A stretch of 64,000 nucleotides of DNA from Chrysopilus asiliformis (taxonomy: Eukaryota > Arthropoda > Insecta > Diptera > Rhagionidae), in contig OZ035962.1 in assembly GCA_964034945.1 (NCBI GenBank), positions 81,179,942 through 81,243,941 on the forward strand, in the 5' to 3' direction. Below the pieces are notes generated by a model. The model had not been told where the DNA came from. It searched no databases and was given only the letters and a program-made list of their open reading frames with translations. Of the stretch, positions 1 to 64,000 are shown piece after piece (the first letter of the stretch is position 1; every line of letters begins with the position of its first letter). The position numbers and the translations under genes were made by a program.

Positions 1-39
1 CGTCGATTTGGGTGTTTTGCAGACGCGTCGGTTACTATG

Positions 40-240
40 ATTCGTGCCCAGGTTTGTGGTGGCTATAAATGATTTTGTGGAAAAACTGGGGTCTGTAGCA
101 AAATAATACATAACCAATAACCTGACCAGAGGTCTAAGCAACATATAGGAAAAAACCGAATCAAAATCGGTCCAGTGGTTTTCGAGCCAAGTCCGGACAT
201 ACAGACAGATAGGCAAAGATTGTTTTTAATAAGAAAGTAA
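40..240. repeat. Fragment of dispersed repeat with phrase-like text and short GACA motif
   Basis: The stretch has the typical text of insect interspersed repeats: a segment near 165-190 (TCGGTCCAGTGGTTTTCGAG) followed by a short run of ACAGACAGAT-like units. The same grammar, a conserved phrase before a GACA/GACGG microsatellite, recurs in families A-D of this window, but this copy does not align with any of them. It may start outside the window. No coding content is convincing. Confidence 0.35.
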
Positions 241-318
241 AAATAGCATTTCAATAGCGTGAAGGTTCAAAACTTAACTGATGAGCGGTCTAAGAAGGAG
301 ATGGATCAAGAGGAGGGA

Positions 319-336
319 GGGGGGGGGGGGGGGGGG
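319..336. repeat. Poly-G tract (18 G)
   Basis: An uninterrupted run of 18 G follows a GGAGGGA lead-in. It is a slippage-prone homopolymer; length may vary between individuals or be a sequencing artefact. Confidence 0.9.
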
Positions 337-340
337 TTTC

Positions 341-1569
341 CAAATTTGAATTTTACAAATTTTCCAAACTTGAATTCTCCCTATTAGTTTTTTTTTTTTG
401 AAAATTCTATTATTTTGTTTTTGTAATTTCCTCGACAATGGTTCCTCGTTTTCGGATATTTTACGGTTTTTTTTCTCCAAATTTTTTCTTTGTCCTTTTA
501 GGAGTTTTCCAATGATGCGGTATTTTCAGGCTATTTTAAAACTCATAATTTAAAAAAATCTGGCAGAGAATTTCATTGGAGCTGCCCTTCCCATCTTCTC
601 TAACTTGTTATCTCTCGTTTTTCTATATACCCGTAAGTATACTTGGTTACTAATCGCCTGTGTGTTACTGAAGAATTTTCAATCTCACCTTGTTATAAAA
701 TTGTTTATTTGTACTTCAGTTATCTTAAGTACCTCAATTTAACCCATTTTCTACTTACCGTACGTTCCCCTCTTGTTTGTCGCCCCCACACACATCTAAG
801 TAGTATTTTTCTGAAACTTTCACCTTCCCTCCGAAAAGCCCTGTAGTCTTATTGTGTGTGTGTGTGTTTGTTTTCAACCCTGCACCTTATACCGCCTCCT
901 CCCTTAATTTTTCTTCATTTTTCCCTTCCGGAATAAAATTAATTTATTTTACAAGTCGAAAGAGTCGAGAGCAAGAGAGAGAAAATAACGAAGAATTTTA
1001 TTGATTTTATGAACTACTCGTAATGGAGATACAGATATCTAACGTATAAACGAGCAAGTTATTATCATTATTATGGAGCATATATGCTATAGGCAGTTAT
1101 GTTCATACATAATATCCGTATCTAGTCAGATATCCGGATATGCTTCTAAATGTGGATACACCGATTTTTGTTTATATAAGAGTTTCACGTTTGTTTTGAT
1201 TCAAAAGCTAAAACTTTTTTTTGTGAGAGGATAATGGAAGGGTTTTTCCTTTTACCGAATTTTCATTTGTTGTTTCTTCCCTCAAATCTTGTTTTTTTTT
1301 GGGTGTTTGTTTGTTTGTCAGTTTTTCAGTTAGGAAAATATTACGGAAAGCATTAATTAAATTTCGTAGTTTTCCTAGAGCACTTCAAATAACAAAAAAA
1401 AAAAAACAAGTGAAATAAACGGATTTTTGATTAATAGTCATAGTTTTATTTAGTTGTAAATTTTAATTAAAGAATCGTTTGCTTTTATTATTGGCTCGTT
1501 TAAAAAATAAAAGTTTCAAGCTGTTTTAGCATTTTGTTAAATGATTGCTTAGTTAAGGGTTTGTTTTAA
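341..1569. other. AT-rich stretch, nothing recognised
   Basis: Poly-T and poly-A runs, a short GT run near 855-868 and no open frame longer than about 70 codons. No TIR, tRNA-like or splice-bounded open frame was seen. Confidence 0.6.
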
Positions 1570-1626
1570 TAAAGAAACATTTTACGATTTGCCCCTGGCA
1601 ATTGTAGCTTTTCTTATGTTTTTAAA
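1570..1626 (+). repeat. 3'-end fragment of repeat family D
   Basis: The sequence GCCCCTGGCAATTGTAGCTT followed by TTCTTATGTTTTT is the conserved 3' end of family D (compare 14225-14267, 22055-22090 and 60335-60363). An internal deletion joins an AAACATTTT segment directly to the terminal segment. Confidence 0.6.
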
Positions 1627-1958
1627 CTACTTTGAATTTTATGAGAAAAAAATATTTTTGAATGTGCTGAAAAATCGGTTTAATTTCAAAGCAGTTTTAA
1701 AGTGCTTTCGTTTAAAGTTCTTTGAAATTCCAGCAGAGGGAGAATGGTGGTTCGAAATCATACCCAAAAATTGCCAAAAGTAAAACGAACTGAAAAAATC
1801 CAATTTTTCGGTTAAAATTTATGAATAGCTCTTAATTTAGACCAGAGTCCACCTTTGGCTCACTAAACTCTTCCCATGCTTAAAATCTTTATCTATAGCG
1901 ACAGAGCGTTTTACGGGCCAATATTGTCACATTTTAAAAATGTCGAAAATTTATTTAA

Positions 1959-2361
1959 GCGAGAACTCCAATTGGGCAGAGGCAGAAGCAGAACTTTAGA
2001 ACACAGCGTCTTATGTGATGAGCTCCAATAAAGCAGCAGCAGAGGCAGTGGCAGAAGCAGAAACACATTTTAGCTCTAATCTCTAAATTTCTGCTTTCAA
2101 TTTATCCTCACAAATCGTTGTTGATATTTTTTGCGTATATGGACGGAAGTAAATATTTGTAATACTTGAAATGGAGGAGAAATTAATTGAATACTTAAAA
2201 AACAACGAAATATTATACGACAAATCATGCCGCGGATATAAATACGTACAACGTTTTGACAGGTTTCTGCTATTTTCGTCAGAATTCAAATTTCATTGTG
2301 GGACAGAAAGCAGATTCTGCTACTGCTACTGCTTCTGCCTCTGCTCAATTGGAGTTCTCCC
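1959..2361. mobile_element. Inverted-repeat (MITE-like) element with TTTAA flanks
   Basis: The left end (1961-1994) reads GAGAACTCCAATTG and then GCAGAGGCAGAAGCAG. The right end (about 2315-2360) is the reverse complement of the same text, CTGCTTCTGCCTCTGCTCAA then TTGGAGTTCTC. Both sides are flanked by TTTAA, compatible with a TTAA target site. The inner arms carry CAGCAG/CAGAGG-type triplets. The coding frames here are simply readings of the arms. Confidence 0.6.
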
Positions 2362-2366
2362 TTTAA

Positions 2367-3277
2367 ACTCAAAATTTTGTGGTCCACTGTATTCATATGA
2401 CGTCAGCTTTTCACAGAAAACGTCACTCTCACAATTTTGTTTTTGTGTGCAATAAGAAGAGCGAGTAATTCAGCATATCTAAATTGGGCATCTCTGATTT
2501 AGACTTTAAATTTAAAATATTACTTTATCCCTTAACATTATTCATTTTTTCCAAAAAAAGAAAAAAATTAAATCAAATAAAAAACAATGACTAAACACGC
2601 TACTCTCGAAAAATCTTACCTGCTGAAAAATAACACAAAGATTAGCAGTTTTTTTTCTGCTAACACTAGCAATTATCACATTTTAATCACCATTACCTCA
2701 AGTATTTCAAAACAACATTATTCCCGTTAATTTCATTCAGTTCGTCTATATTTGTTACGTGCACAGCTACTGGAAATTTCCACTTTGAAAGAGAATTTTT
2801 TTTCCTGCCATCCATAATTCAAAAACCCAACGAATTGCGAAAAACCGCCACAGAATTTGTTAAGTGAGAACCTACATAAAATGGAACGAAAATAAAATAT
2901 GAAAACAAGTCCAAATGGAAACAATATTTCAGCAAAAAAAAACATATTAGAGAAAGCACCAGAGACTTTATGGGTATATAAGAAAAATGAGTTACAGTAA
3001 AATTTCATGCATCATTTTAATTATGTGGTGATCGTCATGAATCGTTTTATGATCAGTTCTTTAGATTTTTGCCAAAAAAGATGAATTTTTTGAGACAAAA
3101 GCATAGGTGGACGATAATGATCGCATCATTATGCTGATTATTGGATATGGGAGCGCCACGATCAAAATTCGCAATCCACACATAATTTAATGATCGGCAA
3201 CAGAACCCAGCAAGCCAAGTAATTTTCTATCGTATTTTTTTTAAGGGATTTTAATGAAAGTGTTTCTGTTGTTCAAT
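2367..3277. other. AT-rich stretch, nothing recognised
   Basis: No repeat shared with the rest of the window, no TIR pair and no credible coding exon were seen. The short minus-strand open frame at 2733-3008 has no recognisable domain. Confidence 0.5.
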
Positions 3278-3870
3278 TTGTATAGGAGAAGGGGAAATTA
3301 GGGGTCCGATTGGATTTTAATGTATGGAACGGTTATGTCAAATCCACAGAACTATATAACATAGAAAAACTGTCACCATACAAGGCTCTGCTGAAAAATA
3401 GTCCCAAAAGTATTTCCCTCTTCATCGTACTTGAACGCATCCACTGAACTGTATAAGGTCGCGAAATTCAAATTTAGTTTGCCGCGAAATTCAAATTTCA
3501 CAAGTTTGAGACTAACTTTAGGCGCAAACAAATAACTTTAGGTGCCAACACCATTCCGAAAGTCTATTTTCCTTTGACAGCTCACGGTTTAAACGAGAGG
3601 ACTATATTTATTTTCATACGGTTATCTCGCTCTTACTTGACTCGTTTTGATTCACTGAACTGTATTGAAATGGGACCATTTGAGACAGCAAATCGAGCGA
3701 TCTAGTATATCTATGGTCAAATCATATTCTAAACACATTTTACCATTATAAATTTTTCAATAAGACTCACCGTTTTCGAGAAAATTGCAAAAAACTGTTT
3801 AGTTTTTATGGGGAAAGGAGGAAGGAATGGTCCAATTTTGTCCATTCCAGAACTTAGCCTAGCCATTTTT
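3278..3870 (-). repeat. Family D repeat, reverse orientation, interrupted
   Basis: Read on the minus strand, 3720-3870 carries the family D middle (GAACTTAGCCTAGCCATTTT, TTTTCGAGAAAATTGCAAAA) and 3278-3344 the family D later part (TCCGATTGGATTTTAATGTA). The two halves are separated by the element at 3345-3715, which is flanked by a duplicated GTCAAATC. In other D copies these parts are continuous (for example 14060-14160). Confidence 0.65.
3345..3715. mobile_element. 371-bp non-autonomous element with 8-bp target duplication (hAT- or P-like)
   Basis: It is flanked by identical GTCAAATC at 3337-3344 and 3716-3723, and it interrupts a family D repeat whose uninterrupted form is known from other copies, so the boundaries are well supported. 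The ends are weakly inverted (CACAGAACTATA on the left; CATAGATATACTAG on the reversed right). A motif close to CACTGAACTGTAT occurs twice inside (about 3442 and 3652). An 8-bp duplication is typical of hAT and P superfamilies. Confidence 0.65.
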
Positions 3871-4479
3871 GGTTTGGGGGGGTGTTCTAAAAAGTTGTAA
3901 ATTGGCTGGAAAGCCGAAAACTGGATTTTATAAGTTTAAAACGGCAGTCTTTGCTGTCGATGGGTTGTAATACCTCGGAAATATGGAGATTCATATGAAA
4001 GTGTAAGTGCAGAATTAAGAAAAATTTTGTTTAAAAAATCGATTTGTGCTGTTTTGAGAGAACAAAAACACATTGATATGCGCCAGCGTTGGTATCCGTC
4101 ACACATTTTCACCACCATTCATTAATCTGTTTGCTGTGGACTGTGGACAAAAAATAATCATCTCGTCATCGTCACCTTTTAACACCTCTAAGATGTGATA
4201 CCAACATCATCTTATAAAGTCATGTCAATGCCTTCTTCCATGGTGCGTCCCGGCCGGCCGTTAACTTTCCACTTTACTGTCAAACACTTCCAATTTCTTG
4301 GGTTTAACACCACACCAAAGTGCAGACCTTCGCACTCCCTTGCGATTGCAGTGATGCTGAAAAAATTGCATGCAGCATAAACCGCCATAACAGCATGAGG
4401 GCAACATTAATAGCGCAATAATTACGACTAGCGCGATAATTTTTTAAAAAGTTTGTTTTTGTCGAGAGCAACATTGAAA

Positions 4480-4915
4480 TCTAAACCACATTGAAGAGTT
4501 CCATTGCGCCGCGCGACTCCGTCTTCGTCGAAAAGTTTTCCATTTTCATTACTTCGTCGCGTCTTCGTCATTTCTTGGCCGTTAAAACTCGCTACTAAAT
4601 GGATGGATCCGAGACAAGAGATCCACCAGAGCTAATCTGCAGCGCACATAATCGTTCGTCGCGGTTACTTGGGGGCTCAATTTAAGGCCACCATTCGGAA
4701 TCGACAGCCACCGTTTGGTGGAGTGCAAAACACGTTGAACTCACAACGGATTGCGAGCGAGTGGAGCCCTATTTTGCTTCAATTTAGTTTTAGTTCAGTC
4801 GAGTTAACTTAAATTCACTTCACCTAAGCGAAGAATTCTCGTTGGCTGTTGATTTTCTTGTTAATTTCCTCACTTCACTTTTGAAGATCTCATCTTACCT
4901 TACTGGCCAAGTCTT
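4480..4915 (+). promoter_or_regulatory. Possible promoter and non-coding first exon ending at a GTAAGT donor
   Basis: Base composition rises sharply here compared with the flanks (GCGCCGCGCGACTCCG near 4507; GAGCGAGTGGAGCCC near 4755). An insect-type initiator, TTCAGTCGAG, lies near 4795. At 4915/4916 the sequence is AAGTCTT|GTAAGT, a strong splice donor. No long open frame runs through it, so it would be a 5' untranslated exon on the plus strand. It may equally be an unrelated GC-richer patch. Confidence 0.3.
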
Positions 4916-4920
4916 GTAAG

Positions 4921-6484
4921 TATTCCGCTCACCTGGTTACCTGTAACTTCATTTACCGGATTTATTTTTTTTTCCAACAAAATAAATGTTTGTGTATGCA
5001 TTTTTTTTCACCTACCTTTCGACGCTTGCCAATTCTTGGCTGGTGCTTTTTTCTTGCACTTTTCTGTGATTAACTTCAGTCATAATAAATGGTGAAACAG
5101 ACAAAAATTCAAACCTAGTCGTTTATTATTGGCGTTTTTTTTGTTCTCCGTGAGTTTTTTTTGTTAAATTTGGAAGTTTCGAAATGAGTTTTAGAGAAAA
5201 ATCTGCAAAGCAAATCAAATCAAATGGAAGACGATGTGGATCCACAAGATGCCAGTTACCACCGTTGGATATCTAATAGAATGTGAATAACAGATTAATA
5301 GATAGAAGGTATTCACTCTGCAACACATCTCACAACCATAGGTAATCATCATTTTGTCTATGAGGTGAGAATTTCCACCTGGGGCTCGTTTTATAGGCAA
5401 ACCTTAGTGACTGCGAGACTTACCACCGATTCGATTGGATTGAGGTAGCCGATGAAGAAAGAACAAAAGTTTCAATTGAATGCTGTTGATTTCAGTGCTT
5501 GCAGGAAAAAAAACTTTAAAAAAAACCTCACCGAAGGTGAAAGTCACCGTAAATTGATTGCTTTGATAGTTCACATTTTTTTTTCATCTCCTTTACTTGA
5601 GCTGAGCCGAGCATGCCAATGAAACGACGTTCATCGGAGATGTCAGCAAAATTGTTAGCAGTAGCTTAAGAAATATACATAAGAAATTGCCTGGGTGGTG
5701 GTTAATTGTAAAATTTTGAAACCGTTATTGTAGTTATTCCAATTCGCTTGTTACAACAAACATTTTTTGGTGTTATTTAGTGGTTTTTGGTAGGAAATTT
5801 GAAAACGTTTTGGAGACAATCATCGAATTGTAATTTTTTCTTAATTTTTTTACTTATATAATTTAAAATAATTTAAATGACTGTAACGCCTTGTTTGAAT
5901 TGCAGAAAACTTGCAGAAGTTTTGCTCTCGGCGAGTAATTTTCTCCAAATTAAAATACCTAAAATTTGTAAATTTAATTACTGTACAAGAGGTGAATTTT
6001 AACTTCTGGGGGGTGAATGTCATTTTCACTTGCAAAATGACTCTCCAAGAGCAAAATTTCTGCGAGTCAGAAGACTAATAGTTGAAAACAATGTTGCAAA
6101 TAAGGAAAGAAAAACCTGTATAAGCACCTAGATAAATCCTATTAGCAAGGTAGAAATCTATTAAAGCTGACTCTGACGAAGGTCAACTAGATGCCAAACC
6201 CCAAATAGACTTCTAGCAGGTTCATAGAGCAAACAACTCTGGCTAATTAGGAATAATTTTTCGGAAATTAAGAAGAATTTTTGTTAAAAACCTGTGTTTG
6301 AAAATGACTTTCAATACACGCAATTATGTTTAAATTGGCAAAAAACGATAGCTAACTGTCAGATTAAACTCATGTTTAAAACCATAAAAAACCACAGCAA
6401 GCTGTCTGTTTAAACTTTTGTTTAACAAAAAGCTATGTTTAAAAATGACTATGAATATGCTCCAAAGTTCAGGATATGTTTTAA
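4921..6484. other. AT-rich stretch, nothing recognised
   Basis: If the donor at 4916 is real this would be intron. Poly-T runs are common. No shared repeat, TIR pair or credible exon was found. Confidence 0.5.
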
Positions 6485-7042
6485 ACATAACAAAAGCTAT
6501 AATTGCCAATCTGGCAATTAATGAAAACCCGTATGGTGATATTCGTATCAAAATTCGAACAGTTGTACCAAAATTTCACTTTGAAATCAAACTTTCCAAT
6601 AAGATTTTTTAAAATTTATTCTAATCGGATTTTTATGTATGGGAGTTTTATGTAGAATCATATTCTAAATAGCTTTTGTTCTTGCACTTTTTTGATGAGA
6701 TGCACAGTTTTTGCGATATTTACAAAAAACGTTTTCGTTCGTATGGGGGATACCCCCCCTAATGGTCCATTTTTGACCATTAACGAACTTGGCCTCGCAT
6801 TTTACGAAAAACGAATCTGCGCAAAATTTCAAGTCTATAGCTCAATCCGTGCGCCCGCAATCCGCGCCACAGACAGACAGACAGACGGACAGACAGACGG
6901 ACGGACATGCAAAATTCAACTTGTTTTTATCATTCTAAACACACTGGTGTAATTCATTTTTTTGTGTGATGACGGGATCTTGGCGTTACAAACGGTAAAG
7001 CAAAGTTAATATACCCTTTGGTTTCACCATACGGGTATAAAA
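6485..7042 (-). mobile_element. Family C element (Helentron/INE-like, non-autonomous), full length
   Basis: In minus orientation the element begins at about 7042 with a hairpin, ATACCCGTATGGTGAAACC followed by AAAGGGTAT. It then carries a GTCY microsatellite (6868-6905 on the plus strand, GACAGACAGACGG type). It ends near 6485 with another hairpin, TTGCCAGATTGGCAA, then TATAGCTTTTGTTATGTTT. This matches the second complete copy at 51904-52484. A 5' hairpin, central GTCY repeat and 3' hairpin are the layout of dipteran INE-1/DINE elements, which are Helentron relatives. The assignment is by architecture, not by sequence search. Confidence 0.65.
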
Positions 7043-7095
7043 ACTTCCTAAGCAACCATTTGCGACTCAGGCTCAAATGTGACCCTGGTCGCAAA

Positions 7096-7226
7096 GTAGG
7101 GGTTGTAAATCAGTTTATGTGACGGTTGCCTTGTGTCCGGTCACAATAAAATCATTTGCAAATTGTTTGCTTTGTGATAGGTCACAATAAAACCGTTACA
7201 AATCGGTTGCTTTGTGACCAGTCGGA
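7096..7226 (+). repeat. Short tandem repeat, about 42-bp unit, three degenerate copies
   Basis: Three units contain GGTTGCTTTGTGACC-like and GGTCACAATAAAACC-like text (about 7121-7163, 7164-7204, and a partial 7205-7226). The two half-sites GTGACC and GGTCAC make each unit partly palindromic. Confidence 0.6.
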
Positions 7227-7229
7227 AAG

Positions 7230-10200
7230 TTGTTTTTTCTTGTTTCTCTCAAGCTCGTTTATAATTTTTTAAAAAGACCCTTTTTAATGTTTTCTAAAGA
7301 AAACAGTAATAAAAAGTGATAATCCCAATCGAAACCAGTACAATGTCCTACAAAACAGCAATTATGTCCGAAGGCCACATTAAATATTGAAAAAAATTAA
7401 ATACTTGTCTCTAAATGAAAATCGAACATTAAAAATTAATAATGACTTAATAACATTTCTCCCTTTCCTCTAATTAAAATTTCATAAATCACAAGCGAAA
7501 ATATGACTTTGTAAATTCTTTATGTTGTGCTTTTAACCATTCCAAGGCCTCAAATAATTATAACAAAAAAATATTTTTTATTGCCTAATCGAAAGATCGA
7601 TAAGCCAATAACTCCTCCACACGACGCAACAAATTGACATAACAAAAAAAAACACCAAGAGTCGTTGAAATGGCGTCATAGTCGACATGTTTTCACACCG
7701 AATATGGAAAACGGTGAGAATTTCATTAAAAAACGATTTATCTGTGAAGTATGGATTTATTTTGAAGCTTTTGAACAATTATTATTTAATTTTTGACTAA
7801 AAAACCGAAAAAATTACCTCATGTCAGCCATTTTGTTAATCTAACAAATAACGATCAAATATTGAAGAAATGGGCACCCGTCTTGATTCAATCTACAAAA
7901 TGCTGAAAAAATGGCAAACAAAAAATGCTTTCAAGAAAGCACAAAACAATCGATTAAAATTAAAATGTTGCCTAAAGTGAAAATAACTATAAAAATGCAA
8001 TATCTTCGTCGCCATGTCATGTTATTTTGATAAAAAAAATGTAAATGGAGCAAAAGAATTCGCTCGTACGGGTATTTTCTGTAGAAAAATATCTTAAAAT
8101 TATGCGAAATCTTTGAATCTTCACTACTCGGATGAAAATAAAGAAAACTTATGTACATACAAAAATAGTCATCACCTTAATAACGACAAATAATAATTCT
8201 TTGTGACACTCAATGACCACCATTTTTATTTCGATACTACTTCTTTTTAGTGTTGTCGTTATTTCTTTATTCGTTTTGTAATTGCTGTCATTGTGTAGTG
8301 ATTTTTTTTTTGCTTAAATTTAAAGTTTCTCAAAGTCTTCATCATTTTCGTCCATTACACGTTCCGTTCACTGACTTAGTTTTCATTTGATGCGAAATAA
8401 GAAATTTCCAGAAAAAAATGGGAAAAAAAGAATCTAAGAAAATATTGAAATGAATTTCGTTAATTTGTTTTTTTTTGGCTCTCTTTTTTTGGTTCGATTA
8501 TTTTGTTGTTGTTTTATGTGTGTCAAACATTTTTGCAAATCAAACAAACATACTTTGGGTTCTGAATGTTTTTTTCGACGTTAAAAACACGTCATGACCT
8601 TGGAATTTTGTATAAATTAATTTCAATAGCATAAAAAATGAACTTAACTTGCACGGAGTTTAAATAAAATCTAACCAATCAACACACCAATGAATTTAAC
8701 CAATGAGTCAAATTCATACTCATTTAACACGTATAGGTACTCTAGCAATCACACAAGGAATACACTGTGCCTGTGTAGAACAATCTAAAGTTAAATATGG
8801 CATGCCATGATTAAAGGTATGCATAAAATATGTGAAATTGCTGATAATTAAATTTCTTTGAATAGTAATTCTTGTTGTTTTCACAAGAATAGCAAATAAT
8901 TACTTGAAAATTAAGGCGTGCGTTAATATCGTAAGCCACATGTGCAAATTTTTTGTTGTTGTTTTTGATCAAAATGATATTTTTGTGATATAAAACGGGA
9001 AATTGAAAAAAAGCAACATCGAAAATCGAAATATGTCAAATTTTCGCTCTTAAATTAGTAAAAATAAATGTACAGCAATTGGAAAAAAATATTGAACATC
9101 GACAGCATAAGAAAAAGATACTTAATTACATATGCGGGTAGAGTAGAGCACAAAATCTTATAAAAATGAGTCTCCAGCATCGATAAATTGCAAAACCCCC
9201 ACTTTTTGGGCCAAAAAAAGGAAAAAAATGACGCTTTCCGAGTGAACTGAGTGTGGAGGCCTAAGAACATATAAAAGCAGTTCACCGAAATTTTATTGCA
9301 CTCAATTTACCAACACACCAAAGAAAAAACTCACACACACACACACAGCAACATTTCCAGTCATGTGTGCCATTTTTTCTTGAGACGAAATTGAGAACGG
9401 AATCTGAAAAGCTCCTTAAATAACACAACATAATCTCGCGCTGTCTTCAACTTGAGTTCAAATTCAACCACATTGATAGCCAGTATTGGCGAAAAACAGG
9501 TGTACACGATACAACCATGCCATACAACATAAGTGTCACTTCTCGAAAACCCATTTATGAAATGGGAAAAATGAATGAATGAAATTCAAAAATAACCGCG
9601 CGGTCGCTTATGATAATTGAGTTTGTAAATCAGTTCAGTGGAACGCTGGCTGCTGGACAATGTTTGAGTTATCAAGCCATCTAATGGTGATTTAGTAATT
9701 AGATTTGACATTTAGATTTTTCAAAATGGAGTATAATTATAATTGGGCAATTTAAAAATGGCAACGATTATCGATAGTTTTTGTAACTCAATGGCTTTTG
9801 TCGATATCGCAGCAGTGTGAGTGAATTTATTAGTTTTTAATTTCATTACCCGAATCCCCTCCCCCGTCCCTCCACTTTCCAACTTCAAAACCCGAATTAT
9901 TTCTAAAAACTACACTCATTTTTGTGACGTTACTTTTTAATTGACTTCAAAACTTCCACTGAACTGAAAAACATTAGAATTTTGTATAGGTTATATATTT
10001 GAATTTAGTATTTGTCATGGATGATATATTGTAATAAAATTAACTTCTGGATAGCAAATGTCATATTTTTGTCGACTTTATTACCGCATAAATATAGTTT
10101 GCAATGCACACCAGATATAATCTGTTCACTCACCTTCATATCTTTAAAAATTGCTTAGCGTGAAGGCAAGTTTAAAATGATTGTGTCGCAAAGAAACAAC

Positions 10201-10919
10201 AGAGTGGTCTTGAAAAATCACTTGATTCATTTTGAGATATATGTTTAAAACTCAAAAATACTTTTTTTATTAAATTATTATTTACGAATTGAGAATTGAA
10301 CAATAATTTAAGAATCTAAAGTCCCGCGATGGGGGTTAAGCTGCTGTTTTAAGTCTTAAACGCGTGTGAAAACAGAACTTTACAAAATTTGTAAAATTGG
10401 TTCGGCAGTCAACGTGTTAAAAAATAGTCCCTTAGTGATTTTGAAAAGATTTTTTGCGAATTTTTCTGCAATTAATAAAGAAATATTTTTAATTTTCGCT
10501 ACCAAACAAGTTTTTGCCAAGAACGGAGTGCACTGAATCGTAAAATATCCGAATTTCCCCAAAATTTACACTCGAAAAAAAATTTAACGCATCCAAATCC
10601 ATCAGATAAATAATATGTGCTTGCCTCATGGTCATTCTATTGTTTTTGTTGTCATAATGACAGATAGTTGGAGTGATATCAGTGGCACACAATGGTTTTG
10701 TGAGTTTTTCCGTCATGCTCCCCCTTCCCACCCCCGTTAAAGTGAACAAAGATGACTCGCTCTGGGTTTTGAATGGGTGAAGGACGCCGCGAGTAAAGTA
10801 AGTAGCAGTGTTACACTGAAAATGAGCTTTTCACGATTACTCATTTAACTTGCGAATGCCAGTGAAACGGAAAATGTGTAAAGAAAGCCACCAAAGAAGT
10901 CGAAGAAGAAGTGAAAAAG
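7230..10919. other. Long AT-rich stretch, no supported gene
   Basis: Several minus-strand frames of 60-85 codons exist but none shows a domain or splice-bounded structure. A CACACA run lies near 9332-9347. The minus-strand text near 10403-10416 (AACACGTTGACTGCCGAAC) resembles the TTAA-flanked end of the element at 23914 but has no clear partner. The last 200 bases, from about 10730, are less AT-rich and lead into a possible exon. Confidence 0.5.
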
Positions 10920-10998
10920 ATGAATTTCCAAAGAGTAACTCCGAAGAGAGTGAGAGCACGCGATGTGATTAGGGAGAGAAGATTTGAATGGATGTCAG
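10920..10998 (+). CDS. Possible first coding exon, basic peptide, ends at splice donor
   Basis: From ATG at 10920 the frame stays open for 26 codons, beginning MNFQRVTPKRVRARD and rich in Arg, Lys and Glu. It reaches a good donor TGTCAG|GTTAGT at 10998/10999. An in-frame TGA lies about 54 bases upstream of the ATG, so this would be a true start. The region from 10730 is more purine- and GC-rich than its surroundings. No partner exon was identified, so this stays speculative. Confidence 0.22.
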
Positions 10999-11105
10999 GT
11001 TAGTTTTCGATGGGGTAGGAACGTAGGCGGGAAGGACGAATCGCTGTGGAGCATATTTTGTCGAAATTAGGGGGGTTTAAGAGCATCTCAGAAAGTAACA
11101 AAAAA

Positions 11106-11123
11106 ATATATATATATATATAT
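11106..11123. repeat. (AT)n microsatellite
   Basis: Nine AT dinucleotides in a row. Confidence 0.9.
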
Positions 11124-12359
11124 AAAGACATAATTAAAGCGCGCGTTACGAAAAAGCTTTTGTTTGTGCTGTTTTCACTCTGTTATTCAAACATTCAATT
11201 TTTTCTCTCCGAATGATTTATTTTTATATTAGCAAGTGTGTGTATTTTGTGGAAGATCGGCGAACGGGGGAACAGTCACTTTCAGCTTATTTTATACTTA
11301 TGTTGTGCGGTTTTGATGATTTCGCCGTCGATAGGAAAATTAAAAACAATTAAAAGCAAATTAACATACTTTCAGTAAGTTTATTTTCCTCTTATCGCTT
11401 TGTGTTTTTTTTTTGAGTGTTATTCTATTGCTATTTTATAATATTACTTATAAATTTTGTATTTCATAATTAATTTAGGTTATGAAGTAATATTTTCTTA
11501 AGTGTAATCAAACATGATTAATAGAAATTTCAGATAAATGCGCAGAATTTAACTGATATTGATTTTTTCGCATGTTTTTCCGATATACATATATTTTTTT
11601 AGTTTTTTTTATAATACATTTGGTTAAATGATTTTAATTCGGAACTGTCTTCGAATTCCGTAGTTACAAACGTCACTTACAGATTAAATTATTATTTATA
11701 TAACTGATAAAATTATCTATTTTTGGATGCACGTGTTAAGGGAAACTTGCTAAACAGTGGCAAATAAATTATTGTTATTTTTTTTAAAGACATGTTTTTC
11801 TATTTAATCTTTTAATAAACCGTGTTGCCATAGTGCCAACAATTAACATAGTAGAATTTCAATCTGATTTAGCTTAGATTCTAATGAATCATGTGCCTTT
11901 TCTTTGATAATCAGTAATCACATCGCATTGGTTACAATTTTTGCGAATGGAATTTTACAATTTTAACGGCCAATAAAAAAAACACAAAAAAATATTTTGA
12001 TAAGCTATTAGCAACGTTATCAAAATGAAGCATTTTTTGTGTAGAAATTTTAAATAAGATTTTTATGATTTAAAAATGTATTAGCTTCATACAATTGAAA
12101 CAATTTTGGCGACGTCATGGTTTAGTTTTTTTTTGTTTTTTTTCGAAATTTTTTTTGTCAACCATTGCGGAAAAATGAAAACAAATCCAAAGTGACCAAA
12201 AATATTAATGCGTCCAACTGAGAATTATGTATAATTTTCCCCCCTCTTACAGGTCCCCTAATTGTGTGACATACTTCAGGTAAAATTTTTGGGTCTTTCT
12301 CGCCCAAGGTTTATGATCCAAAATTTCAACTCAATCGGTCAAGATTTGTTTTTTGGTTA
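11124..12359. other. AT-rich stretch with an unassigned repeat-like phrase at its end
   Basis: Nothing gene-like was seen. The last ~130 bases (CAACTCAATCGGTCAAGATT near 12328) have the same phrase style as families A-D but align with none of them. Confidence 0.45.
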
Positions 12360-12832
12360 AGTAGAGATTCGGTAATTCGAATCAATAGAAACCAGACCTA
12401 ATTCGAACCACGTTGATTTTCGAATTACTATGAATACTTTTTTATGGTGGACATTTTGTTTAATAAAACATCCTTAATGCAAAAAAAAAATATTTTCAAG
12501 TTAAAATTAAGTAACAATATTCCTGCATTCAAAAAGTATATATACCTATGTGACAACATTCAATTCTTTTTAAAGAAACTTGAAATTTTGGCTTCAAAAT
12601 TAATACCTGTACAACAGTTACGACAGAACTTCCTTCCGTCTGTCATCTGTCTGTCATCACGCAAATTTTGATACTAAATATCTTAGTCATTGTATTCAAG
12701 CCATTTCCATGCTCAACCAGAAAAGTTCGAATTACGGAGACCAATGCATGGACCACAATTTGAATTACAAGATACCCAATATAAAAAATGGTTGTTCGAA
12801 TTACCGGGTGTTCTAATTACCGAGTCTCTACT
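12360..12832. mobile_element. pogo/Tigger-like MITE
   Basis: Terminal inverted repeats: the left end AGTAGAGATTCGGTAATTCG pairs with the right end, whose reverse complement is AGTAGAGACTCGGTAATTAG. Text of the type CAGTAGA..CTCG.TAATTCGAAC is typical of pogo-group TIRs, which create TA duplications. Here the outermost base is missing or altered, so the TA duplication is not clean. No transposase remains inside. Confidence 0.55.
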
Positions 12833-12844
12833 ATACTTTGAAAA

Positions 12845-13094
12845 CAGCTGGGATGGAATCGCGTAAGATGATAGTTGATGGTGACTGTCAGTCGTAAATT
12901 TTTCGGAATTCGATACAATTGCAGTTATCAACATTTTGGCAAAAATTTTCTAATAAAAAGCGACATTTACACGAGTACCACCGCTTTGTGATTCCATTTT
13001 GATTAAAATTTGCAAAACTTTCGCCATACCAAGTCCCGAAAAATTGACGGGTGACAGTCACTATCACTTGTCACCGTAAGCGATTCCAGCCTTG
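12845..13094. mobile_element. Foldback MITE with ~60-bp inverted arms
   Basis: The left arm (12848-12905) carries TGGAATCGCGTAAG, TGACTGTCAG and AAATTTTTCGG. The right arm (13035-13091) carries their inverted counterparts CCGAAAAATT, TGACAGTCAC and GTAAGCGATTCCAG. The terminal text is close to CAGGGCTGGAATCGC, a hAT-like end, but no clean target duplication is visible. Confidence 0.6.
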
Positions 13095-13242
13095 GAGATA
13101 TCAAAAACAAAATAATAGAATTTCCTACAATAATTAAAAAATATCTGATGTAAACAGCACATGATTTTCTTATACAAAATCTACATTGATGCGCAATAAA
13201 TAATTTAAATTTTTGTGAGCCACACAAGATTTTTTTATACTC

Positions 13243-13481
13243 TATATTGCCAAACCCGCGGCCCAGGACGTGTTTGAATGGGGCCCAACAAAAACTGATA
13301 TATTCACAAACTTTATGAATTAATGAAGTTTAAATTACTTAAAATTGTTACCTAAGTATGTATAAATTGTACGTCTTTTACTAATCAGGTATCTTTAGGG
13401 TTAGTATATTTTTTTTGTGGCCCAATATAACTCGTCTTTTCCCAATGCGGCCCAGGAAAGCTAAGAGGTTGGACACCCCTG
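13243..13481. mobile_element. hAT-like MITE
   Basis: The right end reversed reads CAGGGGTGTCCAACCTCTTA followed by CTTTCCTGGGCCGCATTGGG, a widespread hAT-type terminus. The left end shows TGCCAAACCCGCGGCCCAGG, the matching inverted arm with its outer bases lost. Both flanks contain TCTATA, perhaps the remnant of an 8-bp duplication. Confidence 0.6.
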
Positions 13482-13563
13482 TTCTATACGATATATTATA
13501 ATAATTCGAATTACAATTCGCACAAGGTTTGTGGCATCGGAGTATAAATACTCAAATCGAGTT

Positions 13564-13777
13564 TTACTCCACCAAAATCCTGTAAGCCTGCGTTGAAGCT
13601 GGCAAAGCAGGCTCTGATGACGGTGAGCCAGCTTTCCATACCAGAAACAGGCTCCTGATGGGTTTTCAGGGCAGACATATCCGACCTGCTGGGGGGAAAT
13701 TTGGATGTGAAAACATCCGCAAAAATAATATAATTTTGTTGTTTTTGCAGACCTTATAAGCCGAGAAATTCTAATAG
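13564..13777 (+). repeat. 214-bp structured dispersed repeat, copy 1 (family F)
   Basis: It is almost identical to 26906-27119: four differences were counted over 214 bases. It has no terminal inverted repeats. Several short hairpins can be drawn: GGCTC...GAGCC around the TGATGAC motif, CCTGC...GCAGG, and GGATGTGAAAACATCC. The 3' part, TTTTGTTGTTTTTGCAG|ACC, looks like an intron acceptor. It could be a SINE-like or RNA-derived sequence; no A/B-box promoter was recognised. Confidence 0.7.
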
Positions 13778-13779
13778 GA

Positions 13780-14267
13780 TATATATCATATAGAAGTATA
13801 TTAGATTTAGTATACCATTTGTAACCATTTGTTTCAAAAATGAACTACACCAGGGTGGCAGGGATGACAAAAGATTTTGATTTCCGCATGTTCTTCCGTC
13901 TGTCTGTTTGTCCTTCTGTCTGTCCGTATGCCCGTCCGTGAACGCCATAACTTTTGAAAGGATTGAGCTAGAGACTTGAAATTTTTAACGCGCAAAATTG
14001 GACCATTTTTTCCCTCTTCCCCATACAAACGAAACAGTTTTGTGCAGTTTTCTTGAAAACGGTGAGTCATATTGAAAAATTTATAAAGGCAAAATCTGTT
14101 TAGAATAGATTTTACATAACTGTGTCATACATCAAAATCAAATCGGACTACTCCTTTCCTCCTTTTCTCTAGAAATGGATTTTTTTTAAATACACAAACA
14201 TTTTGTCTGTCATCATATAGAGTATTTGACGATTGGCCCGTTGCAGTTGTAGTTTTGCTTATGTTTT
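13780..14267 (+). repeat. Family D repeat, near full length
   Basis: It starts with TATCATATAGAAGTATATTA and continues with TGAACTACACCAGGGTGG, a GTCY run (13895-13937), GGATTGAGCTAGAGACTTGA and TTTTCTTGAAAACGGTGAGT. It ends GACGATTGGCCCGTTGCAGT then TGTAGTTTTGCTTATGTTTT. It abuts family F copy 1. The 3' end matches that of family C, suggesting common mobilising machinery. Confidence 0.7.
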
Positions 14268-16375
14268 TGTCATAAATTCAAAAAAATAATCAATTTGGGA
14301 CAACATCGCAATCATAAAAAGCGTTTAATCATTAATGAAATGATCTGATAGCACTTTATAAAATATGCTTCAATCTATTTAAAAAAAAATACTTCCCCTT
14401 TTGCGTCTCGATATTAAAAACATTTTTTTTTTCACTTTTTTTACGTAGTTTTATTTCTTGTTTATTATTATTGCATTTTGAGGTTGTTTTTGTTGTTTTT
14501 CCTATATTGCCGAGTCTGTTTTCAATTTTTTTTTGTTAATATTAAATGCGCATGAGCTGAATTTACGTTGTGCAAGAAAACGACGATGAAAACTTTACAA
14601 ACGAAACGAAAAAGTTGAGAAAAAAATATAAAACAAGTAAAAAAAAGCAAAAGAAGACGGAATGCGACGGAACGAGGAATGAAGGGAGATGGTAGATAAA
14701 TTACTGGGTTTTCTACAGTGGGATGGAGTGTGGGGGAAAAGAGTTGACTGACTTGACAGTATAGTTAAATGAAATGGGGAAGAACTCCAAACGGACAAAC
14801 GACAAAATCCGATGCAAATGAAGTTAATTTTTTTATACATATTTAATTGCTATGACAAATATTGCTTTTAAAGTGAAACGCCCGGTATTTTTGCTTAATA
14901 CATAATTCAAATTTAAATTAGCAACTGATAGCAGGAATCTATATTGATATTTTGTAAAATAGAAAAAAAAATGGTAAAATATTGAAATAAATTTATGCTG
15001 CAATCATGCAAAATAAATGTAGTTACATTTATCTGTCTATGCTTACTCTATTCACATTTATGTTGTACGAAAAATATGTTGATGAATGTGCCTTGAATGC
15101 AAAAAAAAAAAACAAGAATCCGAAAGCAATTTTAGCCAACATTGTCTTCATGTACATATATTTCAACCCCAATGTTGTACATATGTTGTCCACACAATCA
15201 ACATTCATATCACATCAACGTGTATCTATCTATCTAGCTATCTACATTATTATACATCTATAGATAGAGCATATAAAAATTCGTATCTCTTGTATTTCAT
15301 TTTTTTTTCGACTTTGCCTTTTGTCCGCTTTTTTCGAGTATATCTTGTGTGTTATTGAAATTGTGTACAGACACATTGGAGCTTTTAGCATAAATAGATA
15401 GATATTTAGATAGATATATAGATAAATGCATACTCACCAGTCAGATACAGATAAATAACCATTTAGGAAATTTGAAACATTATAACGTTTATTATCGCAA
15501 GTTCATGCTTTTTATGCTACTATGGCTTCTTGTTAGAAATTTGTTAACGATCCGAGAGATCATGATTTTTAATGTTGGTATGTTTTCGTATAGGAAATTG
15601 TTGTTACTGCAAACGTTAGGTAAGGGGGTGTGATGTTTGGGAGGGGCCGGTGTGAATAGTGGAATAGCGAAAAGGTGTTTTGGGGCAGGTATAGTCTTCA
15701 TCTCATCGCATCTGTAAATAATAATGAGTCGTTGTTTGTGTTTGTGTTGGTTTTTTTTGCAATTAGATAATGAGATTTTAATATTTGCCTTGAATGCTAG
15801 AAAAAAATTTTTGTTCAATTTTTTTTTTTGTGAATTTACTTACATGTTGCAATTATGTGAGATCTAAACAAGCATTTCAATGGCATTGCTAATTTTTGGA
15901 TTCCAGTGACATTTTTCTTGGAAGAATATCAATAGAAAATTAAATTTTTCATGTGTTTTTGACAGAATTGTACACCGTTTTTTTTTTACCTGAAGATCTT
16001 TGTTTCAATTTGCACAGATCTTTTTTACGTGATTTATACAAAGAAAAATAATTCATACAAAAAATTGTAATATATGACTTCCTAAAAATAGCAGAGATGG
16101 GAAACGTTATCGTAACGTAACAAAATAACGAAACGAAATAACGATTTTCCTGTTTTTTTTCCTCAAAATTGCGTTATAACTTTATAGAAATTTAATTCCG
16201 TTACAATAACGAAAAACGTAACGAAAACTGTTATTTATTTATTCGTTTTTTATTTATTTTTGCTTTATTTTATTTTTTAATTTTTTTAAATTTTTTTTTT
16301 TTTGCTTTATTTTATTTTTTATTATTTTTTTTCGGAAGTTTTCCACAAAAATTCATCAAGTATAACCCCACAGAC
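14268..16375. other. AT-rich stretch with simple repeats, no supported gene
   Basis: It contains poly-T runs, (TATC)n-like text near 15225-15245, (GATA)n-like text near 15396-15425, and several GTAACG/AACGAAA blocks at 16100-16230 that are partly inverted. The minus frame at 15492-15818 (108 codons) has no recognisable domain and a composition expected by chance. Confidence 0.5.
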
Positions 16376-17300
16376 CTACTATCTGCATAACATATAATTA
16401 AATATCAGTTGTGGTCAACACAAAACTTTCTTCTACAAAATCTACGACCCTGTGCAATTTACGTTGTATTGTACTGTCGTATTGTCAACCTAAGACGACC
16501 TCCCAATAAATTGTTGGTTCATCCAAAAATATCAAAAACGTACAAAATTTGAGATAACTTGAGAACGGTAAAAGATATCAATTTACGGTAAATGGCAAAA
16601 ATGTAGAAAATTTTAACATCTCCAATTCTTCCTTAAATTAATTTGTCGAAAAACCGTTAGTTTGCAAGTAATTTGCAAAAATATATTTTTTTATATTTTA
16701 ATCTAAATATCTAAATAACGGAAAAGATAACGGATAACGGTAAGAAACAAAATTGTTCAGAATGCCATTCTCATTAATTCACTTCATACATTCAGTCAGC
16801 AAAAACCCGTTAGTTTTCGAGATAATCGCAAAAAACTGTTTTTTTTGGAAATAACGGTTTATCTCGATAACAGGTGGAGATATCGAGTTACAGCTAAAGA
16901 CAAAAGTGTGGGAAATTTCATTTTCTCCAAGTTTTGTCATACTTAAGGCCACTAAAAAACGCGTAGTTTGGGAGTAAATCGAGAAAAACGAAATTGCGAT
17001 TTTTGAAAAACCGCCATTTTGGATACTTCCGGTTAACGGATTTCCACCAAAAGTTGATAGGATCGTCCTATTTCAGGACCCAACATGCCTATAAAATTTC
17101 ATGGCGCTAGCTCTATTAGTTTTTGAGAAATCTTGTACACAGACTGACAGACAGACTGACAGACAGAAAGACATGTTTTTAATATGACTCCAATCGACTC
17201 AGGAGTGATCGGGAAATGTTTTTTTAGGCAAAATTAAGAGGTCGAAATTTTTCATGAATACAATACTTTATTATACTCCGTAGAAGAAAGTAAAAATATT
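16376..17300 (-). repeat. Family A repeat, near full length (minus orientation)
   Basis: In minus orientation it begins near 17300 (CTTTCTTCTACGGAGTATAA) and passes GACCTCTTAATTTTGCCTAA and a CAGTCTGTCTGTC microsatellite (17140-17175). It ends near 16376 with GTTGTGGTCAACACAAAACT (plus strand). The copy at 46455-47360 is the same family in the opposite orientation. Here TACTTAAGGCC (16947-16957) is intact, the unoccupied form of the site filled by a MITE at 46799. Confidence 0.75.
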
Positions 17301-17437
17301 GGGTGGGGTAGTATTTTTAATTATATTTTGATTCTAAATCGTACTTTGTTTTGGCCAGATTCACTCTATTTCTGGAGATATGAAAAAGAAAATCTTTTAA
17401 GCAACGAAAATATTTTCTTTTTGGTATCTCCAGAAGT

Positions 17438-17606
17438 CACGGTTGTGAAAACCCGGGTTTTTTTTTTAGAAAAGCCCAATCCACTGGGTTTTTTATGGCT
17501 TTTATTGGGTTTTTTAATGGTGTTTTAGTCCGATTTTTTCGGGTTTTTTTGAATGGACTTTTAAAAAAAACTCTGGGTTTTTGGGCTGTGAAAAATAATA
17601 ACCCTG
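17438..17606. mobile_element. 169-bp hAT-like MITE with perfect 8-bp target duplication
   Basis: CCAGAAGT occurs immediately on both sides (17430-17437 and 17607-17614). Ends are CACGGTTGTGAAAACCCGGG on the left and, reversed, CAGGGTTATTATTTTTCAC on the right. The interior is GGGTTTTTT-rich. A longer relative lies at 19726-20399. The flanks are themselves inverted arms (about 17352-17380 and 17610-17635, CCAGATTCACTCTA type), so the MITE landed in the loop side of an older foldback. Confidence 0.8.
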
Positions 17607-17614
17607 CCAGAAGT

Positions 17615-19725
17615 AGAGTGAATCTGGTGAAAGCCAAGTCCGACTCAGAATCAGCGAATTCAAAATAGCTCAAAATTCAATATCTTTGATATTGACACAA
17701 AAAATGTCAAAAAATTTCAAAAGATTAATGGGCAGCCCACAGAGGTTTTTTTATCAAACTTTTCAAGGTAGATAAAAAAAACGTTTTCCGTAACGAGATT
17801 TTCTTCTTAATTTATGAAAAAAATACTCAAAAATGTGGAAAAATCCGATCTTGAGAAAATGAATTTCTTGCACAGTGCAAGAAATTCATTTTCGCAAGAT
17901 GGCAATTTTTTCACATTTTTGTAGGACGTAATTTTTTTGTTTTTAAATGAATTTGAAATATTGGAGCCATTAAAAGGTGGAAAATTTTTCAATATAAACA
18001 AAAATCATTTGAAATTCGTTTCCGTTCAGCGCTGCAGACAATAAACGCTCAATTTTCTTGAAATTTTAATGAATCCTAAATATGTGTTGAAAGGAAATAA
18101 CTGCGCAACCTCTAGACAAGTTCGAATTTGCCGCCCCCGCATTATACCGTCAGCCACCCAAAAACCACCCTCTTTTACTTTGGACGTCATTTTCATTCCT
18201 TTGGACTCCATTTTCCTTGTTATGAAAATGTCTCTTCCCTTCTGTCGCCTGTTCCCACACGATCCCCACTTCTCCATTTTAGCCTTTAGCTACGATTCCG
18301 CTCACCTTTGGGGACAGATTCCACCCCTAACATGTGAACTACTGCCATTTATTTTATTTTTCAGTTTTCCCTTTGTGCTCGTTGTCTCGGAAGCCACCCT
18401 TCAATCGCACTTCGCTATTTGTTCTCCAATATTTCCATTATCCTTGCACGTAACCTTAATTCCTGTTTCTTGTACCAAACAACGAAGCTACTCGAATCCC
18501 CCCAAATTTGCCCGATTTTCTGTGGGGAATGAAGTGAACAACAAGAGAAACCAATGTTCGTGGGGGTGGTTGAGGGAGAGCAGCCTCGAATTAGAAAAAT
18601 AGCTGTACAAGTTTTCACATTCAAGTTTTCTATCTTTCCAGTGCCGATATCACCATCTGTTCCAGATTCATATTTCTTCATTTTCTCTTTCTTCTCTGGT
18701 TTTGGTTTTTCTACTCCTGCCCCCCACCTCCATTTCTAGTTCTTTGTCAACATTTTCTTCGTTTTACGTGTGCACAAAAAAAGTTCTACTAACCTGCATA
18801 GACAACAATCTCATCCTTACGTCTTTCGTTGTATCGTCCCGAATTCTAAATCTTTCTCGAAAGTAACTTGTTTCAATATACTCCACCCTCTCCCGTTAGC
18901 ATTGCTTTTCATATAGAATATATGCTCAACTTTTCTCAAAAACCGTAAAATATAGAACACTTCCATGCTCTTAAAGTTCAACCCGCCCTCATTTCAACCG
19001 CCTACACCAATTCAGAACGCCAAACCTATGGCGAATTTTTACGCCCCAAATCCCATCGACCTTATTATTTTCGTTCGAAAATTCCCCTGATTTTCTTTGG
19101 GATCCTCATAATAAACAACTTTTCAAAAAAATAAAACAAAAAAAACGTCTTTCTAGTGGAGTTTTTGAAGCAAAATACTGACATATTCTACATAGAAAAA
19201 AAAAGAAATAAATTCACATGCGATAAACAAAGAAAATGTTGTTTAAACCTTGTGGAATATTTCCAGGCCATTGTTATACTAATATATTGTCTGGTAAGGA
19301 TGTATAATGTGGGAAAACATGCTTGGAGTTTTGTGAAAAATTTATTTTTTTGACAAATAAACGAAAGTTTTGATTCAATGGGCAGTTTGAATTTAAAAAA
19401 AATGTATAAACCTTACAAATGTTGCATCCAGTCCATGGTTCGTAGTGCGTGCAGTAGCGAGAATGAAAACGGTTTCCAAATATAATTTGAAGTGATCAAA
19501 TCTTGCCTTGAGGTGTGTTAGTAGTACTACAAAGAATAAGAAGATTTATGTATAAGATTCCGTCCTTAGAACCAACAAGGGGCGGCTTCACATTCCTGAT
19601 CCCATTGTGGTTGAAAAATTTCGTTGTGTTCCTAAATACTAATTTATCTGACCGTTTTTACTGACCTATCTGAAGTAAAAATGCGATGAAAATTGTGTTG
19701 GAATTGCATAAGATGGGGTTAAGAG
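17615..19725. other. AT-rich stretch with a C-rich patch and an unusually long open frame
   Basis: At 18069-18602 (plus strand) 177 codons are open. The frame is proline-, serine- and phenylalanine-rich with one hydrophobic run (about residues 90-107). No domain is recognised and antisense frames overlap it at 18026-18277 and 18415-18681. The local lack of stop codons fits the C-rich composition of 18100-18760 rather than coding constraint. Nothing else was recognised. Confidence 0.35.
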
Positions 19726-20399
19726 CAGGGTTGTTATTATTTTCCACATCCTAAAAAAAACCCACTTAGTTTTAAAAAAAAACACCCAAAAAACCCAAAA
19801 AATTGTACAAAACACCATGAAAAAAATCCAATAAACCAAAAAAAAAAAAACCCCAATAAAATCCAGAAAAAAATGTTTGGTTTTAATTGTCGATATTAGA
19901 TAAAAATAAGTACATTTTATTTAAAAAGAAAAAAATCCATCATCGGTTTTCATGAAATCCACTAGTGGGAAAATTGTTTTTGCGTTGTATTCACTCTTCT
20001 ACTCTGCGTCTTCGTGCCCAATACAAGCAAATTTTAACGTTTTTAGCGGCAGTTTTAAAATTTGAAAATTTGAATTTTACTAGTAAACTTTTTTTATTTT
20101 TATTAATTAAAAGAAGTGATGTGGTTACATTCTCTCTCTCTTTCTCTCGGCGCTACAACCGATTTCCGGTCTTGGCCTGCCTCAATGTCTCTCGCCAGAG
20201 GTCTCGGTCGCGTGCCGATGTCCTCCAGTTTCGCATTCCAATTTTCTTCGCGTCCTAGTCAACGCCGTCTTGCCATCTGAAGTTGGGTCTTCCTCGTCGC
20301 CTTGTTGTTAATGTTTTTAAAAACCCAAAAAACCTCGATAAAATCCAGTGTGTTGGGCTTTTTTTAAAAAAAGAAACCCCGGGTTTTTCACAACCCTTG
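19726..20399. mobile_element. hAT-like element related to 17438-17606, carrying a LINE fragment
   Basis: The left end CAGGGTTGTTATTATTTTCC and the reversed right end CAAGGGTTGTGAAAAACCC match the MITE at 17438-17606. AAACCC-rich interior text occurs on both sides of an inserted segment. Flanking TAAGAG on both sides is an imperfect duplication. The extra length is partly due to LINE-derived DNA around 20140-20316. Confidence 0.6.
20153..20302 (-). pseudogene. LINE reverse-transcriptase C-terminal fragment
   Basis: The minus-strand translation from about 20302 reads RRRGRPNFRWQDGVD, stop, then DAKKIGMRNWRTSARDRDLW and ends about 10 residues later (stop at 20155-20153). The pattern GRP..RW.D.V..D....G..NW...A.DR..WR.....AK is the typical C-terminal tail of non-LTR retrotransposon polymerases. 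One in-frame TAG breaks it. A GAGA-rich tail follows the natural stop, as in a 3' end of a LINE copy. The clade cannot be fixed from 50 residues. Confidence 0.7.
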
Positions 20400-20454
20400 C
20401 TAAGAGGGAAGGTTTGAGCAGATTTTAGTGAACGAAAAAAAGCAGGAAATTTTA

Positions 20455-21086
20455 TTTACTTTGAATTTGGTTATATGCATTTTCTTCATAGCGCATAGTT
20501 TCCGAGATATGTTCAAAAGACCTCATTTTAAAAAAAAATGTGGTGAGAACCGTTAGAGATGTTAAAAAACCGTTAAAGGAAAAATATGTGGAAAATTTTG
20601 TTTCTTTTAAATTTTGTAATATCCATTTTTTCCCAAAAACGCACGGGTTTCGAGAAACTTTCAAAAAAAATTGTAGTTAAAAAAGAAGTGTATGAGAGGT
20701 ACCCATAATAGGTACCATTACTTTTCCAAAAGTTAATAGAAAACCACGATTTTCATAAAACTCATTAACAAAAAATTTCAAGTCGTTAGGTCAACGCGTT
20801 CTCGGGTTATTTAAGATACGTAAAACGGACAGACCGACAGACCAACAGACCGACAGACCAACAGACCAACAGACCAACAGACCAACAGACCAACAGACCG
20901 ACAGACCGACAAACCAACAGACCAACAGACCAACAGACCGACAGACCAACAGACCGACAGACCCACAGACAAATGCACGGGCATCCTCATAATTTTGCCT
21001 GGAACGGATTTCTATCTGGCCGCGTTCTCGAGTCGCTCTTCGTCATGAATACAATACTTTCCCTTCATAGAAGAGGAAAGTTAAAA
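20455..21086 (-). repeat. Family B repeat (minus orientation)
   Basis: In minus orientation it begins near 21086 with ACTTTCCTCTTCTATGAAGG then GAAAGTATTGTATTCATG, and continues with a long ACAGACCR array and TTTCGAGATATGTT-type text. The homologue at 34605-35200 runs the other way. It shares the hairpin-type start with family A. Confidence 0.65.
20829..20970 (+). repeat. 8-bp tandem array, ACAGACCR, about 18 units
   Basis: Units alternate between ACAGACCA and ACAGACCG. The array lies at the position of the GTCY microsatellite in families A-D and is the longest such expansion in the window. Confidence 0.9.
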
Positions 21087-21802
21087 AAAAAGTTGAAAAC
21101 TTGAAATGATTTTACATAATTTTACCACACATTAAAATCCGATTTGAGCCATCTAAACCATTAATTTGAATTGAATGGCTCTCAAATATTTCAGAAATAT
21201 TTCCGGACTAATTTATTATCTGAACGTCTTTTTAAAACCCACATTATTTACGGTATTCTACGATTATCTTTTGGCGATTGCATATTTTTTGTCTTATGTT
21301 TTTCGTTTCGAAATATCCATTGCTGGGCTTTTTTTTGCAACTACGATGACGACGAAATTTTCTGCTTGAATTTTTTTGACCTTCACTTTACTTTGATTTC
21401 TTTAGATTAATTCAATTTTTTCTTATGTTCGCTCGTCAAATTTAGTTGATCGTGAAGCGCCTCTTCACGTCTTGGGGTTTCGTATCTCTGACCCAGACTA
21501 GCAATGCGATTTTTTTTATTTTGCAGTTTTTTTTTCTATTTTGGCCAACGATTGAACTAATCATCTTTCAGATATTCCATTTTATAGTCGAACACCTTAA
21601 TTCAATATTAATTTTTTTGTGTCTCGTGGTTCCACTTAGATTTGGTTAATTTGCGGGGCAAAGGCGAGAGGGGGCCGAGGTGTTTAGCATGTAGGTCCAA
21701 CTTGGGTGATCTGCGAGAATAGATTTTGTTAAAAAAAAAACCCTCCAGCAAACAATTTGTAGAAGTTGGAAAATGGAAGGTGTTTATGCCAAAATACTCT
21801 TT
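21087..21802. other. T-rich stretch, nothing recognised
   Basis: Overlapping short frames rich in Phe and Leu reflect T-richness. No repeat or gene was supported. Confidence 0.5.
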
Positions 21803-21905
21803 ACTTTCTTATAAGAAGTATAATAAAGTTTTTTATTCTTGAATACTTTTGACCTCTTAATTTTGCATAAAAAACATTTCCCGGCCACTTCTGAGTCGAT
21901 TAAGC
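21803..21905 (+). repeat. Family A 5' fragment
   Basis: ACTTTCTTATAAGAAGTATA, TTTTGACCTCTTAATTTTGC and TTTCCCGGCCACTTCTGAGT match the start of family A (46455-46550). Confidence 0.65.
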
Positions 21906-21911
21906 ATTATT

Positions 21912-22090
21912 ACAGATAAAATCTGTGTAGAGTATGATTTTACATAACTGTTCCACACATCAAAATTTAATTGGACCACGCCTGTCCCCCTCTCCTATAC
22001 GAACGGATTTTTTAAAATAAACATTTTATCTGTCATCATATAGAGTATTTGACGATTGGCCCCTGGGCATTGTAGCTTTTCTTATGTTTT
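21912..22090 (+). repeat. Family D 3' half
   Basis: It runs from TATGATTTTACATAACTGTT through TTTATCTGTCATCATATAGA to the terminal TGTAGCTTTTCTTATGTTTT. It directly follows the family A fragment, so one truncated the other. Confidence 0.65.
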
Positions 22091-23909
22091 TTTTACTTAT
22101 TGTATATTAAACAATTTAAGTTATTTTGGCCATTATTTGTAACAATGAAGCAAACTTTATTCTTTGAAATAAAAGTGGTTTCAATTTTTTTTTCCAAAAA
22201 TCAACAAAAGAATTTTTGAAAATTTCTTAAATATAAAGGGATTTTGCCAAAAGTTCATTGAATAGTCACTTGAAATTTCTCAAAATTTCTTTCAACGCAC
22301 CTTCGCCAATCTGTTTGTTGTGCTTGGTTTACCTTTACCATACCTAAAAAATTGCAGTGTACAGGCGAGGTGTGAGAGAATGAGATTTTTGCGATTCAAT
22401 TGTGGGTAATTTGCGGCTTTTGGCGGGTATTATTTTGTTTTATTCTTTTTTTTAAATATTTTGTGTGGGGATTTGTGCGCTTGATCTCCGATTGATTTAA
22501 TTACACGACGTATACAAATTCCAACAGGTTTCGTTAATTTTTTTTTATTATTATTTTTTTTTAAATTCATGTCCAAATAATAAAATTCTATGTTTTCCAC
22601 CGTCATTCGTCGATGGTTAATAACTTGAATTTATATGGGAATTGTTTTGATTTTTCGTTTTGCGAATAATGTTTTAATGTTTTGCAACAAAATCAAAAAC
22701 AAGAAATGAATTCTTTGATGGTTTTTTCATGTTATGCAATCAAATTGCAGAATCATAATCGAGATGATTAATTAATTTATTATTTGAAATAATTTTTGAA
22801 CGCTGAGGTAAATATTTTTCATATTATTTTTCTAAGTTGAGAGTGTGAGTTAATAAAAGCATAAAGAGGAAAATCCGGTTATTGATCTTTTTTTTTGTAG
22901 AAGAAAGACATTTAATTTCACGTGAAATTCGATTCAGGAATTTTCCTATGACTGTTTTTTTTTCGTTGTTCTGGGGTGCAAATACTCGTAAATGTCGGGG
23001 GTTAAATTAATTATTTAAAATCGTTATGGGCAACAATTAGGCACAACCACAAACATTTTAATGATTTTTGTACTTTGATTAGCATATCGCCTTCGGGTGG
23101 TAATTTAATTGAAGTTTGGACAAAATCTTTTGTTTTCGTTGAAAAAATCAATCGTTTTTTCAAATATTTGAAAGGGGTTTTGAAAGACTAATAAAGAAAA
23201 ATTAGACGTTTTTCCTTCAACAAAATATTTTTACTTGCCAAGTAACACTTATACGATGGTGTCAAAATTTAGTTGTGCCAAGAGAGCCTTTTGTGGAAGA
23301 GAAACCGTCTAAATTTTTTTTTTGGCTGTCTTTAAAAATTGCACTATGCGGCAACGCATCCCAATTGGTATGCCATAGCTCTGAACCCTTTTTATTTTCG
23401 CCACATCCGTGTTATTTGTGTGGCCAAAACCCTCGATGCGTTAAAACATCAAGGTTTTATGGCTCTTAAAAATTGCTTTTCGAGAAAAAAGTCCTTAATT
23501 TTGGCCGTCGGAAAAAGATTTTACAAGGATTTGAATTTTTTGGACCGCAGGTGGGGAGGGTCACCAAAAATGTTCGCGGAGAGTCCAAAAGATGTTGTTA
23601 CGTCACTTAGCCCACATCAGCGCCATCTGATTTTCATGGACAACAGCGAAAACTGTCCCAAAAGTGATTAAAACCCGATTTATGGTCTGCAGTCCATGGA
23701 AAATGGTAGGTGCGGTAACCGAGGAGGAAGGAAGAATTGTGACAAAACTTCAACTCAAATTTGCGGTGGAAGAGGGGAGGAGTGAAAGACGATACGTGCT
23801 AGAACTTTATGCTCGAGTTTATTGGGGAGTGTGAAATTTTTTCTATTGTTCTTTGCTCGAGATAATTCGAGTGCAATCGTTTGTGATTGTGAAAGCCTTT
23901 CTTTTGAAT
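22091..23909. other. AT-rich stretch, no supported gene
   Basis: Two overlapping plus-strand frames (23275-23469 and 23339-23671) lie in a less AT-rich patch. Neither shows a domain. Confidence 0.4.
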
Positions 23910-23913
23910 TTAA

Positions 23914-24255
23914 CACGTTGGCTACCATGTAAGTCACCGGTGATCGCAGCGTGTCACCCACAGGGACAATGTGAGTCACCGGTGTACACACTATTGTCAT
24001 TACCGTCAGTTTCTCAAGTTCCATGGTTGAGTGCAGCCGCTCGTGCGGTACAAAGGGGGTTTTTTTTGTGGAGCATATTTCATGTGAAAAATTTGTTGTG
24101 GTAAGTTTTTTCCGTTATATTTTATTCGATTCGTTCGTTTTTGTCTGTATTGATCTTGTGTTCACTGGTGACTCACAAAGTACAGAAATGATTTTTGCGT
24201 TTTTTCCCAGTGTATACTAGCGGAGTAAGCGTTTTTTTGGCTGGTAGCCAACGTG
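23914..24255. mobile_element. 342-bp TTAA-flanked (piggyBac-like) MITE
   Basis: TTAA occurs at 23910-23913 and 24256-24259. The inverted ends are CACGTTGGCTACCA and TGGTAGCCAACGTG, perfect over 14 bp. Subterminal GTCACCGGTG motifs recur inside (about 23934 and 23974) with a related inverted/diverged form near 24164. No transposase is present. TTAA duplication is the piggyBac hallmark. Confidence 0.75.
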
Positions 24256-24259
24256 TTAA

Positions 24260-25164
24260 AACAATTTTAACAGCTCGCTTTTTATTAGTAGCAATACTCG
24301 CTTTATATCACAAGATTTTGAAGCACGTTTTTCCATATGAATATTCAAATTAAACAACAATTTAAATTTTGCACAAAATTTATTTATTCGTCTTAATAAA
24401 ATTACATTCACTCCTACTATAATTTTTGGCAATAAAATGGTATGCGCATTTAGTTTGAAACTTTTGGTTATTGACCAACATAGTTACGAAAACTTTATAC
24501 CATAAGATCAATAAAATGTTTCCTTGTTTTGCATTCATCTTGATTTCAATATGTTGCTGTGCTGTTAATATTTTCGGTGTACTTCAAGTGTTCTGGGATT
24601 ATTGCCACACCTTTTGAATAAATTAACAAAATAAATCTTAAAGTTTTAACGTTTTTGGTGTTTTCTAAAATGCCAACTGAATGCAATTACATACAAAAGG
24701 ATTTTATTACGAGGACAGTCCAAAAAGGATATGAATATTTATAATAAGATTTACAGCTGCAAGGTTTTCTTCTTCCTTGCCTTCTTAATTTCGTCTAGGT
24801 TTCATTTTGTTGCCGGTTTAATCTTCTTACCTGTGCTCACCTCAGTTGTATTGTCTGGCCAAACATTTTTTCATTTCATATTGCGAAGAATTCAGACGAA
24901 AAAAAAATTCAAGGTTTTGTCTTAGAAAGCCTAATGAGCTATGCTGCTTTAGGTTCTTTTCGATGGGTAATTATGTCATCACGACATACGATGAGGAATT
25001 AATTTTCAATTGAACTTAACTACAGTTTAATGACTTTGCCAGTCATGTGAGTGGAATTTTAAGAAATTAATTAAATGCATATTAATTAGCATTATAAAAT
25101 TTCATATTTTAATTACTTTTATATTTTGTTCTAAAAACACCGAACCCCTGAATATATTGTTTAT
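24260..25164. other. AT-rich stretch; one mariner-end-like motif
   Basis: TACGAGGACAGTCC at 24708-24721 resembles the mariner end at 36040-36055 (reversed), but no partner end or transposase was found. The frame at 24731-24925 has no recognised domain. Confidence 0.4.
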
Positions 25165-25827
25165 AACTATGACATAACATATAAGAGTATATTAGATTTA
25201 GTATACCATTTGCAATGCACCAAACCAATTATCGGGCATAAAAATGTCAAAAGAGTTTGATTTCCGCATATCCGTCCGACTGTCTGTCTGTCTATCCGTC
25301 TGTTCGTCCGTGAACACCACAACTTTCGAAAGGATTGAGCTAGAGACTTGAAATTTTGTTTAGTTACGTTTTTTGTAAATGGCTAGACTAAGATCTTGAA
25401 CGGACAAAATTGGATCATTCCTTGTTCCCCTTCTCCCCTTCCCACAAACAAACGAAACAGCGTTTGGCAATTTTCTCGAAAATGGTGAGTCAGATTGAAA
25501 ATTTTATAAACGCGAAATGTGTTTAGAATAAGATATTACATAACTCATCCATACACCAAAATCCAATAGGATCACTGCTTCCCCCTCTCCCGTACAAATG
25601 GAATACTTTTTTCCTGTTTTCTCGGAAACTTCACCGTTTCGAAAAATTTATAAAGATAAAAACTATTTCGAATACGATTTTACATAACTCATCCATACAT
25701 CAAAATGTAATTGGACCACTATTTTCCTCCTCTCCTAAACAAATGGATTTTTTGAATAAACATTTTGTCTGCCACCATATAAAGTATTTGACGATTGGCC
25801 CCTGACAATTGTAGCTTTTTTAATTAT
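25165..25827 (+). repeat. Family D repeat with duplicated middle
   Basis: It begins with CATATAAGAGTATATTAGAT and has a GTCY run at about 25270-25310. The block TTTACATAACTCATCCATAC occurs twice (25535 and 25679), each after a TTTTCTCG..AAC segment, as in the copies at 53845 and 59624. The 3' end GGCCCCTGACAATTGTAGCT is at 25797-25816. Confidence 0.65.
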
Positions 25828-26905
25828 AGAAAAGATTATCAAAATTAATAAAATTATATTTTTCTTTCCAGGTGAGCTTTGATTAAAATTACAACTCCAA
25901 CATGATAACAGTGAGTAAAGAACACATCTAAAAAAATTTGAGTAATTCAACCAAAATAACCCCCAAATTTTACCCCAAAAAATATGCATTTTAGGTTAAT
26001 TTTTTCCAACCCAATTTTTCGTCTAATAAATATTTGAAGTGATTTTTATTATCAATCCTTTTTTATGACAGTTTGAACAATTTTTATGATTTTAAGTGCA
26101 TGCCAAATGATGATGGCCGCAATAAAAACATAAAAACACAAAAACACTCGGTTTTGATGACGAATGACATTTTAGCACTTGCGATTTTGAGGTCATTTTT
26201 CTGGCTTTGTAATCATTTGCCATCTGCAGAGTTTTATTTTTATTTTTTTTTTTTTCATTTTTCTGCTGTCATTTTCTCGTTCGTTTTCCATCAGGCAGCG
26301 ACCAGTGCACCTCCAATTCGTGCAAAAGCGACAGTTGACAAATATTTTCTTTGCGAAAATGAAAATCGTTTCAAGAACAAGCAGCGAGAGTGAGCCAGGC
26401 GATAGTCTGTTGTTGCTTTGAAGACATTTCGTCTTGTGTAATTTCTTTATAAAGCTTTAAAAATACGAAAATTGATCGGTTAATGACGTTGTCCTTGGAC
26501 TTTGAATACATTGGAATAAATATCTTTGCAAATTCTTTTTTTAGATTTAATTTTGCATTTTTTGTAATATTGTGCATGATTTGTGGGTAATTTTTTGTTA
26601 TTATTTGAACATGTGGTGTTAACAACGGGGAAATTTTAAACACTTTTGTTTGATGGAAACAAAGAATTTTCCGTCATGAACTTAATTTTTTTTGTTGTTG
26701 ATTTTATTGGGAAAAGAAGTTGGAAAACTAAATTTAAATTTGGATTTTCAGGACTTTGCCGGTTTTCAAACGAATAAAGTAAAATATAAAATATGGCACG
26801 CTAGTTTTTATTTTTACGACACCCCCGTCCCCTCCCTTTTCCCCCCATCCCACCGCCCTTCTTCTCTTCGTCTCGAGAAATAGGAATTCGTTAATTTTAA
26901 CGTAA
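25828..26905. other. AT-rich stretch, nothing recognised
   Basis: No repeat partner, TIR or credible exon. A C-rich patch lies at 26820-26870. Confidence 0.5.
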
Positions 26906-27119
26906 TTACTCCACCAAAATCCTGTAAGCCTGCGTGGAAGCTGGCAAAGCAGGCTCTGATGACGGTGAGCCAGCTTTCCATACCAGAAACAGGCTCCTGA
27001 TGGGTTTTCAGGGCAGACATGTCCGACCTGTTGGGGGGAAATTTGGATGTGAAAACATCCGCAAAAATAATATAATTTTGTTGTTTTTGCAGACCTTATA
27101 AGCCGAGAAATTCCAATAG
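26906..27119 (+). repeat. 214-bp structured dispersed repeat, copy 2 (family F)
   Basis: It aligns over its full length with 13564-13777. Four substitutions were counted, near 26935, 27020, 27030 and 27113. Flanking DNA is unrelated beyond the shared TTACTCC start and AATAG end, which therefore define the unit. The high identity implies recent spread. Confidence 0.7.
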
Positions 27120-29849
27120 TAATCTCTCTCAGGCATTTCCGGGATTTTTTGGAAGACGCTGTTGCGTAACCGGAGATCCATTCCTCCCCCTAAATGTGTG
27201 ACGTGTTTTGTGTATTACTGCATCGCCTAAATCACCTCCCTTGTTCCTTAGACACTTGCCTTAAAATTTCGTCTAAATCAGTTCAGAGTTTCTCGAAAAA
27301 CAAAAAAAAGAACTGACAATGACAGAGATTTTGGTTTCATTTATTTCGTCCAAATAAACTCACTTTTCGTTTCCACCTCCAAAATAGGTGTTTTTTTTGT
27401 ATAGTTCCAGTCAGAGCCTGGGGGACAATCCTTTAATGCCGTAGTACAGCTCAGGTGGTGGATTTTTTGACATTTGAGGTGAGAAATTTCACGGTGGAAT
27501 TCTTACGTATTTGTGATCACATTACAAAATAATGAGAAAACGCACTTATTCGACTTTCTCACGTAAACATTTTTCTCACTTGGCATTTATAATATCGCTG
27601 CCGGTGTTAAAATTCATCAAAAAAAAGCAGGATCTATAATTTATTTCAATTTTCTGTATTTTTTTTCGATAAACTTCACATTTCTGTAAATATTTATCAA
27701 AAAATAATAGTATTTTTATACGTCTCATTTTTATTGTTTACAAAAAGATTCAACTGCGACAAATGTTAATCGAAAAACCAACAATATTCGATATGAAAGC
27801 TCTTTGTTCATATCATCATGTAAAATCCCACCTGATGTCATTTATGTATCTATTTTTATATATTTTTAAGTGTTCTCATTTTGATTGTCAGCAAAAAAAA
27901 AACTTCAAATAATAAATGACTCATTTGAATTTAATGTATAAATTACCCATTCCGATTTTAATAAATTTTATCTGCCAATTAAATTGTAAATTGTAACATT
28001 GTGAAACAAGAAATATTTAGAGAGAGAAGAAAAATGATAAATGAAAGAATTTTCAAAGTAAATACCAAAATGTATCGATTCATTAATACGAAATTCGAAT
28101 ATAAACTCTGCAAGGCCATTCACTGTAAAAAATAAAAATAAAATAAAAAATCCGATTAAAAAATTCCCTCATTTTCGCTAAGTCGTTAAACTGTAGTTAA
28201 TCAGAGAGGAAAAATAAATACAAAATTTATACGAAAAATGCAACAAACAACTTAATTGACCGAGAAGCCAAAAAACACCACAAGCAGGAAAAGCAAAGTC
28301 AGAATAGCTCCAACACAATGATGCAAACAAAAGCTTAATACCTAACCCCCAAGCCCCAAACCCCACTGTTTGTGCGTAATTTGTGTCAGAGAGAGTTTCT
28401 CTGAGTTCGTTCTCTTCCACACTCTCTATTTCTCTCTTTGATGCATTTAACTGAAAGCAAAATCAAATTTTCATTGAAATTCTCATCCGTTAAAGCCCCA
28501 ACATTACCCCCCCCCACACTTCGCTTATGTTGGAAGTTCACAATGCAGATGACATACGGAATTACTATCAATAAAATGAATAATTTTACTACAAAATGTA
28601 GTGACAAAGAGAATGGAAAATAAAATTGGTGGGGGCAGGTGTGTACCTAGCTTAAAGTTTTAACACGCTAAAAAAAAATAAACAATGAAAAAGCTTTTTT
28701 TCTTGTGAATTTCTAAAAATATCCCACCAATACTTGATCGTATGTAAAAAACACGTGTTTTGTGCATAATTTGCAATTATTTTCTGTGCAAAACAGTTTA
28801 CACTAATAGCGAAAACAGATTCTTAACCCTTAGGGAATTTTACATTTCAAAAGGGCGAACTTGACATTTCTGTGGGGTAATTTTTGACATTTCAAATTTT
28901 CTTTACAATTTCCTCAATATTTTCTACGAATAAAAGCTTATCGCTTTCTCACATTTAAAGAGTAAAATAAGAGGTTCACTTTATATTCCTAACGACGAAA
29001 CGAATTGTCAAATAAATAAATAAAAAGAAAAATACATTAGCGATAAATTACGTAGATTATTGTTAAAGATGGTGGCGTGTAGAGAATTACCCACAATGAA
29101 TAACAAGAAAATCCATCAATTGATATGCGCTTAATATTTTTTTTTATTAATAGATTGTGTGACGGTACTTGTCTATAACAAATTATTGATTAAAACGCCC
29201 TTTCGCTATGAATGGTAATCAACCCCTTTTTGAGGTGGGTGATTTTTTTTATATCGAAATTCCCCCACCTTTTAACACACAAAGTTATTTCTTGAACGAT
29301 TTTTGTGTATATTTCGTGTTTTTCGTTCGTTTTGAAGTAATCTGAAGGACACGGAAATGAAAACAATATTTAGGTTAATACGTAATTGAAATACGGTGTG
29401 AGTTGGCTAGAAAATGGTTGAGTAGAGCAAGGGCAAGAAAGGAGAAGGATAACTCTAAACAAGCAGTTGGAGGGGTGTGGAAATGCATAAAAAGCTCATA
29501 AGTGTGTCATCGTGCAAATGTTTTGTCGATAAAGACGTCGTTAAATTCAAATTGTTTGCTCTAACAACGTAATTTTTTTTGACAAACATTTCTTACAAAC
29601 GGGCTTATCGGTCCACAATGAACACAACAGTCAACCAACACAGACATAATTTCTTACAAAAACAACCTAACCGAGGTTTAGTTTTGCATATTTTTTTAGA
29701 AATATGAATTCGTAAATTATATTATAATCTTCTACAATTGTGTGTATTGAATTTTAGTAGCAGACCTGTTTACGAAAAAAAATGTTTTTTTTGTTCATAA
29801 ACCGAAGTATGGTTTTCAAACATGGAATTATGTTTTTAAAGCGCCTGTT
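27120..29849. other. AT-rich stretch, nothing recognised beyond phrase-like text at its start
   Basis: The first 200 bases contain AATCAGTTCAGAGTTTCTCG-type text reminiscent of dispersed repeats but with no partner in this window. The remainder has only short frames. A CT/AG-rich patch is at 28380-28440. Confidence 0.45.
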
Positions 29850-29940
29850 TGTGAAATTCGTAACACTTTTAAAGCGTGGGTGGTGGGGGTGGATGCGGTA
29901 GTGAGTAGTGTGTTGACGATACTAAATTGCACACAAAAAA
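29850..29940 (+). repeat. Family H repeat, copy 1
   Basis: GTGAAATTCGTAACACTTTT then AAAGCGTGGGTGGTGGGGGT and TTGACGATACTAAATTGC align loosely with 30566-30665 and 47750-47850. It is a diverged, unclassified dispersed repeat. Confidence 0.45.
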
Positions 29941-30565
29941 GCGCCACGAAACAAAGAGAAAGGGGGGGGGGGGTGATTCAAAAAGCCCAAACTTCGCCTG
30001 ACGTATTTTCTGGACCGCTACAAAGTTCATTCGATTTTTGAACAGTGTTTTGGTTTAAGAGCAGAAGATCGATGCATTTTTTGCCATCAGAGGATGCTCA
30101 GAAATCGGAATTCTGTTCACAAACCCAAGCATTTTATGGCCTGAAAATATGTTCATAAACAAAAAAAAAGTGCGGTCCGAAAAGATTTTTCAACACCAAA
30201 ATATGGGAATATTGTCCAAAACCGAAGTAATTTTTTCCTTCAAATTACGTTAATTAACCGACGCATCCGCAGGCTGAGGTTTTACTTTGTAGAAAGTGAA
30301 ATTTTTAAATATTGTTTTCGTTCAGAATACCAACTCTTACAAAAACACGTAAAGTGGTCGTCGCGACCAGAAAGCAACTTAATTGGCGAGAAGTTTGGAC
30401 GCAACGGCCGCACAAGAGGTCTTAAGGTGGCTTTTGCGCCCTAAATTGTTGTCAATTTAGTGGCTTTGTGTCCGCTGCGATCATTCGGTAATCTCTTGTA
30501 CTGCTAGGGATCGCGGTAATAAATCGGCTTACATTTTTTCAATAAAGATTTTTTTTGTAAAGTTG

Positions 30566-30665
30566 CTGTCCGTAAAACGCATCACACATTTATTATGAGC
30601 GGGGAAGGGGTTGGCGGTGGTGTGACGACGATATTAAATGCTATGAAAAAAATAGCAAACCGTTA
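30566..30665 (+). repeat. Family H repeat, copy 2
   Basis: CTGTCCGTAAAACGCATCAC, GGTTGGCGGTGGTGTGACGA and CGATATTAAATGC match the other two copies in order and orientation. Confidence 0.45.
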
Positions 30666-30707
30666 CCAGGAGGAGCGCGGGAGTCGAAAATAATGGGAAG
30701 ACATAAG

Positions 30708-31105
30708 AAAAGCTACAATTGCCAAAGGCCAATCGTCAAATACCTACTCTATATGATGACAGACAAAATGTTTATCAAAAAAAGTGGGGAGGGGGAAGCA
30801 GTGGTCCAATTAAATTTTGATATATGAATAGTAATTTAAAAATTTTTTATCTCTATCAATTTTTCAATATGACTAATCTCTTTCGAGAAAATTGCAAAAA
30901 ACTGTTTCGTTTGTATGGGGGAGGGGGGAAGAAGTGGTCCAATTTTGCCCGTCCAATAACTTAGCCTAGCCATTTACGAGAAACGTATCTGTACAAAATT
31001 TCAAGTCTCTAGCTCAATCCTTTCGAAAGATATTGTGTTCACGGACGGACAAACGGGCAGACGGACAAACGGGCAGACGGACAAACGGGCAGACGGACAG
31101 GGGGA
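30708..31105 (-). repeat. Family D repeat, minus orientation, 5' truncated
   Basis: On the plus strand it starts with AAAGCTACAATTGCCAAAGG (the reversed 3' end) and passes GGTCCAATTAAATTTTGATA and GAGAAAATTGCAAAAAACTG. It stops within a GGACAAACGGGCAGAC array at 31043-31100. Everything normally 5' of the microsatellite is missing. Confidence 0.65.
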
Positions 31106-32205
31106 GTGGTTAAAAAGTCTGAATTTTGAGGGAGTGGCGTTCGCGAAGGCTAAAAATAGCGCAGCCAAAATTTGGTTTTAATACAAGTTTTGTGAAAATT
31201 TATCGGACTTTTTTTTTATCAAACAAACTGTACGTTAAGAAATTTAATTATTTTTCTAATTTCGTTTATTTGTATTTATAAATCGTGATGTGCGACATTC
31301 GAATTTTCCATTCGCCATGTTATTTAAGCACAAAACTGAAGCGAATTACAGCAGAGGAAAGAAGACGAAAAATTTATTTCTTTGTTCATAATGTAATTTC
31401 TTTTTATTATTCCGGATGTAAAGAAGCAGTAAAATTCCCTCCAACATGAAAAAAAAACTCGTACTTTTTTTCTGTCTATTAGCTTTTTCAGAAAAGCACA
31501 ACTTGTCACAACTTTTTCTTTTTTTCGTTTTCGACATTTTCCCTTGATTTTTATCCTATTTTTCAGTCAAGGCGAGAATTTTCGCGATGAAATGGGGTAA
31601 TTTTTTGGGGCCATGGAGGACAAGATAGATTGCTACGTGGTGGTATATTTTTTGACATTGACCCAAATCGCTTCCAAACAAAATGACGTACACAAACTTA
31701 ACGAAAAAGTGTGAATTTAATTGAAATTTTAAGTAAATAATGGTTGGAATGAAGAGCGTACATACATGAACATGGAAAAATTATTCATTAAACTCGCGAG
31801 TAGAGGAAACTGTGAGGGGGGCATGGGGCACGTAATAAAAAGCGTATAAAATTGAGAATTTCTTATGCACTTAAAATAAAATTGATGATTTTATGGTCAA
31901 TTCCGCGTAATAACAAAAAAAACAATTCAAACGCACAAAAAAGAGGAGAACTTTTCCGTGATATTTCACAATTTATTCAGAAAATCAGATAGTGGAAAAA
32001 TAAATTCAAAAGCGTTCTTCAGCTTAATACAGTTTTTTTTTTTCTTTTCTTAATTTACTTTCTATTATCTGTTTTATTTTATTTGCTGTGAGATAAATTA
32101 GCACAGTTTGGCGTAGCGTTTTTATGCTTGTAGCTGTGATGTTGAAATGAAATACTGGTGGATGTGGAAAAATTAATGTGATTATCACATGATTTTCTTT
32201 CGATG
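31106..32205. other. AT-rich stretch, nothing recognised
   Basis: Only short frames; no repeat partners were seen. Confidence 0.5.
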
Positions 32206-32207
32206 TA

Positions 32208-32348
32208 CAGTAAACCCCACTTAAGTGCACGACGAATTTGCCACGAAGAATGTTGCAATTATGCGGGTATCGCAATAAAGCGGGGAAACATTTTGGTGCT
32301 TTTAAATCCTGTGCAATAAAGCGAGTATTGCAATAACGCGGGTTGCAG
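32208..32348. mobile_element. Small pogo/Tigger-like MITE, degenerate
   Basis: It is flanked by TA on both sides (32206-32207 and 32349-32350). The left end is CAGTAAACCCCACTTAAG. The right end reversed is CTGCAACCCGCGTTATTGC. The interior is made of GCAATAAAGCG/GCAATTATGCG repeats. The TIR match is imperfect. Confidence 0.4.
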
Positions 32349-32504
32349 TACAGTCGTCATTGCATAAAATGCGTTAAATTCTATTGGGATTTTTTGATAG
32401 GAAAAATGTCTAGTATGAACAGCACATGACTTTCTGATACAAAATCTCCTTTTCTGCACAATTTACCCGACGAATAAAATATTAGTTTACATATGAATTT
32501 TTGA

Positions 32505-33160
32505 ATTTTTATTTTACAAAATCTGAAATATCTCGATAACGGTCAAAGATATCGATTTACGGTAAAAATTTAGAGAATTTTAATACCTTTAATTCTGTCA
32601 TTAACTGTTTTTTTCGAAAAACCGTTAGTCTGCAAGCAATTTGCTAAAATATATTTTTTAATTTTTAATTATAATATCTCGAAAATGGTAAAAGATATCG
32701 GATAACCTATTGGAATTTCTCGGTTTATAAGATCTGCAAAAACAACAAAATTATATTATCGGATAACGGTAAAAGCCAAAATTATGACCAATATTATTTT
32801 TTTCAATTCACCTCATACACTAAACCACCAAAAACCCGTTACTTTTCGAGATAATCGCAAAAAACTGATTTTTTTAAAAAAATAGCAATATATCTCGATA
32901 ACGGCTTGAGATACGGAGTTCTAGTAAAAGATTTTATTGTCTCCAACTTTTACAAAAGACTACTGAAAAATTCGTAGAGTAAATAACAAAAAAAGAAATT
33001 GTGATTTTTAAAAAGCCGCCATTTTTGCTTCTTCCAGCTAACGGATTTCCACCAAAAGTTCTTGGGATTGACCCATTTCAGAAGCAAACATGTCTGTAAA
33101 ATTTCATGGCTCTAACTCTATAAGTTTTTGAGAAATCTTGTACACAGATAGACTGACCGA
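32505..33160 (-). repeat. Family A repeat, diverged (minus orientation)
   Basis: It carries ATCTCGATAACGGTCAAAGA, ACCCGTTACTTTTCGAGATA, TAACGGATTTCCACCAAAAG and GAGAAATCTTGTACACAGAT in the same order as 16540-17140. It ends just before the microsatellite. Confidence 0.65.
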
Positions 33161-34604
33161 ATTAAAATCTCATCAGAATTGCAGGAGACAGCAGGTGAGG
33201 CGTTTATAGTGGGATGAAGGTGGAAGTGGGGTCGGGGGTAGGCGTTTGTAGGCGAAAAATATCCTCTCTAATAGCGCAAACCGAGTCCAAATTCAAATCC
33301 TTTCATCAGTTTAAAATATATTAGGAAAGGGGGGTAATTTCTGAAAAACAACATAACCTTTGTCACTCTACGACTTTTTTTTAGTAATATTAATATGAAA
33401 ATTGGTTTTTTTAAACAAAAAAAGGGAATTTTGTCCCGCTGTCATTTTAAATACTTTTTCTTAATATAATAGTAAATTTCATATATATACAAAAATAATG
33501 CTTAATATTTTTCCGGTAGTTATTGTTGTTTTTTTCTAATATATAATTTTTATTGAAAATTGTTTCCTAGTTGATCACACAAGGCACGAAACCGAATGAC
33601 TCCCAAGAATATTATTAGGAAGCATAGAGCAGTGTGTCTCTGCTGGTAAATACACTCGAGGGGTGGTTGAAAAAGGGGCAAGTGGAATTGAGTAAATTTC
33701 ATATATGCATAGAATAATAATGAGTCGCATAGATATAGCGGTGATACGATAAACCCGAGATCAAAAAAACACGTCGCTCTCGGGGTTGCCAGCCCTCTTA
33801 GCATTTCGTAACATCATAACAGCAGGTTCTACGCTCGTGATGCGCCCAACTTCTCTACTCAAATGTGGCTCGATTTGGTCTTGTGTGTTTTTTTTACAGA
33901 TTTTCTTTCGGTCGTTTTCCTTTTATTTTCTTCATTTCTCTTTATCTCTTCCTCAATGTGTAGAGCGCAAGGTCACCTGTGGATGTGTGGCAATCCTGTT
34001 ACTCGAACATTGGCCCCATCATATACGTACGTTTTTTTTTCGTTTGTATTTCCATATGGTCGGGCGCTTATAGCTTAATTCATTATTTAAAATTTAATAA
34101 AAAATAAAATGGGGAAAAATTTATAATAAACTCCATTATGCGTACTTCGCGTCTTACAGGAGATTGAAAAGCGGAAACTGAAAAAAACATTTTGTTATAC
34201 TTCCGGTGATTTCGCATAACAGAACGACTTTTTTAATAATTAAAGATTTCTTTTCGTATGTGACGTATCGGTGGATTTGCGTAATACGAGGAGAGATTCT
34301 GAGGATTAACTAATTTTGAAGGGAAGATTTTCAAGGAATGTAAAGTATTTTTAAAAAAACCCCCGTTTTTCGGAACGAAAAGGAAATTTGAATATTTTGG
34401 AAACGTTATGAAAATTATGACATTTAGATTATAAATATATGAACCGTATTGTTTTAAAATAGTATAAGGGGACTGGGCCATACCAAGGGGGGTTGATATT
34501 TAGAAATTGTCGGTTGCGGCGCAATTATATTAAATAATCTTTATAAATATATAAATAACCTTAAAAATATTTTAATTTAAAATTTTGTTTGTGGCACATT
34601 TTTT
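33161..34604. other. AT-rich stretch, nothing firmly recognised
   Basis: A less AT-rich patch at 33780-34080 has overlapping plus-strand frames rich in Phe, Leu and Ser without a domain. TTGCGGCGCAATT near 34515 recurs at 36175, suggesting a shared repeat edge. Confidence 0.45.
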
Positions 34605-35200
34605 TTACTTTCCTCTGCTATAGAGGGAAAGTATTGTATTCATGATGGAGACCGACTCGATATGAGGAATAGCATGAGGATGTCGTCCGTGCACATGTCT
34701 GTTGTTCTGTCCGTTTTATGAATCTTAACCCTTTGTGGACCAGGAAGTGAACAACAATAAATCAGTAACCATGACATTTTTTCGTTGAAAATGGTTCCAG
34801 AAAGCATTTTAAAAAAGGGTTAACTAACCCGAGAATGCGTTGAGCTAGAGACCTGAAATTTTTTGCAAATGATTTTACGCAAATCGTGGTTTTCTATCAA
34901 GTTTTATAAAAGTAACGGTAGCTATAAAAAAAGCCTTCCATACAATTTTTTTTTGAATACAATTTTGTAAACTTTTTTCGAAAACTATGAGCGTTTGAGA
35001 AAAAATGCATATAACAAGATTTAAAGGAAATAAAATTTTCTACATTTTTTTGCTTTAACGGTTTTTACGTATCTCTGATGATTCTCAAGATATTTGGAAA
35101 AATTCAAGAAAAAATGCTTATCAATTTCTAAAGGAATAAAGTTTGCATTTTTTCCTGCATTTAAAATCTAGATTTTTCCCGGTGATTCGATTCTTGTTTT
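34605..35200 (+). repeat. Family B repeat (plus orientation), broken by a mariner
   Basis: The 5' end is a hairpin, TACTTTCCTC...GAGGGAAAGTA (34607-34634), then TTGTATTCATGATGGAGACC. TAACCCGAGAATGCGTTGAG and GAAATTTTTTGCAAATG follow as in 20455-21086 reversed. Similar text resumes after the mariner (ACGGTTTTCGAGATATTTGA, 36058). Confidence 0.6.
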
Positions 35201-35204
35201 TGGA

Positions 35205-36053
35205 AGGGAAATCGCGCAGCGAAATCAAAGAGCGCTTGGAAAGACCGCGTGGGTCATATCCTGCATGAAATTTTGGGCATTAAAAAGCTGTCGGCGCGAT
35301 GGGTGCCGCGTTTGCTCACTCCGGACAACAAGCGCAACCGTGAAACCACTTCACAGCAGTGTTTGACGCTGTTTAAGCACAATCCGAAGGAGTTTCTGCG
35401 TCGTTTCGTGACCGTCGACGAAACATGGATCCACTGGTACACACCAGAGACTAAGGAACAGTCGAAACAGTTTACCGGGCGAACGTGCTCGGAAGAAGGC
35501 AAAGACTGTCCTATCTGCCGGAAAGGTGATGGCCACCGTTTTCCGGGATTCACAGGGTGTGATCTACATCGACTACCTGGAGAAGGGCCAAACGATCACA
35601 GGGCTCTACTATACCGAATTATTGGGCCGATTCGACGCCGAATTGCAGAAAAAACGGCCCCATTTGTCGAAGAAAAAAGTGCTCTTCCACCATGACAACG
35701 CACCGGCTCACACCTCCGCCGTCGCCACGGCCAAATTGGTCGAATTGGGCTACGAACTGCTGCCCCATCCACCGTATTCTCCAGATTTGGCCCCGTGCGA
35801 CTTCTTTTTGTTTCCAAACTTGAAAAAGTCACTCGCCGGGCAGAAATTTGAGTCGAATGAGGAGGTCATCGCCGCTACGGAGGCCTACTTTGCAGATCTC
35901 GAGAAAACGTATTTTTCAGACGGGTTAAAGAAGTTGGAGCATCGCTGAGTCAAGTGTATCGAGCTAAAAGGAGACTATGTTGAGAAATAAATGGTCACTT
36001 TTCCAAAATTTTCGTTTTTTTTTGTAGGCTAAGTACTTATCGGACTGCCCTCG
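35205..36053 (+). pseudogene. mariner transposase relic, 5' truncated and frameshifted
   Basis: A mariner-family transposase would cut and paste its own element at TA. Recognisable text starts near 35205 (about the second helix-turn-helix). Then come KKLSARWVPRLLTPD, the first catalytic Asp in TVDETWIHW (about 35413), the second in HHDNAPAHTS (about 35690) and the third in YSPDLAPCDFFLFP. The last two are separated by 34 residues, the mariner D,D34D signature. Roughly the first 40% of the ~345-residue family length is missing. The frame changes near 35215-35255 and again near 35478-35490, so no active enzyme can be made. The stop is at 35946-35948. The surviving 3' end is at 36020-36053, followed by TA. 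Confidence 0.85.
36020..36053 (-). repeat. mariner 3' terminal inverted repeat
   Basis: Read inward from the right it is CGAGGGCAGTCCGATAAGTA then CTTAGCC, a mariner-type terminus, followed outside by TA (36054-36055). No matching 5' end exists, consistent with the truncation. Confidence 0.7.
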
Positions 36054-36179
36054 TATAACGGTTTTCGAGATATTTGAAAAAAATATTAGGTTACATATTT
36101 TTTCAGAAACTAAAGATTGAGAGGAAAGTTTGATCACAGCTGATATTTTAAGACTGAAATACAAAATTTGCCTGCGGCG

Positions 36180-36266
36180 CAATTGAATGCATGAGAATGA
36201 GGAAAAGGTAAACCAAATTCATTAACTCTGGGTTTACCTTGTTCTCATTCTTATGCCATCAATTTT
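36180..36266. repeat. Hairpin with ~35-bp arms
   Basis: The left arm CAATTGAATGCATGAGAATG continuing to GGTAAACC pairs with the right arm GGGTTTACCTTGTTCTCATT continuing to CAATTTT, with a few mismatches and a ~15-base loop. It may be a tiny foldback element or MITE remnant. Confidence 0.55.
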
Positions 36267-36656
36267 TGTTGCATAAGAACTAAGAAACCCTTTTCATCTA
36301 GAAATAAAAATTGAGATAAACCTATTAAAGAATACTACTAGGTTTAAACTACACGGAAAGAATTATTTTCTAAAAACCAAGAAAATTGCTATATAAATCG
36401 AGAACATGGGGAATAGTTCTCGTCCAAGTGAACATTTTCTTGATTTAAAACAATGAGAAACGATTGTAGAAATTCTTGAATTTTGAAAGTTTTAGAATAT
36501 ATTTTCTAAATGTAAGAAAAAACGGATTAAATCCTGAAAATAATGGTTGAAAAACAATTCTAGAAATCAGATATTATTTCTACATTCCATCATTAATTTC
36601 TTATTAAATCTTTGTGACCAAGTAAAAATTGATTATTTTGAGAAATGACGGAATAC

Positions 36657-37040
36657 TATTTTCTGATATATCTAGAAATGGGTTCTTAACACATTCGTTT
36701 CTAGAACAAAATCGATCAATTATTGCCTGATATTAGAAGTTACCGCTCAGTATTTTCTAGTTGCCTAGAAATTTATTCTTATCATATTCCTTTCAAGAAT
36801 AAAGTTAGAAAATTGCTGTTTTAGGTGATGCGAAATCCATCAAAAATTTCTTGATGTTAGAGCAAACCGTTCAGTATTTTCTACTTGTGCAGAAATAAAT
36901 TCTTAATACATTCCTTTCTAGAGCAAAGTTAGAAATTTGTTTTTAAAATTCTAGTAAAAATGATCAAATATTTCTTAATTTTAGAAAATATCTTCTAGTC
37001 AGCCAGCAATAAGTTCTTACAATATTCCTTTGTGGACTCC
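36657..37040. repeat. Subterminal tandem repeats of the TIR element, ~94-123 bp unit
   Basis: Units begin at about 36657, 36751, 36874 and 36989, each with TATTTTCT..., a TTCTTA...ACATTCCTTTCTAGA block and AAGTTAGAA. The copies are degenerate. Similar motifs (ATTCCT, TTTTCTAG) occur in the opposite end zone at 44600-44700. Confidence 0.6.
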
Positions 37041-37200
37041 ATAACCCCGCGACTAAAAATTTAGTTGCAAATTCAAAGCGCTGTCGGCCCTTATATTGCA
37101 AATATTAGGATACAAGAATAAAAACAGAAAAATGCATGAAATGTTTGTCTTCAATAATATTTTTATTTTTTATTGAATTTTATGACAAATAAGTTACAAA

Positions 37201-37204
37201 AACT
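37201..37204. repeat. Target-site duplication AACT of the Ty3 element (left copy)
   Basis: AACT here and at 43371-43374 flank the LTRs exactly. A 4-bp duplication is usual for Ty3 elements of the Mdg3 type. Confidence 0.85.
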
Positions 37205-37398
37205 TATAAGGCCACTTCTAGGTGAACTCCCGGAAGCGTCATGCTTCGATTGACATCTGAAACTTAGTGTCCTAACTCCTCTCGGTATTCCGAGCGAGAA
37301 CGTTTCAAACGACAGTCGACCTCCTCCGAGAGCTACCCTACCACCACTAAGGTGGCTGGCGCAGTAGTTAGTATCCTCAATTAGTTTTCATGCTTACA
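37205..37398 (-). repeat. 3' LTR
   Basis: Read on the minus strand it starts TGTAAGCATG and ends GGCCTTATA, so the inner terminus is not the usual CA. No difference from the other LTR was seen over 194 bases. No AATAAA lies inside. The purine stretch just upstream (minus strand, GCAGGAAGGCCGAAC) is a weak polypurine tract. Confidence 0.85.
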
Positions 37399-37827
37399 GT
37401 TCGGCCTTCCTGCGACATCACTGTCCCAGTGATCCCGAGTTGGGCCTTCTACTTAACACCTATTCTACTCAACTTATGCTACTTATGATTACGACTAAGC
37501 ACTGGCGCACCAAATTCCAGATTGAATTTAGAACCCAGATACTCGTCCATGCTATTAGTGGTTAGTTTTTTTTCCAGTTGGATCCAAATACAGAAGCGCC
37601 AGCTTCTCAAAGCACACAGCTTTCCAAAGCACACAGCTTTGCAACTTATTTCGAACTCGAGTTCCGTCTTGACTCACTAATCCATTAGTGGAGTTAACAA
37701 TAATTACCATTAGGGTGTACAGCGCCAGGACCCACAACAGGAACATCATCATTGAGTTGGGCGGAGAGGTAGGAGGTCAGTGTTTACCTAGCTTGCCAGT
37801 AATTCAGCCGATGATTATTATGATATT

Positions 37828-37917
37828 TAAAAAAGAGTTTTTTTTTTTATTTTTTTTTTTTTTTTATTTTTTTTTATTTTTTTTTTTTTTTTTTTTTTTT
37901 TTATTTTTTTTTTTTTC
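37828..37917 (-). repeat. A-rich tract in the retrotransposon 3' untranslated region
   Basis: On the minus strand this is almost pure A with scattered T and G, about 90 bases, between the Gag-Pol stop and the 3' LTR. On the plus strand it makes a spurious Phe-rich frame. The remainder of 37399-38128 is non-coding. Confidence 0.8.
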
Positions 37918-38128
37918 TTTTCCAAAATAATTCAAGTAATTGAAATCAATTAATTAACATAAGAATAATTCAAGTAATTCAAGTAATTTTAATCAATTAA
38001 TTCACATAAGAATAATTCAAGTAACTCAAGTAATTCAAATCATCTAATTCACATAAATAGGTTAGGAAATAAAACGGAAACAAATTCAAAATTTCTCATC
38101 TAATAACTACATGATCTCGATTCATCGT

Positions 38129-41100
38129 TCAGTCTTGATCATTATCTTCGTCATTATTCACATCTAACTCGTCAAATTGGCACCACGGCTTAAGACGATC
38201 GGCGGCCCAAACAGAGGAAAACGATCGGCCGGAAATTTTAATCCCGGGAGGGTCCGTGATAAGGTACCGATCCTTTCCAAGGACTTTAGAAACCATGTAA
38301 GGTCCCTTAAATTTTGGCAAATGTTTTCGCGGAGCCCCCGTCGCCGCTGGTTCGGATTTTAGTAGCACAAAATCTCCTTCTGCATAAATTCGTGGCGGAA
38401 CATGTCTTTCATTAACCCTTTCAGCCTGACGCTTGCGTTCGGTCAGAATTCTGTCCGCAGCTCGGTTACGTAATTCACTCAAGGGTATTAATTCTTCGTG
38501 GTCAGTGTTCCTCATAGCGAGGTCACTATGTAGATTCGCCGTTAAAGTATTCTGCAATAGGCCCTTTGGATTATACCCTAACAGTAATTGCTGTGGTGTC
38601 TGGCGGGTTACTTTGTGCGGTAAACAATTCAGGCCCCATTGAATTTCCTGTAGGTGAGCGTCCCAATCACGACCATCAGCCCGCTCTGTGGTAGTTGCTA
38701 TGGCCGTTCCCACGGTACGGAAATATCTCTCAATCTGCCCATTCGCACGGGGAGTCTGAACTGCCGTTTTGATATGCCGAATACCGTTATCTTCACAAAA
38801 TTGTTGAAACTCGCGGGACGTGAAGGCCGTCCCTCGATCGCTCACGATGACCGTCGGTATACCGAAAAATTGAGACAGATCTTTAAGCGTTTTGATCACA
38901 TAATTCGTCCGCGTACTTCGAACAGGTCGGAGAATCACAAACTTTGTGAACGAATCAATCACCCCTACGAGATGTTCATTTTGCTGACTGCTTTTGGGGT
39001 AAGGCCCGAGGTGATCAATATGGATAGTGTGAAAAGGAATGGCCTCTGTCGGAAAAGTATTTAATTGGTAATTCGTTTCATCTTTTCCCCTCTTGTTATA
39101 AGCGCATTGCATGCAATTATCCAAAAACTTTTTGGCGAATACCCTCATATTTGGAAACCAATAGGTTTTCTGTGCATGCAGTAACGTCCGATCTAATCCC
39201 GGGTGCCCTAAACCATCATGCGATGTCCGCAAGATTTGCCACCGAATGCTTTTAGGGACGACGAATTTATTGCCATCCTTGGTTTTCTTAAATAACCTCC
39301 CGTCTTTGAGGATGTACTCGCGGGCTGTTGTAGTATGCTTTTTATTGTTCTCGTCTTCCAGAATTGTTGTTATTTCAACTAGGTCACGGTCTTTCTTTTG
39401 AAGAAGACTCACCCAATCCTTCTCTTGAAGCGTTACAACCTGGATGTTATTGGGGTTTGCCGCGCTATTAAGGTTCGTTGTCCTATCTTTGTTCACATCG
39501 AGTCCTCCCGCTTCCATTGAAACTTCATCTCCTGCCTCGAGAGGTTCCACCCCTTTGTGGCAAGTGGCTCTACTTAAGGCATCCACGTGCCCCATTTTCG
39601 TTCCGGGTCGATATTCCAACTCAAAATCGTATTGCTGAATCTTCAGCCACCATCTAGCGATGCGGGGTATTAGATCTATTTGTTTTTTTGTAGCACGAAG
39701 AGAAGCACAGTCGGTCACTATTTTAAAATGTTTCCCCATGAGATAAAACTTGAATCTTTCCAAGCTTTCTACTACTGCTAGAGCTTCCAGCTCGAAACTG
39801 TGGTATTTCTGCTCGCAAGGGGTTGTAGCCCGACTAAAGTAAGAGACTGGACGTCGAATATTTTCCTCCGTAATTTGTAATAGAATTCCGGCGAGGCCTT
39901 TGGAACTTGCGTCCGTGTGTAGCTCATGATTTGCATGTGGTTCATACAATGCAAGAACAGGCCGCTCAGACAATTGTTTAGTAAGTTCCCTGAAAGATTT
40001 TTCCTGTTCATCGCCCCACTGGAATTCGATCCCCTTTTTCAACAATGACGTCAACGGCAACGCAATTCGAGCATAGTTTTTAATAAACCGGCGGAAATAG
40101 CTACTTAGGCCTAGGAACTGCCTAATCTGCGAAACGTTTTCAGGAACTGGATAATTCCGGATTTCATCTGTTTTTCCCAGACCGGGACGTACTGATCCAA
40201 AACTTACTTCGTGGCCTAGGAAATTTACCGAGGAATTAAAGAAAGAACATTTTTTTAAATTCAATGTAACATTGGCCTCCCGGAGCACTTCAAGCAGCTT
40301 TTGCAGTACCTCTATGGTCTCCTCCACCGTTTTGCAAGCTATTAATATATCGTCCATATAATCAATCAACCTGGCGTCATTTACGCGCTGCGCGATTCGT
40401 TTCATCAACCGTTTAAAATTTGCGGGCGCGTTGGTCAATCCAAACGGGACCGTAAGGTATTGATAATGGCCTTCGGCGGTGACGAAAGCAGTCAAGTGTC
40501 GACTTTCTGGGTGGAGCGGAATCTGGTGGTAACCGCTCATAAAGTCTAAGCTTGTATATACTTTTGCGCTTGATAATGAATTTAAAGACTCCTCAATATT
40601 TTTGGTTGGGAATCTTTCCTTTCGCGTGACATCATTAAGGAGGCGATAATCCACACATAAGCGGAAACTACCGTCTTTCTTTTTCGTTAACAAAACCGGG
40701 CTCGCAAACTCAGATGTGGACTCCTCTATTAGGTTGTTTCTCAAAAGATCCTCAATAATTTCTCTCAATGGTGCTCGGTGGTGAAAGGCCACTCGATTTG
40801 GCCGTACATGAATAGGCGTCTCATCTGTTAAGTTTATTCTCATCTCTGCCCAGTTGGTTTTCCCAAGTTCCGACGTTTTCATGGCAAAACAGTCGCGATA
40901 ATTATTAATTAACTCTGTCAATTGCTTTATGCTGTCCGTCTGAGTAAGGTCTCCGAACACGATGTCATTCTCCGTGATTTGCGTAACTTGCATTTGTCGA
41001 GACTGTGAAGGGTTAGGTAAAGGATTGGTTATCAAATTCTGACTATCCGGGATAGAATCCCTTAAAACCCGTAGTTCCCCCCAACGTTTAATGACTTGAA

Positions 41101-42409
41101 CTCCGGGTTGGTTGGTAAACGTTTGGCCTATCATGACTGGGGTTTCCTGAGCGGAATCTGGAACGACGAGAATATCGGTTGGCGCAGACACATCGCCTAT
41201 GGTGATTACTTTACATATTTTACCCACAGCCTCACAAGTTCCACCGCCGAATCCACTCAGAATTCGCTTAGAATCGTGACTAATTTGCCATCCCTGGGCC
41301 CGACAGTCTGATTGTCTGATTGTACACACCTCACTGCCCAGATCGATAAAGGCCTCTATGGGTCTTTCATCTATCAAAACCACCTGATGCAATTCACTTT
41401 TCGTGGCTCCCGTTACTAACCGTATTTTCGACGTGGCTTGTGTAGGAGACTGGTTTTTTGAGGGGCATTTGGCAGCCATGTGTCCGGGTTGTTTACAATG
41501 ATAACACGACCCCTTAAAGATTCTGGTATTACCCGCGGCATCACTGCGAAATTGATTTTGGACTCCCTGAGGCTGATTGGGGAACGAATGATTTTGACGA
41601 TTATGAAACGAATGATGTTGGCGATTGGGACCCGAATGAACTAATGGTGACGATAGATTTCTTGCCGTTTCTGTTAATTGGCCCCTCGTATACGAATGGG
41701 AAGGAATGCTAATTCCACGACTATGACTCGGCTTATTGAGGCTTTCGTAGTATTTAATTCTGGCCAGTAACTGTATGGGATCTGTAAACGTGCTTGCCAT
41801 TAGTACCGTTTTTAGATTTGGGTCCGTAATTCCCGAAATTATATACTTAATCGTGGTTTCGTCATTCAATTTTATTGACTTGGCCATTGCTGAGATTTCA
41901 TAGACGAAACTTTCAATCGGTTCTTCGCGTTTTCTTTTCCGATTCCTCAATTTCTCATGAACGGACGCCTCATCTATCGCGCATGGGAAACTCCGTATCA
42001 AATCCGTCTTAAAAGTTTCCCAGTCTAGGAAAACTCCTTCTCGCGTTTGTAACCAGAATTGTGCCGCCTCACGCAATCTAATTGTGGCGTATAGTAAGGT
42101 CGCCCGGTCGTCCCATAAATAGGCCGATTTGAGTCGTTCAATATGTTGGACCCATCGTTTCGCGTCCAAACTTGTCGGATTTCCCGGCCGAAATTCCGGT
42201 ATTAACCCACGAATTTCTTCCATGCCCAACTTCATGGTAATATTGCCCAACGACGACACGCACTGATCCTGCATCGGCTGAGAAATTGAACTCGATACGC
42301 CCGGCGACGACTGAATCATCGATTGCGCCTCTGCGTCTTTTCCTGATCGCTTTCCTTCCACGACCCGACGAGTCGCCGTGCCCCGACCCCGTCTACTTGA
42401 CCCCGACAT
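38129..42409 (-). CDS. Gag-Pol polyprotein of the Ty3 element
   Basis: The protein has 1,426 residues from ATG at 42409 to TGA. Order: Gag (1-300), one zinc knuckle C302-x2-C305-x4-H310-x4-C315, protease with D356-L-G instead of the usual DT/SG, reverse transcriptase with catalytic D622 and YMDD at 684-687, and RNase H with D832, E873-region and D900. Integrase follows: HHCC zinc site H1064, H1069, C1099, C1102; catalytic D1132, D1191, E1227 (35 residues between the last two); and a GPY/F-type motif KFKGPY at 1366-1371. No chromodomain and no envelope. The frame is unbroken and could be active unless the protease change matters. Codon use is clearly less AT-rich than the surroundings. Confidence 0.95.
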   Translation of the reverse strand: MSGSSRRGRGTATRRVVEGKRSGKDAEAQSMIQSSPGVSSSISQPMQDQCVSSLGNITMKLGMEEIRGLIPEFRPGNPTSLDAKRWVQHIERLKSAYLWDDRATLLYATIRLREAAQFWLQTREGVFLDWETFKTDLIRSFPCAIDEASVHEKLRNRKRKREEPIESFVYEISAMAKSIKLNDETTIKYIISGITDPNLKTVLMASTFTDPIQLLARIKYYESLNKPSHSRGISIPSHSYTRGQLTETARNLSSPLVHSGPNRQHHSFHNRQNHSFPNQPQGVQNQFRSDAAGNTRIFKGSCYHCKQPGHMAAKCPSKNQSPTQATSKIRLVTGATKSELHQVVLIDERPIEAFIDLGSEVCTIRQSDCRAQGWQISHDSKRILSGFGGGTCEAVGKICKVITIGDVSAPTDILVVPDSAQETPVMIGQTFTNQPGVQVIKRWGELRVLRDSIPDSQNLITNPLPNPSQSRQMQVTQITENDIVFGDLTQTDSIKQLTELINNYRDCFAMKTSELGKTNWAEMRINLTDETPIHVRPNRVAFHHRAPLREIIEDLLRNNLIEESTSEFASPVLLTKKKDGSFRLCVDYRLLNDVTRKERFPTKNIEESLNSLSSAKVYTSLDFMSGYHQIPLHPESRHLTAFVTAEGHYQYLTVPFGLTNAPANFKRLMKRIAQRVNDARLIDYMDDILIACKTVEETIEVLQKLLEVLREANVTLNLKKCSFFNSSVNFLGHEVSFGSVRPGLGKTDEIRNYPVPENVSQIRQFLGLSSYFRRFIKNYARIALPLTSLLKKGIEFQWGDEQEKSFRELTKQLSERPVLALYEPHANHELHTDASSKGLAGILLQITEENIRRPVSYFSRATTPCEQKYHSFELEALAVVESLERFKFYLMGKHFKIVTDCASLRATKKQIDLIPRIARWWLKIQQYDFELEYRPGTKMGHVDALSRATCHKGVEPLEAGDEVSMEAGGLDVNKDRTTNLNSAANPNNIQVVTLQEKDWVSLLQKKDRDLVEITTILEDENNKKHTTTAREYILKDGRLFKKTKDGNKFVVPKSIRWQILRTSHDGLGHPGLDRTLLHAQKTYWFPNMRVFAKKFLDNCMQCAYNKRGKDETNYQLNTFPTEAIPFHTIHIDHLGPYPKSSQQNEHLVGVIDSFTKFVILRPVRSTRTNYVIKTLKDLSQFFGIPTVIVSDRGTAFTSREFQQFCEDNGIRHIKTAVQTPRANGQIERYFRTVGTAIATTTERADGRDWDAHLQEIQWGLNCLPHKVTRQTPQQLLLGYNPKGLLQNTLTANLHSDLAMRNTDHEELIPLSELRNRAADRILTERKRQAERVNERHVPPRIYAEGDFVLLKSEPAATGAPRKHLPKFKGPYMVSKVLGKDRYLITDPPGIKISGRSFSSVWAADRLKPWCQFDELDVNNDEDNDQD

Positions 42410-43162
42410 GGCAATTGATCAATAACTAACACCGGTCTATTTATGTAAATTTTACACTTGGTTCTATCAAATTAATTTTCCAAAATTCATAAAAGTTTAT
42501 AATAAAATTGTCTTAGCTTTTGGATGGGTTACCACAACCACCCGTTTCTTCCCTCGATGGGTAAACCTGCCTCTTCCTCCAATTTTCTCGCCCGAACTCG
42601 TGCACGATCCTGCTTGATTTTTCTAACAATGTCACTGCACTGAGAAAACCTACAATGGCATAAATTTTTCCACTTTTGTTTTTACTTTAACTTCAATCAT
42701 TCAAATCAATTCAAATCATAAGATTTCTATTGTTTTTCCTAGGACTACTACAATTCGCATCTATCTCCGATCATGATCACTTGTCGAATAATATTTTCTA
42801 ATAATTTCATCACACGACGAAAACCGGTTATCTTGCTCGGCTAGGCTAACAGCGATCGAATACAAACAACGATCAACTCTGGCGGCTGAGTATCCGCATG
42901 TATGTGTGGGTTTACGAGCCTTAGCACCGGCAACACAACAAAGCGACTGCATGGCAGTTACATAAATGTGTGTGCCTTTGTTGCCAATTCTCGTCCAACA
43001 CCATACGGTATAGTCTCATACCCCGCACTCCGAGCTGCTGTTCGTCTTCCACCGGTGACTCATCGCTGCATTTTTGTGACACTGAACTTTTATCTTCGAT
43101 GAATGATCTTCCCTTGCCGTTTCCAGGATTTGCACTTTCCACTTTTTACTGTGAGCTGATAA
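42410..43162 (-). other. 5' untranslated leader of the Ty3 element
   Basis: It lies between the primer site and the Gag start. It is less AT-rich than genomic flanks and holds only short frames (for example 42902-43197) that show no domain. Confidence 0.7.
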
Positions 43163-43174
43163 TTCCACTTCTGA
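43163..43174 (-). promoter_or_regulatory. Candidate primer-binding site for tRNA-Leu
   Basis: The plus strand reads TTCCACTTCTGA, which closely matches the 3' acceptor end of insect tRNA-Leu (CCCACTTCTGACA before CCA). It sits immediately inside the 5' LTR. The outer three bases complementary to CCA are absent, so priming would be slightly internal. Confidence 0.6.
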
Positions 43175-43176
43175 TT

Positions 43177-43370
43177 TATAAGGCCACTTCTAGGTGAACT
43201 CCCGGAAGCGTCATGCTTCGATTGACATCTGAAACTTAGTGTCCTAACTCCTCTCGGTATTCCGAGCGAGAACGTTTCAAACGACAGTCGACCTCCTCCG
43301 AGAGCTACCCTACCACCACTAAGGTGGCTGGCGCAGTAGTTAGTATCCTCAATTAGTTTTCATGCTTACA
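43177..43370 (-). repeat. 5' LTR
   Basis: Identical as displayed to 37205-37398 (offset 5,972). It is followed outside by AACT at 43371-43374. TGTAAG at its outer end supplies the stop codon that truncates the host reading frame. Confidence 0.9.
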
Positions 43371-44314
43371 AACTTCTTAATTTTTTAACAATTAAATATT
43401 TACGGTGTATATACTTTTTGTTCCAACTAGTATCTAGTATATATGGTTGGCATGACAGATCACAAAAACTGGCGTACTTTGCTTTTCTAGCTTCGATGGC
43501 GTCTTTGAGATCCAATTCGGAATCAACTTGAAGTATTAGACCACGTTGTGAGTCGGCTATGCTGAGTTTCCAGATTTTTTTGGGATCATCTTTCCGTTTT
43601 ACTTGCCCAGTCGGTGTTAAAAAGAAATGGAGACATTGGCATATGGTAAAGTGACAATCATTGACATCTGAAACAAAGAAATGGAATTATCAGCTAAATA
43701 ACATTCTAATAAAGGCTTTCAATTAATATTACAATAGAAAGGATAATTGTACTTGGATTATATTACGGAAAGTTACGGTATTTTTTTAAAAAAATATGTT
43801 TACCTTTAAATTCGAGTGAAAGAAGGAGTTTCGTTTGATCTTTTTCTGATCCAATTCTTAAAAATTGAGGTACAATTTTTTTCCATCCTTCAAGAAGCCC
43901 GCAGCCGTTTGAAAAGAGGGCATCGAAGTCAATATCTATGTAAATTGAAAGAATTGTTACTTTTTTACTTAGATGGAAAATAATGGCTTACCAATCGTGC
44001 TCCGGACGAATGCCTCAATGCTGGCCATTCGTCTACCAGTTTTTTTTATATTATTAGTTTTTTTTTGAACTGGTGGGAACGTAATTTGCTCGTAGGTTTC
44101 CACTGCAGTTCTACACAATCCCATGGTTCGCGATAGTGCTTTAGCCAAATTTGGCATTGCTGAATCTCTCTTCACCTTTGTTAATAAAAAAATTATTATT
44201 AAATTGATTATAGTTTTAAAACGAACTTTGAAAATATGGGTACTGATCTTCCATTCCCCATTCCTTTAACACAGCAAAAAGTTTTTCGTCAACTGGATTA
44301 TATTGCTGCTCCAT
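43371..44314 (-). CDS. Exons 1-4 of the SAM-like gene, part upstream of the Ty3 insertion
   Basis: This part codes for about 228 of the 240 residues. At the junction the reading frame enters the LTR as AGT T|TG TAA, so the LTR provides a stop codon after one extra Leu. The transcript could still give a nearly full protein missing only the last 12 original residues. Gene and retrotransposon lie in the same orientation. The peptide is Lys-rich with no signal peptide or membrane segment. A TCAGTT initiator-like motif lies 60 bases upstream of the ATG. Confidence 0.6.
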
Positions 44315-44373
44315 GCTAATAAACTTTTTCAACTTACTCACCGAACTAACGCACGCTGCGACGGATTACGAAC

Positions 44374-44379
44374 AACTGA
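44374..44379 (-). promoter_or_regulatory. Initiator-like motif upstream of the SAM-like gene
   Basis: The minus strand reads TCAGTT about 60 bases before the ATG at 44314. This matches the arthropod initiator TCAGTY. No TATA box is evident at the expected distance. Confidence 0.35.
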
Positions 44380-44519
44380 GAACTAACTCCGTGCGTTTTT
44401 TGAATTTCATTTTCGTATGTCTCGCATTTTTTCGAGTCGGTTCGGGTGACACGAGACTTCGAGAATTTGAAGATTTGAAAGAACGATCCCAGAAAACATT
44501 ACTAGATCGATCTTAAAGT

Positions 44520-45172
44520 TCTGAATTCAATCAAATAGTTCCAAATCAGATAGAAAATGCAGTCTTGAAGTAAGAATTAGTTTTCTCGAATCGTCCTCAA
44601 AATGATATTTTCAGAGTAGAAAATCTTCTGATAGTACATACAAAAATGTTCTCAAATTAAGAAAGGAAGATTTTTATTTTCTAGCTCTAGAATATTCCTC
44701 TTAATTCAAGCATTCTGGAGTCACATAGGGCGCCAAACTTAGTTTTACAAACCGAATGAAAACATTTTGCTTTAGAAAATATTTTCTTATTTTAATTCTT
44801 GAGTTCTGAATACAAAAAAGTAATGATCCCACAAAAATAGTCAATGAAGTCCGAAAAAATAAATCATTTTCTTTAACTCGAGAAAATATTTTCTTATTTT
44901 TATCGCTATTTAATTAAATTGCGTATTTCGTGGATTTACTTTCTTAGATCTAGATTTACTTTCTTAGATCTAGAAAACTTTGTTGATCACTAAAAGATTG
45001 ATTTAAGAATTGCTTAGTTTCTTGAAATCAGATTTTTTTTTCTCATAATGAGAAAGTGGTACTTAAAACAATATAAAAGTTCTCATTTTAAGTTGATTTT
45101 TCTCAAAATTCGATTTTCTCGAATCAAGAAAACCTGTTTCTAGAAAATAGAAAATTATTATTTTCCGTGTAG
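44520..45172. repeat. Right subterminal zone of the TIR element
   Basis: A 20-bp direct repeat, ATTTACTTTCTTAGATCTAG, occurs twice head to tail (44934-44953 and 44954-44973). GAAAATATTTTCTTATTTT occurs near 44775 and 44882. Motifs TTTTCTAG and CTCGAA echo the left subterminal zone. No coding potential is seen. Confidence 0.55.
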
Positions 45173-45176
45173 TAAA

Positions 45177-46454
45177 AATCGGTCTTTTAAAGTATCCAAT
45201 CCCAAAAAAAGGTATTTTTTAAGATTTTGTTTTTATAAATACAAGTTTTGTCCACGGTACCGTTTATCCTTGGCAAGGCCCTGTCCAAAAAAGACGTCAT
45301 GCTGGTTTTCATCTCCCCCATCGTTCCCTCGCCACGCTTTTTCCCGATTTTTCATATTATCCGTATATCTGTGACGTATTTTATAAGTAGCCTATAACTC
45401 TAATAAAACATTAAATATGAATTGATTTAATTTGGGTTGCAAAACACAGTTTCTAAAAACAACTGTGTTACAGGAAAAAAAGAACTCTGAAATCTCGGTT
45501 CATAAAAAGTTCACAAACCAATGTTTCACTATAGTTGCAGCAACCTAATTTTATTGTAATTGAAATACAAATCCCATTTGAATCCCCTCACAAAAAAACA
45601 CTTAATTCCTATCACGGTTTCAATTGCAATCCATAAATAAATATTTTTCCGCCTATTTGATACACTTTGTCTACATTCCGTTATACCGCGTACCAATTAA
45701 AAATATCAATTTGACAGATTAATGACATTCAGGATTTAGATTTCCTCGCTTATCTTTCAATTAGTGTCACATTAGCTGGCAGCACTTTTTTCTGTTTTTT
45801 TTTTAAATGTTTTTTCCCCATTTTACACACATTTGAATCAATTGAGCTCGAATTTAATTTTGATCTTCATTTTTCGTTCATTTGCTTAATTTTATTTCGT
45901 CCGTTGTGTGGATTTTCTCTGTAACTCGTTCTAAAACTCGAAAGTCTGGTCGATTGGCGTTTAATAGGAAAAAAAAATCAAAAATCGAGTGAGCATTAAA
46001 TTCACATTCGATTGGAATATGGAAAGCATATCTTCTACCTATACGCCTCCATGCTTTACATTTTCGTGCCCCTTTCTTCTCGTTGGGTCATTTTCGATTG
46101 GTTGAGGGCTCTTTGTGGATTTTTTGTATATTTTTCTGAGGTGTCTTTTGAGAGGATAGATGCAATTCAAAGAGTAACTTAAGATTGAGATATAAAAATA
46201 TCGAATTGATGGTTAATGATTTACTAACTATTATTTTTGTTTTTGTTAATTTTGCTACGGTGATCAGGATATGAGTCTTTACATGTGACATTCGTCGCTT
46301 TATTCTATTTTGCTTGATCATTCTATGAGCTTTGAGAACTGCTCCAATTTGAATCTCCCGCCTCTGAATTTTTGATTGTATGCAGCCAAAATGGGTTTTG
46401 CGCTTGGGTTTTGGTTATCGAATCGAAGTTTGTCGGCTTTCGTCCTTTTTAGTT
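45177..46454. other. AT-rich stretch, nothing recognised
   Basis: Short frames only; no repeat partner was seen before the family A copy starting at 46455. Confidence 0.5.
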
Positions 46455-47360
46455 TCTTCTACGGAGTATAATAAAGTATTGTATTCATGAAAAATTTCGA
46501 CCTCTTAATTTTGCCTAAAAAACATTTCCCGATCACTCCTGAGTCGATTGGAGTCATATTTAAAAAATGTCTTTCTGTCTGTCAGTCTGTCTGTCAGTCT
46601 GTGTACAAGATTTCTCAAAAACTAATAGAGCTAGCGCCATGAAATTTTATAGACATGTTGGGTCCTGAAATGGGACGATCCTATCAACTTTTGGTGGAAT
46701 TCCGTTAACCGGAAGTATCCAAAATGGCGGTTTTTCAAAAATCGCAATTTCGTTTTTCTCGATTTACTCCCAAACTACGCGTTTTTTAGTGGCCTTAACC
46801 CTATTCCTGTCAGGCTGTGAATTTCGAACCAATATAGATGATTTAATACATGTTTTAACGCAAAATCAATTTAACAAAAAAACATAAAATTTATTCTATA
46901 TAACAGTAGCGTAGTGACCAATAATAAAATACATTAAATTGATTTTGCGTTAAAACATGTATTAAATCATCTATATTGGTTCGAAATTGAATAGTGACTC
47001 ACAGTCACAGCCTGACAGGAATAGGGTTAAGTATGACAAAACTTGGAGAAAAAAAATTTCTTGGAGAAAGAATAATTTGCAAACTAACGGTTTTTCGACA
47101 AAACAGTTAAAAGAATAATTAAAGATGTTAACATTTTCTACATTTTTGCCATTTACCGTAAATTGATATCTTTTACAGTTCTCAAGTTATATCAAATTTT
47201 GTACGTTTTTGATATTTTTGAATAAACCAAGAATTTATTGGGAGGTCGTCTTAGGTTGACAACGCGACAGGGCTCTAGCGTAAATTGCGCAGGGTCGTAG
47301 ATTTTGTAGAATAAAGTTTTGTGTTGACCACAACTGATATTTTTACTGTCAGATGTTGAG
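46455..47360 (+). repeat. Family A repeat (plus orientation), interrupted by a MITE
   Basis: It is the reverse-oriented homologue of 16376-17300 with high identity: TTCTACGGAGTATAATAAAG, the CTGTCTGTCAGTCTG array at 46573-46603, GAGCTAGCGCCATGAAATTT, and GTTGACCACAACTGATATTT at the end. The TTAA in GGCCTTAAGTATGACAAAAC is split by the 228-bp element at 46799-47026. Confidence 0.75.
46799..47026. mobile_element. 228-bp piggyBac-like MITE with TTAA duplication
   Basis: It starts CCCTATTCCTGTCAGGCTGT and ends CAGCCTGACAGGAATAGGG, flanked by TTAA at 46795-46798 and 47027-47030. The arms are almost perfectly inverted for about 80 bases. The left arm lacks the ~18-base TAGTGACTCACAGTCACA stretch present on the right. 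The empty site is seen in the family A copy at 16947-16957, which proves the boundaries. Confidence 0.9.
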
Positions 47361-47447
47361 AAATAACCAATTTTTCGCATTTTTTACATGAATTTTTTCT
47401 TGTCTTTTGATGGCGGTAATTTAACTTTGGTTGTTTTATTTGCTTAA

Positions 47448-47719
47448 AGCCCAATTCAGACTAACGATTGCGATTACGATTGCGATTACGATTGCGATTG
47501 CGATTGCGATTGCGATTACGATTACGAATACGATTGCGATTGCGATTACGATTACCATTGCGATTACGATTGCGATTACAATTGCGATTACAATTGCGAT
47601 TACGATTGACCTTTCTCGACCAATGAGATCAAATCCTTCATTTTCCTATCGTTGATAGCTTTGATCTCATTGTTCGAGAAGCTTCAATCGTAATCGCAAT
47701 CGTTAGTCTGAATTGGACT
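47448..47719. mobile_element. Foldback MITE with one arm expanded
   Basis: Ends: AGCCCAATTCAGACTAACGA on the left and, reversed, AGTCCAATTCAGACTAACGA on the right. An inner pair, TTCTCGACCAATGAGATCAA and TTTGATCTCATTGTTCGAGA, folds around a ~25-base loop. The right arm has about three GATTRC hexamers, the left about 24. No clean target duplication is seen. Confidence 0.7.
47465..47608 (+). repeat. GATTGC/GATTAC hexamer array, about 24 units
   Basis: Hexamers alternate irregularly with a few variants (GAATAC, CATTGC, AATTGC). The array gives a spurious Ala/Ile/Thr frame. It grew from the CGATTGCGATTACGATTG sequence of the MITE end. Confidence 0.9.
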
Positions 47720-47749
47720 ATTCTAAATTCCCCAAATTCGCTAATCGGC

Positions 47750-47850
47750 TGTCCGTGAAATACGCCACACTTTTAAAGGCGTAGGGTGTGGCAAAAGTGC
47801 GACAACGGTGTTAAAACTTGTATCAAAAATTTCAATAAAATTTGTACTCC
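47750..47850 (+). repeat. Family H repeat, copy 3
   Basis: CTGTCCGTGAAATACGCCAC, ACTTTTAAAGGCGTAGGGTG and GTGCGACAACGGTGTTAAAA align with 29850-29940 and 30566-30665. Confidence 0.5.
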
Positions 47851-50160
47851 GAAATTTTTGATTAGCTTTGCGGTTGACAAATATTTTTCTCCCCTCTGAC
47901 CCCTCTTCTGCTATCTCCTAAACTACTCAATGGGTTTTGCTGCGTTTTTCACGATTGGGGAGGTCGTTTATCAGAGAAAAGTTTTAACAACTAAATCCAA
48001 ACCCACCCCGTTCCCGTAAACCCTAGAAGGAAACCCTTTATGGAAACCCTAGAACTGAATGGATTTTGATGCGGGATGAACGTGTATAATATGGTAAAAC
48101 AGTACCTACTCACAAATGGATTTGAATATCCCCGTAACTCGTTATAAACGGGAAACAAGGACGAATTCCTTAGGAACTAATACATGTTTCTTGAAAGCGG
48201 ATTTCATCTGTCGATAGAGCATATCAAAAAACTTATAAAATGCCCAAAATCTCAAAAAATCGCTTTTGCTGGATACGTCAAAACAATATTCAAGTGACAA
48301 CGTTCTGTTCACTTTAGATATTTGTCTCTAATCTTAAGACATGATTTCAAAAGAGATTTTTCCCATTTTTTGGAAAGCCTTTTACCTTTTTTTTAGATTT
48401 TTACGAAATAAAAAAAAATATAGATAAAACGTAGCGGCACCAAATAAATATTTTTGCATAAAAATTAAAATTTTAAACATTCAAAAACGATACTTAAACG
48501 AACAGATAATATTTTAATTGCGACTCGTTCTTCCCGTCACTCCATTAAAAAAACCAACATGTGCATAAAAAAAATGTCAATGCATAGCAAATCCATAATA
48601 AACATAAGCGCATAACGAGTGAATTGTCATAAATTTTAAAGCTGTCGGCATGAATCAGCCATGACTGCTATATCGGAGTGCATAATGAATATATTTGCTT
48701 CTAGATGTGGTTAAGTTTTGTTCAAAATTGTTTCTGGAAATTAAATGATTTCTATGAAGATAATAACCGTCAGAGCCTCAGATGATCATGAAAACAGTGA
48801 AGCAAAACGGAAAATAAAAATTATGAAACAAACACACGCACATAGAAACCATAAAAGCGAGCGAGAAGCACAGGTAAAAGAAAAATCACAAGGAAAATAT
48901 GCAGTGACAACCTAGAGACGGTGAGGTGAAAAAGTGCAGAACCCGAAAACCCGTTGTGCGACTTCTTTTTGAGTTTCGTGTTAAATGAGTGAACTCTTAA
49001 TAATGGACCGACCATCTGCCAATTTATAGTGACTGGGCGACCAGACCAGACCCAAATGTGATCAAATATAGTATCCGGACTCGAAAGGGCGACGCAAGGA
49101 AATCAAAATTTAATCCACCATAATCAGGAAGACGTGCAAAATTGCGGGCAAACACCACAGGTAGCGATTAAATGGGATTCCACTTTGTCACTGCCATTTA
49201 ATATGTAGACAAGGCTTTCTAAGTGTTCTCACGAAATACCTTTTTGGTGTCCAACTTTTGGTGAAATACCGTTTTATTCCTACAAAATATATCTGTTTTG
49301 ACCAACTTTTGGTGAAGTGCCGTTTTTATTTTTTGAAAATCATGTCAAAAAACCATCTGGTTTGGTCAAAAGTTGGCTAAAAACTAGGTTAGGGTTAAAC
49401 TCCTGAAAACGAGTTTGTTTTTCTCGAAAACGGCAAAAGCCCCATCTGACTTTGAAGCTTCATCATTATCCTCGGCGCCACAGCTCTCGAAGAGCTTGGG
49501 CCTCCTCAATTACGGTATCATAACAATTTCTTCCCTGCTTCACACCTACAGTTTTTACATGGATTGCGAACCATCAATGCATTACAACATTTGTAAGGTT
49601 TTTTTACGTTGCAACCCATCATCTTCGTTCGCCAAATTCACTCGACCGATTGAAGTGAAATTTTAGCTCACACTTTCTCAGGAAAAATGAACAGAGAAAA
49701 GACAAAAATAAAAAACAAAAACTTTATTTACCAAAAAAAAAACCGTAAACACTGCTTATAAACTCATTAAATTTAAATTGTAATACAAAACACGAGAGTT
49801 GAAAAACCAGATTCAATGCTACTACAGATAAATAAAAAATTCACCTTGGTTGGTTTAAAAAAAACAGTCGTTACCATTTATTTAGCTTTTGTTGAAGAAT
49901 TCATTAAAAAAAAAAGCTCGGAATGCCCACGAACGAAAAGTTGCTATTAGAGGCGAGAAATTTGTATGACTTTGGAATTTTTCTGGAAGTGATTTTCATT
50001 TATCTAAACAAATTGAATAATTCAGATATTAAAAGCGTAAATAAAGAAATTTGTTCTTTGGTTCTAGGAAGGAAAACTCGGAAAACTCATATTTTGTGGG
50101 AATTATTTTCTTTTCTTTGTACCTTAACTCAGAGATATTTTTTAAAATCACGGGTTCCTT
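47851..50160. other. AT-rich stretch with weak tandem text, no supported gene
   Basis: At 49225-49380 a phrase close to CCAACTTTTGGTGAAATACC recurs two to three times. Otherwise only short frames without domains (49415-49666, 49923-50234). Confidence 0.45.
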
Positions 50161-50184
50161 ACAGGACTTTTCATTTTCTCTACA

Positions 50185-50821
50185 GACTACTTAACATCAG
50201 AATCAGATTCGGCGACCCCCAAAACTCCAGATGAAATTTTTTCCCGGGAGTTTGAGAAAAAGGTTAACCACGTCATCTCCACAGGACCCTTCGCTATCCT
50301 TATAGTGCCTTCCGCTATCCTTAGAGAACTTTTCGTTATCCTTACAGTGCCTTCCGCTATCCGGTGACAATACAATAATTTGCATTACTTCTTAATGACA
50401 GAATCGGTTTTGGCGAACCCGAAAACCCTCAGATGAAATTTTTTCCTGAACATTCGAGGAAAAGGGTAATCACACAGGACCTTCCGTTACCCTTACAGAC
50501 TTCTTAATGTTAGAATCGGATTCAGCGACCACAAAAACTTACAGATGAAATTTTGTTTCCGGAAAATGTGAGGAAAAGAATAATCACGGTATCCTTACAG
50601 AACCTTCCGTTATCATCAAGAATGCCAGAATCGGGTTCAGCGACCTCAAAAACCCCCAGATTTTTTTCTCAGAAAATTTGAGCAAAACAATGATCACGTT
50701 ATCCTTACAGGACGTATCGTCTTCTTATTGCCAGAATCAGATTCAGCGACCCCAAAAACCCCAAGATGAGATTTTTTTTCGCAAATTTTTAGAAAAACGG
50801 TAACCACGTTATCCTTACAGA
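50185..50821. repeat. Satellite-like tandem array, ~105-115 bp unit, five degenerate copies
   Basis: Each unit has CAGAATCRGATTCAGCGACC, then CAAAAACCCCCAGATGAAAT, a TTTTTTCC...GAGGAAAA block and CACGTTATCCTTACAG. The first unit contains an inner array of ~21-bp copies (CTATCCTTATAGTGCCTTCC type, 50290-50362). The last unit ends at about 50821. It is not coding. Confidence 0.75.
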
Positions 50822-51461
50822 TGATGAAGTAGTGAAAATATTGTGTTTTCACCGGACTTATGCATGTGTGGAAAATTTCAAGTGAAAATGGGTTAAAATT
50901 AAATTACAAGATTTGACCCTGACCGACTAAAAAGCAACCTAAGTGAAAGCTTTTAAAAATCAGTTAAAATGTCATATCAATCGGCCGAGTGGCAGTGGAG
51001 TTAAAGCTTTTGAAACAGAGCAAGAATCTGGCTTAATTTTTTCCTGGTCATATTCTCCTGTTTTTGACGTTTCTAAGATTTTAACCTTCGTTATAAATAG
51101 ATAAAAGAATATTGAATTTCTGAGTGAAAGATTTATTTATTTTTGTTTTGGAAAATTTTCCGTGAAAATTCGATTACATTAATGAAAAATTCAACCATCG
51201 TTCAACAACATGCATGCATACCTTTTAGTTCCACCCCAAATTTCATCATTTCATAAGTTTCGTGTTTTCACGTAATCGTATTATGTAACATAATCCCATT
51301 GCTCTAACATAAAATATTAATAAGGTTTCTCTCTTTTTCTCTTGAAAAAAAAATATATATCTGGAATACGAATATAGTATTTTCGGGTTCATTTTGGGGT
51401 TTTTCCCAGAAATTCACGGAATTTTCCCATTCCCTGAGTGGCTAATTTTGTGTGTTTGATT
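50822..51461. other. AT-rich stretch, nothing recognised
   Basis: It lies between the satellite and a family D copy; only homopolymer runs and short frames. Confidence 0.5.
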
Positions 51462-52541
51462 ATACTCTATATGATATATCATAGTAGGATATTAGATTTA
51501 GGATACCGTTTGTAACGCATCGAACCAATCATGGGACACAAAATGAACTACACCAGGGTGTTAGGGATGACAAAAGATTTTCATTTCCGCATTTCCGCAT
51601 TTCCGCCCCTCCGTGAACACCATAGCTTTCGAAAGGATTAAGCTAGAAACTTGAAACTTTGTACAGTTATGTTTCTCGTAAATAGTTAGTCTAAGTTCTT
51701 GAATGGGAAAAATTGGACAATTCCTTCCCCTCTCCCCCATACAAACCAAACAGTTTTTTGCAATTTTCTCGAAAACGCTGAGTCATATTGAAAAATTTAT
51801 AAAGGCGAAATGTGTTCAGAATAGGATTTTACATAACTCATCCATACACCAAAATCCAATGGGACCACTCCTTTCCCTTTCTCCTATAGAAATGCATTTT
51901 TTTATACCCGTATGGTGAAACCAAAGGGTATACTAACTTTGCCTTACCGTTTGTAACGCCAAGATCCCGTCATCACACACAAAAATGAATTACACCAGTG
52001 TGTTTAGAATGATAAAAATAATTATTAGAATGATAAAAATAATTAAATTTTGCATGTCCGTCTGTCCACCCGTCTGTCCGTCTGTCCGTCCGTCTGTCTG
52101 TGGCGCGGATTGCGGGCGCACGGATTGAGCTACAGACTTGAAATTTTGCACAGATCCGTTTTTCGTAAAATGCGAGGCTAATTTCGTCAATGGGCAAAAA
52201 TGGACCTTTAGGGGGGGTACCCCCCATACGAATGAAAACTTTTTTTCTGAATATCTCAAAAACGGTGCATCTTATCAAAAAAGTCCAAGAACAAAAGTTA
52301 TTCAGGATATGATTCTACATAAAACTCCCATACATCAAAATCCGATTGGAATAAATTCTAAAAAATCTTATTGGAAAGTTTGACTTCAAAGTGGAATTTG
52401 GATAAAACTGTTCGCCATTCACTTAAATCACCATACGGGTTTTCAATAATTGCCAGATTGGCAATTATAGCTTTTGTTATGTTTAAATAAACATTTTGTC
52501 TGTCATCATATAAAGTATTTGACGACAATTGTAGCTTTTCT
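51462..52541 (+). repeat. Family D repeat interrupted by a family C element
   Basis: The first part, 51462-51903, runs from TATACTCTATATGATATATC to CTATAGAAATGCATTTTTT. It resumes at 52485 with AAATAAACATTTTGTCTGTC and ends GACGACAATTGTAGCTTTTC (52540). In uninterrupted copies these two parts are adjacent. Confidence 0.75.
51904..52484 (+). mobile_element. Family C element, full length, inside family D
   Basis: The 5' hairpin ATACCCGTATGGTGAAACC / AAAGGGTAT starts at 51904. It is followed by a GTCY array (52053-52100), GCGGATTGCGGGCGCACGGA, the GGGGGGGTACCCCCC palindrome (52211-52225) and the 3' hairpin TTGCCAGATTGGCAA (52449-52463), ending near TTATGTTT. The insertion is within a run of T, the target preference reported for Helentron-type elements. 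Confidence 0.7.
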
Positions 52542-53844
52542 TATGATTTTTTTTTCTTTATTATTTCTTTAATTTTTCTTTTCCTTGTTTTAAATATTTT
52601 ATTCATAAAAATTATTTTTTGGGGTGGTTTTTGCAGTAATACTTCACCCTGCTTTACTTACGTTCCATACAGCGGCCTTGTAGTTTTTCTTTCTTCTAAT
52701 GTTTAGACTTTTTAGAGAAAATGAAAAAAATATCACTCTTAGTCTACTTTTAGGTTAATTTTGAAAGTATAACATTCACTCCATTGCTCGCAATGCCAAG
52801 AAAATTTTTATGTGGCCTTCTTTATGTTCAAAATAACAAAATATGTCAAAAGAAAATAATTGAATTGAAACAAATGAATAAAATGTGTTGTTATTTGTGT
52901 CTGTTCACATGATTATTAGATTGAAATTTCGAATTAAAAGAGAATCCTTGATGCATTCAAAGGTTTTATGAAATTAAAATTCTTCTCTCACATTTTAAAT
53001 TTTCATTTTTCGTTTGAAATTTTCTTTGTTTGATAAATCTGAGAAAAAAAACCACCCTTTCAAAAAGCGCCCCTAAATTTTTATTTTTGCCCCGCCTATT
53101 TTTATGACAATTTTTATACAAAACAAAAAATCCCATTGTATGTCGTCATTATTATCTCACAGCAAGAAATTAATTTCTCTTTGAATTCTTGAAAAAAAAA
53201 ACCCTCAGTACTGAGCCAACGATCGATAAAAAGAAAATCGATTAAAATTTTATACTAAAATTGAAAAGCGAACTCCGTTGAAGCAAATGAATAAAAAAAA
53301 AGATTCAATGCTAAAATTAGATCTCTGCATGAATTCATGTGACCTTTTTGTTTTTATTTTCAAATATATTTAAAAGTAGAGAAAGAGAAATATAGAAAAT
53401 ACAACAAAAAAAAACAAACAAAAAACCACTCGCTTTACATCTGAAAGACGAGAAAAACTGAAAAGTTGAAGGAGAAATAAAGCGAATTTATATTCAGAAT
53501 GATGAGGGGAAGGGGGAGAATGGGAAAATTGTGAGGTGGATATCAAGCGGGGGTAAAAACTAAACATAAACAATTGTTGAATTCAATTGAGCTAAAAATA
53601 ATGGAAATTTCTACTGTGTTTACGTAAATCCATATTACACATTCTTAAATTTTTTGTGTTAAATTGAAACATTTTTGTTTGGACTTTGTTGCTTATCTCT
53701 TCATTTTATTTATGTAAATATTTCAATTCAGGTGCTGATAACCTGAAGGTTATACAATGCGATTGAAAAACATTGCACTCATTTTAATTAAATGGTGGGG
53801 AAACGAGATTTTTCTAAATTTCGAAGTTATAATGTAGTTTTTGG
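52542..53844. other. AT-rich stretch, nothing recognised
   Basis: Many A and T homopolymers; short frames only. Confidence 0.5.
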
Positions 53845-54470
53845 ACATTATGTGATATACCATATAGTATACCGTTTGTAACGCATCGACTCAATAATCG
53901 GACACAAAAATGAGCTACAACAGGGTGGTTGGGATGGCAAAAGATTTTCATTTCTGCATGTCCGTCCGTCTGTCCGTCCATGAACACCATAACTATCAAA
54001 ATGATTGAGCTAGAGACTTGAAATTTTATACAGTTTCTCGTAAAGGGCAAGACTAAGGCTCTTGAGTGGGCCGTTGCCTCCCCCCTCCCCCTTAAAACGA
54101 ACCGGTCTTTAATAATTTTCTCGAAACGGTGAACAGTATTCGAAACGTTGAACCGAATTCGATATGGTGAACCGATTAAACGGAGCTAAATTTGTTTTCG
54201 AAACGGTGAACCGAGGCAAAATGTATTTAGAATATGATTTTACATTACTTATCTGTACATCAAAATTCCAATCGAGCCACTGCTTTCTCCCTCCCATGGG
54301 GACAAATTAAATACTTTTTTCTGTTTTCTCGAAAAAGGTGCATAGTATCGAAAAATGTATAAAAACGAAATGTGTTTAAAATATGATTTTACATAACCGT
54401 TTCATACATCAAAATCAAATCGGACCAATATTTCCCCCTCTCGAATAGATTTTTCCATAAAAATTTTGTC
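53845..54470 (+). repeat. Family D repeat, diverged
   Basis: GTGATATACCATATAGTATA, TGAGCTACAACAGGGTGGTT, CCGTCCGTCTGTCCGTCC and GATTGAGCTAGAGACTTGAA appear in order. An internal local expansion of AAACGGTGAACCGA-type text (54125-54210) is unique to this copy. Confidence 0.65.
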
Positions 54471-54490
54471 TGCCCGGCTGTCCCGTAGTA

Positions 54491-55037
54491 CAGTTTTTGT
54501 TCGTGCTGTGCAGTAAAAGTGGCCAAATAGAATACTAGTACACACGTGGCTGCATTTTAGGTTGCGCAGCATTCAAAACCACTGCGGCTGTTTCAAAAGC
54601 TGTGCATTTTTGTGGGTTGCAAAGGGCTTCAGACAATGCAGCATGTACACTCAGAAAAATAATAAAGCTTATACATGTCAATTTTTTTACAAGTCAACTG
54701 TGGCATGTAGCAGGCAAACGGAGTTATCCATTACATTACAGTTCCATTACATGATATTACATCCTCGAAATACTTAGCCCAGCCGTTACACTCTACTTTA
54801 CTTGCTGCAGGTTTAATTTTCGAATTTCTCCCGTTACAAATTGACACATTTTGACTTTTCCTAAAGCAGGTGAACGCGGGCCTAGCATACGCTAAATTTT
54901 CATGCAAGAAGCCAATTACGACATACGTAAGTCGATGACTTTTAATCAATTTTTCTAAGCGCAGATGCCCAGTTTTTCGTCATGCTGCGCAGTTTTTCGT
55001 CATGTTGCGCAGTAAAAGTAGCCAAGTCCGATACTAG
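54491..55037. repeat. 48-bp direct repeats flanking a MITE
   Basis: CAGTTTTTGTTCGTGCTGTG (54491) and CAGTTTTTCGTCATGTTGCG (54989) each continue with CAGTAAAAGTGGCCAA or CAGTAAAAGTAGCCAA and ATACTAG. The TGCGCAG theme recurs at about 54563 and 54975. They may be the ends or internal repeats of another element. Confidence 0.45.
54648..54962 (+). mobile_element. Diverged family E MITE
   Basis: It starts CACTCAGAAAAAT after TA (54646-54647). It shares in order TTAATTTTCGAATTTCTCCC, AAGCAGGTGAACGCGGGCCT, CCAATTACGACATACGTAAG and CAATTTTTCT with the copies at 56379 and 59071. Confidence 0.55.
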
Positions 55038-55182
55038 CATTAGTGTTCAAAAAATAGTTTACAGTTCAACTGAATTTTCTTTGTTTAAAAAATAGGGTAA
55101 AAGCACATATTACTGGTCTATCCTATAGTACCGAAGGAACAACTATTTTTTTTAGATATAAAATCAAAATTTTGACGGTTAA

Positions 55183-55766
55183 TGGGCTTTCTCCATTGCC
55201 AGGATATTTTAGTTGCGATAAAAATGTGTTACAAATAGAAAGAGACAGATAGCTGTAATTGTCAATGGGAAAGACAGAATACGGGCACGAGTCTTTATAG
55301 AAAGTTTTATAGGATAAAATCATAGGAATTTAAACCGTATTCCATGTCCAAAACATTCAATTTGCATCTCCGAATCACATATCTGTATGTCCTCTAATAT
55401 CTCAAATTTCCTACCTGTAAATATAGTTGTTATTATTATTATTAAAGTCTGTATACCAAAACATGTAATAAATATAAATACCTTCGTTGTTATTCATTGT
55501 ATTGTAAGTTTTGAAACTGCGTTTGTCAAAATCAGACAGATTTTGACTACTTTTGTAGTTTATTTTATAGGAAGCGTACGTCAGTTCAACTACATCTACC
55601 AAAGCGACACCTGGCGACGAACGCTTCCTATAAAATAAACTACAAAAGCGACATCTGGCGACGCACGCTTTTTTTTTGTTCTCTCTCTTGCTTACCAAGC
55701 CTTTGTTATATAAGTGTGTCCCTACATTTTATCGCAACTAAAATATCCTGGCAATGGAGAGAGCCC
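55183..55766. mobile_element. 584-bp TTAA-flanked inverted-repeat element with inner hairpin
   Basis: TTAA lies at 55179-55182 and 55767-55770. The arms GGGCTTTCTCCATTGCCAGG then ATATTTTAGTTGCGATAAA (left) match the reversed right arm. Inside, a 26-bp hairpin (TTTGTAGTTTATTTTATAGG, 55552; inverted at 55625) and a 25-bp direct repeat (AAAGCGACACCTGGCGACGA at 55601; AAAGCGACATCTGGCGACGC at 55645) form a compact secondary structure. TTAA flanks suggest piggyBac-type mobilisation. The left end has one extra T. Confidence 0.65.
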
Positions 55767-55813
55767 TTAATTACAAAATTTTAAATTTTTTGCTTCATTC
55801 ATAATCTAATAAA

Positions 55814-55840
55814 CCCCCCCCCCCCCCCCCCCCCCCCCCC
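55814..55840. repeat. Poly-C tract (27 C)
   Basis: It corresponds to the C-run of the family C palindrome, 6-8 C in other copies, expanded to 27 at the truncated edge of a family C fragment. Confidence 0.9.
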
Positions 55841-56143
55841 TAATGGTCCATTTTTTTTGCCCATTAACGAACTTAGCCTTGCATTTTACGAAAAACGAAT
55901 CTGCGTAAAATTTCAAGTCTCTAGCTCAATCCGTGCGCCCGCAATCCGCGCCACAGACAGACGGACAGACAGACGGACAGACAGACGGACAGACGGACGG
56001 ACGGACATGCGAAAATCAATTTTTTTTTATCATTCTAAACACACTGGTGTAATTCATTTTTTTGTGTTATGACAGAATCTTGGCGTTACAAACGGTAAGG
56101 CAAAGTTAATATACCCTTTGGTTTCACCATACGGGTATAAAAA
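55841..56143 (-). repeat. Family C fragment (5' half, minus orientation)
   Basis: TAATGGTCCATTTTTTTTGC, AATCCGTGCGCCCGCAATCC, the GACAGACGGACA array (55953-56007) and the 5' hairpin CCATACGGGTAT at 56127-56138 match 6755-7042. Everything on the other side of the poly-C is missing. Confidence 0.7.
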
Positions 56144-56378
56144 TAGTAAAGTTTGGTGGAAAAGATGGTAAGATCTTATAATGAAATATCTCGATAAAGT
56201 TCTTGATTTCATCGATGGAAGGTGTGTTTCAACTTTTGTCAAGGTTTTGGTAAGAAATTGACTCAGTTTTTAGATAAGCTAGCACTTTTAGATCAAAATT
56301 TAAGTTTTTTAACATCCTTTTTCAGACCGGTAAAAAGTTTGTGTATATCCCTTGTTTTTATTATATAGGCCGGTAATA

Positions 56379-56650
56379 CACTCAGAAAAATGTCCAGGTC
56401 AACTTTTTGTCAGGTTAACTCTGACCTTACAGAGGTGTGTGTAAGCCAGCTAGCGGTCAGAGTTAACCTATCTAAGGTCAACTCATGCAGCTCCCAATGC
56501 CCTACTTCACCTGCTGGTGGCTTAATTTGAGAATTTCTCCGACCACAGGTCAACTCAGTTTTACTTTCCCTCATGCAGGCGAACGCGCGCCTGCCCGAGG
56601 CCAATTACGCCGTATGTAGGTCGTCGAGTTAGCCTCCATTTTTCTGAGTG
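56379..56650 (+). mobile_element. Family E MITE, 272 bp, TA duplication
   Basis: Inverted ends CACTCAGAAAAATG and CATTTTTCTGAGTG are flanked by TA at 56377-56378 and 56651-56652. The interior CAGGTTAACTCTGACC is the uninterrupted form of the site that holds another MITE at 59111. The minus-strand frame inside has no real coding signal. Confidence 0.75.
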
Positions 56651-56652
56651 TA

Positions 56653-59048
56653 GATTAACAAAATTCCGGTAATATGTGCCAAAAAAAATCAATAATACCA
56701 AACTTCGGGACAAGTTAAAAATTTAATTTTATGCTTGTTTTTATATTTGTTTAATAAAATAACACATGAAACTTATTAATGATAAACACACGAATAAGAA
56801 TTTCTCATTAAATATTTTTTCACATGCTCGTGAAACTTAAAAATAACGTTAGCACGCCAGTAATATGTGCTTTTACCTTAATTTTAATTTGTTAATAAAT
56901 CGTATCTAAATTTTTTTCCTAAATATGCTTCCATCCAGTCATTTGTAGGTATTATTTAAAAAAAAATATTTGAAAAAGTTCCACATGAAAAAAAAACTTA
57001 AAAGATTCGCAGAACCCGAATTCCCCGAATTTGAACTAAATAAGTTCCACTAAACTCGTGATTAATGAATCCAGTGAATAATAATTCTTAATTTTATCTA
57101 TTAGGCGGGTTCTACCACTGCTGCAAGAGTTTTGAATTTCATAAAAATTTAATTTTCTGTGACAGCAAAAAAAGATTACAAATGAAGTCATCAGCACAAA
57201 TATTCACTCATGCATTTTATTAGCAAAATCTCAAAAGAGTTGAATTAAATTTAGAGTGGAGGACGATAACTACATAAAAAAATTACCCCAAAATGTTTTT
57301 TTGTTGTTGAAAGTTTTAACGAAAATATTTACAAACATTTTGTGTAAACATTTTGCTGTTGAAATTTTAATTATCAAAAATGGAAATGGGAAAAAATTAA
57401 AATTCAAACAAAAATAATGATTAATAATGAATTTTTCATAAAAAACGATTAATCGAATGTCAAAGTAATAACATTCGATCGTTTAATGGCGTCACAAAAT
57501 TTGATATCGATCGGATAATGGCATCTTCCGAAAATCGACAAAAATACCTGCGATGGTTTTAAAATGTATTTCCTCGTCTTTTTATTTTCTAGTTTCGTTT
57601 CTGAATAAAAGAAAATAAAAAGCATAAAATGAATAAAAAATGTAAAGATAAAATCCGATTGAAATACTCAAGCATAAAAGAGAATAAAATACAGTCGCAG
57701 ATTTAAAATTGGATGCCGAAAGAGTTCAAGATGAAATATTTATTTCGTTAGTGAGAAATTCAATTCACAAACACAACGAATTTAACTGATTTTTTATTTT
57801 ACATAAAATACACAACAATTGTGAGAACTGTTTGTAAAAAATTAAATAAATTTTTCTCAAATTTATTTTAATTTAAAAAAAAATTTCGTAAAGCCAAAAT
57901 TGATTACAAATTTTTCGCATTAATTAAAACTTTTTATCCAATTTGAAATTATATCGAAATAATTTTCGATCGATAAAAGCAAAATGTATGTTTGCACGCA
58001 ACAAACACAAATAAACAGATAAACGCAAAGGCAAAAAAATAAATTGCTATAAGAACCAAGAAACGATACAAAAACGTATACTATGGGGAATGAGAAAGGG
58101 AGACAGAAAAGATTTTATTTAGAAAATATTACATTAAAATCTATGGCATATGTTCAGTGAAAAATACACAAATACACATCTTACACACATACTATAGAAT
58201 AACTGCCTTTTGATAACCACATATTCTACTTGAATTTTAAAATATTTAGCAAAAATATCATTATTATACTTGAGGTTTTATTTTTGTCTCCAGTCACATT
58301 GAATCGATTTATTATTTTGTAATTTCTTGAAAATGTTTTCCATTTACCACTCATTAATAATTAATTTTACCCCTACTTTGGTTTTTTGTTATATTGTAGA
58401 TTAGAATTGATGCGTCATTAATTTGGTGTTTAAAAATTAGGGAGAACTTTTTTTGACGCAAATATGGCGTGACGTGTGACATGATTGTTGGTTTTTTTTT
58501 TGATAGTGAAAGTCGGAATAATTAAAAAAATGGGGACGAGAATTAAGGGTCGTTTGTTTACGTATAAAAATTGGGGTTAAAGGCACGCCAAAAATTAGGA
58601 AAACCAAAAAAAAACCTCCGTTTATACCTGAAACTTTACTCCGCGAATTTTATTCTTCGACATTAAATTCATATTGCATAATCGTTTACACTCTGACACA
58701 AAATCCGGAAATTTATTTCTGAAACACATCCAAAATGGAGTTTTGTTCATATAAAAACCGTCCAAATAAATTCAAATTTTGACAATTTTTTTCCCTAATC
58801 TTTGAAAAACGTTCTTCAAAGCGATGTGTTTCTTCAAATATGCTATCCTTGTCAGACCCCTCCTACTCGCACAGTTTTGCAATGGAAAATAATTTTTTTT
58901 TTCAAATATCTGCTTATTTTTATCTTGGATTAAAAAAATTGCTTCAACAATTTTTTTGAAAACATGAACCGTTTTCGAGAAAATCGTTTGGTGGAAGGAC
59001 AAGGAGGATTTCAATCCTTCCTGTCTTTGAAGAAATCACTCATTTTTC
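56653..59048. other. Long AT-rich stretch, nothing recognised
   Basis: It is extremely A/T-rich with short frames only; no repeat partners were found in this window. Confidence 0.5.
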
Positions 59049-59070
59049 ATACAGTATTGTCATAGCCGTA

Positions 59071-59568
59071 CACTCAGAAAAATGTCCAGGTCAACTTTTT
59101 GTCAGGTTAAAGCCTAAACCCCAATTACGCGTTCGTGCGTGCGGCATGATTTTGTTCTGGCATCTAGTAGTTGTCACCGCGTCTAAAAGTAGAAACTGAG
59201 CCTACTCTACGCGGCACGGACGCGGCAACGCGTCTGAGAAACGCGCAATTATACATTTACTCATATAAATGCGTAGTTTTTACCTTCACCGCGTGGGTGC
59301 CGCACGCACGAACGCGTAATTGGGGTTTAGGCTTAACTCTGACCTTACAGAGGTGTCTGTAAGCCAGCTAGCGGTCAGAGTTAACCTATCTAAGGTCAAC
59401 TCGTGCAGCTCCCAATGCGCTACTTCACTTGCTGGTGGCTTAATTTCAGAATTTCTCCGACCACAGGTCAACTCAGTATTACTTGCCCACATGCAGGCGA
59501 ACGCGCGCCTGCTCGAGGCCAATTACGCCGTATGTAGGTCATCGAGTTAGCCTCCATTTTTCTGAGTG
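59071..59568 (+). mobile_element. Family E MITE with a nested MITE
   Basis: Same ends as 56379-56650, flanked by TA at 59069-59070 and 59569-59570. Without the insert at 59111-59333 and one TAA it would be 272 bp, equal to the other copy. Confidence 0.8.
59111..59333. mobile_element. 223-bp MITE with TAA duplication (Harbinger-like)
   Basis: Inverted ends AGCCTAAACCCCAATTACGC, continuing GTTCGTGCGTGCGGC, are flanked by TAA at 59108-59110 and 59334-59336. The empty site GGTTAACTCTG is at 56417-56427. A 3-bp TAA duplication is typical of PIF/Harbinger. It is GC-rich for this window (GCGGCACGGACGCGGCAACG). Confidence 0.8.
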
Positions 59569-59628
59569 TATGGTGAAACCAAAGGGTATATTATAAAGTT
59601 AATACTTTGCCTTACCGTTTGTAACTTA

Positions 59629-60365
59629 GGATACCGTTTTTAACGCGTCGAACCAATCGTCGGACACAAAACTGAACTACACCAGGGTGTTAGGGAGGAC
59701 AAAAGATTTTCATTTCCGCATGTCTGTCCATCGAACACCATAACTTTCGAAAGGATTGAGCTAGAGGCTTAAAATTCTGTACAGTTTCTCGTAAATGGCT
59801 CGGCAAGGGAAATTGGACCATTCCTTCCCCCCTCCCCCATAAAACGAAACAGCTTTTTTTTGCAATTTTCTCGAAAACGGTGAGTCATATTAAAAAATTT
59901 ATAATGGTAAAATGTGCTTAGAATATGATTTTACATAACTTATACATATATCAAAATCCAATTGCACCAGTTTCCTCCCTCCCCCAAACAAATGGAATAC
60001 CTGTTTCCTGATTTCTTGAAAACTGTGCATGGTATCGAAAAATTTATAAAGATAAAATGTGTTTAGAATAGGGTTTTACATAACTTATCTATACATCAAA
60101 ATCCAGTTGGACAACCCTTTCCCTCCTCCCCTGCTCCCATACGAATTGAACACATTTTTTTATATTTTGTCGAAAACAGTGAGTCGTATTGAAAAATTTA
60201 TAACTTTTTTTTATGGATTAGAATATCCATACATTAAAATCCAATCGGACTACTCCTTTCCCCTCTCCTATAGAAATGATTTTTTTTTAAAGAAACATTT
60301 TGTCTGTCGTCAATTAAAGTATTTGACGATCAGCCCCAGGCAATTGTAGCTTTTCTTATGTTTTA
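59629..60365 (+). repeat. Family D repeat, long form
   Basis: TTAGGATACCGTTTTTAACG, TGAACTACACCAGGGTGTTA, a very short GTCY site, three successive TTTATAA...TTACATAACTTAT...CATCAAAATCCA blocks, and the end CCCCAGGCAATTGTAGCTTT (60335-60354). The number of middle blocks differs between copies (compare 13780 and 25165). Confidence 0.65.
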
Positions 60366-61909
60366 ATTTAAGGCCTTTTGTGATAGTGGACATTCTTTTT
60401 TAATTGTTTTCCTTTTTTTATAGTTCACGGTGTTTTTTAAATGTTTAAAACGATTTTTTTTAGAGATTTTTGACTTTTTAAAAGTTTTTTTCTTTTTTGA
60501 TTCCCCATAGAATTTTTTTCTTCATTTTTAAAGGCGTTCAGTTGTCATCTACAAGAAAGTGTGCTACTATTTTTCATCCATATTCGAGATTACTATCTGA
60601 TTCAATTTGAAACGGACCGCATAATTAAAGAGATAAAAATCAAGCGATACATTCTTCAGCTGACGTGAATCCAATGTGAAAAATAGCATAAAAGTCATGG
60701 CCTGAGGGGGAATTAAGAGGGAAATCACTTGAGATTACTGTGACAAGCAGAACAAGCTTAAAGCGCTTGTTATTTGTGCACACAAAGCATAAATGTCATG
60801 ATCGACGCCAAACCACCCTCCTCCTACCCCTCTTCTTAAAGTCCCATACTCTTTGCAAATTCTCTCAATATCACGGGACTCACTTTTAACCTTTTAAAAG
60901 TAAATAACATCATAAACCAAGCGAAGCTCCTTCTCCACAGAAATTTAGCTCCCCTTTTGTTGTTCTTTTCCGCAGTTATTTCGTCAAAATCACGCATTTC
61001 ATAAGAAATTCTGTCTGCTGAGCAAGTAATTTACTTCTGATTCGTTCTGATTTATATCTCATGAGAGAAAATCCAAAAAAAAGTCACTTCGTCTCTCCCG
61101 CAGGTCTATTTTAATGACCAACAGTCAATCGGTTTGGCGGTTCATTTAATTTTAATGAATGTGTCTATGCTTTTAGTGCTGGAGCATAAAACACAAAAAA
61201 ACGGCATGCTGTCGGATGAAATTCCCATATTAGCTTTTATTTTGTACTGACAATAAAAAAAAAGTCTCTGTCTTGTTGCAGATTTCCTTATGCTCTGCTA
61301 TTTGTCATGTCAACAAATGCCCCAAACGATAAACATATGCAAGTTGGGTTTATTTCGAGAGAGCGAGAGCGAAACTTTTGTGAGAAAAAGTTTTCTAAGC
61401 TTATTCCCCAAACATTTTATGAGAAAACCGGTGAGACATTTATTAATGCGAAAATCGAAGCGCCAACTATAGAAAAGCTTAGCGAAAATAAATGGAGATT
61501 GGCCTTCAATTATCCCCACATTTTGTGTGTACATCGACCTTCTTTTATTTACAATAGCAAAATGTTGAGAAGACAGGAAATGGGATTTTTTTTTTAATTT
61601 CAGTGATGTCGATTGATAGGGTTTTGGGAAATTTAAAATATGGACGATGTACACATTTTTGTCATTCTGGCGAAAATTTTCCAAAAAAGCGGTTAAAAAT
61701 TTTCAAATAGCAAGAACTTTACAGCGTTTTTTCAATTTTTTCTTTGCCGTTTTGGAGAATTTTAAAAGTTGTCTCAATTTTCTGCGAAGAACCAGGCCAA
61801 ACATCTTGAAAAAATCAGTTATGCTCAACAATTGTCAAGGAATACTTAAGAAGAACTTTATGCTTTCTTTCTTTCTTACAGTGGTTCGGCTTTGGTGCAA
61901 GGGTGAATT
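60366..61909. other. AT-rich stretch; overlapping open frames on both strands
   Basis: At 61290-61684 frames are open on both strands (96 codons plus, 124 codons minus). Neither has a recognised domain. A possible acceptor TTGTTGCAG lies at 61274-61282. Not called as a gene. Confidence 0.35.
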
Positions 61910-61915
61910 GAATTT

Positions 61916-62060
61916 CTGGTTTTTGGTTCCTAAAATTTTGGTTCTGATTTTCGTTCCTAAAATTTCAAAAATTTAGTTCTGATTCCTAAAATTTCAAAAA
62001 TTTGGTTCTGGTTTTGGTTCCTAAAATTTCAAAAATTTGGTTCTGGTTTTGGTTCACTGA
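61916..62060 (+). repeat. Tandem repeat, ~37-bp unit
   Basis: TTCCTAAAATTTCAAAAATT then TGGTTCTGGTTTTGG repeats about four times with shortened units at the left. Confidence 0.75.
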
Positions 62061-62140
62061 AATTTTATTGGTTTAGTGGCTTCGGTTCCTACACAAGACT
62101 GGTAGAGAAGGCATGTACAATGGTTTTTTTGGTACTAGAT

Positions 62141-62733
62141 CAGTGTTGCCATTTTCAGCGACTTGTCTCATTTATAGCGACTTTCATGCCTTAAAAAGCA
62201 CGTGTTGAGATTTGAGATTTTAGTGGTCTTTTGGGGACTTTTCGGAGATTTTCAGCGATTTTCAAAAATTTCTTAAAAAAAACTGTGTTTTGCTAATAAA
62301 CATCATTTTTCACAATTTTTTTCATTTATGTTACACAAGAACATTTAATAAAAATGCAAAAAATTAATGAAAATTGAATTAAGACCTAACAACAGTGGAT
62401 TTAGACATAAATAAATCTTTGAATTAGATGTGAGTAAATTTTATGTAGATATTTTGACATGAAGTCTATTTAGTTATTATTTTTCTAAGAAGAACTTAAC
62501 AATTTTTTATTTTTGTGTTTTTTAAGAAGACAAAGTTTTTTTTTTTATTATTATATTTTATTATTGTTTTTAACAAAGAATAAAAGCGATTTGAAAACAA
62601 GATATACTCGTATGTTTAAATATGCATTAAAAAAAGTGTCAAAACTAGTGATTTTTGTCTATAATTTCGGAGACTTTTGAGATTTTTTTTCCTCATTTCA
62701 GCGATTTTGGGCTTGAGGTCTCCGGCAACACTG
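62141..62733. mobile_element. 593-bp hAT-like non-autonomous element, perfect 8-bp duplication
   Basis: TACTAGAT flanks both sides (62133-62140 and 62734-62741). The ends are CAGTGTTGCC and its inverse GGCAACACTG. Subterminal TTTCAGCGACTTG / TTTCAGCGATTTTG and AGCGATTTTC motifs recur near both ends. No transposase was found. Confidence 0.85.
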
Positions 62734-62741
62734 TACTAGAT

Positions 62742-64000
62742 GAACATAAAATAATCGCTAGACTCTAAATCTGGTCGACAATAGAAAATAATAAAAAAAT
62801 TTCGATGCTAAAAATTCAAATTTGAATCGGTTTGACAAAAAATATTCTGGAATTTCATTAGGTTACAGAATTGGTTTTAAAAACTGGTTTGGTTTTGGAA
62901 TCGGCTCGGCTATATTTTTTTAAAGTGGTATAATTTTGACTTGTTTCGCCGTGCCGGTTTAACCGGGTCCAAAAAACCGGTTATTAAAACACCGAAAAAC
63001 CGTTTTGTTGAAATTGGGTAGGTTAGGTCTTAAACGCAACAAATACACTATAATACAAACAAAAGACGTGAAATGCCATATAATCCATTAAGAGACCATA
63101 AATGACACAATATAATATTGTTTTTGGTTTAGAGTGCCTAAAAGGAAGTGTTTCTAACAAATCAGTTGCACGAAAATTAGTTTAAAACTATTTTCCGTAC
63201 AAAAAAAATGATCGGTTTTTTTGAACGGTTTTTGGCTTAAAAAAAAAACACCGGGTATAACCGTGCAAAAAAAACACCGAAAAAAACCGGTTAACCGAAG
63301 CAAAAACACCGGGTAACCGGTTTAACCGGTTCTTTTTTGACATCCCTAGTTTGGACCTTTTTTTAAAGTGGTTAGGTTTTGATTCGGGCCGGCTATTTTT
63401 TAAAAGTGGTTTGCTTTTGGTTCGATTTGGCCATACTTTTTCAAAGTGGTTCGGTTCAAAAAACCGGGTGCATATCTAAAAAAACAAGGTTTAAAATACT
63501 GTCTAACTTCGATAACTCGAAATCATCGACAATTCGAATTTTCGTATGTTACTGTCAGCTTCCACTTATGGAAACTCGATTATATTTTTTTCCTTAAATT
63601 CTTCCGCAAAACACAATTAATACAAAACGACAGCACAAAACCATGCTTTTAGAACGCCGATTAAATTTAGCGAAACTTTGTTGAAAAAAAGAAGCTTTTG
63701 TGCTCCCATTTTTGTATGTCATGCGCTTTTTAGCATATGTTGCACATGTTTATCATTTCTTACATACATACAAATTGCCTAATCTTAAAAAAATGTCACC
63801 AAATTCTAATACGTGTTCATAACGTTATATGATTCCGTCATAAATACGAAATCGTTGTTTCTTTTCCACTTGTTTTCATGACGCCATGCTATCTTCTTCT
63901 ATGTTTCGCCCCGAAAGGCATGAAGGGCCAAGGGTTGGTCTTAATTTTATTTTTTGGCGTCGTGTCTTACCTCCATCATTTTTACTACAATATTTTTTTG
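62742..64000. other. AT-rich stretch with GGTT/CCGGTT-rich repeat text, no supported gene
   Basis: Between 62860 and 63475 motifs such as CCGGTTTAACCGG, AAAACCGGTT and TGGTTCGGTT recur irregularly in both orientations. The last ~500 bases hold no recognised feature. Confidence 0.5.

What the first reader, a model, noticed from the sequence alone, without database searches (positions are those of the whole stretch)
36349..45172. TIR-bounded element carrying a spliced SAM-like gene but no recognisable transposase
Inverted CTACACGGAAA ends, TAAA duplications and motif-rich subterminal zones enclose a four-exon gene with consistent splice phases. After removing the young retrotransposon the unit is ~2.65 kb. 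Either a DNA element captured a cellular gene, or this SAM-like protein belongs to a little-described transposon type. The protein text recalls a dispersed family of SAM-containing proteins in animals (recollection only).
Basis: partly seen in the sequence, partly recalled or inferred. Interest (0 to 1): 0.8.

Follow-up and report, generated by a model that had tools for sequence, protein, structure and literature searches.

The report
CACTA-like transposon with SAM gene remnant
This stretch of a genome (probably an insect's) is a transposon that has no transposase of its own but still carries a broken copy of a SAM-domain gene, and a related, complete element elsewhere in the same genome carries that gene right beside a transposase, which may help explain why such unnamed SAM genes are scattered through insect genomes.

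Summary
The element is real, but three details of the finding are wrong. Three further copies without the retrotransposon (aligned pieces 95.8-99.2% identical) show that the ends are CACGGAAA...TTTCCGTG (36352-45169), not CTACACGGAAA, and that the target duplication is 2 bp (TA, TA, TA, TT), not TAAA. The 'four-exon gene with consistent phases' is an artefact: exon 2 matches its protein family in another frame, which holds a stop, and that frame holds stops in all four copies. The gene belongs to a SAM-domain family with 81 scored matches in this genome. The window element is thus a non-autonomous member of a CACTA-like lineage whose resident second gene encodes a SAM-domain protein. Both ends carry motif-dense zones (19 and 16 sites per 700 bp; at most 6 in 1,060 other windows). 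That the SAM protein is the TnpA-like partner binding such zones is inferred, not tested.

The parts
36350..36351 (.). target-site duplication, left copy (TA)
   Evidence: equal 2-bp flanks in 4 of 4 copies: TA, TA, TA, TT
36352..36359 (+). left terminal inverted repeat CACGGAAA
   Evidence: shared by all four copies, while the bases before it differ in L108
36352..37048 (.). left subterminal zone, rich in TTCTAG/CTAGAA and ATTTTCT/AGAAAAT
   Evidence: 19 sites in 36349-37048 against 1 in the 700 bp outside; cross-validated between the two ends
36709..36956 (+). two tandem copies of a 124-bp unit inside the left zone (72% alike)
37204..43370 (-). later LTR retrotransposon insertion: identical 195-bp LTRs, one 1,429-codon gag-pol-like frame (38129-42418); absent from the three other copies
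43390..43671 (-). SAM-family gene, exon 4 block (C-terminal domain; the last ~80 residues of the family are not found)
   Evidence: tblastn and profile; own-genome relatives E 9e-8
43841..43945 (-). SAM-family gene, exon 3 block (IDIDFDALF...), out of phase with exon 2; short against L130 at its start
43968..44153 (-). SAM-family gene, exon 2 block in the family frame, with an in-frame TAA
   Evidence: P0007 E 3.5e-6; L118 E 7e-6; 1, 4, 4 and 2 stops in the four copies
44228..44314 (-). exon 1: first 29 codons, resembling the start of a SAM domain; the rest of the SAM domain and the linker are missing
   Evidence: 1 of 3,000 shuffles as good against P0014, but no match to P0009 or P0004; L112 E 0.025
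44473..45169 (.). right subterminal zone with the same motifs
   Evidence: 16 sites in 44473-45172 against 0 in the 700 bp outside
45162..45169 (-). right terminal inverted repeat (TTTCCGTG)
45170..45171 (.). target-site duplication, right copy (TA)

Best explanation
36352-45169 is a non-autonomous CACTA/EnSpm-like (CMCT-clade) DNA transposon. Its lineage carries two genes: a SAM-domain protein gene and, just downstream, a C2H2-DDE transposase gene. This family kept the ends and a decayed copy of the SAM gene and was moved in trans by a transposase encoded elsewhere. Shown: four copies, their ends, 2-bp duplications, the homology of the gene, stops in its exon 2 in all four copies, and the two-gene order in a related element. 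Inferred: movement in trans, and that the SAM protein works like TnpA of maize Spm, binding the palindromic subterminal motifs and bringing the ends together through SAM self-association so that the DDE transposase can cut.
For: Four copies share the ends and have 2-bp duplications. Zones are cross-validated. The gene matches the family profile at E 5.8e-11, best of 2,000 shuffles 0.67. L130: one 6,985-bp element (TIR match 11 of 13, TA/TA) with the SAM-family gene and an 819-residue transposase frame; its left end CACTCAGAGAAA is letter for letter the end fixed by six other SAM-gene copies, L122-L127. L131: the same gene order. Transposase beside the SAM gene in 2 of 20 loci with 1.5-kb flanks, and in 0 of 28 control loci plus the window. 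The transposase shows D, D, C(2)C, H(3)H, E in order, as PMC12730594 states for this clade (passages).
Against: Only one two-gene element with both ends was seen; no second copy of it was compared. The same TIR scan returned a pair in L131 (10 of 13) that does not enclose the genes, so it has false positives. No transposase with CACGGAAA ends was found; that genome search did not complete. The window's TIR and motif differ from those of L130, whose ends hold only 2 and 4 of the window's motif sites. DUF4218 scores 19.2 bits, below its cut-off of 27.
Confidence: 0.86

Rival explanations
1. Capture: the SAM family is a cellular multigene family, and a DNA element picked up one copy, as gene-capturing elements do.
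For: SAM domains are common in host proteins; the window unit has no transposase; many family members were seen only as proteins, without their DNA context.
Against: The family lies inside or beside elements of the same clade in several independent groups: L130, L131, and the copy groups L122-L127 and L112/L113/L120 with ...GTG ends. Near-identical paralogues are dispersed over contigs.
Confidence: 0.07
2. Chance neighbourhood: in a repeat-rich genome the SAM genes and the transposases lie side by side only by nested insertion.
For: Only two loci show the pairing, and they are 2 of 20; the genome is rich in repeats.
Against: Same order, same strand and tight spacing in two diverged loci (11 bp from stop to ATG in L130; matches end at 4478 and begin at 4476 in L131); 0 of 29 controls; an aphid protein, P0002, joins the same two families.
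Confidence: 0.04
3. The element is as described, but the SAM protein is not TnpA-like: it acts on the host side (anti-silencing, chromatin targeting) or regulates expression.
For: No DNA-binding domain was recognised in the family; only a SAM domain and an unassigned C-terminal domain.
Against: Dense paired motif zones call for a binding protein; maize Spm sets the precedent of two element proteins needed for transposition (PMC1636069, passages). Neither is a test.
Confidence: 0.45

Closest known systems
CACTA/EnSpm superfamily within the CMCT clade (PMC12730594), with the animal TRC elements such as SmTRC1 (PMC1636069)
   Same: 5'-CA..TG-3' ends, short (2 bp) duplications, DDE transposase with C(2)C and H(3)H, paired motif zones, two element proteins
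   Different: the second gene encodes a SAM-domain protein; the animal TRC ends reported there begin CCC (passage), these begin CACGG or CACT
Maize En/Spm with TnpA and TnpD
   Same: works-like comparison: an accessory protein beside the transposase (passage); subterminal repeats and the end CACTACAAGAAAA are recalled, not looked up
   Different: no sequence comparison of TnpA with the SAM family was made
TET/JBP-carrying fungal DNA transposons (PMC12730594, passages)
   Same: DNA transposons with a resident non-transposase gene found across many copies
   Different: an enzyme gene gained by several superfamilies there; here a SAM-domain protein in one CACTA-like lineage
SAM/DUF4769 insect proteins (PF15992)
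   Same: the window gene is a decayed member by profile
   Different: annotated in databases as uncharacterised genes, not as transposon genes (names seen)

Membership tests
CACTA/EnSpm-like (CMCT clade) | 5'-CA..TG-3' termini | tested here: met
   CACGGAAA...TTTCCGTG in 4 of 4 copies; CACTC.../...CAGTG in L130. The clade statement is from PMC12730594 ('in most cases')
CACTA/EnSpm-like (CMCT clade) | 2-5 bp target duplication | tested here: met
   2 bp in 4 of 4 copies: TA, TA, TA, TT; TA in L130
CACTA/EnSpm-like (CMCT clade) | DDE transposase with C(2)C and H(3-4)H, encoded by the element | tested here: not met
   absent from the window element and its three copies, so the window is at most non-autonomous; present in the related element L130: D 303, D 396, C(2)C 418, H(3)H 620, E 643 region
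CACTA/EnSpm-like (CMCT clade) | Transposase_21/DUF4218 similarity of the related transposase | tested here: inconclusive
   DUF4218 E 0.0011, 19.2 bits against a cut-off of 27; Transposase_21 not listed
SAM-domain/DUF4769 insect protein family | family C-terminal and middle regions | tested here: met
   profile E 5.8e-11 for the protein; blocks of 1.2e-10 and 2.7e-12 in two frames
SAM-domain/DUF4769 insect protein family | complete SAM domain in the window gene | tested here: not met
TnpA-like accessory protein (function) | binds subterminal motifs and is needed for excision | not testable with these tools
   needs binding and excision assays

The most novel reading that the evidence does not exclude
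A widespread, unnamed family of SAM-domain proteins in insects is the second, TnpA-like gene of CACTA-type transposons. SAM-driven oligomerisation on arrays of palindromic subterminal sites assembles the transposition complex, each element family having its own co-evolving motif (TCTAGA-type here, TTTAAA-type in L130). Elements that keep only the SAM gene, such as the window's family, are a recurrent outcome.
Probability: 0.4. Interest if true: 0.78.

Novelty: new variant of a known kind. Interest (0 to 1): 0.66.

Why it matters
Genomes are full of repeated 'uncharacterised' genes that annotation counts as host gene families. This ties one such family, seen here in tephritid flies, aphids, thrips, a firefly and ants, to a transposon lineage and supplies a two-gene element and its ends. 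It also offers a concrete candidate for the second protein of animal CACTA elements: the SmTRC1 authors expected a TNPA-like role for their own second protein but found no relatives of it in other animals (PMC1636069, passage). SAM self-association as a way to pair transposon ends becomes directly testable.

Tried and rejected

Considered and dropped: 4-bp TAAA duplication; piggyBac, hAT and Sola-like elements (duplication size does not fit; from general knowledge); an intact SAM gene; an isolated Rhagoletis match at 34894-34790 (E 0.005-0.012), taken as chance. One slip: P0027, a SAM-family protein, was left in the transposase query set and produced that match.

Full report
What was claimed.

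Ends and zones. The two 11-mers are the only matches in the window at up to one mismatch. This alone means little: the window holds 1,653 perfect 11-bp inverted pairs 1.5-10 kb apart, 28 with equal 4-bp flanks. Far stronger is the composition beside them. Sites of TTCTAG/CTAGAA or ATTTTCT/AGAAAAT number 19 in the 700 bp inside the left end and 16 inside the right end, against 1 and 0 in the 700 bp outside; 1,060 other (overlapping) 700-bp windows have a mean of 1.04 and a maximum of 6; 0 of 1,000 dinucleotide shuffles of either zone reaches the observed count. Those words were picked from the zones, so I cross-validated: 7- and 8-mers chosen in one zone alone give 16 to 22 sites in the other and at most 9 elsewhere; 6-mers give 17 and 24 against at most 11.

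Copies. The genome (429 Mb, 42 contigs; window at C3:81179942-81243941) became searchable late and only at times. The bare 11-mer occurs 387 times, against 256 for the reversed control pattern. The right 852 bp has copies on C2 (98%), C4 (98%) and C1 (99%, in two pieces split by an insert of about 566 bp). All three run from end to end, lack the retrotransposon and carry the gene; aligned pieces are 95.8-99.2% identical to the window. They share CACGGAAA...TTTCCGTG; outside stand TA/TA in the window, L107 and L109 and TT/TT in L108; lengths are 2,612, 2,604 and 3,211 bp. So the element proper is 36352-45169, 'CTA' is target sequence, and the duplication is 2 bp.

The retrotransposon. Its LTRs (195 bp) are identical and enclose a 1,429-codon frame. 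It sits in the 3' end of the SAM-like gene, in the window copy only.

The gene is broken. Relatives elsewhere in the same genome agree on that frame (L118 E 7e-6). It holds 1, 4, 4 and 2 stops in the window, L107, L108 and L109 and cannot be joined in phase to exon 3. Compared with L130, exon 3 also starts short (my reading). Most of the SAM domain, the linker and the last ~80 residues are missing. Exon 1 matches the SAM start of aphid P0014 (1 of 3,000 shuffles as good) but not P0009 or P0004. Since all four copies are broken, the family probably spread with a dead gene and was moved in trans (inference; independent decay after spreading is not excluded).

Where the gene family lives. P0014 gave 81 scored matches in the genome (of 179 candidates; a lower bound), on C1 to C5, several in near-identical groups. 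The window's own copy is not among them, being too diverged. The tool gave loci for 20, with 1.5-kb flanks. In 2 of these 20 (L117, L129) a transposase gene lies beside the SAM-family gene on the same strand; 0 of 28 control loci plus the window contain it (230 kb against 68 kb). The 20 are not independent: some are copies of one another. Longer stretches of the two are L130 and L131. In L130 a scan for CAC...GTG inverted ends with equal 2-bp flanks returned one pair: 696-7680, CACTCAGAGAAAA/CACTGAGAGAAAT (11 of 13), TA on both sides, 6,985 bp. Its left end CACTCAGAGAAA is identical to the end fixed by six other SAM-gene copies, L122-L127. The pair encloses the SAM-family gene (matches from 6161 to 3964) and, 11 bp after its stop codon, a transposase gene: 819 open codons, 811 from the first ATG. 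That protein starts with a C2H2-like finger and contains LYMD (303), LGDN (396), CRFC (418), HLLLH (620) and FESKH (643): the D-D-C(2)C-H(3)H-E order given for the CMCT clade in PMC12730594 (passages). DUF4218 gives E 0.0011, below its cut-off. L131 has the same order with the two matches almost touching, but the scan found no pair around both genes there, only an unrelated one of 10 of 13. A Myzus protein, P0002, joins transposase-family residues (to 356) to SAM-family residues (from 356), which suggests that the two are neighbours in aphids too, though its gene model may be faulty and its order is reversed.

Mechanism. Shown: a CACTA-like lineage with a SAM gene beside a DDE transposase; copy groups in which only the SAM gene was seen; paired, family-specific subterminal zones (TCTAGA-type here; TTTAAA-type in L130, 38 sites against at most 25 elsewhere). 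Inferred: the SAM protein is the counterpart of TnpA. In maize Spm both tnpA and tnpD are needed and TNPD stabilises TNPA on DNA; the SmTRC1 authors expected an analogous DNA-binding role for their second protein but found no relatives of it (PMC1636069, passages). A self-associating SAM protein on arrays of palindromes would be a natural end-pairing device. I give this role about 0.4; no DNA-binding domain was recognised in the family.

Verdict. A known kind of object, a non-autonomous CACTA-like element, with an unexpected resident gene: a new variant of a known kind. Limits: one two-gene element with both ends; the mover of the CACGGAAA family not found; host unnamed; Repbase not searched.

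Noticed in passing
L130 (C3:33012200-33020200) 696-7680: A 6,985-bp CAC...GTG element with TA/TA flanks holding a SAM-family gene and a C2H2-DDE transposase frame 11 bp apart; its ends are rich in TTTAAA-type words.
   Followed up: yes
L122-L127; L112, L113, L120: Two other copy groups carrying the SAM-family gene, with right ends ...CTCTGAGTG and ...CTTTCAGTG and no transposase between gene and end.
   Followed up: partly
L084-L086, L091-L093, L096, L097; L082:2869-3927: Other genomic sequences that share the letters CTACACGGAAA but not the element: eight of the 28 loci begin CTACACGGAAAA(A/T)T..AGG(T/C)TCAAA; L082 has two inverted ends 1,059 bp apart.
   Followed up: no
protein P0002 (Myzus persicae LOC111027115): Gene model that joins C2H2 and part of the DDE transposase family to the C-terminal domain of the SAM family, near the place where exon 3 starts in the window gene.
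   Followed up: partly
35186-35948: Mariner-like transposase remnant in two overlapping frames, about 400 bp left of the element (identified by eye).
   Followed up: no
6480-7043, 51899-52487, 55834-56143: Dispersed repeat family, 86-89% alike, containing short tandem CAGACGGA-like units.
   Followed up: no
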